Shown here: positions 1 to 64,000 of the stretch, in pieces | How positions within the stretch are numbered: the stretch's first letter is position 1 | Layout of the letters: every line of letters begins with the position of its first letter | From: Candidatus Saccharimonadota bacterium | Lineage (GTDB): Bacteria > Patescibacteriota > Saccharimonadia > Saccharimonadales > UBA4665 | NCBI GenBank assembly: GCA_028286345.1 | Contig: JAQBRT010000001.1 | Span: 692,567 to 756,566, forward strand | DNA: 64,000 nucleotides | Direction of reading: 5' to 3' | Notes under the pieces: generated by a model | Seen by the model: the letters and a program-made list of their open reading frames with translations, nothing else | The model's database searches: none | Told to the model about the DNA's origin: nothing | Program-made: the position numbers and the translations under genes

Positions 1-391
1 AGGTGGGCATGAGGGTGCCGCGTTTACGGCTGGCTTCATCAAAATCACGATAGTAGACACCAGGCTGGGCCTGAATATAGGTATCGGTGACTTTTTCGAT
101 CTGATTAAAATGCCGTAAAAAGTCAACAATAATAGACGTGTTAATAGCCCCGCCAGACATATCTGTTCCGGCACTGCGGGCAGTAAGGCTGAGTCCGGGC
201 TTATGTTTTTGCTTTTCGGCAACTAATTTTACCAGCGCTTCGACTTCTTTAGTGTTCTTTGGTGCCACCACTAACTGGGGGCGCAGCTCAAACATTGAAG
301 CATCGTGGCTAAACAAATCGAGCGTTGCCGGATCATCGGCCATCTCACCGCTAAACCCTAGTGAAACAAGGGCATTTTTGATATCATCCAT
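1..391 (-). CDS. FAD-binding (PCMH-type) oxidase, GlcD-like, N-terminal part
   Basis: The C-terminal part lies outside the window; 130 codons are visible. Reading the minus strand from the ATG at 391 gives MDDIKNALVSLG, then a flavin-binding loop TARSAGTDMSGGAIN (residues about 70-84). That loop is typical of FAD_binding_4 (PCMH) domains of the glycolate oxidase/D-lactate dehydrogenase family. Such enzymes oxidise 2-hydroxy acids with FAD; the substrate cannot be told from this fragment. The start is supported by the hexamer TAAGCT 8 nt upstream, a spacing like that of other leaderless-looking genes here. It is divergent from the NADH dehydrogenase gene, which is also a flavoprotein. Confidence 0.8.
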   Translation of the reverse strand, partial: MDDIKNALVSLGFSGEMADDPATLDLFSHDASMFELRPQLVVAPKNTKEVEALVKLVAEKQKHKPGLSLTARSAGTDMSGGAINTSIIVDFLRHFNQIEKVTDTYIQAQPGVYYRDFDEASRKRGTLMPT

Positions 392-421
392 TACCCTTAA
401 GCTTACCCGACAGTGACTACT

Positions 422-535
422 GATGCAACCTGGGGTACCGTATTCTGTAAGAATAGACTGAATAAGCCAGTTTCGCGTGCAAAGCACCAGAAACGATAGC
501 GTCTATTCATCGGATACGGTACCCCAGGTTGTATC
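422..535. repeat. Long imperfect palindrome able to fold into a branched hairpin
   Basis: Arms 422-443 and 514-535 are complementary over 22 bp with one G-T pair; 18 of these (426-443 with 514-531) pair perfectly. Inside it 451-458 pairs with 501-508 (GAATAGAC/GTCTATTC), 470-474 pairs with 490-494 (GTTTC/GAAAC) and 477-480 pairs with 484-487 (GTGC/GCAC). It lies between two divergent genes whose likely promoters sit right at their start codons, so it is probably not a leader of either. It may be a small RNA gene, a miniature mobile element remnant or a protein-binding DNA element. Confidence 0.75.
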
Positions 536-564
536 TGTTGACGCTTATGCTAAAATAGCGGTAG

Positions 565-1755
565 ATGGCAAAAGAAAAAGTCTTAGTGGTGGGCGGAGGC
601 TTCGGCGGGGTTAAAGCCGCTCTCGAACTTTGCGAAGACGAGCACTTTGAGATAACCCTGCTTAGCGACGACAGTGCTCTGCGTTATTACCCAACGTTAT
701 ACCACACGGCAACCGGTGGTAAGCGTGCTAACTCAAGCATTCCATTTTCTACAATTTTTGCTGGCAAAAAAGTCCAGCTCAAAAAGGGAACCGCTACCAC
801 GCTCGACCGCAAAGCTAAAACCATCACCACGGCCGATGGCATTGTTTATGACTACGACGTACTAATCATAGGCCTTGGGGTAGTAACTAACTACTTTGGT
901 ATTCCAGGACTCCCGGAGTATTCGTACAGCATTAAGTCACAGGCCGAAGTAGCGCGGTTTAAAGCACATTTGCACGAGCAGCTGATCAGCGACCATCAAC
1001 CGGATCTTAATTACGTCATTGTTGGCGCCGGGCCAACAGGTATTGAGCTAGCCGGCGCATTGCCGGATTACCTCAAACACATTATGAAAAACCACGGCTT
1101 GCCGCAGCGCAAAGTCCATATCGATATTATCGAAGCAGTGCCGCGCCTGCTGCCACGGCTGCCCCGTGACACATCTCGCATGGTAGGCCGCCAACTTAAA
1201 CGCCTTGGCATCAAAGTCTACCTAGGCAGCGCTGTTCAGGGACAAACTGCCGACGAGCTAACGGTAAACGGCAAACCGGTCCGCAGCCATACAGTTGTCT
1301 GGACGGCTGGGGTTACAAACCATCCATTCTTCAGTGAAAACCATTTTGTGATTATGGGCCGCGGCAAAGTTGCCGTCGATGCCTATTTGCAGAGCGAAGA
1401 AAATATTTTTGTCATTGGCGACAACGCCAACACACCGTTTAGCGGCCTTGCCCAAACTGCGCTGCACGACGGCCATTTTGTTGCCATAAACCTGAGGCGC
1501 CGGGCAAACGGCAAAAAGTTTAAGGGTTACACTGTCAAAGAACCAATAACGGTCATCCCGGCCGGCCCCCGTTGGGCAGCTGTTGTCTGGGGTGGCATGC
1601 GCCTTTACGGCTGGCTTGGCTACACCCTCCGCGAAGCTGCCGACCTTGTTGGCTTTCACGACCTAGAACCATGGGACAAAGCAACTAAGCAGTGGCTAAC
1701 CGAATTTGAGCAAGAAGATGGCTGTGATGTCTGCGCCACCGCTGCCATATCCTAA
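565..1755 (+). CDS. ndh: Type II NADH dehydrogenase (NDH-2-like FAD oxidoreductase)
   Basis: Membrane-peripheral flavoprotein that passes electrons from NADH to quinone without pumping protons. The N-terminal FAD dinucleotide fold has GGGFGG (residues about 10-15), a second NAD-binding fold has VGAGPTGIELAG (about 153-164), and the FAD-binding FVIGD motif is near residue 283. At 396 aa it has the usual length of Ndh/Ndi-type enzymes. A hexamer TAAAAT ends 8 nt before the ATG and there is no Shine-Dalgarno. It lies 17 bp upstream of the helicase gene. No other respiratory-chain gene is seen in the window besides ATP synthase, so the quinone partner is unknown; a role in NADH recycling is inferred. 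Confidence 0.85.
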   Translation: MAKEKVLVVGGGFGGVKAALELCEDEHFEITLLSDDSALRYYPTLYHTATGGKRANSSIPFSTIFAGKKVQLKKGTATTLDRKAKTITTADGIVYDYDVLIIGLGVVTNYFGIPGLPEYSYSIKSQAEVARFKAHLHEQLISDHQPDLNYVIVGAGPTGIELAGALPDYLKHIMKNHGLPQRKVHIDIIEAVPRLLPRLPRDTSRMVGRQLKRLGIKVYLGSAVQGQTADELTVNGKPVRSHTVVWTAGVTNHPFFSENHFVIMGRGKVAVDAYLQSEENIFVIGDNANTPFSGLAQTALHDGHFVAINLRRRANGKKFKGYTVKEPITVIPAGPRWAAVVWGGMRLYGWLGYTLREAADLVGFHDLEPWDKATKQWLTEFEQEDGCDVCATAAIS

Positions 1756-1772
1756 ACTGTTACAATAGGGGT

Positions 1773-4700
1773 ATGGATTCGAGTTTTGCGACTGCTTATA
1801 AGAACCTGAACGCTCGACAAAAACAGGCTGTTGATACAACTGAAGGTGCAGTGCTGGTTTTGGCCGGCCCGGGCACCGGTAAAACACAGCTGCTCAGCAC
1901 CAGGGCAGCACACATTGTTAAGCTTGGGAATGTTTCGGCCAACAACATTCTTTGCTTAACCTACACTGATGCCGGCGCTTCAGAAATGCAAACCCGCATG
2001 ACCGGTATTATGGGACCCTCTGGCGGTGACATTGCCGTACATACGTTTCATGGCTTTGGTAGCTGGATTATCGCCCAATACCCTGAGCAATTTGCCAATG
2101 AGCGGGCACTGCGCCAGTTAGACGATTTAGCGCGCTACCGGGTATTCGAGTTGCTGCTCAGTCGCTTACCCCTCCGCCACCAACTGGCTGTCAGGGGCGA
2201 AAACGACAGCTTCGTCCGCCAGAACGCTGTCCAAAATGCCATCAATGCTTTTAAGCAGGCCGGCATGAAACCAGCCGAACTTCGCCAAACCCTCAACGAT
2301 AACCAAAAAGTATTTACAGAGATCCAGCCGCTGCTTGATGAAATTTTTGGTACCAAATTGAGTGCCAAACGCTTACCAGAAATTCGTAACCTTATTGAAG
2401 CGTACGAATCCAATAACAAAGAAAATACGCTTTCTGCCATCATTATTAGCGGGCTAAAAGAAGCCACTACGGAATCTGAAATAGTCGGTAAGACCAAACC
2501 ACTGGGCGACTGGCGGACGGCCAACACCACCAAGCATGAAGGCAGGCAGGTTCTCAAAAGTCAAACCGGCTCCAAGCTTCTAACAGACACCATCGACCTC
2601 TACGAGCAGTATCAGGAACACTTAGGTGAGCATGGCTTTTATGATTACCAAGACATGATCATGTGGGCCCTGGATGCCTTAGAAAAAAATAGTGACATGC
2701 GCTCGGATATTGCCGAACGCTTCCAATATATTATGGTCGACGAATACCAGGACACTAACGGCGCCCAAAACCGCTTACTGGATGCCGTTTTAAGTGCCAA
2801 TCCAATTGATATGCCTAACGTGCTGGTTGTAGGCGACGATGACCAGGCTATCATGCGTTTTCAGGGTGCTGAGGTTTCTGGCATGCTGCGGTTTATTGAG
2901 CGCTATAAACCTGTGGTTATTACGCTCACCGATAATTATCGCTCCACCCAGCCCATTCTCGATGCCGCGCGGCAGATCATCACCCAGACTGGTGAGCGGC
3001 TAGAAACTGCTCTGCCCGAACTTGGCATTAAAAAGGTGCTAACGTCACATGGCCCACAAAAAGGCGCTATTGAACACCGTTCTTACGTCAGCGCCCCGGC
3101 AGAATACGCTGCCATTGCCGATCATATTTCTGGACTTTTAAAAGCCGGTGTAGCAGCCGAACAAATCGCCGTTATCGGGCGCAAACACGAGCAGCTAGTC
3201 GAATTTGTGCCGCACCTGACAGCCGCCGGTATTTTTGTGCGTTACGATAACCGCGAAGACATACTTAGTGAGCCAGAAATTGACCAATTACTTAAGCTCT
3301 CTGGATTGCTTGACGCTATCGCCAATCATCCGATCAGGGTTAGTAGCCTACTACCTGCAGTGCTATCGGCGCCTTATTGGCAACTGCCGCCACTTGCCTT
3401 GTACCAACTAGCGGCAACCGCCAAAGCCACCAAAGCCAATTGGCTAGAATGTATGTTGGAAGACGCGCTTTTTGCCCCAATTGCCGAGTGGCTGGTTGCC
3501 GCAGCCGACATTAGCCGTATTAGCAATTTTACGCGAATGCTGGACATTTTAATCGGCAGGGAAGCAGTTCCTGGTACCGCCCTGGCTACGTCACCATATG
3601 GCCGACTGATTAACCGCCAGCTGCCAGAAACCTATACCCAGCTACTCTCCCGTTTAATCCGTCTGCGCCGGGCCGTCCTAGAAAGTAAGCCAAGTGCCCA
3701 CGGCCTAGCCGACCTGCTTGCGGTTGCCCAAGATTACCGCCGCAGTGATATCCGGCTTATCGATGACAGCCCGCTAGTGCGGGCCGAAAGTGAAGGCGTA
3801 CAGGTCATGAGCGCCCACGGCGCCAAAGGCCGGGAGTTCCAGCACGTTATTATCCTATCGCTTATCGACACTGTCTGGGGCGTCAAAGCTAGGGCCAACC
3901 ATAACCGCATACGGCTGCCAGAAAACTTGCCGCTGTACGCTGCCGGCGACGCCGAGAGCGATAAGCTACGCTTACTTTACGTTGCCATAACCCGTGCTAA
4001 AACCCACTTGCTACTTACCAGTTACCAATACACGGCCGAAAATAAGCCAACCATCCCTCTGGCATTCTTAAGTTTGGGCGACGAGCCAAGCGGCTGGTGG
4101 CAGCCTCATGAAGAACATCTGCCAGCTGGCCGGCTCATCCCAATGCTGGAGACTACCTGGAGGCCACAGGCCACCAACCAGGCAGATCTTAAGCAAGTGC
4201 TTAGCCCCTTACTGAAGAACTTCCGCCTCAGTCCGAGCGCCCTCAGGGACTTCTTAGATATCTGTTACAGCGGCCCCGAAGTTGCCATCGAAAAAGACGT
4301 CCTCGGTTTTCCATCGGCATACTCAGCAAGCAGTGCGCTCGGCGCCGCAGTTCACGACGTCTTAGAGCGTGCCCACAAAAGCTACAAAGCCGGCAAACCT
4401 CTAACGGTCCAGCAAATTATTGATACGTTCGATGAAAAACTTGAAGCTTCTGGCTTGGCCGATGGCGAGCTAGAAAGTGTCCGGGCTCACGGCCATGAGT
4501 TCCTACCACTGTTCGTAGAGCAGTTTACAGCCAGCGATTTTGACGACATTACTAATAGTGAGTTTTATGCCCAGGCAACCCTGCCGGGTTCGGGCGTAGT
4601 ACTGCTCGGCAAACTTGATGCTGCTGCCGTACAAGAAAACTCTATACGGATTATTGACTACAAATCTGGCAAGCCGCCGTTGCCCGACTGGAAAACAGCC

Positions 4701-5030
4701 GGCCTGAGCCCAGGCAAGCAGTTATCGATACATTTCTACCGACAACAGCTGCTGGTTTATAAGCTCCTTATCGACCACAGCCCGGCCTTTAAGGGCAAAC
4801 AGGTTGACTGCGCCGAGTTGGTCTTTGTAGAGCCAGACAGTGAGACCGGCAATTTTATCCGCCTAAAGATAGACAACTTTGATAAAAATGAGCTTGAGCA
4901 CACCGAAAAACTTATTGCCGCAGTACACCGGCGGATCACTACCCTAGACCTACCAGATACGAGTGGCTACAGCCAGGATGTTAAAGGTGTCAAAAAGTTC
5001 GAAGACGACCTCATTAGCGGCGCCATATAA
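1773..5030 (+). CDS. UvrD/PcrA-type superfamily 1 helicase fused to a PD-(D/E)XK nuclease
   Basis: A 1085-aa ATP-dependent DNA helicase-nuclease. Walker A AGPGTGKTQ is near residues 30-38 and Walker B VDEYQDTN near 322. Helicase motif DDDQAIMRFQGA and the late motif LLYVAITRAK are also visible. The last 230 residues look like a RecB/AddB-family nuclease: H in GAAVHDVLE (about 856) and the D-x-K core IDYKSGK (about 960). This architecture resembles AddA or actinobacterial UvrD2/AdnB-like proteins, so it probably acts in double-strand break repair, perhaps alone or with an AdnA-like partner outside the window. TACAAT ends 6 nt before the ATG (leaderless pattern). Confidence 0.88.
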   Translation: MDSSFATAYKNLNARQKQAVDTTEGAVLVLAGPGTGKTQLLSTRAAHIVKLGNVSANNILCLTYTDAGASEMQTRMTGIMGPSGGDIAVHTFHGFGSWIIAQYPEQFANERALRQLDDLARYRVFELLLSRLPLRHQLAVRGENDSFVRQNAVQNAINAFKQAGMKPAELRQTLNDNQKVFTEIQPLLDEIFGTKLSAKRLPEIRNLIEAYESNNKENTLSAIIISGLKEATTESEIVGKTKPLGDWRTANTTKHEGRQVLKSQTGSKLLTDTIDLYEQYQEHLGEHGFYDYQDMIMWALDALEKNSDMRSDIAERFQYIMVDEYQDTNGAQNRLLDAVLSANPIDMPNVLVVGDDDQAIMRFQGAEVSGMLRFIERYKPVVITLTDNYRSTQPILDAARQIITQTGERLETALPELGIKKVLTSHGPQKGAIEHRSYVSAPAEYAAIADHISGLLKAGVAAEQIAVIGRKHEQLVEFVPHLTAAGIFVRYDNREDILSEPEIDQLLKLSGLLDAIANHPIRVSSLLPAVLSAPYWQLPPLALYQLAATAKATKANWLECMLEDALFAPIAEWLVAAADISRISNFTRMLDILIGREAVPGTALATSPYGRLINRQLPETYTQLLSRLIRLRRAVLESKPSAHGLADLLAVAQDYRRSDIRLIDDSPLVRAESEGVQVMSAHGAKGREFQHVIILSLIDTVWGVKARANHNRIRLPENLPLYAAGDAESDKLRLLYVAITRAKTHLLLTSYQYTAENKPTIPLAFLSLGDEPSGWWQPHEEHLPAGRLIPMLETTWRPQATNQADLKQVLSPLLKNFRLSPSALRDFLDICYSGPEVAIEKDVLGFPSAYSASSALGAAVHDVLERAHKSYKAGKPLTVQQIIDTFDEKLEASGLADGELESVRAHGHEFLPLFVEQFTASDFDDITNSEFYAQATLPGSGVVLLGKLDAAAVQENSIRIIDYKSGKPPLPDWKTAGLSPGKQLSIHFYRQQLLVYKLLIDHSPAFKGKQVDCAELVFVEPDSETGNFIRLKIDNFDKNELEHTEKLIAAVHRRITTLDLPDTSGYSQDVKGVKKFEDDLISGAI

Positions 5031-5057
5031 AAACCGCCCCGGCGAACCGGAGCGGTT
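5028..5057 (-). terminator. Rho-independent terminator of the aquaporin gene
   Basis: Stem 5032-5042 with 5047-5057, one mismatch, loop CGAA. Read on the minus strand it is followed by a short T run, so it ends transcription of the aquaporin gene. It also sits just after the helicase stop and may serve both directions. Confidence 0.75.
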
Positions 5058-5075
5058 AGTACAAATCAAAGTGAT

Positions 5076-5819
5076 TTAGCGCCTTTTAGCAGCTGGCTTG
5101 CGCTTGGCAGCCGGCTTTTTAGCGACTGGCTTCTTAACAACAACGGCAGCTTTTGAACTAACCGCGCGGCTGGCAGGAGCAGCAACGGCTGCAACTGGTG
5201 CGCTTTCAGCAAATAGCAGGCCGTACAGGTTGACACCAATAATGGCACCAAGTACTGGTCCGAGTACGTATGTACCCCAAACCCATGCACGGGCTCCAAG
5301 GGCAACAGCTGGGTTCAGCAAGCCAATAGCGGCTGAAGACGCAGCAATGATACCAACGACGTATGAAACGCCCGATACAGCGGCGCGGGCGCCAGTTGTA
5401 AAGCCTTGGTAAACTGATGAAGCCCAACCTAGTGCAAAGACACCAGTAGCAACTGATTCAGCAACCAAGATATGAGCGTTGTAAACGCCACCAATTGGCT
5501 GGAAGCTGTTTTTGGTGTAGTAGGTGTACAGGTAATATGCAACCCAACCACCAAGCAGCTGGACAGCAACGTACAAAAGCGCACGTGTTGCAGCAATACG
5601 GCGGGCAAGCGCCATTGCAATGGTGAGTGCTGGGTTAAAGAATGCGCCTGATACTGAGTTAAATGCAAACGTCAGCGTTGCGAGCGTCAAACCTGCAGCT
5701 AAAGCAATAAAGAACGGTACACCGATTGTTGAACGCTGGACACTTAGAACGAGGAGCGTCAAAACTCCGGTACCAAGAAACTCAGCCACCAACGCGGCTA
5801 TCTTACGTTTAGTAAACAT
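5076..5819 (-). CDS. MIP-family aquaporin-like channel with Lys/Ala-rich tail
   Basis: A 247-aa membrane channel of the aquaporin/glycerol facilitator family, with about six hydrophobic segments and the two half-helix motifs FNPALT (NPA at 62-64) and LNPAVA (169-171). The Arg that normally follows the second NPA in the selectivity filter is absent (NPAV). After the last helix comes a basic tail (about 220-247) rich in KKP and AAK units, like a histone H1 tail. The start MFTKRK was chosen because GGAGG lies 5 nt upstream; the longer reading would place the SD inside the gene. Expected role is water or small-solute flux; the tail may bind nucleic acid or phospholipid (inference). Confidence 0.82.
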   Translation of the reverse strand: MFTKRKIAALVAEFLGTGVLTLLVLSVQRSTIGVPFFIALAAGLTLATLTFAFNSVSGAFFNPALTIAMALARRIAATRALLYVAVQLLGGWVAYYLYTYYTKNSFQPIGGVYNAHILVAESVATGVFALGWASSVYQGFTTGARAAVSGVSYVVGIIAASSAAIGLLNPAVALGARAWVWGTYVLGPVLGAIIGVNLYGLLFAESAPVAAVAAPASRAVSSKAAVVVKKPVAKKPAAKRKPAAKRR

Positions 5820-5898
5820 GGGAACCTCCACTTATGTAACTTACTAGTTAATGACTAAAGCGTAACGTGAAGTTGCATTTTTGTAAAGTTTTGGCGCT

Positions 5899-6999
5899 TT
5901 AAGCAGCAACTTTAGGGGTGCGAACTACAAGCTGCAAACTACCGTCAGTCAGGTCCATCAAGGCGGTAACAGCAAGTGCAAGGCGGGCGTGTATGTAGCG
6001 CGACTGTTGCTCAAGATCGTAAGGGAACAGGGCTTTTGCAGCCTTAAAGGTGTACCAAGCGTCATAGCCAAACACCTGTACTTGGCCATCCATACGAGAA
6101 CTAAAGTGATCGCGGTGTAGTGTTTCACCTTCGCATAGGTTGATAGCTGCGATAATTTCTTTGTGGTCACCAACCAAGACAGGGGCACCGTCTGGGTTTT
6201 GTTCTACTAGCTCTTTAATGATGGCTTTCTTATCAATAAAGTAATGTTCTTGGGCAGCTGCCATGCGCATCGAAGAAGCAATGACATGGTCAAAATCACG
6301 CGCATTAAAATCATTGCCCATAAGCGCTTGCAAAACTGATTCCACTTCGTGGACAGTCTTAAAGTTAATGCCTGAGGTGTGTTCCTCTACGCCGTCAATG
6401 GCGCGACAACCAGTCGTGCCATCGTGGCGGTCTTTATCGTCAATGTGGTCGCCGGGCAAGAATCCTAGCTTTTCCATTTTTTCGGCACTTTCATGCATAT
6501 CTTCGCCAAGGTTCTTCGTATAGTAAGAGCCATCACTGCCGCCGAATGCAAGTCGGTAGGCAACAGCCTGAATTGGTGATCCGCCTGGAATCTGTGGTCC
6601 TTGTTCACGCGTGAACATCTCGGCATCGTTATCATCATAGCCAGCTGCCTGACGCCCATCAATGCACCGTACTTGTGCGCCAACATTACTATGCGTTTGA
6701 ACGTACGACTCTGCGAGAACACCTAGGGCGTGCGTAACTGTTTCGGTAGAAAGTTCACCGGTCTCTAAACGGTCAGCAAGAGAAATATGCCCGGCGGTCC
6801 AGTTGCCACGCGAGTTTTCTGGAGCTAGCGGACCAACAACGGTAAGCTCTCCGGCCTTAACCGAGCGCTCGTGCATTTGCTGCTTTAAGAGATCTAGCTC
6901 TGTGTTTGTTGTTTCGTGCTTAACAGCGGCTGCCGCTACATCCATAAGAGCAATTCCTTCGTCTAAAATTCGATCTGATTCCATAATTTCCATCTGCAT
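5899..6999 (-). CDS. Cadmium-carbonic-anhydrase-like (CDCA/zeta) protein
   Basis: A 366-aa cytoplasmic protein with no signal peptide. It has VRCIDGRQAAG (Cys112, Asp114, Arg116), a PGG turn (138-140) and DRHDGTTGCRAIDG (His192, Cys198). The Cys-His-Cys set and the CxDxR loop resemble the metal site of zeta-class (CDCA) carbonic anhydrases. I recall this family being assigned to CPR proteins, but I cannot test it here. The first 90 residues are helical and not recognised. The start at 6999 was chosen because the hexamer TATAGT (about 7022-7027) lies upstream of it and would exclude the longer reading. It may hydrate CO2, or may be a related metalloprotein of other function. Confidence 0.6.
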   Translation of the reverse strand: MQMEIMESDRILDEGIALMDVAAAAVKHETTNTELDLLKQQMHERSVKAGELTVVGPLAPENSRGNWTAGHISLADRLETGELSTETVTHALGVLAESYVQTHSNVGAQVRCIDGRQAAGYDDNDAEMFTREQGPQIPGGSPIQAVAYRLAFGGSDGSYYTKNLGEDMHESAEKMEKLGFLPGDHIDDKDRHDGTTGCRAIDGVEEHTSGINFKTVHEVESVLQALMGNDFNARDFDHVIASSMRMAAAQEHYFIDKKAIIKELVEQNPDGAPVLVGDHKEIIAAINLCEGETLHRDHFSSRMDGQVQVFGYDAWYTFKAAKALFPYDLEQQSRYIHARLALAVTALMDLTDGSLQLVVRTPKVAA

Positions 7000-7173
7000 T
7001 TTTTTAATAACCAACTGGCTACTATACTCCCAAACAGGGTGTTTTGCAAGGGTCACTCAATCTGTAAAATTCAGCTAAGTGTGAAAAATATTACACCTTA
7101 AAAGTAACAATAATCACATCATCATCTAGCACCAATTGCTACACTTTAAGCATAGATAAGGAGAGCAGATGCC

Positions 7174-7518
7174 ATGCCACTACATGAAGGCGACACCCAA
7201 GACCCCTTAAGCTTCGCAAGCGAAATTTCCCGCACATCAATCGACCTCTTTATGCACAAACTCCTTGATAACCCGGCCCTAGCCAAAGAAATCCAAGCAA
7301 GGGTTTACGCTGTTAACCCGGCGCTTGTTAACATAGCCGTACGTAACGCTCAGGCCCACAGCGATGAGGGTATTGACCCCCAGACTTCATATATGGACGG
7401 CGTGCGCGATTTTCTTGGTTTTATGCTGACCCAGAAAGAAACAGAGCTCAAGCAGGAAACTATTAAAGAGCTAGAAGCAATGTTTGCCGCCACCGAGGGT
7501 GGCACCCAAGCGGCCTAA
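7174..7518 (+). CDS. Hypothetical helical protein (114 aa)
   Basis: Not recognised. It is mostly predicted helix with an acidic, Gln/Glu-rich C-terminus (residues about 80-114) and no signal peptide or membrane segment. The start follows AAGGAG at 7158-7163 (10 nt spacing), and TACACT about 30 nt upstream could be the -10 box. An ATG at 7169 is in another frame. Its stop overlaps the stop region of the convergent antiporter gene by 4 nt. It is divergent from the CDCA-like gene across about 170 bp of AT-rich DNA in which I see no other gene. Confidence 0.65.
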   Translation: MPLHEGDTQDPLSFASEISRTSIDLFMHKLLDNPALAKEIQARVYAVNPALVNIAVRNAQAHSDEGIDPQTSYMDGVRDFLGFMLTQKETELKQETIKELEAMFAATEGGTQAA

Positions 7519-8786
7519 CGGCTTTGTTGCAACCGGTACAAGCGGGAGGCGAGTGCTAGGGACGGCTTAGTAAGCAAGGTGGTGGCCACGGCCATTAACA
7601 CTAACGCCGAAAAAACTGTCCGGTTGATGATGCCAAGTGACAGCAAGATATTAAGCACGACTATCTCCATGAGGCCTTTTGTTTGCATAAGCACACCTGC
7701 TTTGAGCGCGGTCCGGGCTGGAACATGGCCGATGATATATTCAGGAATAGCTGTACCGATGACTTTACCGACAATCGCAGTGATCGTGGCGAGCATAAAT
7801 AGCTCCCAGACAGCGTGATCGGTAAATGAGAATGATATTTTTAGGCCAGTTATCATAAAGTAAAACGGCAGCAAGATTACCCTAGTAAACTCTTCAAAAT
7901 CACCAAAGAGGCTGCCACTAATACTCTTTGGCATGACAGCCCCAAATATGAATGCCCCAAACATAAAGTGAATCCCAATAAGCTCAGTGGTAAGGCATGA
8001 TGCCAGTAGGCCGCCAACAATCATAGCTAGACGTGTACTAGATGGCGTGGCCGTAAGGATTTGCTTATCGGCCAATGATTGGCAAAACTTCCGCACCACA
8101 ACGAGCATGAAAAACATATATATAACTGCCAGCACTATAGTCGAAAAGACCTTAGCGAGCATAAAATGACCGCCCTGGTGAGCAAAGGCGCTTATGCAAG
8201 CAACCACAATCCAAAGGCTCAGGTCATTAATCGCCGCGTACCCAAGCACACGCTTACCCAGCTCGGTGTTAATAAGTTTTAGCTCCATTAATATGGCGCT
8301 AAGTACCGGTAAAGCAGTTACGGCAATAGCTGTTGCAAAACCAATCACATAGCCCAGCTCGCCAGCACCACTGCTCGCATACGGTTGCCGATACAACGCA
8401 ATGGCTAGTGCTGCACCAAGCCCAAATGGAAGCAATAATGTACTCAGGCTCGTGGTTACAAATGCTGCACTTTTTCTACTAATGGCATTAAAGTCAAAAT
8501 GCAGGCCGGTTAAAAGCCCAAACAAACAGAGGCCCAGGGATGCTAAGCCATTAAGCTGGTCCAGGGACTTAGCTGGGAACAGCGTATCAAAAAGATGTGG
8601 CGCGTAATGCCCGATTACAGTTGGGCCAAGTATGATGCCCAGAATAATTTGGATAACGACCAGTGGGGCAAAATTGCGCACCCATCTGAGGCGCCAAATC
8701 AAAAATGGCACAGCGATTAAAATAATCGCTTGCACTAAAAATAAAGCTTGAGGCTGGATATTCATATTGTCTAACTCTGTAGCCAT
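7515..8786 (-). CDS. Kef/CPA2-type cation:proton antiporter
   Basis: A 423-aa integral membrane protein with about 12 hydrophobic helices along its whole length, of the Na_H_Exchanger fold. Recognisable elements are the long N-terminal helix pair, the glycine-rich GFATAIAVTALPVLSAIL segment near 150-167 and FGAFIFGAVMP near 275. It lacks the cytoplasmic RCK/TrkA-N domain of KefB/C, so it is a membrane-only member. It probably exchanges Na+ or K+ for H+ across the cytoplasmic membrane. The start codon overlaps a TATAAT hexamer, so the true start could be the later Met at residue 8 (MNIQPQ). Confidence 0.85.
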   Translation of the reverse strand: MATELDNMNIQPQALFLVQAIILIAVPFLIWRLRWVRNFAPLVVIQIILGIILGPTVIGHYAPHLFDTLFPAKSLDQLNGLASLGLCLFGLLTGLHFDFNAISRKSAAFVTTSLSTLLLPFGLGAALAIALYRQPYASSGAGELGYVIGFATAIAVTALPVLSAILMELKLINTELGKRVLGYAAINDLSLWIVVACISAFAHQGGHFMLAKVFSTIVLAVIYMFFMLVVVRKFCQSLADKQILTATPSSTRLAMIVGGLLASCLTTELIGIHFMFGAFIFGAVMPKSISGSLFGDFEEFTRVILLPFYFMITGLKISFSFTDHAVWELFMLATITAIVGKVIGTAIPEYIIGHVPARTALKAGVLMQTKGLMEIVVLNILLSLGIINRTVFSALVLMAVATTLLTKPSLALASRLYRLQQSR

Positions 8787-8862
8787 TATAGCCTAACAGA
8801 GGTGAAAAGTGAACTTTAGAATGCTATACTGATGTACAGACATAATTCAGAGGAGACAGTAG

Positions 8863-9279
8863 ATGTTAAAAGACTTTAAGAAATTTATCCTGCGCGGCAA
8901 CGTAGTAGACCTAGCCGTCGCCGTGGTCATTGGCAGTGCATTCAGCGGTATTGTAAACTCGCTGGTTAAGGATATGATCACACCGCTTGTGGCAGCCGTT
9001 TATAAGCAGCAACAATTTGCAGCCGCCCACTTTAGTTTCCGGGGCAGCCAGTTTATGTATGGCGATTTTATAAACGCCGTAATCTCATTCCTGATCATCG
9101 CTGCGGTGGTGTTCTTCCTGGTAGTCCAACCAATTAACCACCTAACATCCCGCGTTAAAGCCGGCAAAGAAGAAGCACCAGAGCCAAGCACCCGCAAATG
9201 CCCTGAATGCCTGAGCGAAGTACCAAAAGCAGCCACACGCTGTGCGTTCTGTACTAGCAAACTGACTGCTAAAGCTTAG
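8863..9279 (+). CDS. mscL: Large-conductance mechanosensitive channel with zinc-ribbon tail
   Basis: A 138-aa pore subunit that opens under membrane tension to release osmolytes. The N-terminal amphipathic helix and first transmembrane helix are classical (FILRGNVVDLAVAVVIGSAF, about 8-27), and the second helix is at about 69-91. In place of the usual C-terminal helical bundle there is a C4 zinc ribbon (CPEC at about 109-112, CAFC at about 127-130). The SD is AGAGGAGA about 8 nt before the ATG, and the hexamer TATACT lies further upstream. Homopentamer expected; the zinc ribbon is the odd feature. Confidence 0.92.
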   Translation: MLKDFKKFILRGNVVDLAVAVVIGSAFSGIVNSLVKDMITPLVAAVYKQQQFAAAHFSFRGSQFMYGDFINAVISFLIIAAVVFFLVVQPINHLTSRVKAGKEEAPEPSTRKCPECLSEVPKAATRCAFCTSKLTAKA

Positions 9280-9285
9280 GGTCTA

Positions 9286-9714
9286 CTAGCCGCGCTTGTG
9301 GCGGCGCTTGAGGCCAGCAACCTGCAAACGGACAGCATGGCGGTCCACTAGGGCTTGGGCATGCTCCAGGCTAACTTGGTCTGTCGCTTCAGCTTTCATT
9401 TTCTGTGCGCGGTCCATGGCGGCCTGGGCATCAGCTTCGTTGATTTCATCAGCGTGGTCAGCTTCGTCGACAAGTATGCGGATTTTGTTATCAACAATCT
9501 CGATAGCACCGCCGTTAATGGCAAAAAACTCCCGGGCAGAGTCAGCATCGCGTGGGTTGCGGCGGACAGCGACAACACCGGTAGTAGCAACGCTAATCAG
9601 CGGCATGTGATCCTGCAAGACGCCAATTTGGCCGTCGAGCGTTGGCACAACTACTTCGTAGACGTCGTCCTCGAACTTAGTGCCACTCAGGGTTACGAGC
9701 TGAAAGTGTATCAT
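9286..9714 (-). CDS. atpC: ATP synthase epsilon subunit
   Basis: The 142-aa central-stalk subunit of F1, which couples rotor to catalytic head and can inhibit hydrolysis. The N-terminal beta-sandwich is recognisable from MIHFQLVTLSG and the GQIGVLQDHMPL segment. A C-terminal two-helix region ends in a basic stretch (LKRRHKRG). It is the last gene of the minus-strand atp operon, 5 bp after atpD. Confidence 0.93.
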   Translation of the reverse strand: MIHFQLVTLSGTKFEDDVYEVVVPTLDGQIGVLQDHMPLISVATTGVVAVRRNPRDADSAREFFAINGGAIEIVDNKIRILVDEADHADEINEADAQAAMDRAQKMKAEATDQVSLEHAQALVDRHAVRLQVAGLKRRHKRG

Positions 9715-9719
9715 TGAGA

Positions 9720-11463
<1,744 letters not shown>

Positions 11464-11467
<4 letters not shown>

Positions 11468-12333
11468 TTTAGGGCCTCCGCACCACCGGTAATTTCGGCG
11501 AGTTCCTGGGTAATGCTGGCCTGGCGGGCGGTGTTGAGCTCCAGGGTGTAATCATCGATCAGATCTTTGGCGTTATCTGTGGCGTTCTTCATGGCGAGCA
11601 TACGCATCGAGTGCTCACTAGCCAAGCTTTCCAAAACGGCTTGCCACAATTGGGCCTCAAGCAAGCGGGTGGTAACTTGCTCAATGACTGTTTCAACGTC
11701 TGGTTCAAAGTTAAGGACTGGCTGATCTACGCCTGGCGAACCAACTTTGTCGCTGCTGGCTGGCAATAGCTGTACAGCCTGGGCTTCTTGAACAATGCTG
11801 GACTTAAACTTAGTGTAAAAGATCTGCACGTCATCGACGGCCTCAGTTTTATACTGGTCGATCATGGTTTTGAGCACCGGGCGGACGTCATTGGCTGTAG
11901 GGTGGTCGCCAAGGGCCGAGTAGACGGCCACTAGATCAACTTCGCTCAAACGACGTACAAACTGCGCACCCTTGTTACCAACGGCAATCACGTGACTTTG
12001 CACTTTAGCTTGTTGGTCGGCCTTGATGGCCCTAAACAATTGCTTGAGGACGTTGGCGTTGTAGGCGCCGGCCAGGCCGCTGTTACTAGTAATGATGACG
12101 TAAAGGCGGTCTTTAACAGGACGCTGGCGGAACAGTGGCTCACGGGCAACCTCTTTGACGCCGTTTAGGCGGGTCAGTAGCTCGTAGGCAATATCGCTGT
12201 AGGTGCGGCTGCGCAGGGCAGCTTCTTGGGCACGACGCATCTTACTGGCCGAAACCAGCTGCATAGCCTTGGTAATCTGGCGAGTACCTTTAATGGACTT
12301 AATGCGTTGCTTGAGAGCGATCGTGCTAGCCAT
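11464..12333 (-). CDS. atpG: ATP synthase gamma subunit
   Basis: The 289-aa rotor shaft of F1. The N-terminal helix has the family pattern LKQRIKSIKGTRQITKAMQL (7-26), and the C-terminal helix has the expected conserved run MRMLAMKNATDNAKDLI near 243-259, followed by LNTARQASITQELAEI. The start lies 8 bp after atpA, and its 3' end overlaps the unknown 111-aa gene by 4 nt. Confidence 0.97.
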
Positions 12334-12341
12334 AACTTAAT

Positions 12342-13898
12342 TTATTCCTTGCCAGCCTTTTTAGGAGCTTCAGTAGCGTAGCTGCTAGCTACTGCCTTGG
12401 CGACTTTGGAAATAGTTTCGATGGCGTCGTCAGATGGCTTATCGCCGGTGTTAATGGTTTCTGTCAGCTTGGCATGCTTGCTCTTAAGCTCGCGGTGCAA
12501 AGCTTCCTCTGCAGCCTTGATCTTTTCTAGAGGTACGTGGTCAAAAATGCCGGTTGTAGCAGCTAGCAGTGAGGCGTACATTTCCCAGATTGCGTACGGT
12601 GCGTACTGGGCTTGCTTGAGCAGCTCAGTCAGGCGCTGGCCACGCTCAATGGTTTGGCGGGTTTCTGGGTCGAGGTCGGTCGAGAACTGGCTAAAAGCGG
12701 CGAGTTCACGGAACTGTGCCAGGCTCAGCTTGAGGCCGCCACCAACGGCTTTAATAGCCTTGGTTTGGGCAGCACCACCCACACGGGAGACTGACAGACC
12801 AACAGAGATAGCTGGGCGAATACCTTGGTAGAACAAGCTGGTTTCCAGGAAGATCTGACCGTCGGTAATCGAAATTACGTTGGTTGGGATGTAGGCGCTA
12901 ATGTCACCAGCCTGGGTTTCAATGATTGGCAGGGCAGTTAGCGAACCGGCACCGAGCTTATCACTCAGTTTAGCGGCGCGCTCCAAGAGTCGGGAGTGCA
13001 GGTAGAAGACATCCCCAGGGTAGGCTTCGCGGCCTGGTGGGCGCCGTAGCAACAGTGACATCTGGCGGTAAGCGGCAGCGTGCTTGGTCAGGTCATCGTA
13101 GATGATCAGGGCGTGCTGGGCATTGTCGCGGAAGTATTCACCAATGGCAGCACCGGTGTACGGAGCCAAGTAAAGCATAGCCGCAGGGTCAGCCGGGCTG
13201 GTGGCCACGATGATGGTCTGCTCCATGACGCCTTCGCGCTTCAGGCGCTCTTGCAAGGCAGCAACCTTGGAGTATTTCTGGCCGATGGCCACGTAGACAT
13301 TGATAACGCCGGTTTTTTGGCGGTACTGGTTGACCATGGTATCGACGGCAATGGCTGTTTTACCAGTCTGGCGGTCACCAATGATCAGCTCACGCTGGCC
13401 ACGGCCAATAGGCACGATGGCGTCAATGGCAATTAAACCGGTCATCAGTGGTTCGTGAACGCTCTTACGGTCAAGTACACCTGGGGCAGGGCGTTCAACA
13501 CGGCTACTCTGCTTGGATTTAATGGCAGGGCCGCCGTCTAGCGGGTTACCGAGGGGGTCAACCACGCGGCCAATAAGCTCTGGGCCAACTGGTACTTCGA
13601 GGACTTTACCGCTCAAACGGACGGTGGCGCCGGCTTTAACTTCGGTATCTTCACCGAGGAGCACTGCACCAATTTCGTCTTCACCGAGGTTGAAAGCAAA
13701 GGCCGTAACGTTTTCGCCACTGACGCCTTCAATTTCCAGCATTTCGTTAAAGCCAGCGCTTGTCAGGCCATAAATCCAGGCCACGCCGTCACCCACACGG
13801 GTAACAACGCCAACGCTCTCAATTTCCGGGCGGTTTTTAAGCTCAGCAATAGCGGCACGAATGTCGCCCGAGAGTTCCTTGATAGATAGTTCAGCCAT
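12342..13898 (-). CDS. atpA: ATP synthase alpha subunit
   Basis: The 518-aa non-catalytic nucleotide-binding subunit of F1. The P-loop [13 protein letters not shown] is near 170-182, [13 protein letters not shown] near 367-379, and [13 protein letters not shown] near 394. All family landmarks are present and the length is normal. The C-terminal 25 residues are Lys/Ala rich. It lies between atpH (15 bp upstream) and atpG in the operon. Confidence 0.98.
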
Positions 13899-13913
13899 AG
13901 ACTTTTCCTTTCC

Positions 13914-14306
13914 TTACGCAGTCAGTTGTTTAAAAAGATTCAATTTATTTCTCACCGTCAGGTCTAGCTGCTGATTCGCGAGCTCCAAACGAATGCCACC
14001 TACGGCCGTCGCGTCTAGCTCAGGCGTAATAATAATTTTCTTGGCATTTGGGTAAAGCTCGCGCATCTGGGCTTCGATGTCATTATTTATCTGGGCTGTC
14101 AGTGAGTGGGCGCTAATCGCGATAACCTCGACAATCCCGTGATCGGCACGGTACTGCATGATGTCGCGCAGCAATGAGTCGAGCTCGCTAATGCGGTGCT
14201 CGCTAAGCAGGTAGGCAGCAATTTCTTCCGCGAATTTGGGAGTGTTAACATTCCCTAAAGAACGCTGTGCCAGGGCAGCCGCAATCACGTGACGAGGTGT
14301 TTTCAC
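13914..14306 (-). CDS. atpH: ATP synthase delta subunit (short)
   Basis: The 130-aa peripheral-stalk subunit joining F1 to subunit b. The C-terminal OSCP-type segment is recognisable (TPELDATAVGGIRLELANQQ, near 95-114), but the N-terminal helical domain is shorter than in the usual 170-180-aa proteins. It starts with GTG, the G of which is the last base of the atpF TAG stop, so the two are translationally coupled. Confidence 0.85.
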   Translation of the reverse strand: MKTPRHVIAAALAQRSLGNVNTPKFAEEIAAYLLSEHRISELDSLLRDIMQYRADHGIVEVIAISAHSLTAQINNDIEAQMRELYPNAKKIIITPELDATAVGGIRLELANQQLDLTVRNKLNLFKQLTA

Positions 14307-14836
14307 TAGGCCCTCTGCCCCTTAAGCGCGCGGTCGATCAGGGCGGCATCTTTACCAGCGTCGAGTTTTTCATCGATGATGGCTTCGGTAGCCTCAGAGA
14401 CCAAGCTGACAACTTCTTTTTCGATTTGCTTGCGGACGCGAGCAGCATCTTGCTGCGTGGCGGCGTGGGCTTCTTTTATGATGCCTTCGGCTTTTTCACG
14501 GGCTTTGTCTTCTGCGGCACGGACAGTTTCACGGGCGGCGTCATTAGCCTGGGCCAAGATGCCATCGGCCTGCTTGCGGGCCTCAACCAGTGATGCCTGA
14601 AGTTTTGCATCAAGAGCAGCACGCTCTTTTTGCATCTCTTCGCCTAGGCGGACACCACTTTCGATTGTCTCGCGACGCTCAGCCAGGACTTTTAGTATTG
14701 GCGTGAAGGCGTATTTGCGCAGCACCAAGAAAGCCAGCACGAAAGTTATGAGCTGGATAACAAAAGCCTTACCATCAACGCCTAAAGCGCCAAGGCCGGA
14801 CGAACTGTCACCAAATGTAGTTAGTAAATGCACCAT
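14306..14836 (-). CDS. atpF: ATP synthase b subunit
   Basis: The 176-aa membrane-anchored peripheral stalk. One N-terminal transmembrane helix (about 26-46, VIQLITFVLAFLVLRKYAF) is followed by a long Ala/Glu/Lys/Arg-rich coiled coil (about 50-165) that forms the right-handed stalk dimer. It lies 17 bp after atpE and overlaps the atpH start by 1 nt. Confidence 0.95.
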   Translation of the reverse strand: MVHLLTTFGDSSSGLGALGVDGKAFVIQLITFVLAFLVLRKYAFTPILKVLAERRETIESGVRLGEEMQKERAALDAKLQASLVEARKQADGILAQANDAARETVRAAEDKAREKAEGIIKEAHAATQQDAARVRKQIEKEVVSLVSEATEAIIDEKLDAGKDAALIDRALKGQRA

Positions 14837-14853
14837 GTCGTTCTAAAAATTTC

Positions 14854-15081
14854 CTATTTTACGATGAAGATTGATGCAAAGGCCAATAGACCAAAAAGTT
14901 CAACAATAGCTACGAAGATCAGTGCCTGACCCAAGAATTTTGCTGCTTCTGGGTTGCGACCAACAGCCTGTAAGTAGTTACCACCAATGAGGCCGATACC
15001 AATTGCAGGGCCGATAAAACCGCCACCGATCATAAGACCTTTACCAATAATTGCTGTGTTGACTGCGTCTGCGATTATCAT
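14854..15081 (-). CDS. atpE: ATP synthase c subunit
   Basis: A 75-aa hairpin of two transmembrane helices that forms the rotor ring. The polar loop is GRNPEAAK (41-48). The ion-binding carboxylate is Glu61 in AIVELFGLL. The residue after Glu is Leu, and the Thr/Ser plus Gln set of Na+-binding rings is absent, so proton coupling is inferred. SD AGGAGAT about 8 nt upstream. Confidence 0.96.
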   Translation of the reverse strand: MIIADAVNTAIIGKGLMIGGGFIGPAIGIGLIGGNYLQAVGRNPEAAKFLGQALIFVAIVELFGLLAFASIFIVK

Positions 15082-15134
15082 ATTTTTACCTATCTCCTTA
15101 TTAACTTCTTATTAAATTCAAACTAAGGCCACTC

Positions 15135-15983
15135 TTAACCATGCGTACTCCCGGAGGCCGTTACCCCTATTGTTTCAGGAACGCCATCTTCGGTCAAGTC
15201 AGCGTCGCTGGCGTGTTCTTCGGCGTGGTTAACGGCAATAGCCAGGTACATGGTACTCAAAATGGTAAAAATGTAGGCCTGCAAGGCAGCCACCAAGATT
15301 TCAAGCAGGGTGAATGGTAGCGCTGATAGCGGGGCTGCAACATGGCCTAAGTACGAAAAGACAGAAATAACAATTTCGCCGATGGTAATATTGAGAAAAA
15401 GACGAAGCGATAGGCTTAATACGCGGGTTAGGTCGGTAAACATCTCGAGGACACCAATCACAAAGTACAGCGGGTTTAACGGGCTGCCAATAAAGAAGTG
15501 GCGCAGGTACTTTAGGGGGCCACCGGCTTCGCGGATTGAAGAAATGTAGACCGTGAGCATGGTTACGGCACCGATTGCCAAGGTAGCGTTGAGATCACCA
15601 GTGAATGGGCGAAGTAGTGGTGATTCTCCGGAGTGGAAGCCCTCGCCAACAAACGGCAGCAGGCCGAGCCAGTTATTGAGGAGGATAAAGAAAAAGATCG
15701 TGACGAAAAATGGCACGTATTTGCGGCCGATTTTTTTATCTTCAAAGGCATTCTCGACGAGGTTAGTGATAAAGTCGACGCCGACTTCTATAAACTGCAC
15801 AATGCCGCCTTTGGGCTTGATGGTCACTTGGCGGGCTACCCAAACCATAAAGATAATGACCACGAGCGCGCAGGCCCAGCCATACAAAATTGAGTTAGTG
15901 ATTGTAAAACCACCAATATTAAAGACTTGGGCTGGTGCAACATGCACAATTGGGCCAGGGCCAACGGCAAAAAGGTTTATCAT
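15135..15983 (-). CDS. atpB: ATP synthase a subunit
   Basis: A 282-aa membrane stator subunit that carries the proton half-channels. The essential Arg is in LSLSLRLFLNITIGEIV (near residues 184-200), followed by the C-terminal helix pair. A short hydrophilic tail rich in Asp, Glu and Thr follows the last helix. It overlaps the upstream AtpI-like gene by 4 nt. Confidence 0.95.
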   Translation of the reverse strand: MINLFAVGPGPIVHVAPAQVFNIGGFTITNSILYGWACALVVIIFMVWVARQVTIKPKGGIVQFIEVGVDFITNLVENAFEDKKIGRKYVPFFVTIFFFILLNNWLGLLPFVGEGFHSGESPLLRPFTGDLNATLAIGAVTMLTVYISSIREAGGPLKYLRHFFIGSPLNPLYFVIGVLEMFTDLTRVLSLSLRLFLNITIGEIVISVFSYLGHVAAPLSALPFTLLEILVAALQAYIFTILSTMYLAIAVNHAEEHASDADLTEDGVPETIGVTASGSTHG

Positions 15984-16300
15984 GAGCGATGGCCTTTCGG
16001 TTGCTGCGGCGTAATTTTAGGGGAGTAAAGCTGCAGTTGATGCCAGACAACCAGGCCCATGCCAATCATAGCCAGCACAAAACCAACCACGGTTAATAGT
16101 GGCAATAAGTTCAGTTTTTTATCAAGTTCAAAGCCACCAATAATGGGCACAAGTACTACGATAGCCAATTGCCAACTCATAGAAAGCGTAGCCGCCACGA
16201 AAGTAGCTTGAGGATTACTCTGTTGGTCCACCGCCACCACTGGCTTTGCTTGTCCATCGAGAGGCGAGGGCGTCTTCTTCGGCGCGGTCGTCTTATTCAT
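15980..16300 (-). CDS. AtpI-like small membrane protein, first gene of the atp operon
   Basis: A 106-aa protein with two transmembrane helices (about 35-57 and 67-89) after a Lys/Pro-rich cytoplasmic start. Its position just before atpB, its size and its two-helix layout match AtpI/AtpZ-type proteins that help c-ring assembly or Mg2+ uptake; sequence similarity is low, so this is by context. TATAAT on the minus strand (16309-16314) ends 8 nt before the ATG, so the whole atp operon mRNA appears to start almost at this codon. Confidence 0.75.
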   Translation of the reverse strand: MNKTTAPKKTPSPLDGQAKPVVAVDQQSNPQATFVAATLSMSWQLAIVVLVPIIGGFELDKKLNLLPLLTVVGFVLAMIGMGLVVWHQLQLYSPKITPQQPKGHRS

Positions 16301-16375
16301 TCCTAGGCATTATATCATTTGTGATCTGTATCACGCAAGCGTGGCAGCGGCCTTAACCTATGCTATACTTTGTAT
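16301..16375. promoter_or_regulatory. Divergent promoters for the atp operon and glutaredoxin
   Basis: On the minus strand TATAAT (16309-16314) lies 8 nt before the AtpI-like start. On the plus strand TATACT (16364-16369) lies 6 nt before the glutaredoxin ATG at 16376. No Shine-Dalgarno is visible for either. This is a clear example of the leaderless arrangement seen across the window. Confidence 0.7.
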
Positions 16376-16615
16376 ATGATTACTGTATATTCAGCTACTT
16401 GGTGCGCGTTTTGTCACGCCGCCAAAGATTACTTCGATAAGCTCGGCGTAAAGTACACCGATGAAGACGTAGAAGTTAATCCGCAAGCCGGCCTAGACGC
16501 TGTTAATAAGTCTGGCCAACGCGGTATTCCGGTCATCGATATTGACGGCGAAATCATCATTGGTTTTGACCGCCCGCGCATCGATGCCGCCCTCGCCGCC
16601 CACCCCCAATCTTAA
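16376..16615 (+). CDS. Glutaredoxin-like thiol oxidoreductase
   Basis: A 79-aa thioredoxin-fold protein with the redox motif CAFC (10-13), the cis-Pro segment RGIPVIDIDG and the C-terminal GFDRPRIDAAL typical of NrdH/YruB-like glutaredoxins. It reduces disulfides in the cytoplasm, perhaps using thioredoxin reductase, since glutathione is unlikely in this organism (inference). ATG at 16376 was chosen over an upstream TTG because TATACT ends 6 nt before it. Confidence 0.9.
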   Translation: MITVYSATWCAFCHAAKDYFDKLGVKYTDEDVEVNPQAGLDAVNKSGQRGIPVIDIDGEIIIGFDRPRIDAALAAHPQS

Positions 16616-16694
16616 CTTTTTGTTAACTCTGTAATAATTATCTCAGCCGGATCTGTTCAGGCCTGTTATAATCCAGCCTGTTAAGGGGTTTTCT

Positions 16695-17393
16695 ATGTCT
16701 GTGCAGCAACCTGAATCAAGTACCCAGCAACCAGATTTTAAACAGCGCCACCCTGCCGACTTGGATATGGTACATGCCATAGCAGTTACGGCTATGCCGG
16801 AGGGCGCAGTGCCAAAGCCTGCCGAAACTACAGAAAATGAGACAGCCTATGTTGAGCTCAGTCCCGAGCAGTTTTTTGCGCATTTTGTTGCATACACCGG
16901 TGAACGGGGCATAGACGTAGCCGCGCCACCCAAAAACACCGACAGCCGGAAAAAATTAGTTATTGCCGCCCACACCTTGGTTTATAACCATCATCTCAAA
17001 AAACACACTTACGAATTTCAGAACGATATTGAAGGGGCGGACCCATTGCCACTACCCGGCCTACCTATGCGCAAACGGGTCGAGGATTTTTACGAAAACC
17101 CGGACATTAAGCTTTGGGCAACGGATAAGGTGCACATGCACAAACTTCACGATATACAAGAAGCTTTCGAACGGCGTTACACCCGTAACTACCAAGATAA
17201 AATTCCAGAGATAAAAACTGTCTACGCCTTGCAGCAAAGCCTGTGGGGCGCCGGCTACCTAGAAGCCGGCCTTATGCTAAGCGACCTACTGGCCGTTTAC
17301 GGCCAAGCCCTCAAGGGCCTTATTATGGCGGCGTCAAAATTGCCGCCACCAGCCGAATCAGAACCGCCGGACGACGGCACAATTCAAGAATAA
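16695..17393 (+). CDS. Hypothetical protein (232 aa)
   Basis: Not recognised. It is a soluble protein with a Gln/Pro/Glu-rich disordered start (about 1-55), then a helical domain with aromatic and basic residues (YNHHLKKHTYEF, ERRYTRNYQDK) and a Pro/Glu-rich acidic end. It has no signal peptide or membrane segment. TATAAT lies about 20 nt upstream and AAGGGG is a weak SD. It precedes the CobO-type gene, which has its own promoter-like hexamer, so they need not form an operon. Confidence 0.65.
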   Translation: MSVQQPESSTQQPDFKQRHPADLDMVHAIAVTAMPEGAVPKPAETTENETAYVELSPEQFFAHFVAYTGERGIDVAAPPKNTDSRKKLVIAAHTLVYNHHLKKHTYEFQNDIEGADPLPLPGLPMRKRVEDFYENPDIKLWATDKVHMHKLHDIQEAFERRYTRNYQDKIPEIKTVYALQQSLWGAGYLEAGLMLSDLLAVYGQALKGLIMAASKLPPPAESEPPDDGTIQE

Positions 17394-17412
17394 ATAGCCT
17401 ATACTAGAATCC

Positions 17413-17982
17413 ATGGCGTTTGAAGATTTCAAAAATAAAGAGTCGGTGGTGCTCGTTTACACCGGTGACAGCAAGGGTAAAACCAGCGCTTCGCTGGGCC
17501 TCATGACCCGCGCCCTCGGCAACCGCTGGAACGTGGCCTTTATCCAGTTTATTAAGTACTGGGGAGTCGGCGAGCATGTTTTTATCCGCGACATTCAGCC
17601 GCTCTTTAAGGACCAGCTGTATTTTTACAAAGGCGGCAAGGGTTTTTACCAGGCCGGCGACCTAAGCGAGAATCACGTTACTGAGGAGCAGCATAAACAA
17701 GCTGCCCTAGATACCTACAACGAGGCTTTTAATGCGGCCACCAGCGGCAAGTTCCAGCTTGTTATCTGCGATGAGATTAACAACGCTGTCCATGACGGCC
17801 TGCTTACAACGCAGCAGCTAGAAGACTTGCTCACCAAGCGCGCACCCGGCACCAGCCTGTGTTTTACCGGCCGCAATTTTCCTGAAAAGCTGCTAAAATA
17901 TGTCGATATTGCAACAGAAATGAAGAAGATTAAACACCATTTTGACGATAAGTTCCTAGCAAACAAAGGGATCGATTTTTAA
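17413..17982 (+). CDS. CobO/CobA-type cob(I)yrinic acid a,c-diamide adenosyltransferase-like protein
   Basis: A 189-aa P-loop protein. The N-terminal VYTGDSKGKTSASLGLMTRA (15-34) is the signature of CobA/CobO ATP:corrinoid adenosyltransferases, and LVICDEINNAVHDGLL (about 117-132) is the Walker B region. Family members transfer adenosyl to corrinoids. No other B12 gene is in the window, so it may act in corrinoid salvage or have another ATP-dependent role. TATACT ends 7 nt before the ATG. It overlaps the following kinase gene by 1 nt (TAATG). Confidence 0.85.
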   Translation: MAFEDFKNKESVVLVYTGDSKGKTSASLGLMTRALGNRWNVAFIQFIKYWGVGEHVFIRDIQPLFKDQLYFYKGGKGFYQAGDLSENHVTEEQHKQAALDTYNEAFNAATSGKFQLVICDEINNAVHDGLLTTQQLEDLLTKRAPGTSLCFTGRNFPEKLLKYVDIATEMKKIKHHFDDKFLANKGIDF

Positions 17983-18497
17983 TGGTGCCGACCCTGTATT
18001 TATTTGTGGGCTACCCTGGCGCCGGTAAAACCACCATTGCCCAGATTATTGCCGAGGCAACTGGCGGCGTGCATCTGTGGGCCGACCAAGAACGCCATAG
18101 GCGGTTTCCAAACCCCACGCACAGCCTGGACGAAAGCGACCAATTATACGCAGAATTAAACGACGAAGCCCAAGCCCTGCTTGAAGCCGGCCAAACCGTC
18201 ATCTTTGACACTAATTTTAACTTCCGTGGCGACCGCGACAAGCTGCGGGCCATCGCCGAAGAAGCCGGTGCCGAAACCTGCCTACTGTGGATTGCTACCC
18301 CCGAAGAAATAGCCAAAGAACGGGCCACAAACGACCAGGCTGCACCACGTAATGGCTATTCGTCCCCTATGAGCCCTACGCAGTTTTCTAATATCACCTG
18401 TAAGCTCGAAACCCCCGATGAAGATGAACAGCCTATCATCATCGATGGCACAAACGTCGACAAAGCCGCACTTTTGCAGTGGCTTAACCTTAATTAA
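17982..18497 (+). CDS. P-loop kinase of the AAA_33/zeta-like type
   Basis: A 171-aa P-loop protein with Walker A GYPGAGKTTIAQII (8-21) and a LWIATPEEIAKERA segment near 105-118 that resembles the LID region of small-molecule kinases. No second domain. It is translationally coupled to the CobO-type gene (TAATG overlap), suggesting a shared function. It may phosphorylate a nucleotide, sugar or RNA end; the substrate cannot be read from the sequence. Confidence 0.75.
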   Translation: MVPTLYLFVGYPGAGKTTIAQIIAEATGGVHLWADQERHRRFPNPTHSLDESDQLYAELNDEAQALLEAGQTVIFDTNFNFRGDRDKLRAIAEEAGAETCLLWIATPEEIAKERATNDQAAPRNGYSSPMSPTQFSNITCKLETPDEDEQPIIIDGTNVDKAALLQWLNLN

Positions 18498-18545
18498 TTC
18501 TGAATTATTACAGTGCTGCGGACGCTGTAACCCTATACTGGCGCT

Positions 18546-19109
18546 ATGACCCCAGCACTAAAACGCCGCCTGATCCGTACCGCCGTAACACTTGTAGTCG
18601 GGTTAATAGTGTTTGCCCTGCAATCGAACAACCCAGTTAGCAAAACAGCCCAAAGTTCACAGCCGGGGCTATATGCCATTAGCCGCTTTGTGGACGGCGA
18701 CACCATAGTTGTTAATATGAACGGCAGCCAGGAAACGGTGCGCTTTATTGGCGTCGATACACCCGAAACTCACAAACCAAACACGCCAGTGCAGTGCTAC
18801 GGGCCAGCCGCCTCGGCCTTTACTAAAAACTATATCGGCACCCAAAAAGTCCGCCTTGAGCTTGACCCTGAAAGTTCCAACCGCGATCGCTACAACCGTT
18901 TGCTGAGGTACATTTACCTGCCGGATGGCCATTTGGTTAACAAAGTACTGGTTAAGCAAGGCTACGGCTTTTACTATCCGTACTTCCCATTTACAAAATC
19001 CGATGAATTCGCCGCCGCCCAAAAACAGGCCCAAGCTGGCAATAAGGGACTATGGGGCAATTGCAGCCCGGTCCATAAGGGTGCAGGCTATGTGTCTAAT
19101 CCGGCTTAA
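18546..19109 (+). CDS. Membrane-anchored thermonuclease (SNase-like)
   Basis: A 187-aa staphylococcal-nuclease-fold protein. An N-terminal hydrophobic helix (about 9-27) is a signal anchor, so the enzyme likely acts outside the cell. The catalytic domain has FVDGDTIVV and VRFIGVDTPET, with Arg and Glu sites in the ESSNRDRYNRLLRYIY region. It would degrade external DNA or RNA, useful to an organism that salvages nucleotides. TATACT ends 6 nt before the ATG. The stop overlaps the convergent glycosyltransferase gene by 4 nt. Confidence 0.9.
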   Translation: MTPALKRRLIRTAVTLVVGLIVFALQSNNPVSKTAQSSQPGLYAISRFVDGDTIVVNMNGSQETVRFIGVDTPETHKPNTPVQCYGPAASAFTKNYIGTQKVRLELDPESSNRDRYNRLLRYIYLPDGHLVNKVLVKQGYGFYYPYFPFTKSDEFAAAQKQAQAGNKGLWGNCSPVHKGAGYVSNPA

Positions 19110-19957
19110 TCGACAAACAGGGCAGGGTTTGGCCGGACAGTTGTGGGTTGTGCAGCCGAGAAAAGCTGCTTCATTGTTCCGCGCTGAAGCTCAGGGTCAT
19201 ATGACCGGTGCAGCAGTTTGAGCGGCAGGTAGGCCGCCGACAAGAAGATAACAATCGGGTACATGTGGCGCTGGCTGGTCAGGTGGTGCTGGGAGTAGCT
19301 TTGCGGCGACAGCCAGACGTACTTATTAAAGCCGCGCCAACCCATATTAACCCGCTGAAAGTCTAGGCGTACCCGCAGGCGCTCATCAAACTTATTGGTA
19401 TAACCGGCCCGCACAAGATGAATAGCCAGGTCAAAATCTTCGTGCAGGTCACCCTTATTACAGAGGTCACCGCGGACTTTAAGCCAGGCTTTGCGGCGCA
19501 GCGCCAAGTTTGCTCCTTGCAAGGCAACGTCGCGGCCCATCAAACGGGCAATCCGGCGGCGGATAAACAGGTCGCAAACATCCACCGCACTAGACAGCGC
19601 CATTCCATAGTAGTTAACGGCGCCAGAAACGGCAGCTAGGTCATGGTCTTCCCGGAAAAGTTGCTGCACAGTTGCTACCCAATCCAGGGCAATAATACTG
19701 TCACCGTCAATCCGGCCTAAAATATCGCCACGGGCGGCGTTAAAACCTGTTGTGCGGGCATGCACCACACCCTGGCGAGGCTCACGCACCAGGCGTACAA
19801 ACGGATAACGGCAGGCGATGGCCACAGTGTCATCGGTCGAATTGTTATCAACGACGATTACTTCGAAAGGGGCTACCGTTTGGGCAGCAATAGCGTCAAG
19901 GCACGCCCCAAGGCGCTCCGCTTCGTTGTATACTGGGATTACGATACTTATCTTCAT
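19106..19957 (-). CDS. Family 2 glycosyltransferase
   Basis: A 283-aa GT-A fold protein. It opens with SIVIPVYNEAERLGACLDAI and has VVDNNSTDDTV (about 35-45) and the metal-binding DGDS (about 79-82) in GRIDGDSIIALDW. The ED acceptor-site motif is in LHEDFDLAIHL (about 171-181). A hydrophobic segment near the end (about 230-250) suggests membrane association. It probably adds sugars to envelope glycans. It is divergent from the glycoside-hydrolase-like gene, with only 21 bp between starts. Confidence 0.9.
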   Translation of the reverse strand: MKISIVIPVYNEAERLGACLDAIAAQTVAPFEVIVVDNNSTDDTVAIACRYPFVRLVREPRQGVVHARTTGFNAARGDILGRIDGDSIIALDWVATVQQLFREDHDLAAVSGAVNYYGMALSSAVDVCDLFIRRRIARLMGRDVALQGANLALRRKAWLKVRGDLCNKGDLHEDFDLAIHLVRAGYTNKFDERLRVRLDFQRVNMGWRGFNKYVWLSPQSYSQHHLTSQRHMYPIVIFLSAAYLPLKLLHRSYDPELQRGTMKQLFSAAQPTTVRPNPALFVD

Positions 19958-19978
19958 GAAAATGCTAACCCTATTATA

Positions 19979-21046
19979 ATGGCAAAACTTAAAAAACGCT
20001 TTGGAACATTTTGGCGCGCCGGCTTATGGCACAAGGTTTTTACCGTTTTTGTGGCTGTCATCGTGCTATTTGTGGCCTATATGTATGCCATCGCCCAGTG
20101 GTATATATACACCGAAAAGTCCAAGCCACTAACTTACGGCGTCAGTTTTATTCCGGATTATGCCCAGAGCCTTGGTGTTGACCCTCAGCAAACCCTCGAC
20201 GGGCTGCTCAGCATTGGCGTAAAACACGTCCGGTTTGTCAGCTACTGGAGTGATATTGAGACAACCCAGGGCACATACGACTTTAGCCAGCTCGACTGGC
20301 AGTTCCAAAAGGCCGAAGCCGCCCACGCCAAAGTCAGCCTGTCCCTGGGCTTGCGCCAACCGCGCTGGCCGGAATGCCATATGCCAGATTGGGCCATAAA
20401 AGAACCCCCAAGCGCTTGGCAGCCCCAGCTGGAGTCATTTATGAGTGCCGTGGTCCAACGCTACAAAAACTCACCATCCCTAGATAGCTACCAGGTAGAA
20501 AACGAGTTCTTTCTGACCGGTTTTGGCCTGTGTGAACAGATACCGGGCTCACTCGATCGGAGCCGCTTGGTTGCCGAATATAACTTAGTCAAAAAGCTCG
20601 ACCCGAGCCATACAGTCATTATTAACCGCAGCAATAACGCCTTGGGCTGGCCAGCCGGCGACCCTAAGCCGGACGAATACGGCATATCTGTTTACAAACG
20701 GGTCTGGTCACCGGTAGTTGGCCGCTATATGGAATATCCAATCCCGGCCTGGTATTACGGCTCATTGGCCGGCTTCCAAAAAATCTTCCTGCACCGCGAC
20801 ATGGTTATTCACGAACTGCAGGCCGAAGCCTGGGCTCCTAACGGCCAATCGCTACAAGACATCGGCTTAGCCGAGCAAAATAAATCCCTGAACGCCCAGC
20901 GCCTCAAAGACCGCTTTGGTTACGGCAAAGCTACCGGCATGCGTACCATGGACTTGTGGGGCGCCGAATATTGGTACTACCGCCTCACCGTACTACACGA
21001 CCCATCGCTCTGGAATGTTGCCAAGCAAGAATTCAACCAGCAATAG
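19979..21046 (+). CDS. Membrane-anchored clan-A-like glycoside hydrolase
   Basis: A 355-aa protein with an N-terminal transmembrane anchor (about 18-40) and an extracellular TIM-barrel-like domain. VENEFF (about 169-174) matches the acid/base NE motif of clan GH-A, and HELQAEAW (about 276-283) holds a candidate nucleophile Glu. VKHVRFVSYWSDIE near 80 resembles the beta-alpha units of GH5/GH39-type enzymes. The family cannot be fixed. The start at 19979 overlaps a TATAAT-like stretch, so a slightly different start is possible. It is paired with the divergent glycosyltransferase. Confidence 0.7.
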   Translation: MAKLKKRFGTFWRAGLWHKVFTVFVAVIVLFVAYMYAIAQWYIYTEKSKPLTYGVSFIPDYAQSLGVDPQQTLDGLLSIGVKHVRFVSYWSDIETTQGTYDFSQLDWQFQKAEAAHAKVSLSLGLRQPRWPECHMPDWAIKEPPSAWQPQLESFMSAVVQRYKNSPSLDSYQVENEFFLTGFGLCEQIPGSLDRSRLVAEYNLVKKLDPSHTVIINRSNNALGWPAGDPKPDEYGISVYKRVWSPVVGRYMEYPIPAWYYGSLAGFQKIFLHRDMVIHELQAEAWAPNGQSLQDIGLAEQNKSLNAQRLKDRFGYGKATGMRTMDLWGAEYWYYRLTVLHDPSLWNVAKQEFNQQ

Positions 21047-21091
21047 GCTCGTGCTTGCAGTTTAGGCTCAATTCTGGGAGAATATATCGAA

Positions 21092-21433
21092 ATGGTAGAC
21101 CACATGCCCGAGCAAATTGAAACCCACAGTGAAGCAGTAAGTACTGTATTTGACCTGATTGGTGGTCATTTAGTTGATCGCCAGGTTAGGGTCACCCGGG
21201 CAGCCGAACATTTCCAGCCCTTTAGCTCACGTCACCTTTACCACATAGGGCAGGTCATTACTCAGCCCGACCTCATAGAGGGCAGGGTCACTAGCACCAG
21301 CGAAGAGGGTGGCTTTATTATTGTTGACGGTGGCCGTCCTTATAGCGACACAGGTATTCGCACCTGGCGAGTTGATGTAGGCGACAAAACGGTAGAACCA
21401 CCAATTGAGCACGTCACAATTGATATCCTATAG
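21092..21433 (+). CDS. Hypothetical protein (113 aa)
   Basis: Not recognised. A small soluble protein with a central beta-rich stretch (RVTSTSEEGGFIIVDGG, about 69-85). A GAATAT hexamer ends 6 nt before the ATG at 21092, which fits the leaderless spacing seen elsewhere, although the hexamer is a poor match. It lies just upstream of smpB with a separate promoter-like element between them. Confidence 0.6.
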   Translation: MVDHMPEQIETHSEAVSTVFDLIGGHLVDRQVRVTRAAEHFQPFSSRHLYHIGQVITQPDLIEGRVTSTSEEGGFIIVDGGRPYSDTGIRTWRVDVGDKTVEPPIEHVTIDIL

Positions 21434-21479
21434 CGTATAGCGCTAGCATTAACAGGGATAATCAGGCATACTAGTGCCC

Positions 21480-21944
21480 ATGGCTAAGAAGAAGCCCTCA
21501 GGCCCCAAAACCATCCAAAACCGCCGCGCCCGCCACGATTACGAGCTGGGCGATTCTTTAGTGGTGGGTTTAGAACTTTCTGGAGCCGAAACTAAATCCT
21601 TACGCATGGGCCACGGCCACCTGCGCGGCGCCTACGTCACCGTCAAGCAGAACGAATTATTCCTAATTAACGCCACCATCGCCGGCACCAGCGGAATCCC
21701 GATTAACGAAACCGACCAAAGCCGCGCCCGCAAAGTCCTCGCCAAACGCCGCGAAATTGAAGCGCTAATAGAGGCCAAGCAGCAAGGCCGCACCATAGTA
21801 CCCCTAGAAATACTAACCCGCGGCCGGTTTATCAAACTGCGCATCGCCCTCGGTAAAGGTAGGAAACTCTACGACAAGCGCCAAACCCTCAAAGCCCGCG
21901 ATGACGCCCGCCGCACCGCCGCCGAAATCAAATCCGCCCGCTAA
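21480..21944 (+). CDS. smpB: SsrA-binding protein
   Basis: A 154-aa tmRNA-binding protein of trans-translation, which rescues stalled ribosomes. Landmarks are NRRARHDY (about 15-22), the GLELSGAETKSLRMGHGHLRGAYV stretch (split by G and S at about 31-54) and the basic C-terminal tail KLYDKRQTLKARDDARR that enters the mRNA channel. ATG at 21480 was preferred to the GTG at 21474 because CATACT ends 7 nt before it. No tmRNA gene was found in the window. Confidence 0.96.
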   Translation: MAKKKPSGPKTIQNRRARHDYELGDSLVVGLELSGAETKSLRMGHGHLRGAYVTVKQNELFLINATIAGTSGIPINETDQSRARKVLAKRREIEALIEAKQQGRTIVPLEILTRGRFIKLRIALGKGRKLYDKRQTLKARDDARRTAAEIKSAR

Positions 21945-21970
21945 GAGTTGATACCTGTGGCACCATCGGC

Positions 21971-21976
21971 TATAAT
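21971..21976 (+). promoter_or_regulatory. -10 box of tRNA-Asn
   Basis: TATAAT sits 19 nt before the mature tRNA 5' end, and TTGATA-like sequence lies about 17 nt further upstream. Confidence 0.6.
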
Positions 21977-21995
21977 TCGTCGAGTTATTTAATAA

Positions 21996-22070
21996 TCCGG
22001 GGTAGCGCAGCGGTAGCGCAGTTGACTGTTAATCAATTGGTCGCGGGTTCGAATCCCGCCCCCGGAGCCA
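21996..22070 (+). tRNA. tRNA-Asn(GTT)
   Basis: Acceptor TCCGGGG (21996-22002) pairs with CCCCGGA (22060-22066). The anticodon loop CTGTTAA has anticodon GTT at 22028-22030. The T-arm is GCGGG, TTCGAAT, CCCGC (22043-22059). Discriminator G and an encoded CCA end the gene at 22070. It is the left border of the cassette array, and its 3' end with the following hairpin is the apparent parent of the repeats. Confidence 0.97.
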
Positions 22071-22085
22071 CGAAAATTATGTTCT

Positions 22086-22111
22086 AAAAGACTTCTTCGG
22101 AAGTCTTTTTT
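22086..22111 (+). terminator. Terminator after tRNA-Asn (prototype of the array hairpin)
   Basis: Stem AAAAGACTTC (22086-22095), loop TTCG, GAAGTCTTTT (22100-22109), then T. Exact or near copies of this hairpin recur after array genes at 22412, 22957, 23420, 25111 and 27518. Confidence 0.93.
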
Positions 22112-22137
22112 CTTGTACAAAATGCTATCCTATAGTC

Positions 22138-22344
22138 ATGACACTAAAATATCGTATTATCACCGTCAGCTTATTGCTCTCCTTGCTGCTGGGGTTTGGC
22201 GGTTACGCTATTAAAAACGCTTATGTGACAATGATAGGTATCGCATTCTTAGCATTTAGTATTTCCTGTTGGGTGTTTGCTGATAAAAAAGATCCTAATC
22301 CTGTAGGAATTATTTTAGACGGTATACTCTTTGGCATTATTTAG
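22138..22344 (+). CDS. Two-helix mini membrane protein (paralogue A)
   Basis: A 68-aa protein with two transmembrane helices (about 9-26 and 31-49) and a short hydrophobic C-terminus ending DGILFGII. It is a clear paralogue of the gene at 25962: both start M-x-LKYRI, share GGYAIKN and FADK, and end in DGI-x-xGII. Function unknown. TATCCT ends 6 nt before the ATG and there is no SD. First gene of the cassette array. Confidence 0.75.
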   Translation: MTLKYRIITVSLLLSLLLGFGGYAIKNAYVTMIGIAFLAFSISCWVFADKKDPNPVGIILDGILFGII

Positions 22345-22374
22345 TTAAAGATGATCGTCTATTGCCAAACTTGA

Positions 22375-22436
22375 TTGCGCAGCTCGTCCAGCAGTGGGAG
22401 CCAAGATGCTTAAAAGACTTCTCCGGAAGTCTTTTT
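22375..22436 (+). repeat. Array repeat copy 1
   Basis: TTGCGCAGCTCG, then CAGTGGGAGCCAAGATG, then hairpin AAAAGACTTC/TCCG/GAAGTCTTTT (22412-22435). Also acts as terminator for the preceding gene. Confidence 0.85.
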
Positions 22437-22454
22437 GTTTGGTATAGTTAGCCT

Positions 22455-22904
22455 ATGAAAAATGATAGGAAATATCTAAAGATGGCATTAGAAAATGCCA
22501 GTCGTTCAGCAGCAGAAGGTAATTTTCCTGCTGGGGGCATTGTAGTTGTAGAGGATAGGGTCATTTCCTCTGCTATCAGCTCACCATATCCTGGATTATT
22601 GCACGCTGATTCAAAAGCTGTTACTGCAGCGTTTGAATCTGATACAGACCTAGGTAAAGCAACACTATACGTAACACTAGAGTCCTGCTTGATGTGTACG
22701 GGCGTCGCCTATTGGGCAGGTATTCGACGCATTGTCTATGCTATTGCAAAGGATCAAGTTGATCCAACCTATTACGAAACCGCCCAGCCTACAGCTGCAC
22801 TAATTGATGGCTTTAATGAGCGCCTAGAACGAGTACACCTTAGCGAGCTGCAGGATGAAGCCTTAACAATCGTTAGAGCCTGGGAAGAAGCTCAGAATCT
22901 GTAG
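22455..22904 (+). CDS. Cytidine/guanine deaminase-like protein with HAD instead of HAE
   Basis: A 149-aa protein of the CDA/TadA zinc deaminase fold. The Cys pair is in TLESCLMCTG (about 76-85) and the His ligand in LLHADSKAV (about 55-63). The residue expected to be the proton-shuttling Glu (HAE) is Asp, and the usual PC of PCxxC is SC. Zinc binding should be kept but catalysis may be altered. TATAGT ends 6 nt before the ATG. It is a single-gene cassette between repeat copies 1 and 2. It could be a nucleoside or base deaminase, or a non-catalytic homologue. Confidence 0.8.
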   Translation: MKNDRKYLKMALENASRSAAEGNFPAGGIVVVEDRVISSAISSPYPGLLHADSKAVTAAFESDTDLGKATLYVTLESCLMCTGVAYWAGIRRIVYAIAKDQVDPTYYETAQPTAALIDGFNERLERVHLSELQDEALTIVRAWEEAQNL

Positions 22905-22912
22905 GTAAATAG

Positions 22913-22981
22913 TTGCGAAGCTCGCCCAGTAGGGGGAGCCACGAGAATTATGATCTAAAAGACTTCTTCGGAAGTCTTTTT
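22913..22981 (+). repeat. Array repeat copy 2
   Basis: TTGCGAAGCTCG, then GGGGGAGCCACGA and ATTATG, very close to the tRNA-Asn 3' flank (GGAGCCACGA, ATTATG), then the hairpin at 22957-22980. Best match to the tRNA-Asn copy. Confidence 0.9.
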
Positions 22982-22989
22982 GCTTATGC

Positions 22990-23018
22990 TTGCATATGCT
23001 TTTAGTAAGCCATATATT
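22990..23018 (+). promoter_or_regulatory. Promoter for the 105-aa gene
   Basis: TTGCAT (22990-22995), 17-nt spacer, TATATT (23013-23018). The -35 lies in the CTTATGCTTGC tract that follows repeat copies 2, 3 and 9. Confidence 0.7.
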
Positions 23019-23039
23019 TACACAACAAAGGAGATGATT

Positions 23040-23357
23040 ATGTCAGACCAAGTCGGGGAGTTTATGAGAAGGGTTGATTTCGGTTTGGTCAGGGCAACGA
23101 CCGAGAGTATGGCCTGCGTTAATCCAGTTGAAGGTTATGCCGTTATTGAAGGCGCAAGATACGCCATCGAGACTTATGCAAAGCAAGCCGAAGCCGGTAA
23201 GCCTACTGATTTTCATTCCATTGTTCGCGAAACAAGAGATATGCTTGATACTTATGAGCTAGATGGAGATCCCTGGAAGTGCTCGGATGAATTTAACCTT
23301 GGAGTAGCAATGGGTATTTATCTAGCACGTCGGACTGACGGTAAGCCGCGCATTTAG
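23040..23357 (+). CDS. Hypothetical cassette protein (105 aa)
   Basis: Not recognised. It is a soluble, mostly helical protein (MSDQVGEFMRRVDFGLVRAT at the start, GVAMGIYLARR near the end) with no signal peptide. AAGGAG (23028-23033) is 6 nt before the chosen ATG, so upstream in-frame starts are excluded. It has a sigma70-like promoter supplied partly by the flanking repeat. Single-gene cassette between repeats 2 and 3. Confidence 0.7.
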   Translation: MSDQVGEFMRRVDFGLVRATTESMACVNPVEGYAVIEGARYAIETYAKQAEAGKPTDFHSIVRETRDMLDTYELDGDPWKCSDEFNLGVAMGIYLARRTDGKPRI

Positions 23358-23377
23358 GCAGCGCATCTAAATCAAAG

Positions 23378-23445
23378 TTGCGAAGCTCGTCTACTGGTGG
23401 GAGCTATGATACTAATGCTAAAAGACTTCTTCGGAAGTCTTTTTT
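23378..23445 (+). repeat. Array repeat copy 3
   Basis: TTGCGAAGCTCG, TGGTGGGAGC, then hairpin AAAAGACTTC/TTCG/GAAGTCTTTT at 23420-23443. Confidence 0.9.
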
Positions 23446-23452
23446 CTTATGC

Positions 23453-23481
23453 TTGCTCTAATCTGTGAAAAAGTATATTGT
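23453..23481 (+). promoter_or_regulatory. Promoter for the phosphatase cassette
   Basis: TTGCTC (23453-23458), 17-nt spacer, TATTGT (23476-23481). The AAGGA SD at 23492 follows. Confidence 0.6.
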
Positions 23482-23503
23482 TCTATAAAATAAGGATTTT
23501 GGT

Positions 23504-23995
23504 ATGCAAGCACATGAAATTTTTCTCGTACGTCACGGAGCTTATGACTATGGTACAGGTAGCTTAAATGATAAAGGCAGGGAGCAATCTCGTGCAGCAC
23601 TTCGCGAGTTAGTAGCTTTAGGAGCTGGCAGCCTAGCCTTACTATTAAGTTCTGACGCACCTCGAGCCATTGAAACTTCACGGATTATCGCAGAAGGTAC
23701 TGGAGCAGAGGTTGTGCCGAGCAAAAGAATGCGCTTATCAGCACTGGAGCCAGATGGAGTCGAGAGCCTAGACGAATGCATTCAACAGTCGCTTAATGAG
23801 TGCGGACTGCTTGTGCCAGAATCACTCGTAGTAGTCGCGCATGAGCCCCTCTTGCAGACTGCTGCATATAAATCATGGGCAAATAAACCACATTTTGATA
23901 ATGGTGCCGTGTTAAGATACGAACCAGGTTCATGGGAGAATTTAGCGTTCCTGCCCGACTTTGCCAAAATGATTGAATCCCGCATGCATGAATAA
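23504..23995 (+). CDS. Histidine phosphatase (SixA-like)
   Basis: A 163-aa member of the phosphoglycerate-mutase-like histidine phosphatase superfamily. The catalytic RHG is at residues 10-12 in IFLVRHGAYDYG and the second catalytic His in VVVAHEPLLQTAA (about 110-122). Short length and SSDAPRAIETSRI match the SixA branch, which removes phosphate from phosphohistidine or small molecules. SD AAGGA 8 nt upstream. It shares a cassette with the next gene: no repeat lies in the 21-bp gap between them. Confidence 0.85.
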   Translation: MQAHEIFLVRHGAYDYGTGSLNDKGREQSRAALRELVALGAGSLALLLSSDAPRAIETSRIIAEGTGAEVVPSKRMRLSALEPDGVESLDECIQQSLNECGLLVPESLVVVAHEPLLQTAAYKSWANKPHFDNGAVLRYEPGSWENLAFLPDFAKMIESRMHE

Positions 23996-24016
23996 ACTAT
24001 CCTAGGAGGACATAAT

Positions 24017-24460
24017 ATGAGCGCAGAGATTACTACAGGAACCGATTCTGATATCGCAGCCGATGCAGCACACCTTGCTGCTGAAATACTTGTTGAAACT
24101 GGCTCAACTACAAGCGAGGCTTTTACCTATGGCGTGAAAGCAGCGCGCTATGGAGCAGAAGTACTCCTAGTTGCTTTGCGTGAGATGGAAGCTGTTTCTG
24201 GCGATTTAGACCAGGAAGCATTTAAAGATGCCCTGCAAAAAGTTGATGCACAAGTATTACCATTAGGTCATTTGGTCGGCGCGGCAAGACTTGGCGAAGA
24301 AATGCTACGACACTCGCCTAGCGAACTAGTTGATCTTCAAGAATCTAATGAACCTCTAGCAGACTTATTAAATAGACTGGCGGATAACCCGACGTCCGGT
24401 ATTACTGAACAGTTGCGTGCAGCAATAATTGCAGGCAGAGCCGAAACACCTAGCGAGTAA
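24017..24460 (+). CDS. Hypothetical helical protein (147 aa)
   Basis: Not recognised. All-helical, acidic and Ala/Leu/Glu-rich (DAAHLAAEILVETG, YGAEVLLVALREME) with no membrane segment. A strong SD (AGGAGG, 24004-24009) lies 7 nt before the ATG. It is the second gene of a two-gene cassette with the histidine phosphatase, so a functional link is possible. Confidence 0.7.
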   Translation: MSAEITTGTDSDIAADAAHLAAEILVETGSTTSEAFTYGVKAARYGAEVLLVALREMEAVSGDLDQEAFKDALQKVDAQVLPLGHLVGAARLGEEMLRHSPSELVDLQESNEPLADLLNRLADNPTSGITEQLRAAIIAGRAETPSE

Positions 24461-24463
24461 TTC

Positions 24464-24528
24464 CTAATCTCGTCTATTAGCAGGAGCCAAGATGGTTACA
24501 TTTAAAAGACTTGTACGGAGATCTTTTT
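24464..24528 (+). repeat. Array repeat copy 4 (degenerate)
   Basis: TAATCTCGTC, AGCAGGAGCCAAGATG, then a decayed hairpin (AAAAGA 24504-24509 pairs with TCTTTT 24522-24527). Confidence 0.75.
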
Positions 24529-24547
24529 GTTTTGTTATACTCAAGGC

Positions 24548-25063
24548 ATGAAACTTATTATGCAACCTGCTATTAGCCTTGATGGCTTTATTGCTAAGCT
24601 TGATGGCGATAGCGAAAGTTGGGTTAATCAAGCCGACGAGGCACGCTATCAGCAGGTTGTGCGTGATGCTGGTGCCGTTATTGTAGGTCGCACGACCTAT
24701 GAACAATACAAGACAGACTTTGATAGTTATGATGATGTAGTCGTCTTCGTATGCACAAACAACAAAGAATTCACGGATACCTCTAACGTAAAGCACCTGT
24801 CAGGTAACGCTATTGAAATCGTTGACGCTATAAAAAGCAACCATTCCTTTAACGAGGTAATAGTATGCGGAGGAGGCGAAGTTAACGGCATGCTGGCCGA
24901 TGCTGGCTTGGTAGATGAGATTGTTATTAGCGTGCAGTCCGCGGTACTAGGCGAGGGTATACCATTATTTGGAATCTATAAGCCGCGACTCAATCTTGAG
25001 CTCATTTCTGTTGATCAACAAATTCCAGGTGTAGTTCAAAATCACTATCTTGTTCGTAACTAG
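24548..25063 (+). CDS. RibD C-terminal/DHFR-like reductase
   Basis: A 171-aa protein of the dihydrofolate-reductase-like fold. It opens MKLIMQPAISLDGFIA, has GAVIVGRTTYEQY (about 41-53), and a nucleotide-binding EVIVCGGGEVNGMLADAGLVDE-type segment (about 101-122). Such stand-alone RibD_C proteins reduce pterin- or pyrimidine-like substrates with NADPH. ATG at 24548 was chosen because TATACT ends 6 nt before it. Single-gene cassette. Confidence 0.85.
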   Translation: MKLIMQPAISLDGFIAKLDGDSESWVNQADEARYQQVVRDAGAVIVGRTTYEQYKTDFDSYDDVVVFVCTNNKEFTDTSNVKHLSGNAIEIVDAIKSNHSFNEVIVCGGGEVNGMLADAGLVDEIVISVQSAVLGEGIPLFGIYKPRLNLELISVDQQIPGVVQNHYLVRN

Positions 25064-25068
25064 GAAAG

Positions 25069-25135
25069 TTGTGAAGCTCGTCGCTTAGGGAAGCCAAAAT
25101 GCTAATGCTTAAAAGACTTCTTCGGAGGTATTTTT
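25069..25135 (+). repeat. Array repeat copy 5
   Basis: TTGTGAAGCTCGTCG, GGGAAGCCAAAATG, then hairpin AAAAGACTTC/TTCG/GAGGTATTTT (25111-25134, two changes from the prototype). Confidence 0.85.
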
Positions 25136-25183
25136 GTTTTACCACATGTTAGCCACAATTCGTAAACAATGCTACAGTACCAA

Positions 25184-25343
25184 GATTATCGTAGAGGTGC
25201 TACCTCCGATAGTACATTGACAGAGTAGAGACGATCAGTCGTGCATACAAACCTACGTGTGGGCATATGTTTATATGTGCGACTGATAGTAAATCACCCA
25301 ACCTAAAAGTACCCGTCACCGACATCGAGAGATTGGACAAGTC
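25184..25343 (+). ncRNA. Structured 5' leader of the 138-aa gene
   Basis: TACAGT (25173-25178) predicts transcription from about 25184. Hairpin 1 pairs 25187-25198 with 25202-25211 (TATCG/CGATA and GAGGT/ACCTC). Hairpin 2 pairs 25235-25252 with 25269-25286, 17 bp with one mismatch. Between them lies GACAGAGTAGAGA, which is complementary to 25822-25834 behind the gene. It could be a cis-regulatory RNA or part of a bounded mobile unit. I see no coding ORF in it. Confidence 0.55.
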
Positions 25344-25760
25344 ATGCAGCAAGGAATTGTAATTGGATCAGTTCCAGCAATGCACTACCGTCCGTTCGCT
25401 GGTCGCTCTCCCTTAAAAGTGGACGCAGAAACTGCGCTGCTCATCCGGGAAGCGGTCCATGAACTGCTTGGCAGCCACCAGGACATCGTTGATGCCTTCG
25501 TTGGGGCTTTTCAGCTCACTGGAGTTAACCCTGACGACATCCGATTTGTGTTCTGGTCTTGGCCGGCGCTACAGACTGTTGCAAAGCCGCAACGAGCACA
25601 GCTCCAAGCTGAGCCTTTTCCGGCAATTTTCTCATTTGCCGAGAAAGATGAAATCGCACAAATTCATCCGTGCTCTGTGTTCAGAAATGCCGTCCATTAC
25701 GTTTCAAGCCGAGACAGAAAGACCTGCGATAAGGTGGACTGGGGAAATCTACCGTACTAA
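25344..25760 (+). CDS. Hypothetical cassette protein (138 aa)
   Basis: Not recognised. Helical N-terminal half (ALLIREAVHELLGSHQDIVD, about 33-52) and an aromatic-rich middle (DIRFVFWSWPALQ). Codon use looks genuinely coding, and bases differ from the AT-richer cassettes around it. SD is weak. It has a long structured leader and a strong hairpin after its stop (about 25770-25810), unlike its neighbours, so it may be a separate insertion within the array. A second ORF in another frame (25459-25983) overlaps it; I consider that one spurious. Confidence 0.6.
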   Translation: MQQGIVIGSVPAMHYRPFAGRSPLKVDAETALLIREAVHELLGSHQDIVDAFVGAFQLTGVNPDDIRFVFWSWPALQTVAKPQRAQLQAEPFPAIFSFAEKDEIAQIHPCSVFRNAVHYVSSRDRKTCDKVDWGNLPY

Positions 25761-25765
25761 AGAAG

Positions 25766-25812
25766 GGCCGGAAGCCTCGTTTGATCTTCGGATTGATCGA
25801 GGCTGCCGCGCC
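25766..25812 (+). terminator. Long hairpin after the 138-aa gene
   Basis: GAAGCCTCG pairs with CGAGGCTGCC-side sequence around a TTCG tetraloop (GCCTCG ... GATC-TTCG-GAT ... CGAGGC). There is no T run, so it may be an RNA-stabilising or processing element rather than a classical terminator. Confidence 0.5.
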
Positions 25813-25862
25813 CCACCTTCATCTCTACTCTGTCCTCAATCCTCGCATAGTTGCCTGAAAAT

Positions 25863-25926
25863 TTGCGAAGCTCGCCCAGTAGCCGGAGCCAAACATAATC
25901 ACTTTGCGCCGACAAAGTGTTTTTGC
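25863..25926 (+). repeat. Array repeat copy 6 (different hairpin)
   Basis: TTGCGAAGCTCGCCCAGTAG then GGAGCCAAACATAATC, but the terminator is a different stem: CACTTTG (25900-25906) with CAAAGTG (25913-25919), followed by TTTTT. Confidence 0.85.
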
Positions 25927-25961
25927 TTTATTGAGATCCTTGTTTGCGGTATTGTTAGTTT

Positions 25962-26168
25962 ATGTCGCTCAAATATCGCATAGTTATCTCTGGCTTATCG
26001 CTTTCAGTTCTTTTAGGGCTGGGAGGTTATGCAATTAAGAATCCTTTTGTTATGATCGCTGGCATTGTCTTTTTAGCTTTCAGTTTGGGGTGTTTATTTT
26101 TTGCGGACAAGCAGGAAAAGAGAGCCTATGCCATTATCATTGATGGAATATTCTGGGGCATTATTTAA
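25962..26168 (+). CDS. Two-helix mini membrane protein (paralogue B)
   Basis: 68 aa, the same length and layout as the protein at 22138: start M-x-LKYRI, GGYAIKN, a second helix, FADK, and an end in DGI-x-xGII. Two transmembrane helices, no known domain. TATTGT (25950-25955) ends 6 nt before the ATG. Each paralogue sits directly behind a repeat copy, so this looks like a duplicated and diverged cassette. Topology suggests a very short periplasmic or external turn; function unknown. Confidence 0.75.
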   Translation: MSLKYRIVISGLSLSVLLGLGGYAIKNPFVMIAGIVFLAFSLGCLFFADKQEKRAYAIIIDGIFWGII

Positions 26169-26202
26169 CATGCGCAATGTGCTCGACTCTACGGTATAGT
26201 CC

Positions 26203-26257
26203 CGAAGCTCGTCCACTAGAGGAGTGTGGCAGAAAAGACTGCACAGTCACCTTTTTA
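26203..26257 (+). repeat. Array repeat copy 7 (degenerate)
   Basis: CGAAGCTCGTCCACTAG then GGAGTGTG; weak hairpin GACT (26237-26240)/AGTC (26245-26248) with a T run. Confidence 0.7.
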
Positions 26258-26303
26258 TTGCTACTATACTGCTACGATTAAAGGTAATCCTGGAGGAACT
26301 ATT

Positions 26304-26762
26304 ATGAAGCAAATTACACCTAATCTATGGTTCGATGGTAAGGCTCAGGAGGCAGTCGATTTTTACCTCTCAGTGTTCCCAGACAGTAAGATAATCTCCA
26401 CCGTTTACTACCCAAACAGCGCAGAACAAGGCTTGGCTGACTTCCAGCTCGATATGGCAGGCAAGGTGCTGTCAATAGAATTTGAGCTCAGTGGCAACCG
26501 CTTTGTGGCTATAAATGCTGGCCCGGAATTTAAGTTCAACGAATCTGTATCGTTTTCCATCCCTTGTGAAGACCAAGCAGAAATCGATTACTACTGGGAG
26601 AAACTGTCAAAAGTGCCAGAGTCCGAGCAGTGCGGTTGGTGCAAAGACCAATACGGCCTCAGCTGGCAGATTGTACCCAAAAATATGGATGAACTAATGC
26701 AGCACCCAAACGCTTTTGCTAACATGATGCAAATGCACAAAATTGTTATTGCCGATTTTTAA
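26304..26762 (+). CDS. PhnB-like VOC/glyoxalase-fold protein
   Basis: A 152-aa protein of the 3-demethylubiquinone-9 methyltransferase-like (PhnB/YjdN) branch of the VOC superfamily. It opens ITPNLWFDGKAQEAVDFYLS, and has FVAINAGPEFKFNESVSF (about 68-85) and CGWCKDQYGLSWQIVP near the end. Such proteins bind a metal and a small substrate; the precise reaction is usually unknown. GGAGG lies 9 nt before the ATG. TATACT at about 26264-26269 is the probable -10. Confidence 0.88.
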   Translation: MKQITPNLWFDGKAQEAVDFYLSVFPDSKIISTVYYPNSAEQGLADFQLDMAGKVLSIEFELSGNRFVAINAGPEFKFNESVSFSIPCEDQAEIDYYWEKLSKVPESEQCGWCKDQYGLSWQIVPKNMDELMQHPNAFANMMQMHKIVIADF

Positions 26763-26766
26763 CACA

Positions 26767-26803
26767 TTGCAGCTCGTAGTTCGAATCCAGCAGGGGAGAG
26801 TCA
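26767..26803 (+). repeat. Array repeat copy 8 with an intact tRNA T-loop
   Basis: TTGCAGCTCG, then TAGTTCGAATCCAGCAGGGG and AGAGTCA. GTTCGAATC is a canonical T-loop, but the T-stem no longer pairs. No terminator hairpin follows. Confidence 0.75.
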
Positions 26804-26849
26804 AGCATAAGCAATTTCTAAAGTAACCCCGCCGTGATATTTTGTCTTC

Positions 26850-27455
26850 ATGTCTAAACCAGAAATATTACTGCTCGGTGGCGCTCCTGGCAGCGGGAAG
26901 TCCACCATGGCCCAACTCGTGGTAGAAAAAAATACACCTCAGGGTGTACGCCACTTATCTATTGGTGACCTAAAACGTGACATTGTAGCCGGTAAAGTTC
27001 CGTCGGCCTACGCAGAGATGCTGCAACAAAGAGAGCACCCTGATCGCAAAACAGGTGCAGCGCCCAGCGAAGCTATGACAGGCATAATGGAAGAATTTAT
27101 TCTTGCTAGCCCGGAAAGCCTGACGATTGTAGACGGCTTCCCACGCTACATGGATCGTGTAGCACCATTTAAGGCATCCATGGAACATATTGGCGCACGA
27201 GTACTCGCACTATGCGTCGTAACGGTCGATGAAGCAGTTCTGATTAGCCGCCTTACCCAGCGGGAGGAACGATCTGGCCAAAAAATAAAAGATCCTTTAG
27301 AACGCTTAGCTGACCATAGGGATAATATTGTACCAACCTTAGAGCTTCTCGCTGAAGACTATCCATATTACGAACTGGATGGTTCGCTTCCTTTAGACGA
27401 TAATGCGACCCGTTTAATAGAAATCTACACCCAAACAGCTCAGCAAAGTATTTAA
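26850..27455 (+). CDS. Adenylate-kinase-like P-loop NTPase
   Basis: A 201-aa nucleoside-monophosphate-kinase-fold protein. Walker A GGAPGSGKSTMAQL (10-23), IVDGFPRYMDRV (about 90-101, the FPR substrate motif of adenylate kinases) and the ISRLTQREERSGQ LID-type segment (about 133-145) are present. NMP kinase activity is plausible, but it is probably not the housekeeping Adk. TATTTT ends 6 nt before the ATG. Single-gene cassette. Confidence 0.85.
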   Translation: MSKPEILLLGGAPGSGKSTMAQLVVEKNTPQGVRHLSIGDLKRDIVAGKVPSAYAEMLQQREHPDRKTGAAPSEAMTGIMEEFILASPESLTIVDGFPRYMDRVAPFKASMEHIGARVLALCVVTVDEAVLISRLTQREERSGQKIKDPLERLADHRDNIVPTLELLAEDYPYYELDGSLPLDDNATRLIEIYTQTAQQSI

Positions 27456-27492
27456 AAGCCACGTTTTGTTGACTGGCAAACTGAACTGAACG

Positions 27493-27545
27493 TTGCAGAG
27501 CCAAGGCGTTTATGCCTAAAAGACTTCTTTGGAAGTCTTTTTTCT
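27493..27545 (+). repeat. Array repeat copy 9 (short)
   Basis: TTGCAGAGCCAAGG joins the two conserved boxes directly, then hairpin AAAAGACTTC/TTTG/GAAGTCTTTT at 27518-27541, then CTTATGCTTGC. Confidence 0.85.
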
Positions 27546-27550
27546 TATGC

Positions 27551-27579
27551 TTGCAAATGATATCTTCGAAACGTAGAGT
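27551..27579 (+). promoter_or_regulatory. Promoter for the 115-aa gene
   Basis: TTGCAA (27551-27556), 17-nt spacer, TAGAGT (27574-27579). Confidence 0.55.
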
Positions 27580-27605
27580 AAAAGCAATAATGGAGAACTT
27601 TACTT

Positions 27606-27953
27606 ATGGCGACTGAATGGGAAACTGAAGCTCATGCAGAACTTGAGTCATCGGCACGAGAAGAAAAAGTAAATGCATTTCTGAACAGCGGGTACGCCAG
27701 CCAAGTAGCAGACCTGGCGCTAGCAGCTTACTGGGATCATATACAAGCTAGCATTAGGGCCGACAAAATTGAGCGCGACATACGCATAGACTCCTACGGT
27801 GGTAGATTAAGTAAAGCCGACATGCGTTCTATGCGTACCCAGCAAACCCAAGCGGCAACTGAAGCCAGCGTTCAGTTTCGTACAGCCGCTGACTATGCGG
27901 CGATCGCGGGGGCGGTTGCTTTAGCTCAAACTCAACGAGGCGTTGAAGCGTAG
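27606..27953 (+). CDS. Hypothetical cassette protein (115 aa)
   Basis: Not recognised. Soluble, mostly helical, rich in Ala, Gln and charged residues (SAREEKVNAFLNSGYASQVA). It has no Cys or transmembrane segment. GGAGAA lies about 9 nt before the ATG, and the promoter is supplied partly by the tract behind repeat 9. Single-gene cassette between repeats 9 and 10. Confidence 0.65.
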   Translation: MATEWETEAHAELESSAREEKVNAFLNSGYASQVADLALAAYWDHIQASIRADKIERDIRIDSYGGRLSKADMRSMRTQQTQAATEASVQFRTAADYAAIAGAVALAQTQRGVEA

Positions 27954-27974
27954 AATCATATTCTTCGTTTTCAA

Positions 27975-28005
27975 AGCTCAGCAATCCGTCCAATAGCGGT
28001 AGCCA
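27975..28005 (+). repeat. Array repeat copy 10 (degenerate, no hairpin)
   Basis: AGCTCAGCAATCCGTCC then AATAGCGGTAGCCA; runs straight into the promoter hexamer TATAGT of the next gene. Confidence 0.6.
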
Positions 28006-28023
28006 ATCATATATAGTGTAGGC

Positions 28024-28536
28024 GTGGCCCTATTAAAGTTCTCAGCGGTTATAAAAATAATTGGCATTAATCCGTATGTCACTGTCAGCAGAAGCCAGGC
28101 CGAACGCCTAAAGGTTGGCTGGCGTAAGCCGATGCCGGTGTTAGTTAAGGTCAATGGCTGGCCAAAAGAACCCTGGCACATTAATATGATGCCCGCCGGC
28201 AATGGCGAGTTTTACTTATACCTGCACGGAGACGTGCGCAAGGCATCTTCTACCCAAGTTGGCGACGAAGTAATTATCGAGCTAGATTTTGATGAAAGCT
28301 ACAAGAATGGTCCGCAACATCCTATGCCGGAGCCGTTTGCCGCGGCGCTTGAACGGGTTCCGATTGCTCAAACTAATTGGGACAAGTTGCCGCCGAGCCG
28401 ACAAAAAGAAGTACTTCGCTACTTCTCTGGCTTAAAATCGGCAGAGGCCAGGGAAAGAAATATGAAAAAGGCCTTGGCCGTCCTTGCTGGAAAGACAGAG
28501 CGATTTATGGGTCGTACCTGGCATAACGGTTCATAA
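28024..28536 (+). CDS. DUF1905/YdeI-like protein
   Basis: A 170-aa protein. The N-terminal half is a DUF1905-type beta-barrel (KIIGINPYVTVS, VKVNGWPKEPWHINMMPAG, FYLYLHGDVRKAS, VGDEVIIELDFDE). The C-terminal part is a YdeI/OmpD-associated helical segment (WDKLPPSRQKEVLRYFSGLK, then EARERNMKKALAVLAG). Molecular function is unknown. The GTG start is supported by TATAGT (28012-28017) ending 6 nt before it. Base composition is closer to the host genes than to the early cassettes. Confidence 0.85.
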   Translation: MALLKFSAVIKIIGINPYVTVSRSQAERLKVGWRKPMPVLVKVNGWPKEPWHINMMPAGNGEFYLYLHGDVRKASSTQVGDEVIIELDFDESYKNGPQHPMPEPFAAALERVPIAQTNWDKLPPSRQKEVLRYFSGLKSAEARERNMKKALAVLAGKTERFMGRTWHNGS

Positions 28537-28615
28537 CCAACACACCAAGCCAAGCCGCTTATCGTTGCAAATACCCAGGAATAGTCAGATAATATCCTGA
28601 ATCTAAGGAGTAGCT

Positions 28616-29224
28616 ATGGATTTACATGGACTTGGTGAGAAAATGAGCGACAAATTTCATACCGAAGAAGCACTTAGGCGCGCTGACGAGAAGAAAGCAG
28701 CCGAGAAAGCACAAAAGGATGCCGAAGCCCTAGCTAAGACTACGGCACAAATCCAGCGAACCGAACGCCTAGTAGAAAGCTTTGTTGAAGTTGTAGCACC
28801 GTCACTCAAACCCAGTAGAGAAGAATTTCCAGCTCTTTATACGACCTTTTTGACAGAAATGTTGCCTCTTGGGGCCTTAGGCGAAAGCGCCGAAAGCTGG
28901 GCATACACCCATGCATTCGCAACAGTAGGCATAACCAAAGAGTTGGTAAAAACTAGTGTTGAATTCAGGCCTGTTACTCATGGCTGGTTACGCAAGCTTG
29001 TAGCCATGGAACCTGTTCCAACTCAAGTCTTGGGCAAAACAGTTAGTGTTGGTATTACAGTCTTTGCCGGCAACGAGCTGGGTACTAATATCCGTGAAAT
29101 CGAAGCCGCTGGCTACACACACGGCAACGCCAATTTAGAAAACACTGCCGACGAAGCCAGCGTTGAGCACTACGAAGAGTTCTTAGAGCTTATCGAAGCA
29201 TCACTAGCCGCAAAAGTTGAGTAA
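28616..29224 (+). CDS. Hypothetical protein (202 aa)
   Basis: Not recognised. An N-terminal charged coiled-coil-like stretch of Ala, Lys, Glu and Asp (about 17-50) is followed by an alpha/beta domain (VKTSVEFRPVTHGWLRKLVA, VSVGITVFAGNELGTN). SD AAGGAG is 7 nt before the ATG. The gap before it holds only a very weak repeat-like trace (GTTGCAAATACCCAGGAATA), and the gap after it holds none. Confidence 0.65.
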   Translation: MDLHGLGEKMSDKFHTEEALRRADEKKAAEKAQKDAEALAKTTAQIQRTERLVESFVEVVAPSLKPSREEFPALYTTFLTEMLPLGALGESAESWAYTHAFATVGITKELVKTSVEFRPVTHGWLRKLVAMEPVPTQVLGKTVSVGITVFAGNELGTNIREIEAAGYTHGNANLENTADEASVEHYEEFLELIEASLAAKVE

Positions 29225-29274
29225 CCGGCTTCCTAGGAAACCCTATTGTCTTGTTGTTTTGTTATGATGTGGGC

Positions 29275-29769
29275 ATGGCTAAACGACTAAAAGTAATGCC
29301 CAAAAAGCCACTGCAGATTTCTTGCTGCTTGGTATTTGATGAAGACAGCCGGATTCTATTATTGCAACGTCATGCCGATGACTTGGGCGGAGGTTTGTGG
29401 GCAACGCCAGGAGGCAAGCAAGAGCCAGGCGAAGATCCGGCGACTACGGCCATTCGGGAGGTCGAAGAAGAAACCGGCTTAAAACTAAAAAATATTCAAT
29501 ATCTTGGCAAGCATTCCTTAATGATGCCTCACGGCGTAGCTCACATGAGAACCTATCGCGCATATGTAAGCCAGGATGAAAAGATCATTATTAATCATAA
29601 CGAGCACCAAGGCCACCAGTGGTTAAGTGTAGCCGACCTACTTACGACTGAAAAAATAATCTGGGGGCTTCCTACTACGCTTTCAGACTTCGGGCTCATA
29701 CAGCTTCTACGCATTGACCCAACTCTGGCCGATGGTAGCCGTGCTGTTCTGCTTGAACTTGCAAACTAG
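29275..29769 (+). CDS. NUDIX hydrolase
   Basis: A 164-aa NUDIX-fold pyrophosphohydrolase. The Nudix box runs from GGKQEPGEDPATT to REVEEETGL (about 44-66) with all Glu metal ligands. Probably cleaves a nucleoside diphosphate derivative; the substrate is not predictable. The ATG at 29275 was chosen because TATGAT ends 6 nt before it. Followed 38 bp later by another NUDIX gene that is only distantly similar. Confidence 0.9.
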   Translation: MAKRLKVMPKKPLQISCCLVFDEDSRILLLQRHADDLGGGLWATPGGKQEPGEDPATTAIREVEEETGLKLKNIQYLGKHSLMMPHGVAHMRTYRAYVSQDEKIIINHNEHQGHQWLSVADLLTTEKIIWGLPTTLSDFGLIQLLRIDPTLADGSRAVLLELAN

Positions 29770-29793
29770 CTTCTTCGTAAGTCTTCTCTTTTT
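29767..29793 (+). repeat. Array repeat copy 11 (hairpin remnant)
   Basis: GCTTCTTCGTAAGTCTTCT followed by CTTTTTGC, a decayed copy of the GACTTC-TTCG-GAAGTC terminator. Right-most trace of the array. Confidence 0.55.
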
Positions 29794-29807
29794 GCTATGA
29801 TAACCCT

Positions 29808-30239
29808 GTGACTGAGACATTACCCCACATCGCCCTTGGCATCGTATGCGATGAGCAAAATGTGCTACTAGTTGAACATTCCAACCCAATGACCGGTTCC
29901 AACGGTGCCAATTTACTCCGGGTCTTTCCCGGCGGAAAAATAGAGACCGGCGAAACACCAGTGGAAGCAGCCGTACGGGAAGTCCTTGAAGAAACCGGGT
30001 TTGTTGTGGAACCGTTGGAAATAATCGAAGAAAGCAAGCACCCAGAATATTCAGTTTTGATTAGCTATATTGGCTGCCGTTTAGTGAACGGCGAGGTACA
30101 GCGGCACATACATGACCCAGCCATAAAGCAGGCGATATGGGTGCCAAAACTACATGTACTTGATTATGTTACCAGCTCCCTCAACCCAAAAATTCAGCAG
30201 CACTTAGGCATCAAGCATTCTTCGTCTGCCTACAGATAA
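29808..30239 (+). CDS. NUDIX hydrolase (8-oxo-dGTPase-like)
   Basis: A 143-aa NUDIX protein. The box runs GGKIETGETPVEAA to REVLEETGF (about 44-66), complete. The small size resembles MutT/ADP-ribose pyrophosphatase relatives. The GTG start is supported by TATGAT ending 6 nt before it (29796-29801). It is the last gene before the host-like ABC-F gene. Confidence 0.9.
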   Translation: MTETLPHIALGIVCDEQNVLLVEHSNPMTGSNGANLLRVFPGGKIETGETPVEAAVREVLEETGFVVEPLEIIEESKHPEYSVLISYIGCRLVNGEVQRHIHDPAIKQAIWVPKLHVLDYVTSSLNPKIQQHLGIKHSSSAYR

Positions 30240-30257
30240 GCTATACTGTACGGACGC

Positions 30258-31913
30258 ATGTTAATCTCTGTTGATATTTCTGAAAAGTCGTTTGGCGACA
30301 AGGTCCTGTATACGGACCTGCAGCTTGCTATAGAAAAAAACGAAAAAGTTGGGCTGATTGGCCGCAATGGTACCGGCAAATCAACTCTGTTCAACATGAT
30401 CACTGGCACTGATACCGACTTTCAGGGCGAGATTAGCGTCAAACGCGGCACCATCATTGCCAGCTCCCGCCAGGAGCATCACGGCCACGAGCACAAGACC
30501 GTCATGGAATACATCCAGGGCGACCTGCCAGAGTACGCCAAACTGGCCCACGTCCTCGATACTTATCCCGAAACCATGGGCGAAGACATGAAAAAAATGC
30601 ACATCTATTCCGAGGCATTGGAACGTTTTAGCCAACTAGGCTACTTCCAAGTTGAAGATGAGTTGGGCCAAATGTTCGAGGCTTACCAACTAGATCCAGC
30701 TAAACTGCACGGCAAGGTCAGCGAGCTAAGCGGCGGCCAAAAACGCATGGTTGAGCTTATCAAGGTGCAGCGTTCCCGCGCCGATATTGCACTGATCGAC
30801 GAGCCGACAAACCACATGGACTACGTAGCCAAAAAAGCTTTTGCCAAGTGGCTTGGTAGCGTTCAGGAATCAGTCCTGGTTATTACCCACGACCGCGACG
30901 TACTGCAAACTGTTGACCGCATTATCGAAATCCGCGATGGCCGGGCCTTTGCCTTTAAAGGCAACTACGACCAGTTCTTAAAGACCAACAGCGGCCAAAT
31001 TACCGCCCAAGTCAACGAATATGACCTTACCCAAAAACGGATTCGCAACTTGACCGATGACGTTATCCGTTTCCGCCGCCTAAAAGAAAGGTCGCGTGAC
31101 CCGGGCACAATTAAGCGCTTTAAGTCGCAGGAAATGCAGGCGTCAGCCGAACTCAACCGTCTTAGCAAAACTGAAAAACCATCCTTTTGGATTGACCAGG
31201 AATCAGTCACCGACCTATCTACCAAGATGGGTGCTGCCTATGAAAAGTACAAGGCCAAGAATATTAAATTGCACACCGGAAGCGTTGCCAATATCCCGGA
31301 CCATGTCCTGGTGCAGGGCGTCAAGCTAAGCCTTGGCTACAACGAGCCATTGTTTGAAGACCTGACGTTTAGTGTATCTTCAGGTGAGCGGCTGCGTTTG
31401 CATGGCCGCAACGGAGCCGGCAAATCAACGCTAATTAATGCCATCATGGCCAAATCAACCGGCGAACAGGCACCGGCCAAGCAATACTCCGGCCACTTAA
31501 TCATCGACAACCACCTGCAGATCGGACTCTACGAACAAGAAATTAACCCTAAATACCTCGAGCTTACCCTCCATGACGCCATCGAGCAGATGCTAGCCGA
31601 CAAAGGCCTGCCGGTGAATGACCAAAAAGTAAAGCAACTGCTTGGTGACTACCTGTTTAACCCAGCTGCCGATGGCTCTGTGGCAGTCGAGCGCCTAAGC
31701 GGTGGCCAAAAAGCCCGCTTCCAACTAATGCGCATGCTAGCCAGCAACCCAGAACTGCTCATCCTTGATGAACCTACAAACCACCTTGACCTCCCTAGCA
31801 TCGAAGAACTAGAAAATACGCTGCTCGAGTTTAAAGGCGCAATTATTTACGTCTCGCACGACAGCTATTTTGCCGACAAGTTTGCTGGCGGCACATTAGA
31901 AATCGGCTCGTAA
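30258..31913 (+). CDS. ABC-F family ATPase
   Basis: A 551-aa soluble protein with two ABC ATPase domains and no transmembrane part. Walker A GRNGTGKST (about 35-43) and GRNGAGKST (about 385-393), signatures ELSGGQKR and RLSGGQKAR, Walker B LIDEPTNHMD and LILDEPTNHLD. ABC-F proteins act on the ribosome in translation control or antibiotic resistance. The inter-domain linker contains the charged RRLKERSRDPGTIKRFKSQE stretch. TATACT lies 10 nt before the ATG. Confidence 0.94.
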   Translation: MLISVDISEKSFGDKVLYTDLQLAIEKNEKVGLIGRNGTGKSTLFNMITGTDTDFQGEISVKRGTIIASSRQEHHGHEHKTVMEYIQGDLPEYAKLAHVLDTYPETMGEDMKKMHIYSEALERFSQLGYFQVEDELGQMFEAYQLDPAKLHGKVSELSGGQKRMVELIKVQRSRADIALIDEPTNHMDYVAKKAFAKWLGSVQESVLVITHDRDVLQTVDRIIEIRDGRAFAFKGNYDQFLKTNSGQITAQVNEYDLTQKRIRNLTDDVIRFRRLKERSRDPGTIKRFKSQEMQASAELNRLSKTEKPSFWIDQESVTDLSTKMGAAYEKYKAKNIKLHTGSVANIPDHVLVQGVKLSLGYNEPLFEDLTFSVSSGERLRLHGRNGAGKSTLINAIMAKSTGEQAPAKQYSGHLIIDNHLQIGLYEQEINPKYLELTLHDAIEQMLADKGLPVNDQKVKQLLGDYLFNPAADGSVAVERLSGGQKARFQLMRMLASNPELLILDEPTNHLDLPSIEELENTLLEFKGAIIYVSHDSYFADKFAGGTLEIGS

Positions 31914-31914
31914 T

Positions 31915-32352
31915 TTAATGATGGTGCATTACAGCGTGGCCTTTGCCGCGCTGGATCAAGTAACGGTTAACGGGGAAAGCTGCAGCAAAGGCCACTACCA
32001 AAGAAATACCTAGGCTTATCCAAAACAAGCCGGTTGTTAGGCCGGCATAAATTGCACCGGGCACGGCCAGAACAAAGCCATTGTCTGCCAGTTCCATGAC
32101 CGCGATAGAAACCGTATCGGCAGCTAAGGCTAGCCGCAAGGCCTGCTTAAGACCCATTCCACTACTGAGCAAGGGCCGCATGCTAAAGCTGTAACCAAAA
32201 ACAAAAGCCAGAATAATAGACAGTACAATACTGGGAGCTGCTGTCCAATTGTACGCAGTTGTGATAATCATCCCAAAAACTTCGCCAATGGCGCAACCAG
32301 TCAGGCAATGTAGGGTCGCGGACGCCGCAATTTTATTCAGTGATGGTTTCAT
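31915..32352 (-). CDS. DUF4396-like membrane protein
   Basis: A 145-aa protein with about four transmembrane helices and a His-rich C-terminus (HAVMHHH). The start has ATLHCLTGCAIGEVFGMII, the hallmark of DUF4396, and AVMELADNGFVL is in the middle. The conserved Cys and His residues suggest metal binding or transport. Function is unknown. It is convergent with the ABC-F gene, stops 2 bp apart. Confidence 0.8.
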   Translation of the reverse strand: MKPSLNKIAASATLHCLTGCAIGEVFGMIITTAYNWTAAPSIVLSIILAFVFGYSFSMRPLLSSGMGLKQALRLALAADTVSIAVMELADNGFVLAVPGAIYAGLTTGLFWISLGISLVVAFAAAFPVNRYLIQRGKGHAVMHHH

Positions 32353-32415
32353 AATTTTATTATAGAGGATCGCCCTTGTTTTGCTTTTTTATTGTATTTA
32401 TGGTATTGTTATATT

Positions 32416-33123
32416 ATGAGTCAAGAGCGTATAACCGGAGTCTTAACAGATTGGCTGCGCGCCGAGATTGTTGAAGCCGACACCGGCCGTAACGCCCCCT
32501 TAAGCAAACATGAGCAGCGCCGGGCAGAGCTCTTTAAGCCAGTAAACGATCCGCTCAACCAGCACGCTTCAAAACTTCACGGCCATCACCGCCGTATAAA
32601 GCTACTTATGGAGCAGATGGATCTGGCTACAATCATGCAGACAGAAGACTCTACTGCAAAATTATCTTTCTACTCAATGATGTTTATATCCGGTAATTAC
32701 CGCTCGCAGTGCATGATAGAAGCCGAAACCGAAGACGAATACAAAGAACTGCGCTACAGCCGCCCAGTAGGGATAGACCTAGCTGAAGTGGTTGTTAAAA
32801 CCCTCGGCCAAAAGAGCAGCATCGTACTTGAAGATCCTGATGCCCGGCTGGCAAAACTCAGTGGCCAGATCAACCGCGTTAACTACTTAAACAAGGCCAT
32901 GCACGAAGATGTGCACGCCGCGTTAGCCGGCAGTGAAGTGCGCCAGATTGACGCCCATTTAACACCAAGTGAAGTATTCCAAAATGCTCAACAGATGTGG
33001 GCCAGCCTGGCAGTTGCAGAAATTATGGTTGCGGCCAGTTTCCGCGACGACGATTTTGCATTAGTGCCATTTTACCAACCAGCCAGTATAACCGACCAAA
33101 CAGAACTCATCTATCCATTTTAG
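32416..33123 (+). CDS. Hypothetical protein (235 aa)
   Basis: Not recognised. Soluble, helical, rich in charged residues. KLHGHHRRIKLLMEQMDLA (about 55-73) and RVNYLNKAMHEDVHAAL (about 160-176) are likely helices. ATG at 32416 was chosen because TATTGT (32404-32409) ends exactly 6 nt before it. Its 3' end overlaps the convergent MFS gene by 17 nt. Confidence 0.7.
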   Translation: MSQERITGVLTDWLRAEIVEADTGRNAPLSKHEQRRAELFKPVNDPLNQHASKLHGHHRRIKLLMEQMDLATIMQTEDSTAKLSFYSMMFISGNYRSQCMIEAETEDEYKELRYSRPVGIDLAEVVVKTLGQKSSIVLEDPDARLAKLSGQINRVNYLNKAMHEDVHAALAGSEVRQIDAHLTPSEVFQNAQQMWASLAVAEIMVAASFRDDDFALVPFYQPASITDQTELIYPF

Positions 33124-34285
33124 GGAAGAGCCGCTTGGCGGCTATCAAATAAAGGGGCAAGATACACAGCCCAGCAATACCTGTAATGCCTAAGCCCTGG
33201 TTGAGGCTGGTGCCGGCAACAATACTCGTAATGACTATCGGCATCCACAGCAAGGCAATTTCTTCTGTAAAGTTCATGGCCGAGATCAGTGAGGCTTTAT
33301 AGTTAGTCGGGTAAATGGTGAGCAAATACTCCTGGTAAATAATGCGGCGGTAGCGCCAAAAGCTCATATTAACTACCCAAGCAAACGCCAGTAATAATGC
33401 AATGCGTGTATAGGCTGCAAACATCGGCGTTACCGCTATCAGGCAGTCGAACAGCATGTATCCCTTGGGACCAAGGCGCTTTAGGTGGTAAATCAATGGG
33501 CCCACAGCTGCAGCCAGTAGGCTTGCGACCGCAAATAGCAGCCCAAGCAGGTCAGGACGGATGCCAATGGCCTTAAGCGTCAGGTTGTAAACGTCGCTCG
33601 GCGCCGTAAACAGGGCACTGACAATGCCAAACAGCAAGCCAAAGGCAATAATGTGGTGGTTTTTGGTAATAAGCCTGAATGTCAGTTGCGGCCGCGGTTT
33701 TAGCTCGGCCTTTTTGCGGCCAACATCACGCATAAAGCAGGCTGTGAGGAAAAGCCCAAGGTAGGCAACAGTTCCAATAGCAAACGGCAGGCGCGGGTCA
33801 ATCCGGTAGGTTAGTGGGACGAGCGCCAACAGCCCGGCATTAATCAGCAAAGAAACAGACTGGACACGACTGACAATCTTGGAATAATTGTGTTCCTGCT
33901 TTTTAACGACCAGTGAATCGTAAATTAAGGCCTCACCGGCGCCCGACATGAAAGAGTAGCCGAGCGCTTCGAGCGCTTCGCCAACAAATACGCCAGCTTT
34001 GTGATGGATAAAGACATATATCAGAGTTGCGGCAACATTGAGGGCTGCCCCGAGGCGAATGCTTGTGATACGCGCAAACTTGTCAGCAAAATAGCCGGTG
34101 GGCAGTTCCGCAAACAGCTGTACAAAGGCAAACATAGCTGCCAGCAGACCAATTTCACGGATTGTAAAATGGTCAACCTGCACAAAGTAGATGGCGGCCA
34201 ACGGCAAAAAGACTCGTTTGGCAAAAACCTTAACTAAAACGTATAGCCGGATATTTTTGTTTGCTTGCGCTATTTGTGGTGTCAT
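33107..34285 (-). CDS. Major facilitator superfamily transporter
   Basis: A 392-aa membrane protein with about 12 helices. FAELPTGYFADKFAR (about 62-76) matches the MFS loop 2-3 signature (GxxxDxxxR). SGAGEALIYDSLV is typical of drug or nutrient MFS carriers. The Met at 34285 starts MTPQIAQANKNIRLY and was chosen because the longer reading overlaps the divergent PIG-L gene. TACACT lies 14 nt upstream on the minus strand. Substrate unknown. Confidence 0.85.
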   Translation of the reverse strand: MTPQIAQANKNIRLYVLVKVFAKRVFLPLAAIYFVQVDHFTIREIGLLAAMFAFVQLFAELPTGYFADKFARITSIRLGAALNVAATLIYVFIHHKAGVFVGEALEALGYSFMSGAGEALIYDSLVVKKQEHNYSKIVSRVQSVSLLINAGLLALVPLTYRIDPRLPFAIGTVAYLGLFLTACFMRDVGRKKAELKPRPQLTFRLITKNHHIIAFGLLFGIVSALFTAPSDVYNLTLKAIGIRPDLLGLLFAVASLLAAAVGPLIYHLKRLGPKGYMLFDCLIAVTPMFAAYTRIALLLAFAWVVNMSFWRYRRIIYQEYLLTIYPTNYKASLISAMNFTEEIALLWMPIVITSIVAGTSLNQGLGITGIAGLCILPLYLIAAKRLFPKMDR

Positions 34286-34321
34286 AGGTGTATGCTTAAA
34301 GTGTAACACCTTTGACACCCT

Positions 34322-35041
34322 ATGAATGAACGCCTCACCCCCAAAACTGTTCTCGCCGTTGCCGCCCATGCCGACGACATTGAATTTGGCGCCAGCGGGG
34401 CCATTGCCACCTTTGCCCAAGGCGGTGCCGCGGTCTATTATTTAATCCTGACCGACGGCGGTAAGGGCTCCAGCGACCACAACGAAACATCCGAACAGCT
34501 GCGTGACAAGCGCCAAGCCGAGCAGCGTGAGGCACTAAAGATCCTCGGCGGCACCGATGTTTTCTTTTTAGATTACCCTGATAGCCACCTGGAGGTTACC
34601 CAGGGGCTGAAGCGTGATATCGTCAAAATTATCCGCCAGGTTAAGCCAGAGGTTGTCATAACCATGGATCCGACCATGGTGTATTCGGCTAAGCACGGTT
34701 TTATTAACCATCCTGACCACCGCGCGGCCGGGCAAGCAACCCTTGATGCCGTCTTCCCAATGGCCCGCGACCACATGACATTCCCGGAACTTATGGAAGA
34801 AGGTTTGGAGCCACACGTTACCCAGACTGTACTGCTTGTTAACTTTAATGACCACAACTTTTACGTTGATATTTCAGGGGTTATTGACACTAAATTGGCT
34901 GCTTTGGCGGCCCACAAAAGCCAGATGGGCGACATGAAATCGGTCGAGAAAATCGTACGAAATATGGCCCGCGACTGCGGCCAGGAATGTGACTGTGACT
35001 GCGCTGAAGGCTACATAAAAATCGACGTTCAGAACAGTTAA
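34322..35041 (+). CDS. PIG-L/LmbE family deacetylase
   Basis: A 239-aa zinc deacetylase-like protein. AAHADDIEFGASG (about 14-26) holds the HxDD metal site and NHPDHRAAGQ (about 136-145) the second His cluster. Family members remove acetyl groups from N-acetylglucosaminyl compounds, for example in bacillithiol or glycan metabolism. A Cys-rich tail (CGQECDCDCAEG, near 219-230) is unusual and may bind metal. It is divergent from the MFS transporter with 36 bp between starts. Confidence 0.88.
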   Translation: MNERLTPKTVLAVAAHADDIEFGASGAIATFAQGGAAVYYLILTDGGKGSSDHNETSEQLRDKRQAEQREALKILGGTDVFFLDYPDSHLEVTQGLKRDIVKIIRQVKPEVVITMDPTMVYSAKHGFINHPDHRAAGQATLDAVFPMARDHMTFPELMEEGLEPHVTQTVLLVNFNDHNFYVDISGVIDTKLAALAAHKSQMGDMKSVEKIVRNMARDCGQECDCDCAEGYIKIDVQNS

Positions 35042-35217
35042 GTTAACAAGAAGTTAATTTATGCTTGTATATTCGGTCGATTATGCGATAATACAGCTAC
35101 TAGAGAATGCTGCTAGCGTTTCTAGAAAGCTATAGTAAATCAGTTCGTCAGTAGAGGAAGCAGCTAAGTGAGATTTTCGACCTTACCTCCGTCAGAACAA
35201 GAAAGAGGTAAGTAATA
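35042..35217 (+). promoter_or_regulatory. Long 5' leader with a hairpin covering the SD of the RRM gene
   Basis: A GATAAT hexamer (about 35087-35092) predicts a leader of about 120 nt. CTTACCTC (35182-35189) pairs with GAGGTAAG (35205-35212), an 8-bp stem that includes the GAGG SD, 9 nt before the ATG. This resembles temperature- or ligand-gated leaders of cold-shock and RNA-binding proteins. Confidence 0.6.
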
Positions 35218-35523
35218 ATGGCAATTAAATTATTCGTAGGCTCCCTGGCATACACAGCAACGGACGACGACCTGGCTGCATTTTTTGCAGAAGCAGGCAC
35301 CGTGTCTAGCGCAAAAGTCATCATGGACCGCGAAACTAACCGCTCACGTGGTTTTGGTTTCGTAGAAATGAGCACAGACGACGAAGCTAAGGCTGCAGTC
35401 GAAAAGCTGAACGGCAAAGACCTTAACGGTCGCGCTGTTATGATCAGCGAAGCTCGCCCACAAGAACCACGTGAACAGCGTTCATTTGGTGGCGGTGGTG
35501 GTGGCGGTGGTAACCGCTACTAA
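35218..35523 (+). CDS. RRM-type RNA-binding protein with glycine-rich tail
   Basis: A 101-aa protein with a single RNA recognition motif. RNP2 KLFVGSLAY (3-11) and RNP1 RGFGFVEM (43-50) have the aromatic residues that stack on RNA. A Gly/Arg tail ends at residue 101. Similar small RRM proteins of cyanobacteria and others are cold-induced RNA chaperones. Its own leader hides the SD in a hairpin, suggesting post-transcriptional control. A strong terminator follows. Confidence 0.93.
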   Translation: MAIKLFVGSLAYTATDDDLAAFFAEAGTVSSAKVIMDRETNRSRGFGFVEMSTDDEAKAAVEKLNGKDLNGRAVMISEARPQEPREQRSFGGGGGGGGNRY

Positions 35524-35544
35524 ATTAGTTCTTAACTAATTATT

Positions 35545-35570
35545 AAAAAGGCTTCTCCGGAAGCCTTTTT
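35545..35570 (+). terminator. Rho-independent terminator
   Basis: AAAAAGGCTTC (35545-35555), loop TCCG, GAAGCCTTTTT (35560-35570). Confidence 0.93.
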
Positions 35571-35669
35571 AATTTATACTAAAGCCTCTCACGGACCCAC
35601 AGGGGTAATATATCTAACTGCCGTAGACGCTGTTATTTGCCATACTAAGCCTGTATAAAAGGAGGGTCT

Positions 35670-36209
35670 ATGGCCAAACTCACAGGCAAGAGAGTAGCGA
35701 TTTTAGTTGATAATTATTTTGAAGAAGCCGAATTTACCGGGCCGCTCGAGAGCCTAAAAAAAGAAGGCGCTCAGGTAGACATTGTGGCGCCAAAAGTGGG
35801 CACCATCCATGCTATGAACCACACTAAAATATCAGATTCATACCAAGCTGACCGCTCAATCGATGATATCCGGCTCGATGAATACGATGCATTGGTGTTG
35901 CCGGGAGGGGCTGTTAACGCCGATTGTCTCAGGATGAACAACAAAGCCCGCCTTTGGGTGCGCCGATTCCTAGACCTCGGCAAACCCGTAGCCGCCATTT
36001 GCCACGCCCCTTGGCTGCTGGCCTCATCTAATATGGCCAGGGGCCGCAAACTGACCAGCTATTTTACTATCCAAGATGATATGCGTAACGCCGGTGCTGA
36101 TTGGGTCGACGAAGAGGTTGTCGTCGACGACAACCTAATTACCAGCCGTAACCCTGGTGATGTACCAGCTTTTAGCCAGGCAATCATAACTAAGTTGCAA
36201 ACAGCGTAA
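35670..36209 (+). CDS. DJ-1/PfpI family protein (YhbO-like)
   Basis: A 179-aa alpha/beta protein. The nucleophile-elbow Cys is in AAICHAPWLL (about 109-118), with an upstream acidic residue in DNYFEEAEF (12-20). GG in VLPGGAVNADCL is also typical. Members act as glyoxalase/deglycase-type stress proteins or chaperones. SD GGAGG is 5 nt before the ATG. It is followed 9 bp later by a DUF6496-like mini gene. Confidence 0.92.
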   Translation: MAKLTGKRVAILVDNYFEEAEFTGPLESLKKEGAQVDIVAPKVGTIHAMNHTKISDSYQADRSIDDIRLDEYDALVLPGGAVNADCLRMNNKARLWVRRFLDLGKPVAAICHAPWLLASSNMARGRKLTSYFTIQDDMRNAGADWVDEEVVVDDNLITSRNPGDVPAFSQAIITKLQTA

Positions 36210-36218
36210 GGAGGAGCC

Positions 36219-36389
36219 ATGAACAAGTACGGACCAAAAGCCCAGGAAAAAGTAGAAAAAGCCATGCACGAGTTCAAAGAGGGCAAATTAAAGAGTGGTA
36301 GCGGCAAAAAAGTGACTAGCCGCGACCAGGCAGTGGCCATTGGATTAGATGAAGCCCGCCGTAGCGGTGGCAAAGTCCCACGCAAATAA
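36219..36389 (+). CDS. DUF6496-like small basic protein (56 aa)
   Basis: A short gene read from ATG at 36219 to TAA at 36387-36389. It encodes MNKYGPKAQEKVEKAMHEFK, then EGKLKSGSGKKVTSRDQAVA, then IGLDEARRSGGKVPRK. The KVTSRDQAVAIGLDEAR pattern matches the DUF6496 family of small proteins found near stress genes. GGAGG is 4-5 nt upstream. It is co-transcribed with the DJ-1 gene (9-bp gap), and a terminator follows. Function unknown, probably stress-linked. Confidence 0.85.
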   Translation: MNKYGPKAQEKVEKAMHEFKEGKLKSGSGKKVTSRDQAVAIGLDEARRSGGKVPRK

Positions 36390-36405
36390 GCTACCGGCTG
36401 CAGAT

Positions 36406-36435
36406 AAAATACCGCTCGGACAGAGCGGTATTTTT
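36406..36435 (+). terminator. Rho-independent terminator
   Basis: AAAATACCGCTC (36406-36417) pairs with GAGCGGTATTTT (36423-36434), followed by T. Confidence 0.92.
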
Positions 36436-36475
36436 GTTACAATACTGATAGCGTTTAACGAAAGGGATCCCCGAC

Positions 36476-37939
36476 ATGGAAGCAGCGACCGAACCTAGTG
36501 CCGATATTGCCGTCATCGGGCTGGCCGTTATGGGCCAAAACCTCATATTGAATATGAACGACCACGGCTTTAAAGTCGTAGCTTTTAACCGTACAGTAAC
36601 CAAGGTTGATGACTTCCTAAATAATGAAGCAGCGGGCACCAATGTCGTTGGTGCGCACAGTATTGAAGAAATGGTAGCCCAGCTTAAAACGCCGCGCCGC
36701 GTAATGCTGATGGTCAAAGCCGGCGAAGCAGTCGACCAAACTATTGAACATTTATTACCACTACTCGACCCAGGCGACATTATTATTGATGGCGGCAATT
36801 CACTGTTTACCGACACCGAGCGCCGCCTAAAATTCGTAGAAGAAAAAGGCCTGTTATATATTGGCGCCGGTGTCTCTGGCGGCGAAGAAGGTGCCCGCAA
36901 CGGCCCTTCGATCATGCCTGGTGGTTCACCGGCAGCCTGGCCGCATGTTAAAAGCATCTTCCAATCCATTGCCGCTAAAGTCGATGATGGCACCCCTTGC
37001 TGCGACTGGGTAGGCGAAGGTGGCGCTGGCCACTACGTTAAAATGATCCACAATGGTATCGAGTACGGCGATATGCAGCTCATTGGCGAAGCCTACCAAC
37101 TGCTTAAAGATCATCTAGGCATGTCAGCCGACGATATGTCCGCCGTTTTTGCGCAATGGAACAAAGGCGAACTCGACAGCTTCCTGATCCAAATTACCTC
37201 AGAAATTCTGGCTTACAAAGATACAGATGGCCAACCATTAGTAGATAAAATCCTCGACACCGCCGGCCAAAAAGGCACCGGCAAGTGGACAGTTATGAGC
37301 TCGGCCGAGCTTGGCCAGCCAGTCACGCTCATCAGTGAAGCCGTCTATGCCCGCTGCATTTCAGCTTTTAAAGACCAGCGCCTAGCGGCCAGCAAAGTCT
37401 TGCAAGGACCAAAACCTAACGGCAGTGGAGACCACTCGCTGGCGGGTAGCATTGGCCAAGCACTGTACGCCGCCAAAATTGTCAGTTACGCCCAGGGTTA
37501 CATGCTGCTTAGGGCCGCCGCCAATGATTACGGTTGGAACCTTAACTACGGTGGCATCGCTTTAATGTGGCGTGGTGGCTGCATTATTCGCAGCCGTTTC
37601 CTCGGCGATATCAAAAAAGCCTTCGACACTGATCCAGCCCTTTTAAACCTGCTGCTTGATCCGTTCTTTGCCAAAGCCACAGCCGATGCCCAAGAGGGCT
37701 GGCGCACAGTTGTAGCCACTGCCGCTATGACCGGCATCCCTGTACCGGCAATGTCTACGGCGCTGGCATTTTACGATGCCTACCGCACCGAAAACCTGCC
37801 GGCAAACCTGCTGCAAGCCCAGCGCGATTACTTTGGTGCCCACACCTACGAGCGTATCGACCAGGCCCGCGGCCAATTCTTTCACACTAACTGGACGGGG
37901 CAGGGCGGTACCACCAGCTCTAGCTCCTACACGGTCTAA
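36476..37939 (+). CDS. gnd: 6-phosphogluconate dehydrogenase (decarboxylating)
   Basis: A 487-aa NADP-dependent enzyme converting 6-phosphogluconate to ribulose 5-phosphate and CO2. GLAVMGQNLILNM (15-27) is the dinucleotide-binding loop, VSGGEEGARNGPSIMPGG (about 133-150) the substrate loop, and VKMIHNGIEYGDMQLIGEAY (about 188-207) carries the catalytic Lys and Glu. The C-terminal tail ends near YERID and SSSYTV. A TACAAT hexamer and AAAGGGA SD lie upstream. It is the first gene of gnd-pgl-zwf. Confidence 0.97.
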   Translation: MEAATEPSADIAVIGLAVMGQNLILNMNDHGFKVVAFNRTVTKVDDFLNNEAAGTNVVGAHSIEEMVAQLKTPRRVMLMVKAGEAVDQTIEHLLPLLDPGDIIIDGGNSLFTDTERRLKFVEEKGLLYIGAGVSGGEEGARNGPSIMPGGSPAAWPHVKSIFQSIAAKVDDGTPCCDWVGEGGAGHYVKMIHNGIEYGDMQLIGEAYQLLKDHLGMSADDMSAVFAQWNKGELDSFLIQITSEILAYKDTDGQPLVDKILDTAGQKGTGKWTVMSSAELGQPVTLISEAVYARCISAFKDQRLAASKVLQGPKPNGSGDHSLAGSIGQALYAAKIVSYAQGYMLLRAAANDYGWNLNYGGIALMWRGGCIIRSRFLGDIKKAFDTDPALLNLLLDPFFAKATADAQEGWRTVVATAAMTGIPVPAMSTALAFYDAYRTENLPANLLQAQRDYFGAHTYERIDQARGQFFHTNWTGQGGTTSSSSYTV

Positions 37940-37942
37940 ACT

Positions 37943-38611
37943 ATGCAGCTAATTAAAGTCCCCAGTTCCGAACCCGCCATCACCGCGCTTTCTGAGCGCC
38001 TCATTACCGAGCTAACTGCCGGCCACCGCGTACTATGGCTGGTTCCAGGCGGTTCGGGTATTACAACCATCGTCAAAATCATGGAAACTATCCCTACGCC
38101 ACTTTCTAACTTACTCACAATCACTCTCAGCGACGAGCGCTACGGGGAGCCTGGCCATGACGACTCTAACTGGCAGCAACTCACGGCCGCTGGTTTTGAA
38201 GGCAAGCAGGCAACCCTGCTTCCAGTATTAATAAGTGGTGCAACCCTAGAAGAAGTCACGGCCGAGTTTGAATCATTGCTTGCCCAGGCCTTTAGCACAA
38301 ATGACATCATCATTGCCCAATTGGGTATGGGTAGTGACGGCCATGTTTCTGGCATCCTGCCTGGCAGTCCGGCTACTACTGCCAGTGGCTTAGCAGCTGG
38401 TTATGTAACTGAGCAATTTAGCCGCGTGACCACTACTTTCCACGCCCTTGAACAGGCCAACGCCGCTTTCGTCTTAGCCTTTGGTGCCGAAAAACTAGAA
38501 GCACTAAATAACCTGTTGCAGGACATCCCGCTAGCCGACCAGCCAGCCCAGGTGCTGAAGCATTTACCTGAAGCCTACGTATATAATGACCAGCTCGGAG
38601 AAGCCCTATGA
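37943..38611 (+). CDS. pgl: 6-phosphogluconolactonase
   Basis: A 222-aa member of the glucosamine-6-phosphate isomerase/6-phosphogluconolactonase family. LSDERYGEPGHDDSNW (about 57-72) and GMGSDGHVSGILPGSPA (about 130-146) are the active-site loops. It hydrolyses 6-phosphogluconolactone between Zwf and Gnd. The gap after gnd is 3 bp and the stop overlaps the zwf start (ATGA). Confidence 0.9.
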   Translation: MQLIKVPSSEPAITALSERLITELTAGHRVLWLVPGGSGITTIVKIMETIPTPLSNLLTITLSDERYGEPGHDDSNWQQLTAAGFEGKQATLLPVLISGATLEEVTAEFESLLAQAFSTNDIIIAQLGMGSDGHVSGILPGSPATTASGLAAGYVTEQFSRVTTTFHALEQANAAFVLAFGAEKLEALNNLLQDIPLADQPAQVLKHLPEAYVYNDQLGEAL

Positions 38612-39951
38612 ACGCCCCAGTTATTGTAATTTTTGGCATCACAGGCGACCTCAGCAAGCGCAAGTTACTGCCAGCCCTGTACCATTTACTGGCCCAGGAC
38701 ATGCTGCCAGAAGAAACCAAAATTGTTGGCATAAGCCGTCACGCCCTAGACGCCGGCGAATTGCTCAACAGCGTTGAACTATGTGTGCTCGAGAAAGATA
38801 ATGTCTGTGACCCGGTTGGCCTGGGCCGTGTCCGCAACAGCCTGCAATCCCTGCAACTCGACCCGGAAAATGCCGATGATTTTCACAAGCTCAAAGAGCT
38901 GCTCGATAGTTTTGACGGCGACCAGCCGGCCCGCCGCTTGATGTACATGTCGATTCCACCCAGTGCCTACCCGCCAATTATCTCTAACCTGGCTAATGCT
39001 GGCCTCAACGATGACCGCACCAGCCTGTTGCTCGAAAAGCCATTTGGCTACGACCTAGAAAGCGCCCAGAACCTAATCGACCTGGTTGATACGCACTTTC
39101 AAGAAGAGCACATTTACCGCATCGACCACTACCTGGACAAAGAAACGGCCCAAAACCTGTTGGCGTTCCGCTTGCATAACCCAATTTTTGCAACAATTTG
39201 GAATGCCGGGCACATCAAGCAGGTCTACATACGGGCTATCGAAAAAATTGGCGTAGAAGGACGGGCATCATTTTATGAGCAAACTGGCGCACTGCGCGAC
39301 TTTGTACAAAGCCACCTGATCCAGCTGCTCAGCATCACCATGATGGACATCCCAACCGACATGTCCAGCCAAGCAATTCACACCAGTAAAGAAAACTTTA
39401 TGGAACAGCTGGAGCCGGCAAGCCCGGGCAGTGCTGTCCGCGCCCAATACAATGGCTACAAAGATGAAGTAAATAACCCCGGCAGCTTTGTTGAAACTTA
39501 CGCCAGGTTACACCTGAAACACACCGCCGAACGCTGGCAGGGAACAGAAATTATCCTGGAAACCGGCAAAGGCCTGGACGACAAGCGCACCGAAGTTATC
39601 GTAGAATTTAAAGAACCCGGCGAAGAGTTAGGCAACAAGCTAACCTTTTACATCCAACCCGATGAAGGCATTGGCCTCGACTTGGTTGTTAAGGAGCCGG
39701 GCTACGAAAACTCACTTGGCCAAGCGGCCCTAGAATTTGACTACCAAAGCCGCTTTAGCGACAACCAGCACATTGATGCCTACGAACGGGTGCTCCTGGA
39801 CGCCGTACGGGGCGACCAGTCATTGTTTGCCAGCAAACGCGAAGTCCTGGCCAGCTGGCACGTACTGGACCAACTGATGCATGCCTGGCTCAAAGACGGC
39901 GAAGGCCTCAAGCACTACGACCTTGGCGCTAACACGGACGCAATTAGCTAA
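38608..39951 (+). CDS. zwf: Glucose-6-phosphate 1-dehydrogenase
   Basis: A 447-aa NADP-dependent first enzyme of the oxidative pentose phosphate pathway. GITGDLSKRKLLPALY (about 10-25) is the coenzyme fingerprint and IDHYLDKETAQN (about 172-183) the substrate site. GLDDKRTEVIVEFKEP lies in the C-terminal beta domain. It is 30-40 aa shorter than typical enzymes, mainly in the N-terminal linker and C-terminus. Coupled to pgl by a 4-nt overlap. Confidence 0.96.
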   Translation: MNAPVIVIFGITGDLSKRKLLPALYHLLAQDMLPEETKIVGISRHALDAGELLNSVELCVLEKDNVCDPVGLGRVRNSLQSLQLDPENADDFHKLKELLDSFDGDQPARRLMYMSIPPSAYPPIISNLANAGLNDDRTSLLLEKPFGYDLESAQNLIDLVDTHFQEEHIYRIDHYLDKETAQNLLAFRLHNPIFATIWNAGHIKQVYIRAIEKIGVEGRASFYEQTGALRDFVQSHLIQLLSITMMDIPTDMSSQAIHTSKENFMEQLEPASPGSAVRAQYNGYKDEVNNPGSFVETYARLHLKHTAERWQGTEIILETGKGLDDKRTEVIVEFKEPGEELGNKLTFYIQPDEGIGLDLVVKEPGYENSLGQAALEFDYQSRFSDNQHIDAYERVLLDAVRGDQSLFASKREVLASWHVLDQLMHAWLKDGEGLKHYDLGANTDAIS

Positions 39952-39969
39952 ATTTGGTACACTAGGAAC

Positions 39970-40437
39970 ATGCATACAATCGTTACACTCGTCGCCAAAG
40001 ATTTCATTTTACTATCACCACTCGTACTGCTGTATGTTTGGCTCCGGCTATCAAAAGCCAAAAAAATAGAAGCCATCTACATTGGTGTAGTTGCCGCTGT
40101 TCTAGCAGTATTACTGGCAGTTATAGGCAGCCGCCTATTTAATGACCCGCGGCCTTTTGTTGCCGGGCATTTTACCCCGTACTTTGCACATGGCAAGGAC
40201 AATGGCTTCCCATCGGACCACGCATTAATTGCTGGCCTGTTTGCAGCAATAACGTACGTCTATAGTAAGCGCTTTGGCACTTTGGCATTCATTATTGCCG
40301 CACTTATTGGTGGTGCGCGGGTTATTGCCGGCATTCACCATGTCATCGATATTATTGCCAGCTTAGCTTTTGCTTGCTTAGCGACATTCATTGCGCAACT
40401 ATTGGTGCGCCGGTACACCACAAAAGCCGAGGCATAG
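39970..40437 (+). CDS. PAP2-family undecaprenyl-diphosphatase-like protein
   Basis: A 155-aa protein with about four to five transmembrane helices. The three phosphatase signatures are present: SRLFNDPRPF (about 56-65), FPSDHALIAG (about 79-88) and RVIAGIHHVIDI (about 116-127). This is the layout of BcrC-type enzymes recycling undecaprenyl pyrophosphate for cell-wall synthesis. TACACT (39958-39963) ends 6 nt before the ATG. The next gene starts right after its TAG. Confidence 0.9.
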   Translation: MHTIVTLVAKDFILLSPLVLLYVWLRLSKAKKIEAIYIGVVAAVLAVLLAVIGSRLFNDPRPFVAGHFTPYFAHGKDNGFPSDHALIAGLFAAITYVYSKRFGTLAFIIAALIGGARVIAGIHHVIDIIASLAFACLATFIAQLLVRRYTTKAEA

Positions 40438-41601
40438 ATGATCCTCGATATCATCATCGTCTTACTGGTTATCAGTGCCGTATTCCGGGGACGAGAAATA
40501 GGATTCGTCCGCCAGCTACTGTCTACCGTCGGTTTCTTGGGCGGCCTCTACCTCGGCACCCGTTTAGAGCGCCTAACGATCCACTTTGCCACAGATCAGT
40601 CGTCGGAAGTTGTGATTGCTCTTGTTACGGTCATCACTACGGCCCTACTGGCACTAGTACTTACAGAGCAAACCGGTATACGGCTTAAATACAAAGTACT
40701 ACATAAGCCGATCAACCGCCTGGATAACGCCTCTGGCTCAGTTGTGAGCGTAGCCTCAACCCTGATTACGGTCTGGTTTTTGGCAGCCTTGGCCACCAGT
40801 TTGCCGTCGGCGGCTGCCCAGCAATTTGTGGCGCAGTCAAAAATTGTTGGGTATCTTAACCGGGCTCTGCCATCCGCACCAAAACTACTCGATAATATTG
40901 GCCAGCTGGTTGACCCAAACGGCTTCCCGAAGGTATTTATTGGCATTGAGCCAAACCCTAAAAACGTCGCCCTACCAAACCTGGGTGACTTACAAGCTGC
41001 CGTTACCGCCACACGGGCCTCTGTCGTTAAGGTTGAGGGCCGTGGCTGTGGCGGTATCGTAGAGGGCAGTGGCTTTGTTACCAAAAATGGCTTTGTGGCC
41101 ACTAATGCCCACGTTGTGGCTGGTATCAACCGCCCGGTTGTGAAAGACAGTAACGGTAGCCACACTGCGGTTCCCGTATGGTTTGACCCTGATATGGACT
41201 TGGCCGTCCTGCGCACATCTGACCTGGCAGGCCCAGCACTGCCACTAGACATCAGCCGCGCGCCTAGCGGCACGCCTGCAGCTGTCCTCGGCTACCCAGG
41301 TGGCGGCCCATTAAATGCCGGTGCAGCTGCAGTTCTTGATAGCTTTACGGCTAGCGGACGCAATATCTACAACCGTAAGGCTGCTGCCCGCGATGTCTAT
41401 GAGCTTAGAGCCGACGTTATACCGGGCAACTCCGGCGGACCACTAATTAACCAAGCTGGTAAAGTTATTGGTGTTATTTTTGCCGAATCGACGACCTATG
41501 ACCACGTTGGCTACGCCCTAACCGCCGCCGAAGTCCAGCCAGAGATTGCCCAGGCCATTGCCCAGAACCATGCCGCCAGCACCGGCACTTGTGCCGAGTA
41601 G
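40438..41601 (+). CDS. MarP-like membrane serine protease (CvpA + trypsin domain)
   Basis: A 387-aa protein. Residues 1-130 form four transmembrane helices of the CvpA type. The rest is an external chymotrypsin-fold protease with His225 (TNAHVVAG), Asp254 (DPDMDLAVLR) and Ser332 (PGNSGGPL). Two Cys flank the domain (GRGCGGIV and TGTCAE), as in mycobacterial MarP where a disulfide controls activity. MarP relatives process envelope hydrolases and guard against acid stress. Confidence 0.92.
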   Translation: MILDIIIVLLVISAVFRGREIGFVRQLLSTVGFLGGLYLGTRLERLTIHFATDQSSEVVIALVTVITTALLALVLTEQTGIRLKYKVLHKPINRLDNASGSVVSVASTLITVWFLAALATSLPSAAAQQFVAQSKIVGYLNRALPSAPKLLDNIGQLVDPNGFPKVFIGIEPNPKNVALPNLGDLQAAVTATRASVVKVEGRGCGGIVEGSGFVTKNGFVATNAHVVAGINRPVVKDSNGSHTAVPVWFDPDMDLAVLRTSDLAGPALPLDISRAPSGTPAAVLGYPGGGPLNAGAAAVLDSFTASGRNIYNRKAAARDVYELRADVIPGNSGGPLINQAGKVIGVIFAESTTYDHVGYALTAAEVQPEIAQAIAQNHAASTGTCAE

Positions 41602-41629
41602 CCCTAAACGGGTATGATTAAGCATAAGC

Positions 41630-43006
41630 ATGGCTCAACAAAAAGATATTTTTCGCAAGAGCGCTGAAGCACCCGCCCAATTCCTGGAACGCACTATTGT
41701 CACTACCAAAGTGCTCAGCGATAGTCTTCATAACGATCCGGTTATTAAAAGGGGCGAGGACTACTGGCATATGCTGGGGCCTGGCCTGACCACTGGTGCT
41801 TCAGATGACGACCCATCAGGTATTGCCACCTATTCACAAACTGGTGCCCAATTTGGTTATCATCTGCTGTGGCTCGCCGGCTGGACTTTTCCGTTAGCAG
41901 CTATCGTCCAAGAAATGTGTGCCCGTATTGGCCTGGTAACGGGCAGGGGGCTAGCATCTAACATTCGGACCCACTTTAGCAAGCGCGTACTCTACGTCTG
42001 CGCCGGGGCCTTATTTATTGCCAACGCCGTTAACATCGGTGCTGACCTTGGTGCCATGGCTAAGGGCGCGCAGCTACTCAATCCTAAACTCAACTTCAGC
42101 TGGCTAGTCGTCGGCTTTACTGCCCTCAGCCTTGGCCTGCAGATCTTTACCCCATATGTTCGCTATGCCCGCTATCTCAAATGGTTGGCAATGGTGCTGC
42201 TGGCCTACGTTTTTTCGGCGTTACTGGCTCATTTAGGCTGGCATGACATCTTGTCTAATACCCTTATCCCCAAAATTAACTTCAATAAAGAAGAGCTTAT
42301 CCTTATCTGTGCCGTTCTCGGTACAACTATTTCGCCTTACTTATTCTTTTGGCAAACCTCGCAAGAAGTTGAGGAACAAATTTTGCAGGGCAAAACTACC
42401 GTCGCCGAACGTCGTACCGCAACTGCGCCCGAAGACATAAAGGGCATGCGCATTGATGTCTGGTCGGGCATGTTCTTGAGCGAAATCGTCATGTTCTTTA
42501 TCATCGCAGCCTGTGGCGGTATTTTGTATACCCATGGCATCACCACCATTACCTCGGCCGCCCAAGCCGCCGAGGCACTGCGGCCGTTTGCCGGCAACGC
42601 CACCTACTTCTTATTTGCCATCGGCATTATCGGCACCGGCCTCTTGGCAATCCCGGTTTTAGCAGGCTCCAGCAGCTACACCATTAGTGAAAGTTTCCGC
42701 TGGAAAGAAGGCTTATACCGCAACCTCAACCAGGCCCGTGCTTTTTACGGCATTATTATCATCTCGATGCTGATCGGGCTAGGCATGAACTTCCTTGGCA
42801 TCGACCCCATAAAAGCCTTGATCTACTCAGCGCTGGTGAATGGCCTGGTTGCACCGATTGTTTTAGCACTGATTGTTTTGATTGGTAGCAATAAAAAAAC
42901 AATGGGCCGCTGGGTCAACAAGCGCAGCACAACCGTTGCCGGCTGGGTAATCACCGCCATCATGACTGTGGCTGGTGTGGCCGCCATTATCTCATTGTTT
43001 AGCTAG
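41630..43006 (+). CDS. NRAMP-family metal transporter
   Basis: A 458-aa protein with about 11 transmembrane helices. GPGLTTGASDDDPSGIATYS (about 50-69) is the helix-1 metal-site region (DPSG in place of the classic DPGN). The helix-6-type stretch is AGSSSYTISESF near 343-354. Members carry Mn2+ or Fe2+ with protons, but this DPSG branch may carry Mg2+ or other ions. A TATGAT hexamer lies 11 nt upstream. Its TAG stop overlaps the stop of the convergent gene within a CTAG palindrome. Confidence 0.85.
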   Translation: MAQQKDIFRKSAEAPAQFLERTIVTTKVLSDSLHNDPVIKRGEDYWHMLGPGLTTGASDDDPSGIATYSQTGAQFGYHLLWLAGWTFPLAAIVQEMCARIGLVTGRGLASNIRTHFSKRVLYVCAGALFIANAVNIGADLGAMAKGAQLLNPKLNFSWLVVGFTALSLGLQIFTPYVRYARYLKWLAMVLLAYVFSALLAHLGWHDILSNTLIPKINFNKEELILICAVLGTTISPYLFFWQTSQEVEEQILQGKTTVAERRTATAPEDIKGMRIDVWSGMFLSEIVMFFIIAACGGILYTHGITTITSAAQAAEALRPFAGNATYFLFAIGIIGTGLLAIPVLAGSSSYTISESFRWKEGLYRNLNQARAFYGIIIISMLIGLGMNFLGIDPIKALIYSALVNGLVAPIVLALIVLIGSNKKTMGRWVNKRSTTVAGWVITAIMTVAGVAAIISLFS

Positions 43007-44217
43007 GCAGCAGTCGGTTTGGCAGTTTGGTTGCGCTGCTTGCTTTTAACAATGGCGTCTCGATCAGGTATTACTAGCCAGTCGCTTGGACTACGTTTTA
43101 GAGGACGCTTGAGCACTGTTTCTGAGCAGTCATCATGTTCGTCATACAACGCAAAGTGGAAGCGCTCTGGGTTTTTCTTGCCACGCCGCAGGTCAACGGT
43201 TGCAACTTCGCCCTTAGAAGCAATGACGTCCACACCAAACAGGTTAGCGACTTGGTCGGCGATGTCATCATGGCCCGATTCTTTATAGGCAGTGTTACAG
43301 CTACTCAGTACCAGGCCGCCGGCCCGCCGCCATAATCGCTTCGCCTGCTTAATATAAGACGGGTCAATGTCGGGATTATTGCCGTAAAAGGTACCGTTGT
43401 AGGCCATGCTAAAGTCAAATCCTTCGGTATTGCCGTGAGCACGTATGACACCGAACGCCGGCTTGCGTGCTTCGGCCATCGCTGCAACAAAAGACTCGGC
43501 ATAATCGACTTCATAAATTACCGGCTGAAGGTCCCCGGCAATCACCGCCATATCGTACATATACTGGTATAAATAGCTGTCGTTAATTGCATCGTCAAAA
43601 CTTGAGGCAGTGTAAATTGGAACCTCGGCAAAGCCGTCGCTTGGTCCTGACTTGCTGTAGGCATGCTGTTCAATAAGTTGCTCAACCGGATAGCGGGATA
43701 TCCAGTGGATGTTATAACGTGCTTTTAAATCCTTCAGGCCCTCAGTGCCGATTGATTCAAATAAGTGTGCAAGGTTTACGAGGTTATGGCGCAGTGTCTC
43801 TGTATCGGCATCGTCTTCCGGCAATACTGAGTCCGGCAAGATCTGGTGCGACATGAGCAGCTTCATCATATCTAAACCGCCTGCGCGTCCGACAGTATAG
43901 CCTATCATAGCTGGATCCATACCGAGCATCGCATGGTCGGCGTAGCCGTAAGCGGCCATGATATGGGGCAGGCTATCGCGACGGCTTATCGCAGCCGTAC
44001 CAATGGCTACAACCACTTCTGCGCACTTTTCTTGGGGAGCGGCCTCATGGGCAGCCAGGAGGCCGTCAATGCTATCGACAAGATCATTGATATCTCCGTG
44101 CATATTAATCTCGTCTGCGGCCAGTTTATGACCAGCAGCGATCAGCTCAATGCCACCTCGCGGTTCAGCAAACCGCGCAACATCAAGTGATAAATTTTCG
44201 ATAAGTGGTTGGTGCAT
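43003..44217 (-). CDS. Possible clan-CD cysteine-peptidase-like protein
   Basis: A 404-aa soluble protein, not firmly recognised. The C-terminal half has AFGVIRAHGNTEGFDFS with His261 and GGLVLSSCNTAYKE with Cys307. Each follows a hydrophobic beta-strand, the order and spacing seen in caspase/CHAT/clostripain-type peptidases. The N-terminal half is helical. The start MHQPLIEN directly abuts the stop of the upstream ABC permease, so it is the third gene of the exporter operon. It may process an exported peptide (inference). Confidence 0.5.
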   Translation of the reverse strand: MHQPLIENLSLDVARFAEPRGGIELIAAGHKLAADEINMHGDINDLVDSIDGLLAAHEAAPQEKCAEVVVAIGTAAISRRDSLPHIMAAYGYADHAMLGMDPAMIGYTVGRAGGLDMMKLLMSHQILPDSVLPEDDADTETLRHNLVNLAHLFESIGTEGLKDLKARYNIHWISRYPVEQLIEQHAYSKSGPSDGFAEVPIYTASSFDDAINDSYLYQYMYDMAVIAGDLQPVIYEVDYAESFVAAMAEARKPAFGVIRAHGNTEGFDFSMAYNGTFYGNNPDIDPSYIKQAKRLWRRAGGLVLSSCNTAYKESGHDDIADQVANLFGVDVIASKGEVATVDLRRGKKNPERFHFALYDEHDDCSETVLKRPLKRSPSDWLVIPDRDAIVKSKQRNQTAKPTAA

Positions 44218-44219
44218 GG

Positions 44220-45443
44220 TTATTGGGAACGTAAAGCTTCTATAGGGTCTTTGCGGGCAGCTTTGAGTGCCGGGATAGTACCAAACAGAACCCCAACAAC
44301 AAGCGAGACACCAACAGATATAACTACAATCTGCCACTGGATACTCGGTTGCAGGGTTGTAAATACGCGCAGCAGCCCGTCGATGGCGTAGGCCACACCA
44401 ACACCAATAATGCCACCGCCTAGGGTTAGGGCAACTGCCTCGACCATAAATTGGCCCAGGATTTGGCGGTTGGTAGCACCAATGGCTTTGCGGATACCAA
44501 TCTCGTGCAGGCGCTCCGTGACCGACACCAGCATGACGTTCATGATGCCAATACCGCCAACTAGCAGGGAAATAGCCGCAACTCCGGTAATGAGCACGGT
44601 CAGCAAGTCGAGGATTTGGCTGCTGTTAGCCAGCGTCTGGTCCTGGCGCAGCACACTTACATCTTGGGCGCCGCCATGGGCCTTGACCAGAGTGCCGCTA
44701 ATGCGCGCAATCGTAGCATCGATAGTCTTAGCTTGGGCTGGCTTAGCCAGGATTTCGTAGGTTGGAGCCGTTTTGTTAGTCAGGTCCTGCGATACATCGT
44801 ACGGGATAAAGATGGCGTCATTAAAGTTAGCGTCCTGGCTGAGAGGAGCAGTCTTAAACTCGCTTAAGATGCCGCGGACGATAAACTCTTTGCCCTTATA
44901 CATAAAAGTATGGCCAAGTGGGATACCTTCGTTAAACATAACGTCTGCCGCATGTTGCCCCAGAACAGCAGTGTACTGGCCCATGTCATCTGCACTTAAA
45001 AAACTGCCGTAATCGACGGATTGGCCAACGAGATCTGCAAAATCTGGGCTCGTGCCAATCACCAGGCCATCTTGGTAGCTGCCATGCTCACCCACAACGC
45101 CGCCAATAGTAGCACTAAGCGGCACAGCCGTTTCTACACCGCTAACTTTCTGAACTTTTTCAACGTCATCTGGAGACAGGGAACCGGTGATTGACGTGCC
45201 GGCCAGGATACTTAAGTTGCCGGCAGCATTTTTGCCATGAATACGACTTGGCCGGATGGTTATAACATTTTTGCCAAGGTGGGAGATCTGGCTTCCAATC
45301 TGCATTTTAATGCCTTCGCCAATACTGACGGCGCTGATAACCGAAGCCACGCCTACAATAACCCCAAACATCGTCCAGAAGTTACGCCATTTGGCGCCAC
45401 GGAGTGACTGCATGCCAGTCTTGAGATGAGTGCGGCTTAACAC
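44220..45443 (-). CDS. MacB-type ABC transporter permease
   Basis: A 407-aa protein with one N-terminal helix, a large extracellular MacB_PCD domain (about 45-240) and three C-terminal helices of the FtsX fold, ending ALKAARKDPIEALRSQ. GGIGIMNVMLVSVTERLHEIG (about 290-310, split by family convention) is the FtsX hallmark. It works with the upstream ATPase to export peptides or lipoproteins, or to sense envelope stress. The start overlaps the ATPase stop by 1 nt. Confidence 0.92.
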   Translation of the reverse strand: MLSRTHLKTGMQSLRGAKWRNFWTMFGVIVGVASVISAVSIGEGIKMQIGSQISHLGKNVITIRPSRIHGKNAAGNLSILAGTSITGSLSPDDVEKVQKVSGVETAVPLSATIGGVVGEHGSYQDGLVIGTSPDFADLVGQSVDYGSFLSADDMGQYTAVLGQHAADVMFNEGIPLGHTFMYKGKEFIVRGILSEFKTAPLSQDANFNDAIFIPYDVSQDLTNKTAPTYEILAKPAQAKTIDATIARISGTLVKAHGGAQDVSVLRQDQTLANSSQILDLLTVLITGVAAISLLVGGIGIMNVMLVSVTERLHEIGIRKAIGATNRQILGQFMVEAVALTLGGGIIGVGVAYAIDGLLRVFTTLQPSIQWQIVVISVGVSLVVGVLFGTIPALKAARKDPIEALRSQ

Positions 45444-46306
45444 TATTTCTTAGCTCCCTTGGCTGTGCGTTTTTTAGCCGGCTTTTTCTTGGAAGACCGT
45501 TTGCGGGTTGCCGTTTGCGAGGGCAGCGCTTTCATCAGTGCCGAAACACCGGCCAAATCATCTTCCTCATCAGTTTGCGGCAAGCTGTAGAGCACCTTGC
45601 GCGCCGTGCTGGCAACCCGGCCAATGGCAGTTTTTTCGTCGTGGATAATAGAACCATCGTGCATGTACACCACGCGGGTGGCATAGCGGGTCAGCTCTGG
45701 ATTGTGAGTTACGAACAAGATCGTGTTACCGGTTTTGTGAATCTCGCTAAGCAGCTCCATGACCAAGCGCGAACTTTCACTGTCGAGGTTGCCGGTTGGC
45801 TCATCAGCAATAATGATTTTTGGGTTATTAACTAGTGCCCGGGCAATCGCCGCACACTGCGCCTGGCCGCCACTGAGCTGCGATGGAAGGAAATACTCGC
45901 GGCTTTGGATCCCAACACGCTCCAGCATGGCACTGGCTTGTTTGAGGCGCTTGCTTTGCGCACGGCCCTTGTAAGCTAGCGGCAAAGCAACGTTCTCCAG
46001 TACCGTAAGCCGGGGCAGCAAATTAAATGACTGGAAGATAAACCCGATAATGTCGCGGCGGACTTTGGCGGCCCGGTTTGGCCGGAGCTTGGAAACGTCT
46101 TTGGTATCGAGGCGGTAATTACCGTGGCTAGGACGGTCCAGTAGGCCAATAATATTCATCAGCGTACTTTTACCGCAACCACTGGGGCCCATGACGGCCA
46201 CAAACTCGCCTTTTTCGATCGTCAAATTGACCTCGTCGAGTGCAAGCGTTGTTGCATCGCCGAAGCCGTACAGCTTACTGACGTCTTTCAATTCGATTAA
46301 TGCCAT
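45443..46306 (-). CDS. MacB/LolD-type ABC transporter ATPase with basic tail
   Basis: A 287-aa ATPase. Walker A GPSGCGKST (about 40-48), signature LSGGQAQ (about 143-149, Q in place of R at the last position), Walker B IIADEPTGNLDS (about 166-177). The C-terminal 55 residues are an extension ending in a Lys-rich tail (RKRSSKKKPAKKRTAKGAKK), unusual for this family. It pairs with the MacB-like permease. Expression would start from the gene-poor stretch before tRNA-Ser. Confidence 0.93.
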   Translation of the reverse strand: MALIELKDVSKLYGFGDATTLALDEVNLTIEKGEFVAVMGPSGCGKSTLMNIIGLLDRPSHGNYRLDTKDVSKLRPNRAAKVRRDIIGFIFQSFNLLPRLTVLENVALPLAYKGRAQSKRLKQASAMLERVGIQSREYFLPSQLSGGQAQCAAIARALVNNPKIIIADEPTGNLDSESSRLVMELLSEIHKTGNTILFVTHNPELTRYATRVVYMHDGSIIHDEKTAIGRVASTARKVLYSLPQTDEEDDLAGVSALMKALPSQTATRKRSSKKKPAKKRTAKGAKK

Positions 46307-46403
46307 AGGGTTGTATAAGTTTAACCCCTATTTTGCGCTTTTCGCAAGCTAACTTTGTAGTAATAATTGCTATCTGTTATACAGATTAGTAGAATAGACG
46401 GAC

Positions 46404-46494
<91 letters not shown>

Positions 46495-46568
46495 AATCTA
46501 CGTGTTCTAAAAAATACATCTTGTGATCACAAACGTCGGCGTATACTGAGCGTACTAGCCTACGCCAT

Positions 46569-47807
46569 ATGGGACAAACAATAGAAACGCTCCAAGAAAC
46601 TACTGCCGAACTTGATCGGCATTTTGCCAGTACCAGTAATAGGATTACCAATCTGGTCTCTGTGCTCATGCTATCCGAGGTGCTTATCGCTGGCACTGCA
46701 ATAATTAGCCATGAATCACCAAGCCGCCACGATTCTGCCACAACCCATGACGTGGGCGCAGAAGAAGTCTCCAGTCGAGCAATTTCAACGACAAACTCAA
46801 CACCAGTACCTCCTCGTCCTGTATCTGTTCCACGTTTCCTGACTCCAGCCCCGCCAAAGCACAAACCAGTATACGTTACCGATCTACACGCCGCAGTCGG
46901 TTACCCACAAATTATTTTGCCACTTGCTCCTGTTGTCGCCAAGGCATCGAAGCCCCATTTTAACCAGCTTATCCGCTCACCAAAGCCAGAAGCGAAGATA
47001 ATTGCCGACATCAGCTATCCTCAGTGCGAGGATCAAACCAAAGCTCAAATCCTCGCCGACAAACGACAAAATACGTACGACAGAGTCACCGACCATGTCA
47101 AAGCCAGTCTCAAAACCATGAAGTTCGACTACCTATTTATCGGTGCCACTGGCGGCCGTAATTTTAGATCAAACCGCTGCCTCAAAGAAGAGCTCGCGCT
47201 AACCCGAGACCCCAAGACCGGCATTTCACAGCCTCACGGCATCTACGTCAACAGTGGTCCGGCCAACCTGAGCAACCCCAATAAATACCAAGACGCGCCA
47301 TACCACTGCACGAATGGTAACCGAATATGTTTGTCCCGAAATGCTGGTATTCAAGCTGGTCGTTATGCAGTCCTTGCCGTTTATAAAGCCGGTGGGACGG
47401 CGCCGGAAATTTTTGCAGTTGATGTTGAGAGGGCAAACGGTTGGGGTGATGCAAGCCTTTTTCCGAACCAGGGAACAACTGCCGAGCACGTTGCAAACTT
47501 ACAAGGCATGGAAGAGGCGTTGTTAGCGGCCAGCCCCCGTTCAAGAATAGTCTATTACAGCGTGCCGGCTCGTGCGGCAACTGCACAACTGTCACCCGCC
47601 GCTGGAATGTGGGGACCGATAACCGGTGGTTGGCTCCCTAAAAATCGCGGCAGCTGGATCGCAGGCGGGAACAACACTCCAGAGGGTGCACTTGCATCGT
47701 GCAGGAGTCGTCCAAGTATTACCGCCACATCAACCGAACTCTCACAATACGTCTATAGGGACATTGACTGGGATGTCATTTGCCCCGAACGTAAAACAGC
47801 TGGCTAA
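46569..47807 (+). CDS. Membrane-anchored glycoside-hydrolase-like (Rv2525c/DUF1906-type?) protein
   Basis: A 412-aa protein. A transmembrane anchor near 28-48 is followed by a Pro/Thr/Ser-rich linker (about 60-105) and an extracellular domain of about 270 aa. Strands such as IIADISYPQCE, FDYLFIGATGG and EIFAVDVERANGWG resemble a TIM barrel of glycoside-hydrolase-like DUF1906 proteins, with several Cys that may form disulfides. The assignment is tentative. TATACT lies about 20 nt upstream with no clear SD. It is next to tRNA-Ser, a common insertion spot. Confidence 0.5.
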   Translation: MGQTIETLQETTAELDRHFASTSNRITNLVSVLMLSEVLIAGTAIISHESPSRHDSATTHDVGAEEVSSRAISTTNSTPVPPRPVSVPRFLTPAPPKHKPVYVTDLHAAVGYPQIILPLAPVVAKASKPHFNQLIRSPKPEAKIIADISYPQCEDQTKAQILADKRQNTYDRVTDHVKASLKTMKFDYLFIGATGGRNFRSNRCLKEELALTRDPKTGISQPHGIYVNSGPANLSNPNKYQDAPYHCTNGNRICLSRNAGIQAGRYAVLAVYKAGGTAPEIFAVDVERANGWGDASLFPNQGTTAEHVANLQGMEEALLAASPRSRIVYYSVPARAATAQLSPAAGMWGPITGGWLPKNRGSWIAGGNNTPEGALASCRSRPSITATSTELSQYVYRDIDWDVICPERKTAG

Positions 47808-48649
47808 GCGCTTGTTTTTACAAGCACTACAGCCTGCGAAGCAAGAGAAGTAACGGCGGCAAGCATTTCGTCTTTTGGAATTGCCGTGTTGTCGAGAATG
47901 ATTGTGGCTGGCAAATCGCCAAAACGTTCTGCGTCCCAACTTTCTTCAAGAATGTCAGCGACATCCTGATGTGACGGCCAGAAAGAAACAGTTTCACTCG
48001 GCTCGAGGAATGGACGGTTGGCTCGTTTGCGATCGAGCTCACGGCGAGCTGTCACCGCCTGGCTTTCAGCAGCAATTTGCTCTGGGCTGGGATTGTTCAA
48101 ACCACGGCCAACCAACACCCGGCGAGCAGCTTCGTGGACATCGCAAGTCATATATAGGTCGAGGGCTGTCTGAACTGCAATGCCAAGTTCTGGCAACTCG
48201 TGCGTGATGCGCAGCCGCGGATTGCGACCATCAAGCACAATAACGTCAGCCTGTTTTTCGAAAGCCTCCTGAACGGCACAGGCAAACCATTCACCGCCAG
48301 CTTTTTGGGCAATCTCTAGTTCACCGAGAACAGCCACAGATTGTGATATTGCTGGACGCTGTAAGTCACCGAGCGTTTCATCCTGATCAAAGGCTTCGCC
48401 ACTATCATACAGGGAAGCCGCTGTAGCTTCCAGATCCAGAGTCGATTCCAGCACGTCACTTTCAGCGAGGTGTAGATCACGACGCACCATAGCCACATAG
48501 CGCCGATAAAAATCGCCGGCGACATCGTAGTGCACGTTCAAACCTTGGGCTTTGAGAGTTTCGGCAATCGCTTCGCCCGCGGCACCTTTACCGGTCTTTG
48601 TTTCACCGTCTACAAAAACGGCTAACAGCGAATGCGATTTCTCCGACAT
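47804..48649 (-). CDS. cmk: Cytidylate kinase-like NMP kinase
   Basis: A 281-aa protein with Walker A-like FVDGETKTGKGAAGEAIA (about 12-29). A C-terminal NMP-binding stretch RELDRKRANRPF (about 205-216) resembles the RDxxDxxR motif of CMP kinases. It is about 55 aa longer than E. coli Cmk. Start MSEKSH at 48649 was chosen because TAGACT ends 8 nt before it. It converts CMP/dCMP to diphosphates. It overlaps the preceding convergent gene by 4 nt. Confidence 0.8.
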   Translation of the reverse strand: MSEKSHSLLAVFVDGETKTGKGAAGEAIAETLKAQGLNVHYDVAGDFYRRYVAMVRRDLHLAESDVLESTLDLEATAASLYDSGEAFDQDETLGDLQRPAISQSVAVLGELEIAQKAGGEWFACAVQEAFEKQADVIVLDGRNPRLRITHELPELGIAVQTALDLYMTCDVHEAARRVLVGRGLNNPSPEQIAAESQAVTARRELDRKRANRPFLEPSETVSFWPSHQDVADILEESWDAERFGDLPATIILDNTAIPKDEMLAAVTSLASQAVVLVKTSA

Positions 48650-48696
48650 TAGGACATAGTCTAGCAAACTTACCCCTGAAAAGCTATACTGGCCAC

Positions 48697-49497
48697 ATGA
48701 TTAAAATATACTCCTGGAACGTCAACGGCATCCGCGCCGTCATGAATAAAAACCTGTTTGTACCATTTATGGAAGCCGAGCAACCAGACATCCTCTGCCT
48801 GCAAGAAACCAAAGCCCAGCCCGAACAGATCGACATTCCGCTTGATGGTTACGAGGCCGTTTTCTACTCTGCCGTCAAAAAAGGCTACAGCGGCACCGCC
48901 GTACTGAGCAAGGAAAAACCATTACAAACAGTTTTTGGTTTTCCGGAGCACATTATTAAAGGGCTTAACGTCAGCGGCGATGTTTACGGCGACCCTAACC
49001 TAGAAGGCCGGGTCATTGCCGCCGAGTTCGAAAAGTTCTGGCTGGTCACCGTCTACACCCCCAACGCCAAAGACGACCTAAGCCGCATTCCACTACGACA
49101 CAAACAGTGGGACCCAGCATTTTTGGCCTACTGTAAGGAGCTAGAGAAGCAAAAGCCAGTGGTATTCTGCGGCGACCTCAACGTAGCCCACACCGAAGAT
49201 GACCTAGCCAACCCAAAGCCAAACCGCGGCAAAAAAGGCTTTACCGATGAAGAACGAAGTGGCTTCCAAAACTTCCTAGACGCCGGTTTTGTGGACACGT
49301 TACGCATGTTCAAACAGGGCAACGGCTATTACACCTGGTGGAGCCACTTTGCCAAAGCCCGCGACCGCAACGTTGGCTGGCGCATCGACTATTTCTTAGT
49401 TTCAGAAGCACTAAAAGGCAAGGTCAAAGACGCTGCTATTCATGCCCAAGTCTTTGGCTCAGACCATTGCCCAATTAGCGTAACGCTCGATATTTAA
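48697..49497 (+). CDS. xthA: Exodeoxyribonuclease III / AP endonuclease
   Basis: A 266-aa base-excision-repair nuclease. WNVNGIRAVMNK (about 6-17), LQETKAQ with the metal-binding Glu (about 36-42), VYTPNA, FCGDLNVAHTEDDL (about 155-168) and FGSDHCPI (about 254-261) complete the active site. TATACT ends 6 nt before the ATG at 48697. Overlaps the convergent hypothetical gene at the stop. Confidence 0.97.
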   Translation: MIKIYSWNVNGIRAVMNKNLFVPFMEAEQPDILCLQETKAQPEQIDIPLDGYEAVFYSAVKKGYSGTAVLSKEKPLQTVFGFPEHIIKGLNVSGDVYGDPNLEGRVIAAEFEKFWLVTVYTPNAKDDLSRIPLRHKQWDPAFLAYCKELEKQKPVVFCGDLNVAHTEDDLANPKPNRGKKGFTDEERSGFQNFLDAGFVDTLRMFKQGNGYYTWWSHFAKARDRNVGWRIDYFLVSEALKGKVKDAAIHAQVFGSDHCPISVTLDI

Positions 49498-49901
49498 TCT
49501 TGTGAAACTGGATTGATAAGGTCGCCAATAAGACGATTAACTTCGGCCTCGGCGCGGTTTTCAACAAAGGCTACCGCATAGTCGGTCATTTCTTCGGCCA
49601 TCTCACTTGCCAGCCATACTTCGTTTGGCCCAAAACGCCTATGAGCCACGGCATACTCGAGTGCTTTTGCCATATCTATAAAGCCCAGTGGGTGCATGCC
49701 AACTTCGCTTTCAGCCTGGATGATTACGTCACCGAAACTCAAATAAGCCAAGTAGTAAGTGTAGGGACGGTCCTCGAGTGTTAATTTGCCGGACCTATGC
49801 TCGTCAACCTGAATAGTGAAAGCGTGCTTGAAGATTTCGTGCTCATCTTCAGTCGGCTCAAAGGCTACTTGGCATTCCTTTTCTTTGGTTGCAAAATTCA
49901 T
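49494..49901 (-). CDS. Hypothetical protein (135 aa)
   Basis: Not recognised. Soluble and acidic, with a beta-rich middle (RPYTYYLAYLSFGDVIIQAE, about 45-64) and a C-terminal helix (EVNRLIGDLINPVS). No Cys pair or signal. It converges on xthA with overlapping stops and is divergent from the HD hydrolase gene. Confidence 0.65.
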   Translation of the reverse strand: MNFATKEKECQVAFEPTEDEHEIFKHAFTIQVDEHRSGKLTLEDRPYTYYLAYLSFGDVIIQAESEVGMHPLGFIDMAKALEYAVAHRRFGPNEVWLASEMAEEMTDYAVAFVENRAEAEVNRLIGDLINPVSQD

Positions 49902-49963
49902 TACTTAACATTATACCACTTATGTCAAGTTTAGCAATGTAATAGATCTGTTACACTAGACAT

Positions 49964-50569
49964 ATGAGCCGGGATATAGACTTTTTATTTGAGATCGGCG
50001 CGCTGCGTTTCCAGCCGCGCCAGTGGCAGCGCTTTTTATTGCAGGATGTGGCCAACATCACTGAACACCACTACCGTGTGATGTGGCTAGCACTGGTTAT
50101 CGCCAGCCGCCAGAAAGAAAAAGTTGATACAGAAAAAATCCTCAAAATGGCCATGGCCCACGATATTGCCGAGAGCCGTACCGGCGACGTTGACTATATG
50201 AGCCGCCAATACGTAAAACGCGACGAGACAAAGGCCGCCACCGATATGCTCCATGACACTGGCTTGTCAGAAGAGTTCCTGGCCCTTATCCATGAATACG
50301 AACTGCGCCAATCGCTAGAGGCAAAAATTGTCAAAGATGCTGACAACCTCGATGTAGATATGGAAGTCCACGAGCAGGAGGCCCGCGGCGCTAAGCTGGC
50401 CACTACCTGGAAGCCATCCCGCGACATTGTCGCCAAAAACCACTTATTTACTGATGCGGCCCGCAAGCTCCGGGAAGAAATTTTTGCCACTGACCCAAAT
50501 AATTGGCACATTGAATCGCCAGATAACCGCGTTAACGGTGGCGATTGGAAGCAGAAAGGCAAGTCATGA
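49964..50569 (+). CDS. HD-domain phosphohydrolase (YfbR-like)
   Basis: A 201-aa HD-domain protein. The metal ligands are in NITEHHYRVMW (about 27-37), the HD dyad in MAHDIAESRTGDV (about 65-77) and the distal Asp in KDADNLDVDME (about 125-135). This is the pattern of YfbR/5'-deoxynucleotidase relatives that dephosphorylate dNMPs. TACACT ends 6 nt before the ATG. Its TGA stop overlaps the next start (ATGA). Confidence 0.9.
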   Translation: MSRDIDFLFEIGALRFQPRQWQRFLLQDVANITEHHYRVMWLALVIASRQKEKVDTEKILKMAMAHDIAESRTGDVDYMSRQYVKRDETKAATDMLHDTGLSEEFLALIHEYELRQSLEAKIVKDADNLDVDMEVHEQEARGAKLATTWKPSRDIVAKNHLFTDAARKLREEIFATDPNNWHIESPDNRVNGGDWKQKGKS

Positions 50570-51486
50570 CCCCCGATAAGTACACTAATGAGACCCTCAT
50601 GCTCGACGTTGGTGATGGCCACCAGCTATCAGTCCACGATTGGGGCAACAAGGACGCAAAAACACCCATAGTTTATTTACAGGGTGGGCCAGGCGGCGCC
50701 ACCAGTGACCGCAAAAAACTGTTATTTGACCCGCTCGCGCAGCGCGTTATCTTTTATGACCAGCGCGGCGCCGGTAAAAGCCTGCCGTACGGATCGCTTG
50801 AGCACAATACTACCCAAGACCTGGTAGCCGACATTATTACCATACTCAACTCGCGCGGTATTGAACGCTGTATTTTGGTTGGTGGCTCATGGGGCTCAAC
50901 CTTAGCTTTATGTTTTGGCATTGCACACCCAGACCGTGTCGCCGCAATGGTTATCGATGGTGTCTGGACATCTACCAAAGCCGAGAATTCCTGGTTAGAC
51001 CAAGGCGGCTTTAAGACATTTTTCCCGGACGTGTGGGATGCCTATGTTGCAACCGTCCCCAAAGCCAATGTAAGCAACCCCAGCGCCTACCACTTCCAGC
51101 GCATCCTTGGCAATGACCTCGAGACTGCAACCCAGTCGGCCATAGCCTACACATCGCTAGAGGGCGGTGCTATTTCACTGGATGACCGCCACGAACCAAT
51201 TAACAGTGACGAATACGACCCTAGCGCCCTCCGGATTGAGGTTCACTACCTGAATAACCTCTGTTTTATCCCAGACAACTACATTTTTGACCACGTAGGC
51301 AAACTGACCATGCCGATTGCCATGGTGCAGGGCAGGTACGACATGGTCTGCCCACCACACACGGCCTATAAACTTAGCAAACTCCTGCGCAATGCCCAGT
51401 TGCACTTCACAACCTCCGGCCACGCCGCCGAGCACGAAAGCTGGTCACTAATTAAGCTATTGGTGAAACAATTCGGAGAAGCCTAA
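50566..51486 (+). CDS. pip: Proline iminopeptidase-like alpha/beta hydrolase
   Basis: A 306-aa serine peptidase of family S33. QGGPGGATSD (about 36-45) forms the oxyanion region, DQRGAGKS (about 65-72) is family-typical, and the nucleophile Ser lies in VGGSWGSTLAL (about 105-115). The catalytic His is near the C-terminus (SGHAAEHE). It frees N-terminal proline from peptides, useful to an amino-acid-auxotrophic cell. ATG at 50566 overlaps the HD gene stop. Confidence 0.9.
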   Translation: MTPDKYTNETLMLDVGDGHQLSVHDWGNKDAKTPIVYLQGGPGGATSDRKKLLFDPLAQRVIFYDQRGAGKSLPYGSLEHNTTQDLVADIITILNSRGIERCILVGGSWGSTLALCFGIAHPDRVAAMVIDGVWTSTKAENSWLDQGGFKTFFPDVWDAYVATVPKANVSNPSAYHFQRILGNDLETATQSAIAYTSLEGGAISLDDRHEPINSDEYDPSALRIEVHYLNNLCFIPDNYIFDHVGKLTMPIAMVQGRYDMVCPPHTAYKLSKLLRNAQLHFTTSGHAAEHESWSLIKLLVKQFGEA

Positions 51487-52203
51487 ATGGCCCGTCCGTT
51501 TGCAGCCTTTGACATTGACGGCACTATTATCCGCTGGCAGCTATATCACGCCATTGGTGACGCCCTAGCCCGCGCCGGGCACATAGAACCCGAGGCCTTT
51601 TCCAGCGTCAAAGCTGCCCGCATGGACTGGAAGCGCCGCACTGGCAATGACGGTTTTGCCGCCTACGAACACCGCTTGGTCGAAGTCTTCGACAACGCCA
51701 TGCGCGGCCTGTCAGTTTCCGAGTTTGAAGCTGCCACTGAAGTGGTTTTTGAAGAATACAAAGACCAAGTCTACACCTACACCCGCGATTTAATCCGCGA
51801 CCTGCAATCCAAAGGCTATCTATTGTTTGCCATTTCCGGCTCGCCGTCGGTTATAGTCCAAAAGTTTGCAGCACATTATGGCTTTGACGATTTTGCCGCC
51901 ACCAATTACGAAGTTAATGGCGGCGTATTTACTGGCATCAAAGATTTGTCAGTCGGTAAAAAGCCACAGCTACTAGCAGCCTTAATTGGCAGCTATGAAG
52001 CAGCTACCGCTGGCAGCATTGCCGTCGGCGACAGCGAAGGCGATATCGACATGCTGGCCATGACCGAGCAGCCAATTGCTTTCAACCCAACCCGGGGGCT
52101 TTACGAACACGCCCGCGCCAACGGCTGGCAGATTGTGCTGGAGCGCAAAAACGTCGTTTACGAACTTTCTTCCAGAGAAGGAAGCTACAAATTAAATGAC
52201 TAA
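51487..52203 (+). CDS. HAD-superfamily IB phosphatase (SerB-like)
   Basis: A 238-aa protein with motif I FDIDGTIIR (7-15), motif II AISGSPSVIVQ (about 117-127) and motif III VGDSEGDIDMLAMT (about 180-193). Subclass IB phosphatases act on phosphoserine, phosphoethanolamine or similar substrates. It begins directly after the pip stop and overlaps the next gene by 8 nt, so this is a tight operon. Confidence 0.9.
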   Translation: MARPFAAFDIDGTIIRWQLYHAIGDALARAGHIEPEAFSSVKAARMDWKRRTGNDGFAAYEHRLVEVFDNAMRGLSVSEFEAATEVVFEEYKDQVYTYTRDLIRDLQSKGYLLFAISGSPSVIVQKFAAHYGFDDFAATNYEVNGGVFTGIKDLSVGKKPQLLAALIGSYEAATAGSIAVGDSEGDIDMLAMTEQPIAFNPTRGLYEHARANGWQIVLERKNVVYELSSREGSYKLND

Positions 52204-52765
52204 GCCTGTGACTTACTACATAAGCTACGGCATTTTAGGTGGCTCACTGAAAGGCAAAATAATGCGCCGGCAGCTCAACAAAGCCGGTATGGCGCCCGTC
52301 AAATCGGCGACGGAGGCAGACATTATTATTGCCCACTCTGCGGGATGCTGGTTAATTGACCCCAGGGCACATCCTCGTTTGGTTTTTTATGTTGGGCTGC
52401 CGCTCAGGGCCGCAAATTTAAAAATGTTCATGACCGCCACACGCACCATTAACCAGTACTCTGTTGGACCGCGCCACCGTTTTAACCATGCGTGGTGGGG
52501 CTTGTTCTATGGTTTCAGCCGTGCCAAACGTAACCTCTATATCATCCGTCATGCTAAAACAGCTACCATTTCTGACTTTTCTGACGCGCAGCAAGTCATG
52601 ATTGGCAACAGATACGATCCCTGGCTTGAGACACCGCGTATGTCAGAACTTATGGATAGCAAGCCATGGGCATTCGTAAGCTTGTCCGGTTCACACGATA
52701 ATATATGGGAAGAGCCCGAAAAATACTGCGAGATTATAGAACACTATGCAAAATTATTGGTCTAG
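52196..52765 (+). CDS. Small alpha/beta-hydrolase-like protein
   Basis: A 189-aa protein. A possible nucleophile elbow is IIAHSAGCW (about 43-51), and a C-terminal His lies in SLSGSHDNIWEEP (about 163-175), preceded by the Asp of NRYDPWL. The strand IVI-like pattern fits an abbreviated alpha/beta hydrolase. Lipase or esterase activity is a guess. It overlaps both neighbours (8 nt and 20 nt). Confidence 0.65.
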   Translation: MTKPVTYYISYGILGGSLKGKIMRRQLNKAGMAPVKSATEADIIIAHSAGCWLIDPRAHPRLVFYVGLPLRAANLKMFMTATRTINQYSVGPRHRFNHAWWGLFYGFSRAKRNLYIIRHAKTATISDFSDAQQVMIGNRYDPWLETPRMSELMDSKPWAFVSLSGSHDNIWEEPEKYCEIIEHYAKLLV

Positions 52766-53528
52766 GCAGACGGCGGATAAGCCATTATTCCCGGACCTTT
52801 TGTGGAGCCGGCCAGAAAACCGCACCCACGCCGGTAAACTCCTGGTGATTGGCGGCAATGCCTACGGCTTTGCGGCGCCAGCGCTGGCGTTCACCGAGGC
52901 AAGCAAAGCAGGCATTGGCAGCACGCACGTTTTGCTGCCTGAACATGTTCAAAAATTGCTGCCTAAGGGCTTTTTTGCAGCCGATTTTGCCCCAAGCACC
53001 CCAAGTGGCAGCTTTGCCAAAAACGCCCTCAGCGAGATGCTCGCCCACGCCCAGTGGGCTGATGGGGTACTGCTCGCCGGCGACCTAGGTCGTAACAGCG
53101 AAACGGCCATAGCCCTGGAGCAGTTCTCCCAAAAATACAGTGGGCAACTTACCATTACCCAGGATGCAGCCGACTATTTTATAAATAACCCGGCAACGGT
53201 TTTACAGCGCCCAGAAACCACACTTGTCATTAGCTTTGCCCAGCTGCGCCGGCTCGGTATCCAGGCCAAGTTCGCCAAGGCGTTTACGTTCGATATGGAC
53301 TTTTTCCCGCTCATCGAAGCGCTGCACGATTTTACAGAAGCTCACGGGATCACTCTTGTTACAAAGCATAATGACCGGATTTTCGTTGCCCACAGGGGCG
53401 AGGTGAGCGACACTAAGCTAGATGCTGATATGCCGGTATGGCGCGTGCATACAGCCGCTCATGTTGCCACCTGGCAGGCCCAAAACCCTAGTAAGCCATT
53501 TGAAGCATCAACAACTGCCATTCTTTGA
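52746..53528 (+). CDS. NAD(P)HX dehydratase-like ribokinase-fold protein
   Basis: A 260-aa protein like the C-terminal domain of YjeF. RTHAGKLLVIGGNAYGFAAP (about 26-45) is the typical start, GVLLAGDLGRNSETAIAL (about 106-123) the central glycine-rich region, and TLVTKHNDRIFVA a later strand. The last Asp-containing GTGDxL loop of active enzymes is not evident, so repair of hydrated NAD(P)H is uncertain. It overlaps the preceding gene by 20 nt. Confidence 0.65.
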   Translation: MQNYWSRQTADKPLFPDLLWSRPENRTHAGKLLVIGGNAYGFAAPALAFTEASKAGIGSTHVLLPEHVQKLLPKGFFAADFAPSTPSGSFAKNALSEMLAHAQWADGVLLAGDLGRNSETAIALEQFSQKYSGQLTITQDAADYFINNPATVLQRPETTLVISFAQLRRLGIQAKFAKAFTFDMDFFPLIEALHDFTEAHGITLVTKHNDRIFVAHRGEVSDTKLDADMPVWRVHTAAHVATWQAQNPSKPFEASTTAIL

Positions 53529-53532
53529 TTGC

Positions 53533-53619
53533 TGGTACCGCGAGCCGGACTTGAACCGGCAAGTCCCAAGGGACACCAGATTTTGAGTCTAGCGTGTCTA
53601 CCAATTCCACCATCGCGGC
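53533..53619 (-). tRNA. tRNA-Leu(CAA)
   Basis: Minus strand, GCCGCGA acceptor pairs with TCGCGGT (one G-T), discriminator A then CCA. Anticodon loop CTCAAAA gives CAA. A long variable arm (TGTCCCTTGGGACT) is present, as in Leu tRNAs. Confidence 0.96.
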
Positions 53620-53731
53620 ACAAGCAATAAAAAAATGTTTTAAAAAGTGCTGCCAATGCTGTTCAAAGGCGTAGGTTACAGGGGAAAATTGTACTATACT
53701 TGCAGAGTAAAGGCTAGCATTAGCAATATTT

Positions 53732-54988
53732 ATGGCAACTGACCACAACCAACTATTTAACGGCTACCAGCCGCAAGACACTTCAAACGAAGATGCCGCG
53801 GCTTTGATTCGCCAAAAAGTTGAGCAGCTGTACAACCAAGAGCCAAGTGCCAGGGAAGAACTGCAAGAAGCCCAAGCCGTTAAGCACCAGAGTAGGCACC
53901 AAAAGTTTATGTACGAGCTAGGCACCTCGGGAAAGGATCTGGCAAGCGTACAAACCGAGTGGCATACCTATTACCAAAGCCTGCCCGATGAGGAAAAACA
54001 CCAGGTATGGCAGGAGTTCTACAGTAGCCACGATGTTATCGGCCAACAGCCGGCACCGGCACCGGAAGTCACCAGCCGTAAAAAATCCGTTCAGCGCCAC
54101 AGCAAAAAACTCCGTGATGTCCGTTCGGTTGATGATGTCCGCAAAACGATTAAGCATAATGTTAGCGCCGGCGGTAAACTTACCGCCAAACACCACTTGC
54201 AATCAATATTATTTGGCCTGGGCATGGGTGCACTGGTTATGATCGTAGTGCTGTTTGGTTTATTTAACGAGATTTTCTTGGCACCACTCTACCAACCTAG
54301 CCGCCACGCTAGCGCCACGCCAATTATTACGGATGTTAGCGGGGCAGCACCCACTGACAAAAACGAAGTTATTATCCCCAAAATTAACCTCGAAATTCCT
54401 GTTGACTACACCCAGCAAACAATTGATGAGACTAATATTGAGGCCGGCCTAGAGAATGGCATAGTCCACTATCCAATTACCGCCAAGCCGGGCGAAAACG
54501 GCAATGCCGCTTTCTTTGGCCACTCTTCCAGCAACATCTTTAATAAGGGCAAATATAAGTTCGCATTTGTGCTACTGCACGCCATTACGCCAGGCGACAC
54601 ATTTTATATTACCTACAATAAAAAGGTTTACGTCTACAAAGTTATTAGCCGCACCATCGTCGACCCAAGCGATGTTGGCGTACTCGACCCGGTGCCTGGG
54701 CAAACCGCCACTGCCACGCTTATAACCTGCGACCCACCGGGCACTAGCTTGAGGCGCTTGGTGGTTGTTGGGCAGCAAATTAGCCCAAGCCCAACCACCA
54801 ATACGGCTGCAACAACGGTTGCTCCGCTTGGAGGCACCCGTGCGCCAACGGCTCTACCAGGCAATGGCCGCACACTAGGCGGGCGCTTACTTGCCTCAAG
54901 CTTTGGAAAGTTTGGCTTAACCGTAGCTGCTATAGTCGTGATCGCCGGGGTATACCGCCGTACCCAGCAGCACCGCATGCCTCGCTAA
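53732..54988 (+). CDS. Sortase (class E/D-like) with N-terminal cytoplasmic domain
   Basis: A 418-aa protein. The first 150 residues are hydrophilic and helical, then a transmembrane helix (about 157-178) and an external sortase domain. Catalytic His is in AAFFGHSSS (about 250-258), Cys in ATLITCDPPGT (about 328-338) and Arg in SLRRLVVVG. A second hydrophobic segment ends the protein (about 390-408). It joins surface proteins to each other or to the cell wall; no pilin gene is adjacent in the window. Confidence 0.92.
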   Translation: MATDHNQLFNGYQPQDTSNEDAAALIRQKVEQLYNQEPSAREELQEAQAVKHQSRHQKFMYELGTSGKDLASVQTEWHTYYQSLPDEEKHQVWQEFYSSHDVIGQQPAPAPEVTSRKKSVQRHSKKLRDVRSVDDVRKTIKHNVSAGGKLTAKHHLQSILFGLGMGALVMIVVLFGLFNEIFLAPLYQPSRHASATPIITDVSGAAPTDKNEVIIPKINLEIPVDYTQQTIDETNIEAGLENGIVHYPITAKPGENGNAAFFGHSSSNIFNKGKYKFAFVLLHAITPGDTFYITYNKKVYVYKVISRTIVDPSDVGVLDPVPGQTATATLITCDPPGTSLRRLVVVGQQISPSPTTNTAATTVAPLGGTRAPTALPGNGRTLGGRLLASSFGKFGLTVAAIVVIAGVYRRTQQHRMPR

Positions 54989-56466
54989 AGATCGGCAGGG
55001 ATGAGGATTGGAGTCTGTACTAGCGCTGTACGATTGCCGGCAACCTCGGCATTTTGCAGGGTGTACAGGTATTTATAATCCGGTGAAAAGACTGGTTTGT
55101 AGTTTGGTTCGCTACTAACCAGTGTGCGCGAGTTGGCTTTATCGTAATCAAAGATGACTAGTTTGCCACCACTAACGTAATCAATACGGTCGCCGTCCAT
55201 CCAATTAGCATGGGCTTGCGGGGCGTCGAGCGGGGCAGCCATAGTGTAATTAAAGCCATGCTTATTTAAGACGTCGTAGACGGCTATTTGGGAACCGTTT
55301 TCGGCCATCACATACTGGGTTGAGTCACTAAAGCTGACGTAATTTGGCTGCGTCACGTGTAGTACTTGTACCGGTACTGGCAAGTGGTTGGCCCGGCTTT
55401 GGATCTGGCTAATTGGGTCCTTATAGACATACACGCGCTCATCGGCATGCGAGCCGCAGACCACATATAAAGTGCCACTGTACTCGGTCAGGTTAACTAC
55501 ATAGAGTTCGCTGGCGGTCACCGTGCGTACGGTATAGGTTTGGGTGGCTACCTTGAGTTTGATCAGCGTCTTGCCGGCCGGCGCACCAACATCGGTAGCG
55601 TAAAGTATAGTGTTTGTGCCATAAGATTGGTAAGCCAGCACGTGGTCAGCAACGGCAACCGGCGTGGCGTCTTTAAGCGTGGTTGATTGCAGGGTTTTAT
55701 CGCTGTTCCAGAGGTAGTATTGGTCGTATTTACGGTTATTGAGCGTTAGCTTGGTGGGCGATGCGCTAAGGTTGTTATTTAAGTTCAAGGACTCAGCCGG
55801 CGATGAACGGTCGAGTAAGATATATTCAAGTTTGTCATCATAATTATGCTGCAGCAGGACATGTCGGTTGTCGTCTGCCCATTCGGCAACTTGCCAACTT
55901 TCGCTGGTAGTCGGGCTGGTAACGACCGCTGCCGGTAAGCTGATGGTACTAGATGTTTTGGTCGGGTTCTTAAGGTCATACAGGGTAAAGTTGTGCGTGC
56001 TGTCGGCCTGTGAAACCAGCAGCCAACGGCGGTCCAAGCTTTGTGAAGCAATGGCCGGCTTGCCAGTAAGTGTATCGAGTGTGGTCGAGGTCAATTTGGT
56101 AGGGAAGAGCCGCGGGTAATCAAAGCGTTCAACACTGGCGCCATCCAAGACTACATTGCGCTGCCAGCTCTGGTAGCCAGGTTTGCGTAACTCAACTTTG
56201 TAAACATTTGAAGGCAAGTAGAGCCGGGTATTGGTCTTTTCGCTGCGCAAGGTACCGTTGAGGTAAATCTGCGCTTTGCCCGGTACGCTCGATAGGTAAA
56301 GGAAACCGTTCTGAATAATGGCACCGTTTTTGTCCACGCCATAGCCACCGCTAGCCTGGTAAAACAACACGAGGGCAGCAATAATAATCGCAAAAGTCAC
56401 CAAAATATATCCTATAAATAATAGGATGCGGTGCTGTTTCATTTTTTCTGGGTCTACGTAATCCAT
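54985..56466 (-). CDS. PEGA-domain membrane protein with propeller-like repeats
   Basis: A 493-aa protein. A transmembrane helix near residues 14-37 is followed by a PEGA-like domain (GFLYLSSVPGKAQIYLNGTL, KPGYQSWQRNVVLDG, about 50-115). The rest consists of beta-rich repeats (about 120-493) suggesting a propeller or WD40-like fold. It is outward facing. ATG at 56466 was chosen because a -10-like TATGCT (about 56503-56508) lies just upstream. A 7-bp-plus hairpin (56470-56502) lies immediately before the start codon. Confidence 0.75.
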   Translation of the reverse strand: MDYVDPEKMKQHRILLFIGYILVTFAIIIAALVLFYQASGGYGVDKNGAIIQNGFLYLSSVPGKAQIYLNGTLRSEKTNTRLYLPSNVYKVELRKPGYQSWQRNVVLDGASVERFDYPRLFPTKLTSTTLDTLTGKPAIASQSLDRRWLLVSQADSTHNFTLYDLKNPTKTSSTISLPAAVVTSPTTSESWQVAEWADDNRHVLLQHNYDDKLEYILLDRSSPAESLNLNNNLSASPTKLTLNNRKYDQYYLWNSDKTLQSTTLKDATPVAVADHVLAYQSYGTNTILYATDVGAPAGKTLIKLKVATQTYTVRTVTASELYVVNLTEYSGTLYVVCGSHADERVYVYKDPISQIQSRANHLPVPVQVLHVTQPNYVSFSDSTQYVMAENGSQIAVYDVLNKHGFNYTMAAPLDAPQAHANWMDGDRIDYVSGGKLVIFDYDKANSRTLVSSEPNYKPVFSPDYKYLYTLQNAEVAGNRTALVQTPILIPADL

Positions 56467-56469
56467 AAT

Positions 56470-56502
56470 GCAAGTGAGCGCTTTTGGCGCGAGCGCACTT
56501 GC
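56470..56502. promoter_or_regulatory. Hairpin directly upstream of the PEGA gene start
   Basis: GCAAGTG (56470-56476) pairs with CACTTGC (56496-56502), with an inner CGCT/AGCG stem. The predicted mRNA 5' end of the PEGA gene is near 56496, so the hairpin would occupy the leader. Confidence 0.45.
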
Positions 56503-56550
56503 AGCATAGCATAAGAGGCGGTAAGATGAGAGTGAAATTACTACAACAAA

Positions 56551-57594
56551 ATGACTGCTCAAAAGAACACCATCAAAATCAACGGCCAGCACTATGATAC
56601 GAGCACTGGTGATGCCATTGCTGTTACCGTAAAAAAGGCGTCGGGCAAAGCACCGGCCATAACTCCTGTAACGATCAAAAAGCCAATCATGGACGTTAAG
56701 CGGGCCTCACCCCGGCACACTGCTGCCCATAAGCCCGAATCAGGCAAAACCCTAATGCGCCAAGCCGTTAAGAAGCCAGCGCCAGTTAAAAGCGCAGTTA
56801 AATCGAAATCGAAGCCGACTCACAGTACGCCCATCGTTATTAATAGCTCCACGCCAGCAGTCAGCCCAGAAAAGCTCAAACAGGCCCAGGCTGTGCCAAA
56901 AAGCCAGCTTATTACGCACTTTGCCACGACTAGCGTCGTACCGGTTGCTAACCACCCACACGCTGTTAAGCCAGCCCATCCCCCTAAGCCAGCCGCCGTT
57001 ATAGATATCAAGCCTCGGCCCGTAGCCGTAGCAGAGCCTCTACCATCGGCAGACATTTTCCAAAATGCCCTAAGGCAAGCAAATTCCCACGAGCAACCAA
57101 AAGTTACTGCCAAGCACAAAAAACAGCGCTCAAAGGGTAAACGCTTGGGTATGCGCCTAGCTACTACCAGCCTATCTGTTTTACTACTTGCTGGTTTTGT
57201 AGCCTACCAAAATATGTCTCAGATCAATATCCACCTGGCTGCCAAAAAGGCCGGCTTTGCCGCCTCATTGCCAAGCTATAAGCCATCTGGCTTTTCAGTT
57301 GGCGCTTTCACTTACAGCCCAGGTGTAGTGAACGTCAAATACCACAGCAACAGCGACCAGCGCAGCTATGCCGTCACCGAAAAGACCTCCAATTGGGATG
57401 ACCAAACCCTCCGCGAACAGTTTGTAGCCACCAAGGGCGGCGACTCGTACGAAGTAGTCCAAACAGCCGGCCGCACCATCTACGTCTACGGCCAGAAGAA
57501 CGCCACCTGGGTAGCAGACGGCGTCTGGTACAACGTCCAGACCAACGGCTCCCTCAGCAGCCACCAGCTCATTGAGCTGGCTGCCAGCATCTAG
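56551..57594 (+). CDS. Membrane protein with Lys/Pro/Ala-rich cytoplasmic region and DUF4367-like domain
   Basis: A 347-aa protein. Residues 1-195 are disordered, basic and rich in Lys, Pro and Ala (VIDIKPRPVAVAEPLPS is an island). One transmembrane helix (about 207-226) precedes a C-terminal external domain of about 115 aa with SYKPSGFSVGAFTYSPG, YAVTEKTSNWDDQ and TIYVYGQKNATWV. This is like the DUF4367 fold of sporulation/anti-sigma-type proteins. TAAGAT lies about 30 nt before the ATG. Possibly an envelope sensor. Confidence 0.65.
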   Translation: MTAQKNTIKINGQHYDTSTGDAIAVTVKKASGKAPAITPVTIKKPIMDVKRASPRHTAAHKPESGKTLMRQAVKKPAPVKSAVKSKSKPTHSTPIVINSSTPAVSPEKLKQAQAVPKSQLITHFATTSVVPVANHPHAVKPAHPPKPAAVIDIKPRPVAVAEPLPSADIFQNALRQANSHEQPKVTAKHKKQRSKGKRLGMRLATTSLSVLLLAGFVAYQNMSQINIHLAAKKAGFAASLPSYKPSGFSVGAFTYSPGVVNVKYHSNSDQRSYAVTEKTSNWDDQTLREQFVATKGGDSYEVVQTAGRTIYVYGQKNATWVADGVWYNVQTNGSLSSHQLIELAASI

Positions 57595-57628
57595 CTTCAG
57601 AGGTAGTTTTCTCCTATAATGGGCAGCA

Positions 57629-59056
57629 ATGAAGCCTATTAGAACCCGTTTCGCGCCCAGCCCAACCGGCTTTCTGCATGTTGGTGGTATCCGCACCGCG
57701 TTGTTTGCCTGGTTGGTAGCCCGGCAATCAGGCGGCCAGTTTGTGCTGCGCTTTGAAGACACCGATAAAAAACGCGAGGTTGAGGGTGCCCGCCAACACC
57801 TGATTGAGTGCTTGCGCACCCTCGGCCTTATGTACGACGAAGGCCCGGACATTGGCGGCCCGCACGCACCCTATGTTCAAAGCGAGCGCCTAGAAAGCTA
57901 CAAGCGGTGGGCCCAGAAGCTAATAGATAGTGGCCGCGCCTACGCCGACCCATACACCCCAGAAGAAGTCCAAGCTTTCCGTGAGCAAGCCCAAAAAGAC
58001 AAAAAGCCATTCCTATACCGCAATCACCGCCCGGAAACGCCACCGGCATGGGACGGCACTAGGCCACTGCGCTTTAAATCAGATCCCAAAGCCTACGAGC
58101 GCCACGACGAGGTAATGGGCGACCTTAAAACCGGCCCAGAAGTAGTTGACGACTTTATCCTGATCAAATCAGACGGCTACCCAACCTATAACTTTGCCCA
58201 CATCATCGATGACACCGAAATGGAAATAGACCTGATCATCCGCGGCCAGGAGTTTTTGGCCAGCGTGCCAAACTACCTTAACTTATATGAAGCGCTCGGG
58301 TTAATACCACCAAAAATGGCCACAATGCCGCATGTCCTTGGCCCGGATGGCAACAAAAAACTCAGCAAACGTGACGGTGCCAAAGATGTCCTCGACTACG
58401 TCCGTGAAGGCTTCCTGCCAGAGACACTCCTCAACTTTATTGCCTCGCTTGGCTGGAACGATGCCACCGAACAAGAAGTCTTTAGCGTCCAGGAGCTTGT
58501 AGAAAAGTTTAGCCTCAGCCACGTCCAGAAGAGCGGGGCACGCTTTGATGACAAGCGACTGCTATGGATGAACGGCTCCCATATCCGTGAACTTGAGCTT
58601 GATGACCTGTATCAGCGCAGCGCCGGCTACTGGGGTCCAGAGGCGGCTGGAGCCAGTGACGACTACAAAAAGCAGGTCTTGGCACTAATCCAAGAACGGC
58701 TAAAATACTTGGCCGAAATCCCCGAGCTCACCAAGTTCTTCTTTGTTGACCTGCCAGTTAACGGGAGCCTAATCAGCGAGCATAAACAGCTCAAAAAAGT
58801 TGACCAAGGCGAACTCAAAAACTTATTACAGCAGGCGCGCGACGTTTTAGCAGAATCTGACTTTAGCGTACAGGACCTCACCGACCGTCTCAACCAACTC
58901 CTCGAAACCACCGGCCAAAAGCCAGCAGTACTGTTTAGCTTGGTGCGAATTGCCACCACCCAGGCGCCAGCTAGCCCGGGCTTAGCTGAAAGTTTGGCCT
59001 TATTAGGCAAAGAGCGCTCCCTGGGGCGCATCGACCAACAGCTCGCAGCCCTGTAA
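57629..59056 (+). CDS. gltX: Glutamyl-tRNA synthetase
   Basis: A 475-aa class I enzyme. FAPSPTGFLHVGGIRTALF (8-26) has the HIGH-type motif (HVGG), and KKLSKRDGAKDV (about 243-254) has KLSKR. LIRGQEFLASVPNYL and the helical anticodon-binding half are normal. It charges tRNA-Glu, and probably tRNA-Gln for amidotransfer. TATAAT ends 8 nt before the ATG. Confidence 0.97.
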   Translation: MKPIRTRFAPSPTGFLHVGGIRTALFAWLVARQSGGQFVLRFEDTDKKREVEGARQHLIECLRTLGLMYDEGPDIGGPHAPYVQSERLESYKRWAQKLIDSGRAYADPYTPEEVQAFREQAQKDKKPFLYRNHRPETPPAWDGTRPLRFKSDPKAYERHDEVMGDLKTGPEVVDDFILIKSDGYPTYNFAHIIDDTEMEIDLIIRGQEFLASVPNYLNLYEALGLIPPKMATMPHVLGPDGNKKLSKRDGAKDVLDYVREGFLPETLLNFIASLGWNDATEQEVFSVQELVEKFSLSHVQKSGARFDDKRLLWMNGSHIRELELDDLYQRSAGYWGPEAAGASDDYKKQVLALIQERLKYLAEIPELTKFFFVDLPVNGSLISEHKQLKKVDQGELKNLLQQARDVLAESDFSVQDLTDRLNQLLETTGQKPAVLFSLVRIATTQAPASPGLAESLALLGKERSLGRIDQQLAAL

Positions 59057-59087
59057 TTTACATAAGCAGTTTGCTATACTGGACAAC

Positions 59088-60347
59088 ATGATTAGTGACT
59101 TTAAGCTGCCGAAGAAGGCAGTAAAGTCTCCGCAACCGGGCACCGCAGAAACCAACACCGACGCAGAGCAAAAAAAACCAGCCAACAAGGATGTAAAAGC
59201 CGAAGATTTCCGCACACCTGAAGAAATCGCGGCCGAAGATGAACTGATGGCCAGTGTTACCACTGAACCAACAGAGGAAAAAACACCAAAAACCCTGCCA
59301 CACTGGCTACCCAGCAAGCGGGTACTACTGATTACTGGGGCTGTTATCCTGGTCGGCAGTATAGGCGCTTCAGCCTTTCTTTTAACCCGCCCAAACAAGC
59401 CGCTAGCATCGGCGCCAATTGTGCATGTAGCCAAGAAAAAAGTACCGCCAAAACCTACGACGGTGCCTTCGGCCCTAAGCGGCCTACAAGTTGACCCGTC
59501 CGCTAATGGCCGGCCCGTAATTGGCGTCATGGTCGAAAACAGCCTAGATGCCCGGCCACAGTCCGGCCTCAGCCAGGCAAGTATCGTTTTTGAAGCCATC
59601 GCCGAAGGCGGCATTACCCGCTTCCTGGCCTTATTCCAAGATACCCAGCCCGGCAACATCGGCCCAATCCGCTCCGCCCGGCCATATTATGTCCAGTGGG
59701 CACTCGGCTTTAACGCCGGCTATGCTCACGTTGGTGGCAGTCCAGAAGCCCTAGCCGATGTTAAAGCTTGGGGTGTCCGAGACCTCGACCAGTTCTACAA
59801 TGGTGGCTCCTATCATCGCACTACCGACCGGGCGGCACCACACAATGTTTATACCTCAGAGAGCACCTTAAATGACCTTGCCGTTAGCAAGGGCTACACT
59901 AGCAGCACCTTTACCAGCTTCCCACGTAAGGCAGACGCCGTTAGCAAAGTCCCAACTGCTAAAAGCGTCAACCTGACGATGTCAGGACCATCATTTAACG
60001 TCCACTATGACTACGACGCGGCAACCAACAGCTACAAGCGCAGCGAGGGCGGGGCACCGCACCTAGACGCCGAAGGCTCAGTCCAGCTCAGTCCCAAAGT
60101 AGTTGTGGCGCTGGTTATGCAATACGGCTTTAAGTCTGATGGCTACCACTCAGACTACAACACGCTCGGCAGTGGCCAAATGTACGTCTTCCAAGACGGC
60201 GTCGTAACCGAAGGACAGTGGAGCAAGCCCGATAACACTACCCAGTTCACCTTTACCGATGCCGCTGGCAAGCCTTTAGCCCTCAACCCGGGCCAAACCT
60301 GGATTACGGCCGTCAGTGCCGCCAGCAACGTAAGCTACACCCCGTAA
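59088..60347 (+). CDS. DUF3048 (YerB-like) membrane protein
   Basis: A 419-aa protein. The N-terminus is cytoplasmic and charged (about 1-75), a transmembrane helix follows (about 80-100), then a DUF3048 domain: GVMVENSLDARPQSGLSQAS, AEGGITRFLALFQDT and GPIRSARPYYVQWALGFNAG. Catalytic-like His in FNAGYAHVGGSPEAL. Family function in the envelope is unclear (YerB-like). TATACT ends 7 nt before the ATG. It precedes the histidine kinase by 6 bp. Confidence 0.9.
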   Translation: MISDFKLPKKAVKSPQPGTAETNTDAEQKKPANKDVKAEDFRTPEEIAAEDELMASVTTEPTEEKTPKTLPHWLPSKRVLLITGAVILVGSIGASAFLLTRPNKPLASAPIVHVAKKKVPPKPTTVPSALSGLQVDPSANGRPVIGVMVENSLDARPQSGLSQASIVFEAIAEGGITRFLALFQDTQPGNIGPIRSARPYYVQWALGFNAGYAHVGGSPEALADVKAWGVRDLDQFYNGGSYHRTTDRAAPHNVYTSESTLNDLAVSKGYTSSTFTSFPRKADAVSKVPTAKSVNLTMSGPSFNVHYDYDAATNSYKRSEGGAPHLDAEGSVQLSPKVVVALVMQYGFKSDGYHSDYNTLGSGQMYVFQDGVVTEGQWSKPDNTTQFTFTDAAGKPLALNPGQTWITAVSAASNVSYTP

Positions 60348-60353
60348 ACGACC

Positions 60354-61889
60354 ATGGACAACCTACAGGAACTCACCCGATCAATCCGCAACCGCCTGAT
60401 CATTTTTGTTACGGCCGAAAACCTGCTGATCATCTTTGGCTGGTTTGTAGTGGAACATTATGACCTACCGGGCTATGTCACGCTCTTAATCGCTATGGCA
60501 CCGGCATTAATCGCCAGCCCCTTTATTGTCCGTGGCATGACTAAAAGCGTCATGGCGCCGATTACCGCGCTCTGGCAGGCCGTATTACACCTTAGCCCAA
60601 CCCAGCACGGTATTGCCGCGCCCAAGATTGATAGCCTCAAGGTTGGCCGCGAGTTAGTTGCCAATTTAGTCGCTCAAATCTACCAACTGGCCGATGTCGC
60701 TGCCCACACCCAGGCAACCACCGCCGCCGAAGCCACTGATTTGCACCACAACTTCATTGCCAGCAACCTGCCACTGCCATTCTTTGTATTAAACGAGTCC
60801 GAGATTATCCAGTTTGCTAACCAAGCAGCTGCTAACTACATCGGCATGCAGGCCGACGAACTGATTGGCAAAAACGTCTATATGGCCCTAGATATGTCAT
60901 TCCCGTCCGAAGACACTTTCGATAGTTGGCTCAAGTCCGTTAAGGTCTCTAACGCTACTGCCAGCTCAAGCTGGGAGCGCGTCCGGCTCAATGTCCGCGA
61001 TAACCACCCAACCCGGCTGTTTGACCTGGCTGCTTACTACAATAAGGACAATACCTCCCACATGGAAACGTTGCTGGTGTTGTTTGACCACACCAAGCAG
61101 TACAGCCAAGATGACCAAGCCGTTAGTTTTGTGGCACTAAGCGTCCATGAGCTACGCACGCCGCTAACGCTGCTACGCGGTTACATCGAAGTCTTCGAAG
61201 AAGAGCTAGAAGGCAAGATCACCCCTGAACTTGATGACTTTATGCAAAAAATGAGCGCCCAAACTGAACAGCTGACAGCATTTGTAAATAACATCTTAAA
61301 TGTCGCCCGCGTCGAAGAAGACCAGCTCCAGCTCAAACTACAGACAGAGGACTGGGGAACCGTGCTCAAAGCGGCGCTCGACGGCATTAACCTGCGCGCC
61401 AAAGTCCGCGGCATCGAAATCCAGACCACCATTGCACCCGGCCTGCCGGCAGTGGGCATTGACCGCCTGAGCATCCACGAGGTCGTCAACAACCTGATCG
61501 ACAACGCCATCAAATACAGCGGCGAAAGCAAAGTTATAAAAGTTGACGCCCACATGAATAAAGAGGGCATGGTCGAAACCAGCGTCCAAGACTTTGGTCT
61601 TGGTATTAGCCCCAGCATTATGCCCAACTTATTTACTAAGTTTTACCGTGACCACCGTAACCGCGCCCAGATTGGAGGCACCGGGCTCGGCCTATTCCTC
61701 AGCAAAACCATCGTCACGGCCCACGGCGGCAACATTACTGTAGCCAGTAAGGAAGGGCAGGGCAGCACCTTTAGTTTCACCGTCATGCCATACACCCAGC
61801 TAACCGAGGAACTTAAGCAGTCCGAAAACAAGGAAATCATCCGCGGTGCCCACGGCTGGATCAAGAACCACTCGCTCTACCGCCGCTAA
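60354..61889 (+). CDS. Sensor histidine kinase with PAS domain
   Basis: A 511-aa membrane kinase. Two N-terminal helices (about 16-35 and 40-62), a linker, a PAS domain (about 130-240), HisKA with H-box SVHELRTPLTLLRGY (about 262-276), N-box NNLIDNAIKYSGESK (about 379-393), and G boxes DFGLGIS and GGTGLGLFLSK. It signals to the REC-only protein encoded next. It starts 6 bp after the DUF3048 gene, so envelope sensing is a reasonable inference. The short external loop between helices gives little space for a large ligand. Confidence 0.95.
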   Translation: MDNLQELTRSIRNRLIIFVTAENLLIIFGWFVVEHYDLPGYVTLLIAMAPALIASPFIVRGMTKSVMAPITALWQAVLHLSPTQHGIAAPKIDSLKVGRELVANLVAQIYQLADVAAHTQATTAAEATDLHHNFIASNLPLPFFVLNESEIIQFANQAAANYIGMQADELIGKNVYMALDMSFPSEDTFDSWLKSVKVSNATASSSWERVRLNVRDNHPTRLFDLAAYYNKDNTSHMETLLVLFDHTKQYSQDDQAVSFVALSVHELRTPLTLLRGYIEVFEEELEGKITPELDDFMQKMSAQTEQLTAFVNNILNVARVEEDQLQLKLQTEDWGTVLKAALDGINLRAKVRGIEIQTTIAPGLPAVGIDRLSIHEVVNNLIDNAIKYSGESKVIKVDAHMNKEGMVETSVQDFGLGISPSIMPNLFTKFYRDHRNRAQIGGTGLGLFLSKTIVTAHGGNITVASKEGQGSTFSFTVMPYTQLTEELKQSENKEIIRGAHGWIKNHSLYRR

Positions 61890-61906
61890 CCAGGTACAAT
61901 ACCAGC

Positions 61907-62323
61907 ATGCAATCAGACGACACACCAATCCCCGAAACCCCCAATCCTGCACCCGGCCGCAAAGTCTTATGTATCGAAGACGAACACTTCATTAGCGAAC
62001 TTTACGCCCGCTCCCTCACCAAAGGCGGCTATGAAGTCACCGTCATTCCTGATGGCGCCAAAGCCCTAATTGAAGCCCAGACTGATAAATATGACATCAT
62101 CCTGCTCGACCTAATGGTTCCTAACGTTACCGGTATCGAGATCCTGCGCGCCCTCCGTGACACCACCCAAACGCCGCAACTAAAAGCCAAAATTATCATC
62201 ACGACCAACCTAGACCAACGCGATGACGTCCGCGAAGACATCGAAAATAACGCCGATGCCTACCTAGTAAAGGCCGAACTGACACCGCACGAACTGGTCA
62301 ACTTCGTCAACACCGTCCAGTAG
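61907..62323 (+). CDS. Single-domain response regulator (REC only)
   Basis: A 138-aa receiver domain. Acidic pocket ED in CIEDEHF (about 22-28), phospho-acceptor Asp in IILLDLMVPN (about 64-73), then IITTNL and AYLVKAEL (Lys) as beta-4/beta-5 landmarks. No output domain, so it acts by protein-protein contact. A TACAAT hexamer ends 6 nt before the ATG; gene lies 17 bp after the kinase. Confidence 0.95.
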   Translation: MQSDDTPIPETPNPAPGRKVLCIEDEHFISELYARSLTKGGYEVTVIPDGAKALIEAQTDKYDIILLDLMVPNVTGIEILRALRDTTQTPQLKAKIIITTNLDQRDDVREDIENNADAYLVKAELTPHELVNFVNTVQ

Positions 62324-62477
62324 TTATTACCTAACTTTGCGGCCAATCTTTCTAGACAGCAATAGGCAGCTAAAACGTCAGCAATACTACATCGTTTTTT
62401 ATATATTTTCTTTGGCCACAACACCATAACCGATATAATAAGCGATATACCAACCCCTTTAGAAGGATAAAATAAAC

Positions 62478-62933
62478 ATGAAACTCAAAAAACTTAATGC
62501 CCTAGGTATTGCCCACACTCTTCTTGCCGCAATTATCGTGCTTGGCGTTGGCGTCGGTGGCGCTGCATACATTGTCATGAGCCATGCTCAAGTTCCCCCA
62601 GAAGCAGCCGGCAAATGTAGCATAGTCGCTAAGCGCGTCAATTCGTACACGGTAGACTACTATGTTACCGTTACAAATGTTGGCAATACCGGCTTTAAGC
62701 CTTCTCTGTATTACAAGAGTACTTACTATCACGCAGGGGCTACGCAAACAGGATCAAGTGGTTACCGAAACGAGAACCAATACTGGCGCACGCTGAGCCC
62801 AAATCAATCACAGCAACTTGATTTCATTTCCCAAAACGTGAACTTCTTGTCTACTGGTGACTACGTCAATATGACTGTTTACCAAAATGCTCCCACCTAT
62901 TCTTGCTCTGTACGCGCAACTATCCAGCGGTAA
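62478..62933 (+). CDS. Secreted or membrane-anchored hypothetical protein (151 aa)
   Basis: Not recognised. An N-terminal hydrophobic helix with short basic start (LKKLNALGIAHTLLAAIIVL, about 3-22, then GVGVGGAAYIVMS) is a signal anchor or a type II-like signal. The external part is beta-rich with CSIVAKRVNSYTVDYYVTV and a later SCSVRATIQR. Two Cys (about 47 and 145) could form a disulfide. An AGAAGGA SD lies 11 nt before the ATG. Confidence 0.65.
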   Translation: MKLKKLNALGIAHTLLAAIIVLGVGVGGAAYIVMSHAQVPPEAAGKCSIVAKRVNSYTVDYYVTVTNVGNTGFKPSLYYKSTYYHAGATQTGSSGYRNENQYWRTLSPNQSQQLDFISQNVNFLSTGDYVNMTVYQNAPTYSCSVRATIQR

Positions 62934-62944
62934 GTCCAATAATT

Positions 62945-62977
62945 AAAAAACTGAGCCCATATTGGACTCAGTTTTTT
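62945..62977 (+). terminator. Rho-independent terminator
   Basis: AAAAAACTGAG (62945-62955) pairs with CTCAGTTTTTT (62967-62977); inner loop CCCATATTGGA. Confidence 0.93.
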
Positions 62978-62989
62978 ATTGCATAAGCG

Positions 62990-63267
62990 CGACATGGAAG
63001 AGTATAGTTAGTTCTAGCCACGAGAGGACTTTGCGCTAGCAATTTACTTCCCGGACTTTACAACCAGGTAAGCACACTCCGGTCACTGCAAGCCTTCATA
63101 CATTCAAAGCATCGCTGCTTAAACGTTTCTCACTGAACGGTGTCCAGAAACTTTGCAGGGAAGCTCCAACTCCAAAATCCGTTCGCTGACAGATATAAAC
63201 TGATCAGTCTCTTTACTTATTAACCTTTTACTCCCAGGCTCTCCCTGGGGGAATGGAGCTTTGAACT
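62990..63267 (+). promoter_or_regulatory. Gene-free leader/regulatory stretch before the umuD operon
   Basis: No coding ORF of note. A TATAGT hexamer occurs near 63001-63020. Weak complementary pairs (ACTTCC/GGAAG and CTGCAA/TTGCAG) suggest RNA structure. TATAAA at 63194-63199 is followed by a perfect 10-bp palindrome ACTGATCAGT (63199-63208). CCCAGG (63233-63238) and CCTGGG (63244-63249) form a hairpin just before the GGAG SD of the next gene. Palindrome on top of a -10 suggests an operator for an SOS-like repressor (inference). Confidence 0.5.
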
Positions 63268-63540
63268 ATGACAATCCGCTACTTTGATACCCCTGAAGTT
63301 GAAATTACCTCACTCTACTTCCGCAGCACTAAGGGCAAACAACGCCTAGAAAGCTTCCCAAAAAAAATGGTCTACGGCGGCCGCGAATACACCTTTATCG
63401 AGCAGGGCATGCGCTACCTCGTCGAGAAAGGCCAGGAGCTGGTCAAACTTTTTGACGTCTCTGACGGCCACAACCAGTTCCGTCTGCGCCTAGACAATGC
63501 TAACCACTGGACACTTGTCGATATGAAGGAACTGGCGTGA
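63268..63540 (+). CDS. Hypothetical protein upstream of umuD (90 aa)
   Basis: Not recognised. Small, beta-rich and basic (EITSLYFRSTKGKQRLESFP, KKMVYGGREYTFIEQGMRYL). GGAG lies 9 nt before the ATG. It ends 31 bp before umuD, so it is likely co-transcribed with the translesion genes and may regulate or assist them. Confidence 0.7.
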   Translation: MTIRYFDTPEVEITSLYFRSTKGKQRLESFPKKMVYGGREYTFIEQGMRYLVEKGQELVKLFDVSDGHNQFRLRLDNANHWTLVDMKELA

Positions 63541-63571
63541 AATCAAAACAAGAAAAGGAATGGAGCAAATT

Positions 63572-63946
63572 ATGGAAGCAAATCTTGAGGCTATGGCCGG
63601 AAGCAACCCAGTACCAGATGATGGAGTATCAGTACACGCCGGTTTCCCAAACCCGGCCGCAGACCGACGAAAATGGGGCGTAAAGCTTAGCTTGGACTTT
63701 AACCAGCTGCTAGTGAAACGCCCCTCAAGCACCTTTGTGTTCCGGATCGTTGGCCACCGCTATGCCGATCACGGGATTTTTGACGGCGACATTGCCGTTG
63801 TTGACCGGGCGCTGCCACCGCGGGACAGCGACGTAGTCATCCGTTGGCTAGAGCAAGGCTTTGAGCTCAAGCGCTTCCGCCAACTCGAAAATCCCAATGA
63901 GGCCTGGGGCGTCGTAACGGCCGTGGTACACCAGTATGAGCGTTAG
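63572..63946 (+). CDS. umuD: UmuD/LexA-fold protein lacking the catalytic serine
   Basis: A 124-aa S24-peptidase-fold protein. HAGFPNPAADR keeps the Ala-Gly cleavage-site region of UmuD. LDFNQLLVKRPSSTF and GIFDGDIAVVDRALPP are family landmarks, and FELKRF holds the expected catalytic Lys. At the nucleophile site, where UmuD has SM five residues before GIFDGD, this protein has RY, so self-cleavage looks lost. GGAG is 6 nt before the ATG. The 3' end overlaps umuC by 11 nt, so they are coupled. Confidence 0.85.
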   Translation: MEANLEAMAGSNPVPDDGVSVHAGFPNPAADRRKWGVKLSLDFNQLLVKRPSSTFVFRIVGHRYADHGIFDGDIAVVDRALPPRDSDVVIRWLEQGFELKRFRQLENPNEAWGVVTAVVHQYER

Positions 63947-64000
63947 CCCTATCTTTGCCCTCGTTGACTGTAATAACTTCTTTGTGTCGTGCGAACGCGT
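63936..64000 (+). CDS. umuC: UmuC/DinB Y-family DNA polymerase, N-terminal start
   Basis: Only the first 21 codons are in the window: MSVSPIFALVDCNNFFVSCE and one more Arg, then the window end. FALVDCNNFFVSCER is the Y-family polymerase opening with the metal Asp. It overlaps umuD by 11 nt (ATG at 63936), giving an error-prone lesion bypass operon. Confidence 0.88.
   Translation, partial: MSVSPIFALVDCNNFFVSCER

Follow-up and report, generated by a model that had tools for sequence, protein, structure and literature searches.

The DNA analysed here, called the window, is a stretch of 64,000 nucleotides from a genome of Candidatus Saccharimonadota of ~0.9 Mb that is 98% complete and held in three contigs. 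In its left half lies smpB (21474..21944, plus strand), which forms the left flank of the locus in the family and which a protein search places beside tRNA-Asn in many relatives. Next comes tRNA-Asn(GTT) (21996..22070, plus), the attB- or attI-like anchor of the locus with a 3′ end reading GGAGCCA, and then a terminator hairpin (22086..22109, plus) near-identical to the hairpin that follows the second site of the array. From there on, small genes alternate with copies of a repeat, all on the plus strand. Site 1, CGCAGCTCGTCCAGCAGTGGGAGCCA (22378..22403, 27.7 bits with a site matrix), site 2, CGAAGCTCGCCCAGTAGGGGGAGCCA (22916..22941, 35.6 bits), site 3 (23381..23406, 24.3 bits) and site 4 (24464..24489, 23.0 bits) are each followed by a terminator, as is site 5 (25072..25096, nhmmer E 6e-20), from which one base is deleted. 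Site 6 (25866..25891, 32.4 bits) precedes a different hairpin, and site 7 (26203..26219, left-half matrix 26.8) retains a perfect left half with an altered right end. Further on, a remnant keeps only GAGCCA and the terminator (27498..27541, nhmmer E 1e-9), and another is a weak site (27980..28005, 11.7 bits).

The genes between these sites encode mostly small, unrelated products. The first (22138..22344), of 68 amino acids, has a paralogue of the same length with 59% identity further along the array (25962..26168). Between them lie a gene of the cytidine/deoxycytidylate deaminase family (22455..22904; PF00383, E 5e-17), a gene (23040..23357) left without assigned function by the ORF list and domain search, a gene of the histidine phosphatase family (23504..23995; PF00300, E 1e-8) that shares its cassette, with no site between the two, with a second gene without assigned function (24017..24460), a RibD_C/DHFR-like gene (24548..25063; PF01872, E 7e-19) and a further gene (25344..25760) to which the ORF list and domain search assign no function. 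A gene with a domain match to 3-dmu-9_3-mt/glyoxalase (26304..26762) may be a resident, since among these genes it alone has close homologues in the vicinity of tRNA-Asn in several relatives. The last stretch (26850..29769), in which adenylate-kinase-like, unassigned, OmdA/YdeI-like, unassigned and Nudix genes lie between degenerate remnants, is probably the older part of the array; enzymes among the array products thus also include Nudix hydrolases. All 15 non-overlapping ORFs of the array are on the plus strand (15/15), as the initial annotation had it.

The array is genuine, and something other than a row of ordinary terminators. An nhmmer model built from five repeat copies recovers strong copies at 22907, 23372, 22368, 25062, 25856, 22050, 24462 and 27497 (E 1e-23 to 1e-9), the one at 22050 being the end of tRNA-Asn itself, and weak copies at 26196, 27986 and 29761, so that 7–8 strong and 3 weak copies lie 3′ of the tRNA. 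The site matrix, built mostly from genomes other than that of the window, scores five full sites in the window at more than 20 bits, which lie without exception on the plus strand between 22378 and 25866; Markov sequences used as its control gave none above 20 bits, and it finds no full site on the minus strand of the window. The anchored array first described from position 21996 onward is confirmed, and the reported order of box, box and hairpin, repeated at the 3′ end of the tRNA, is correct. The proposed number of up to 11 copies stands only if remnants are counted, as degeneration has gone too far at 26767, 27975 and 29767 for these copies to be counted as sites and the one at 27493 consists of GAGCCA and a terminator.

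In the window, the site takes the form CGAAGCTCGYCCAGTAGnGGGAGCCA. The hairpin is not the conserved part of the repeat, since the AAAAGACTTCYTCGGAAGTCTTTT hairpin is present elsewhere in the genome of the window too and other hairpins come after the same site in relatives. Two repeat copies were folded alone, one of them better than shuffled sequences and the other not. A known RNA motif was considered as the identity of the repeat and rejected, Rfam matching the tRNA only and one other match falling far below its gathering score.

The site and its match to the anchor tRNA

The conserved part of the repeat is the site GTTgCGAAGTACGTCCACTAGGGG-NN-GCCA. With two mismatches allowed, this pattern is found in 92 of the 393 genomes of the order, belonging to 61 of 156 genera. 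A control pattern with one wrong (extra) spacer base, which is a fair gauge of chance, matches 18 of the 393, and reversed control patterns give few matches; some single pattern matches in the order are therefore also due to chance, while tandem clusters are not. The arrays that were fetched lie 3′ of, and co-oriented with, tRNA-Asn, tRNA-Gln(CTG), tRNA-Gln(TTG) and tRNA-Trp. Their sites have a common left half, and the last six bases vary with the anchor, reading GAGCCA with Asn, CAGCCA or TAGCCA with Gln and CTGCCA with Trp.

Among 81 sites detected by their left half alone, 70 have the same dinucleotide NN before GCCA as the anchor tRNA. Permutation of anchors over the 32 arrays gives a mean of 26.6 matches and a maximum of 53 in 5000 rounds, which should largely absorb the bias that comes from loci being partly picked by a pattern that includes the right end. 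In one locus (L196), the tRNA-Gln(TTG) ends CAGCCA rather than TAGCCA, and its sites also end CAGCCA. To the initial annotation the repeat looked like a duplicated attachment site. The relatives uphold its role as an attachment site; only the last ~6 nt, however, copy the tRNA, and the left box is a half-site belonging to the element and not a duplicated tRNA end. The 6-nt site ends are intact in 55 of the 81 sites, so many sites may be inactive. The genome of the window holds another, small array (L170), at tRNA-Gln(CTG), and, flanked by a Crp-like gene and a primase gene, a pair of cassettes that lack a tRNA (L171). Viral contigs gave no match to the exact site pattern or to an alignment of the associated recombinase, and no episomal form was seen among them.

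Variable cargo and large serine recombinases

Relatives were also inspected for the same genes in the same order, which the initial annotation held would speak for conserved operon terminators. Almost no cargo is common to them at the same tRNA, an outcome that favours the reading of the initial annotation. Among the relatives fetched, the window cargo found downstream of tRNA-Asn is limited to the glyoxalase-like gene (69–74% identity), a homologue of the adenylate-kinase-like gene (28% identity, opposite strand) and a Nudix homologue with 37% identity to a gene just beyond the window array. Two relatives read by eye (G048 and G033) have different genes after tRNA-Asn, with the same motif and with other hairpins or none. 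Arrays on different tRNAs can hold homologous cassettes: a gene of 94 amino acids is found in Gln arrays of G024 and G065 and in the Asn array of G040, with 72–76% identity between the former two and the latter, and another small gene comes next in each.

Cassettes have recurrent heads. The motif AGCATAAGC or its reverse stands at the start of many of them (33 of 105 sites against a background of 1.9%), and G042 and G204, which belong to different families, have an identical 30-nt head after tRNA-Asn. After the head comes a hairpin whose T-run often precedes a −10-like box; a loose, uncalibrated pattern for head-hairpin and −10 is matched by 49 of the 105 sites. Units measure ~0.3–1.5 kb, with up to 10 or more per array, at several tRNAs.

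In several loci the neighbour of the tRNA is the gene of a large serine recombinase (LSR). In four of them (L173, L177, L179 and L085) this gene directly follows the tRNA in antisense orientation and its open frame extends into the tRNA; the first site is reached ~4–6 kb further on (4–10 kb if most of L194–L204 are included). These four LSRs share 44–85% mutual identity. The LSR protein P0001 has Resolvase, Recombinase and Zn-ribbon domains; PF00239 and PF13408 score above their cut-offs and PF07508 just under. In L173 the LSR has as its neighbour an HUH replication protein (REP_ORF2-G2P), homologues of which stand beside the other LSRs, so that the LSR element resembles a rolling-circle plasmid of the integrative kind. 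Most of the named organisms in which the associated recombinase occurs belong to Candidatus Saccharibacteria.

The LSR clade is associated with the site. A search of the 393 genomes found 36 with an LSR at E <1e-70. A strict-pattern site lies 5′ of the LSR, on the opposite strand and within 13 kb, for 10 of the 18 LSRs with E <1e-110, and the site matrix gives such a site to nearly all LSRs of that group with enough contig. The 21 more distant LSRs have no strict-pattern site on their 5′ side, and three of them (~35% identity to the query) have a variant site, CGAAATGTGTCCGCCAAnGGGAGCCA, in common. The left half-site is common to cassettes and LSR elements, but right of GCCA their sequences mostly differ, and the cassette heads with AGCATAAGC and hairpin are unlike the tRNA-side flank of the LSR element. 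Where an LSR comes first after the tRNA, 12 of 17 tRNA flanks are those of the LSR element (background 1.8%); where a cassette comes first, a cassette-type flank is seen in 5 of 17. Such flanks are what would follow if the tRNA took its flank from the most recent insert. The array of G374 has a second LSR element adjoining one of its internal sites.

This context suggests an LSR as the enzyme rather than the tyrosine recombinase that had been suggested, the genome's only tyrosine recombinase being Xer. No LSR of the array-associated clade was found in the genome of the window by the search of the 393 genomes. It has two distant LSRs, with ~21–30% identity to the clade over partial length, at tRNA-Glu and tRNA-Leu, and no array was found at either locus.

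Proposed mechanism and rival explanations

The locus probably arose through an LSR that inserted non-autonomous cassettes, mostly of one gene each, one after another at tRNA 3′ ends. The serial integration of single-gene mini-elements at a tRNA, already proposed from the window, is strongly supported by the relatives. From this pattern we infer movement, namely excision and integration of single cassettes with a circular intermediate, crossover at NN and an LSR as the enzyme. A cassette would begin with NN-GCCA and a terminator hairpin, carry a gene, in many cases with a promoter-like −10 immediately behind the hairpin, and close with the half-site GTTgCGAAGTACGTCnACTAGGGG. As a circle it would recombine with the 3′ end of the tRNA by way of NN, the dinucleotide at tRNA bases 71–72. 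Insertion would regenerate the tRNA with a new terminator and leave the site on the far side of the insert, so that the next cassette could enter. The enzyme would most likely be an LSR of the clade found beside such tRNAs. Since that clade is absent from its genome, the window array is an orphan (CALIN-like), fixed or mobilised only in trans; it is probably idle unless an LSR element arrives. Counting against the LSR reading are this absence of the clade, the mostly different sequences of cassettes and LSR elements right of GCCA, the identity block of 6–7 nt, which the overlap of a tyrosine recombinase would match too, and the share of sites whose 6-nt end is not intact.

Other explanations were weighed. 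Autonomous LSR and Rep elements might have inserted serially and each decayed to one gene and an end site, with no dedicated cassette involved. This is compatible with LSR elements ending in the same site as cassettes and occurring in tandem (L198), and with the sites of the window growing more degenerate toward the distal end of the array. However, cassettes are compact, being made of terminator, gene and site, a non-exhaustive look between sites turned up no recognised pseudogene of LSR or Rep, and the recurrent cassette heads differ from the LSR flank, which makes the decay scenario unlikely. It is more doubtful still that a tyrosine recombinase, Xer or a mobile integrase, moves the cassettes while LSR elements merely use the same tRNA hot spot. 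The 6–7 nt identity block would fit the overlap of such an enzyme and the genome of the window does encode Xer; yet LSR elements share the site, divergent LSRs have their own site variant, the Xer protein is under the cut-offs of integron integrase models, and no tyrosine recombinase was noticed adjoining the anchor tRNA in the arrays inspected, in a non-systematic look.

Two further alternatives are hardly tenable. The repeats could be ordinary intergenic terminators that chance or gene conversion has multiplied in a gene-dense region, an idea to which the occurrence of the AAAAGACTTCYTCGGAAGTCTTTT hairpin at other places lends something. Against it, a conserved site lies upstream of the hairpin and is common to genera with different hairpins, the end of this site matches the 3′ end of its own anchor tRNA, and different genes are separated in each genome; the variable cargo contradicts ordinary terminators, and the explanation is very improbable. 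A true integron array with unusual attC sites would account for the layout, the single genes, the one orientation and the existence of orphan arrays, but we give it scarcely any credence given the tRNA anchor, the many cassettes with their own terminator and promoter-like −10, the lack of an integron integrase in the genome of the window and an inspection of the sites in which no attC architecture was recognised.

Relation to known systems and meaning

The preferred reading, serial LSR-mediated insertion at tRNA ends, invites comparison with several known systems. As in integrons and CALINs, small diverse genes stand in tandem in one orientation with a site after each cassette, the anchor site is regenerated, and arrays occur with or without a recombinase. 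Unlike them, the associated enzyme is a serine and not a tyrosine recombinase, the 3′ end of a tRNA serves as the anchor, a half-site joined to the tRNA end takes the place of the folded attC, and cassettes have their own terminator and often a promoter-like −10. IntI was not found, the one tyrosine recombinase of the genome being XerC/XerD-like and far below the TIGR02249 cut-off, and, as the initial annotation had noted for the window, RYYYAAC/GTTRRRY boxes are absent from the consensus of 105 sites by inspection. The integron feature of one site per gene, in one orientation and in arrays, is present; as IntI and attC were not found, the system is not an integron.

SCC and SCCmec elements, moved by the LSRs CcrA and CcrB, are alike in LSR-driven insertion (the role of the LSR here being deduced) at the restored 3′ end of a conserved gene and in tandem composites with non-autonomous members. 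An LSR with the expected domains and the NN match to the regenerated tRNA 3′ end are the SCC-like features present. The LSR matches CcrA with E 1e-12 and 48 bits against a cut-off of 700 and is not of the CcrA/B family. SCC units are tens of kb long and sit at one protein gene, whereas here no insertion in rlmH is seen, the anchors are tRNAs and units of ~0.3–1.5 kb occupy several of them. Xer-driven pdif modules likewise place small genes between short recombination sites. Sites of pdif type are dif-like and serve XerC/XerD; those described here are not dif-like, and their tRNA anchor is absent in pdif modules. Integration and accretion at tRNA 3′ ends are also known from tRNA-anchored islands and satellites (IMEs, tycheposons), which usually have tyrosine integrases and are multi-gene elements, in contrast to the mainly single-gene units beside an LSR found here. 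The system lies between integrons and SCC, with an integron-like logic and an SCC-like enzyme, and is a member of neither; it may deserve a class of its own if the enzymology holds. No published description was found among titles and abstracts, a search whose scope excluded preprints and most subscription journals.

On balance, we lean towards viewing this as integron-independent gene capture, in which the tRNA acts as attI, the half-site with the last bases of the tRNA as attC and a tRNA-specific LSR as the integrase, the LSR being carried by integrative Rep elements and the system gathering and shuffling single-gene cassettes in Saccharibacteria, which are small-genome episymbionts. Modular gene capture has its textbook case in integrons, which rely on a tyrosine recombinase; the present data suggest integron-like gene collecting via a different enzyme class. 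The site motif offers a means to catalogue many cassettes, and the rule that tRNA bases 71–72 set the target is directly testable and would be useful for LSR-based genome engineering. If the reading is true, cassette arrays evolved more than once, here with a serine recombinase, a tRNA anchor and sites in 61 of the 156 sampled genera, and provide a route of gene gain for the reduced epibionts of a candidate-phylum lineage.

The tRNA-Asn locus in related genomes and repeats within arrays

In 11 relatives (genomes G034, G020, G028, G010, G047, G041, G075, G078, G092, G052 and G073), tRNA-Asn is interrupted at the anticodon by inserts of ~200–600 bp, which resemble group I introns. Five genomes each have a contig (G002:C40, G028:C26, G034:C3, G045:C18 and G031:C5) that breaks off precisely at the tRNA-Asn 3′ end, as if the assemblies branched at this point, and strain variation could lie behind these breaks. 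Within two of the fetched arrays, the sequence that follows the tRNA recurs nearly unaltered behind one of the array's own inner sites (at ~357 and ~1360 in locus L095, and at ~357 and ~3342 in locus L093), a repetition for which simple serial insertion does not account.

Further sites and cassettes

The window's genome holds a second small array 3′ of tRNA-Gln(CTG) (locus L170, G000:C2:485000-496000), with two minus-strand sites at ~5553 and 5946 ending in CAGCCA/CAGTCA. Elsewhere on the same contig (locus L171, G000:C2:96000-107000), two cassettes with their sites occupy ~5180-6050 without a tRNA, with a gene for a Crp-like protein on one side and a primase gene on the other; by analogy with integrons, they perhaps represent insertion at a secondary site. 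In the window itself, positions 26767-26802 carry a fragment (GTTCGAATCCAGCAGGGGAGAGTCA) that is similar to the T-arm and 3′ end of a tRNA and differs from the other repeat copies. A different repeat family, perhaps a second site type, lies 3′ of tRNA-Asn in relative G014 (locus L224) and ends in GAGCCA (..CCGGCACGCT/C).

Large serine recombinase elements

Two other large serine recombinase (LSR) elements are found in the window's genome, at tRNA-Glu (locus L048, ~9728-16110) and tRNA-Leu (locus L049, from ~9185), and in both the tRNA 3′ end is overlapped by the antisense LSR gene. The tRNA-Glu element seems to terminate at TTCGAACGCAAGTAGTTCACCAA followed by a hairpin. In five loci (L173, L177, L179, L194 and L196), the LSR gene is adjoined by a gene for REP_ORF2-G2P, an HUH replication protein, and the element that carries both may represent an integrative rolling-circle plasmid or phage. 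A distant LSR occurs at tRNA-His in a Deltaproteobacteria record (locus L239), where a site-like motif, GGTTCTAAAATCGTCTATGT...ACCCCA, is present in two copies; judging from this motif, the half-site may predate Saccharibacteria.

Follow-up and report, generated by a model that had tools for sequence, protein, structure and literature searches.

The window, by which we mean the whole stretch of 64,000 nt analysed here, contains a cassette array (21996-27550) that begins at a tRNA-Asn gene. Its cassettes end in a repeat of about 25 nt, GAAGCTCGCCCAGTAGGGGGAGCCA-like and resembling the 3′ part of this tRNA, often with a terminator-like hairpin after it. The cargo includes deaminase, histidine phosphatase, RibD-C/DHFR-like, glyoxalase/3-dmu-9_3-mt-like and adenylate-kinase-like proteins. 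This repeat also occurs in another small array of the genome (L029; G000:C2:101183-101543, minus strand), in which ARAGORN found no tRNA; the genome's only match to the recombinase family PF00589 is at C2:36990. One cassette of the window array, carried whole between two array repeats, holds an orphan gene with a structured leader, bracketed by an inverted repeat whose arms we call P1 (Table 1).

Table 1. Features of the window copy, in window coordinates.
Feature	Position	Strand	Basis or remark
Array repeat, left cassette border	25073-25096	+	
Sigma70-like promoter	-35 TAGCCA 25150-25155, 17-nt spacer, -10 TACAGT 25173-25178	+	Consensus match, predicted
Hairpin 1, inferred RNA 5′ end	25187-25211	+	TATCG-ua-GAGG...CCTC-CGATA, 2-nt bulge
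Linker GTACAT, hairpin 1 to P1	25212-25217	+	Conserved in the family
P1 5′ strand, TGACAGAGTAGAGACGA	about 25218-25234	+	Inverted repeat and family covariation
Hairpin 2	about 25234-25287	+	Predicted fold
138-aa orphan ORF inside P1	25344-25760	+	ATG at 25344
Hairpin 3, behind stop codon	25765-25813	+	Predicted fold
P1 3′ strand, TCATCTCTACTCTGTC	25819-25834	+	Inverted repeat and family covariation
Array repeat, right cassette border	25867-25891	+	Occupies the place after P1 where relatives have a hammerhead

A preliminary description of this locus had reported two hairpins (25187-25211 and 25235-25286), a large hairpin after the stop codon and a perfect 13-bp inverted repeat bracketing the gene, and all of these were found where it had put them. 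The repeat as a whole pairs 15 of 16 nt between 25219-25234 and 25819-25834, 584 nt apart, with the perfect 13-mer (25219/25822) inside it. The predicted leader also exists, although its length, given before as 160 nt, comes to about 157 nt from the inferred start near 25187 to the ATG. The -10 box ends 8 nt upstream of hairpin 1. The remark that no other cassette looks like this one agrees with the family models described below, which match the window once only. No T run follows hairpin 3, and a terminator was set aside.

By itself the window repeat is weak evidence, because 0.67 perfect 13-bp inverted repeats at 100-700 nt spacing are expected over the 64 kb and one was seen; in dinucleotide shuffles of the 678-nt region a perfect 13-bp repeat arose in 6 of 3000. 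We judge it real because relatives show the same pairing. Folding of the whole segment gave z -6.1 on the plus strand and -5.05 on the minus strand, with 0 of 100 shuffles equally stable; the interior, once P1 and hairpin 2 were removed, gave -3.5, and the 138-aa ORF alone -2.7. An Rfam covariance-model search of the segment, including ROOL, GOLLD and OLE, gave no match above chance, and tmRNA was set aside with no match over the segment.

The coding signal of the 138-aa ORF is moderate, with a coding-type base periodicity (GC1/2/3 of.64/.41/.50) and a codon score of 0.215, lower than the host mean of 0.53. No convincing relative was found in viral contigs, phages, plasmids, Pfam, PHROGs or PDB, the weak family matches looking unrelated, and none of 147 pattern matches in genome contigs was confirmed. 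At the DNA level, no homology was found in phages and plasmids. Single-sequence structure prediction of the protein was uninformative (pLDDT 39).

The starting point for the family was a weak blastn comparison with 98 related genomes, whose scattered matches included several on one leader stretch. Units with the same layout as the window unit and different contents were found in G042, G016, G038, G029 and G001. Two covariance models were used: R1, comprising hairpin 1 and the 5′ arm, and R2, built from 34 members. At E≤1, R1 matched 106 of the order's 392 genomes, many of these weak matches being chance; R2 matched 56 of the 392 Saccharimonadales genomes at E≤0.01. R2 places per genome reach a maximum of 13 (G001), with 8 in G038, 8 in G044 and 7 in G261; the window's own genome has three, one in the window and the others at C2:775912 and C2:776876. 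The window copy, a seed of both models, scored E 2.2e-9 with R1 and 2.0e-5 with R2. Among 379 genomes sampled across the phylum, R1 matched three at E≤0.01, all in Saccharimonadales, and the named records confirmed as genuine members are all Candidatus Saccharibacteria. The family appears restricted to the order Saccharimonadales, where alone it was found.

Of 73 distinct R1 places inspected, 19 were dropped, most for want of a convincing 3′ partner, and 54 with a partner were kept; one unit added from elsewhere gave 55. One of the 19, G261:C4:324149, was left out despite a good partner. Three subtypes are distinguished by P1 sequence: A (TTGACAGAGTAG, that of the window copy), B (TTGACAAGCAGAC) and C (AACAAG...CTCTGTT). 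Types A and B make up 46 units, and type C, with a different 3′ domain, makes up 9. Relatives elsewhere stand between ordinary genes. The pattern TTGACAGAGTAGAGAC, with one mismatch allowed, occurs at 7 places in the 392 genomes, four of which (L032, L033, L035, L036) were judged chance; the exact motif has 15 matches in wider genome contigs, and 11 of these were inspected, 2 being real and 9 chance. In viral contigs the family ends were not found apart from a single match (L104), also judged chance.

Across the 46 A/B relatives the P1 arms co-vary strongly. With the register shifted 1-4 nt to fit in 11 of the 46 units, 85.9% of P1 cells are paired against 62.8% after shuffling, percentages that are inflated because a 3′ partner was required for a unit to enter the set of 55. 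Doubly changed cells number 208 against 78.9 (sd 8.8) in shuffles, a count reached in 0 of 500, and both sides have changed at 12 pairs of the 15-bp helix. Slid registers pair at 31-44% only. When each unit's best own helix was compared with those formed with the downstream DNA of all 54 other members, it exceeded every one in 24 of 55 cases, and in 31 it stood among the best 5%. The window copy comes third in this comparison, since its P1 sequence also occurs in other units. P1 is present in the minimum-energy fold of every one of the 40 units no longer than 1100 nt. Few P1 pairs are G-U (about 20 of 593 paired cells, after a partner search that scored G-U low), and scarce G-U pairs are also expected from a DNA-level repeat.

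The -10 box lies 7-9 nt before hairpin 1 in 50 of the 55 members, so hairpin 1 should be the 5′ terminus of the RNA. In 34 aligned units this hairpin is 97.1% paired, with both bases substituted in 3 of 8 pairs and the 2-nt bulge conserved, and the AC-N-TT linker is nearly invariant. The 75 nt after P1 (hairpin 2) fold with a mean z of -4.94 (40 of 46 below -2; window copy -3.32) and the 80 nt before the P1 3′ arm (hairpin 3) with a mean z of -2.10 (25 of 46 below -2; window copy -3.68). The middle of the unit, taken as a folding control, gave a mean z of -0.34, with 4 of 46 below -2.

Of the 46 A/B units, 16 have a strict hammerhead core in the 110 nt that follow P1, against 0.007 expected per stretch; the other 30 have none. 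Rfam found a Hammerhead_3 match directly after P1 at L086 (E 8.9e-8), 8 further hammerheads in 14 loci and 2 in 15 loci, and in the window's own genome one upstream of unit G000b (E 0.0016), every Rfam score being below the Rfam cut-off of 48.5 bits. Where stem III can be placed it begins 0-7 nt past P1, so that cleavage would leave the clamp at the RNA end. The window copy has no strict core in the 110 nt after P1 and no Rfam hammerhead match, and its cassette repeat starts about 32 nt after P1. Type A units without a hammerhead (such as L027, L071 and L084, all minus strand) often have another stem immediately after P1, with an internal loop, e.g., CTTAACC...GGTTAAG.

The enclosed ORFs are mostly unrelated, about 34-350 aa long, with Shine-Dalgarno sites, and some units have several; two members have no ORF under the selection rules used. 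The ORFs were picked mechanically, and G044b_1, G126_1, G027b_2 and G149 are probably wrong frames. A membrane-like stretch is present in 32 of 73. Scanning of 41 of the 73 yielded no PHROGs match and only weak or low-complexity Pfam/NCBIfam matches. ORFs recur between units in G048/G061 and in G001d/G001f. Compared with synonymous shuffles, the enclosed ORFs show slightly more folding (mean z -0.95 vs -0.39 for flanking ORFs). No reverse transcriptase was seen among them, and a retron or group II intron was set aside.

Two enclosed ORFs encode Band_7/SPFH proteins. One was searched: all 351 of its phage matches are to actinophages and all 4 plasmid matches are actinobacterial. Nearly all other enclosed ORFs have no phage match. 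A G038 unit with a hammerhead at its end (E 0.0004) encodes an actinobacterial-like RNA polymerase alpha-CTD (RNA_pol_A_CTD, E 2.5e-15), whose identity is 32/59 to chain 7vpd and 30/59 to 10mi (presumably Streptomyces and Mycobacterium chains, respectively), vs 22/51 to the carrier's own RpoA. This unit was missed by R1 and R2. Folding predicts that its ends, too, are paired and that the ribosome site and start codon lie within the paired region. Two alpha-CTD-like genes (L150 7097-7640 in G038 and L158 1340-1725 in G001) share one leader, GTTGCACCGAGTGC...AAGTACGC.C.CACAATTTAGG, which is unlike hairpin 1.

In 50 of 53 units the enclosed ORFs have a higher GC3 than the flanking genes (mean difference +0.19, p 9e-10), and this GC3 also correlates with the GC of the carrier (Spearman 0.59). 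Codon choice within GC and AT classes, compared with a single actinobacterial reference, Arthrobacter, has a mean score of -0.057 vs -0.160 for flanking ORFs (p 1e-14), and scores are positive for 13 of 58 enclosed ORFs vs 4 of 176 flanking ones. The codon use of enclosed ORFs is a shift toward actinobacteria, not identity. The window ORF shows little GC3 shift (0.50 vs 0.56 for host long ORFs), and its codon score of -0.082 is still on the Saccharibacterial side.

We propose that the unit produces an end-clamped, long-lived mRNA whose ORF is translated to an accessory, probably host-directed protein, a reading to which we give a probability of roughly 0.7. Transcription would begin at hairpin 1, and the RNA ends would pair as P1 with hairpins 2 and 3 alongside, so that the ORF would lie in a structured ring closed by a base-paired neck. 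Many relatives have a putative type III hammerhead immediately 3′ of P1, where cleavage would leave the RNA with a clean 3′ end; the window copy would work as a clamped mRNA with no recognisable ribozyme. Comparison among members establishes the pairing, hairpins, promoter position and hammerheads for the family at the level of sequence. We infer further that the clamp and hairpins block exonucleases, making the mRNA long-lived, that the ORFs are translated, and that the products are accessory proteins, probably aimed at the actinobacterial host of Saccharibacteria. Episymbiotic Saccharibacteria use actinobacterial hosts, and phages touching both have been predicted, according to PMC10746230.

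The preliminary description had offered two readings of the locus, a large RNA with paired ends and the ORF inside it, or a mobile unit sitting within the array. The former is strongly supported by the covariation of P1, the fixed distance from promoter to hairpin 1 and the hammerheads in relatives. The latter, generalised to a mobile DNA element with inverted repeats at its termini, either MITE-like or a transposon with cargo, would explain the inverted repeat, the rarity of G-U pairs and the occurrence of numerous copies at separate sites, each with its own cargo, but we give it very little credence: the copies share only the design of their ends and their repeat sequences are diverse, the promoter and hairpin 1 are fixed outside the repeat with the ribozyme beyond it, no target-site duplication adjoins the repeat ends (ACATT left, CTCAA right), and no separate copy of the window unit with other flanks was found in its genome, related genomes, phages or plasmids. 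It is also unlikely that the family is a structural, mainly non-coding large RNA with a closing helix, in which the ORF is incidental. The stability of the whole segment (z -6.1), the window ORF without a homologue, the two members lacking an ORF and the slight structure of ORFs would suit such an RNA. Against it, most members have Shine-Dalgarno ORFs, several in some units, Band_7 and RNA_pol_A_CTD proteins are encoded, two pairs of units have recurring ORFs, the contents are unrelated with conservation limited to the ends, and Rfam has no match.

Another reading keeps the RNA anatomy of the clamped mRNA and changes the role of the protein: actinophage-type genes in a stable mRNA frame would be used inside the Saccharibacterium itself, e.g., against phages, and the foreign codons would be a trace of origin. 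We hold this as a tentative alternative that deserves serious weight while falling short of even odds. The Band_7 matches (351/351 to phages of actinobacteria and 4/4 to their plasmids) favor it, as does the finding that spacers of actinobacteria target some of the phages predicted for Saccharibacteria (PMC10746230), whereas nearly all the other ORFs are without a phage match and the search of viral contigs for the family ends gave one chance match. Doubtful, and in our estimate improbable, is an extension of the clamped-mRNA reading in which Saccharibacteria send clamped, ribozyme-trimmed mRNAs into the host actinobacterium, where they would be translated, their codon use being close to that of the host, and the proteins would join the host machinery, as an alpha-CTD look-alike for host RNA polymerase and as band-7 membrane proteins shared with host phages.

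Several known systems resemble parts of the clamped mRNA. ROOL, GOLLD and OLE are RNAs of several hundred nt, highly folded, with ends joined by a helix; the RNA predicted for the window copy would likewise be large, folded and paired at its ends, with no Rfam match, and we know of no varied ORFs enclosed by those RNAs. Tornado, an engineered system for circular RNA expression, combines paired ends with self-cleaving ribozymes, whereas in the clamped family no ribozyme is seen at the 5′ end, the inferred transcription start. As with integron-like gene cassettes, the cassette that carries the window copy has an array repeat at either end; in contrast, relatives elsewhere have ordinary genes on both sides, and the array repeat is similar to the 3′ part of tRNA-Asn. 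The core CUGANGA...CGAAA and stems I-III of the type III hammerhead (RF00008) are also seen in relatives after P1, although there the ribozyme would be only the 3′ trimming part, and the window copy is without one. We call the architecture new because its parts are known but, to our knowledge, no mRNA class has its two ends joined by a covarying clamp. The open-access literature searched yielded no published description of hammerheads or clamped RNAs of Saccharibacteria or Patescibacteria, and the clamped-mRNA family is apparently undescribed so far. If the proposal is true, covarying end clamps, often followed by a hammerhead, would add a new design to the known bacterial messages and provide a natural counterpart of engineers' RNA stabilisation. 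It would offer a testable route into the influence of Saccharibacteria on their hosts, because the family is seen only in an epibiotic order and its few recognisable products lean toward host types, and some bacterial hammerheads would gain a setting and maybe a role. Bacterial hammerheads reported before number in the hundreds, many of them close to integrase genes that group with prophages (PMC3088659).

Type C units have a conserved 3′ domain of their own, TTGAGTGCA-TTTT-TGCTCTC within CCAGG...CCTGG stems, seen at L151 (about 4110-4030 and 2912-2830), L141 (2140) and L068, which is possibly another ribozyme. At L141 a hammerhead core follows this domain. The type C proteins of L150 (8406-8894), L151 (4125-4643) and G048e are otherwise different but have a C-terminal motif in common, AR..GN.EQAREAA.LYPGDF(I/M).
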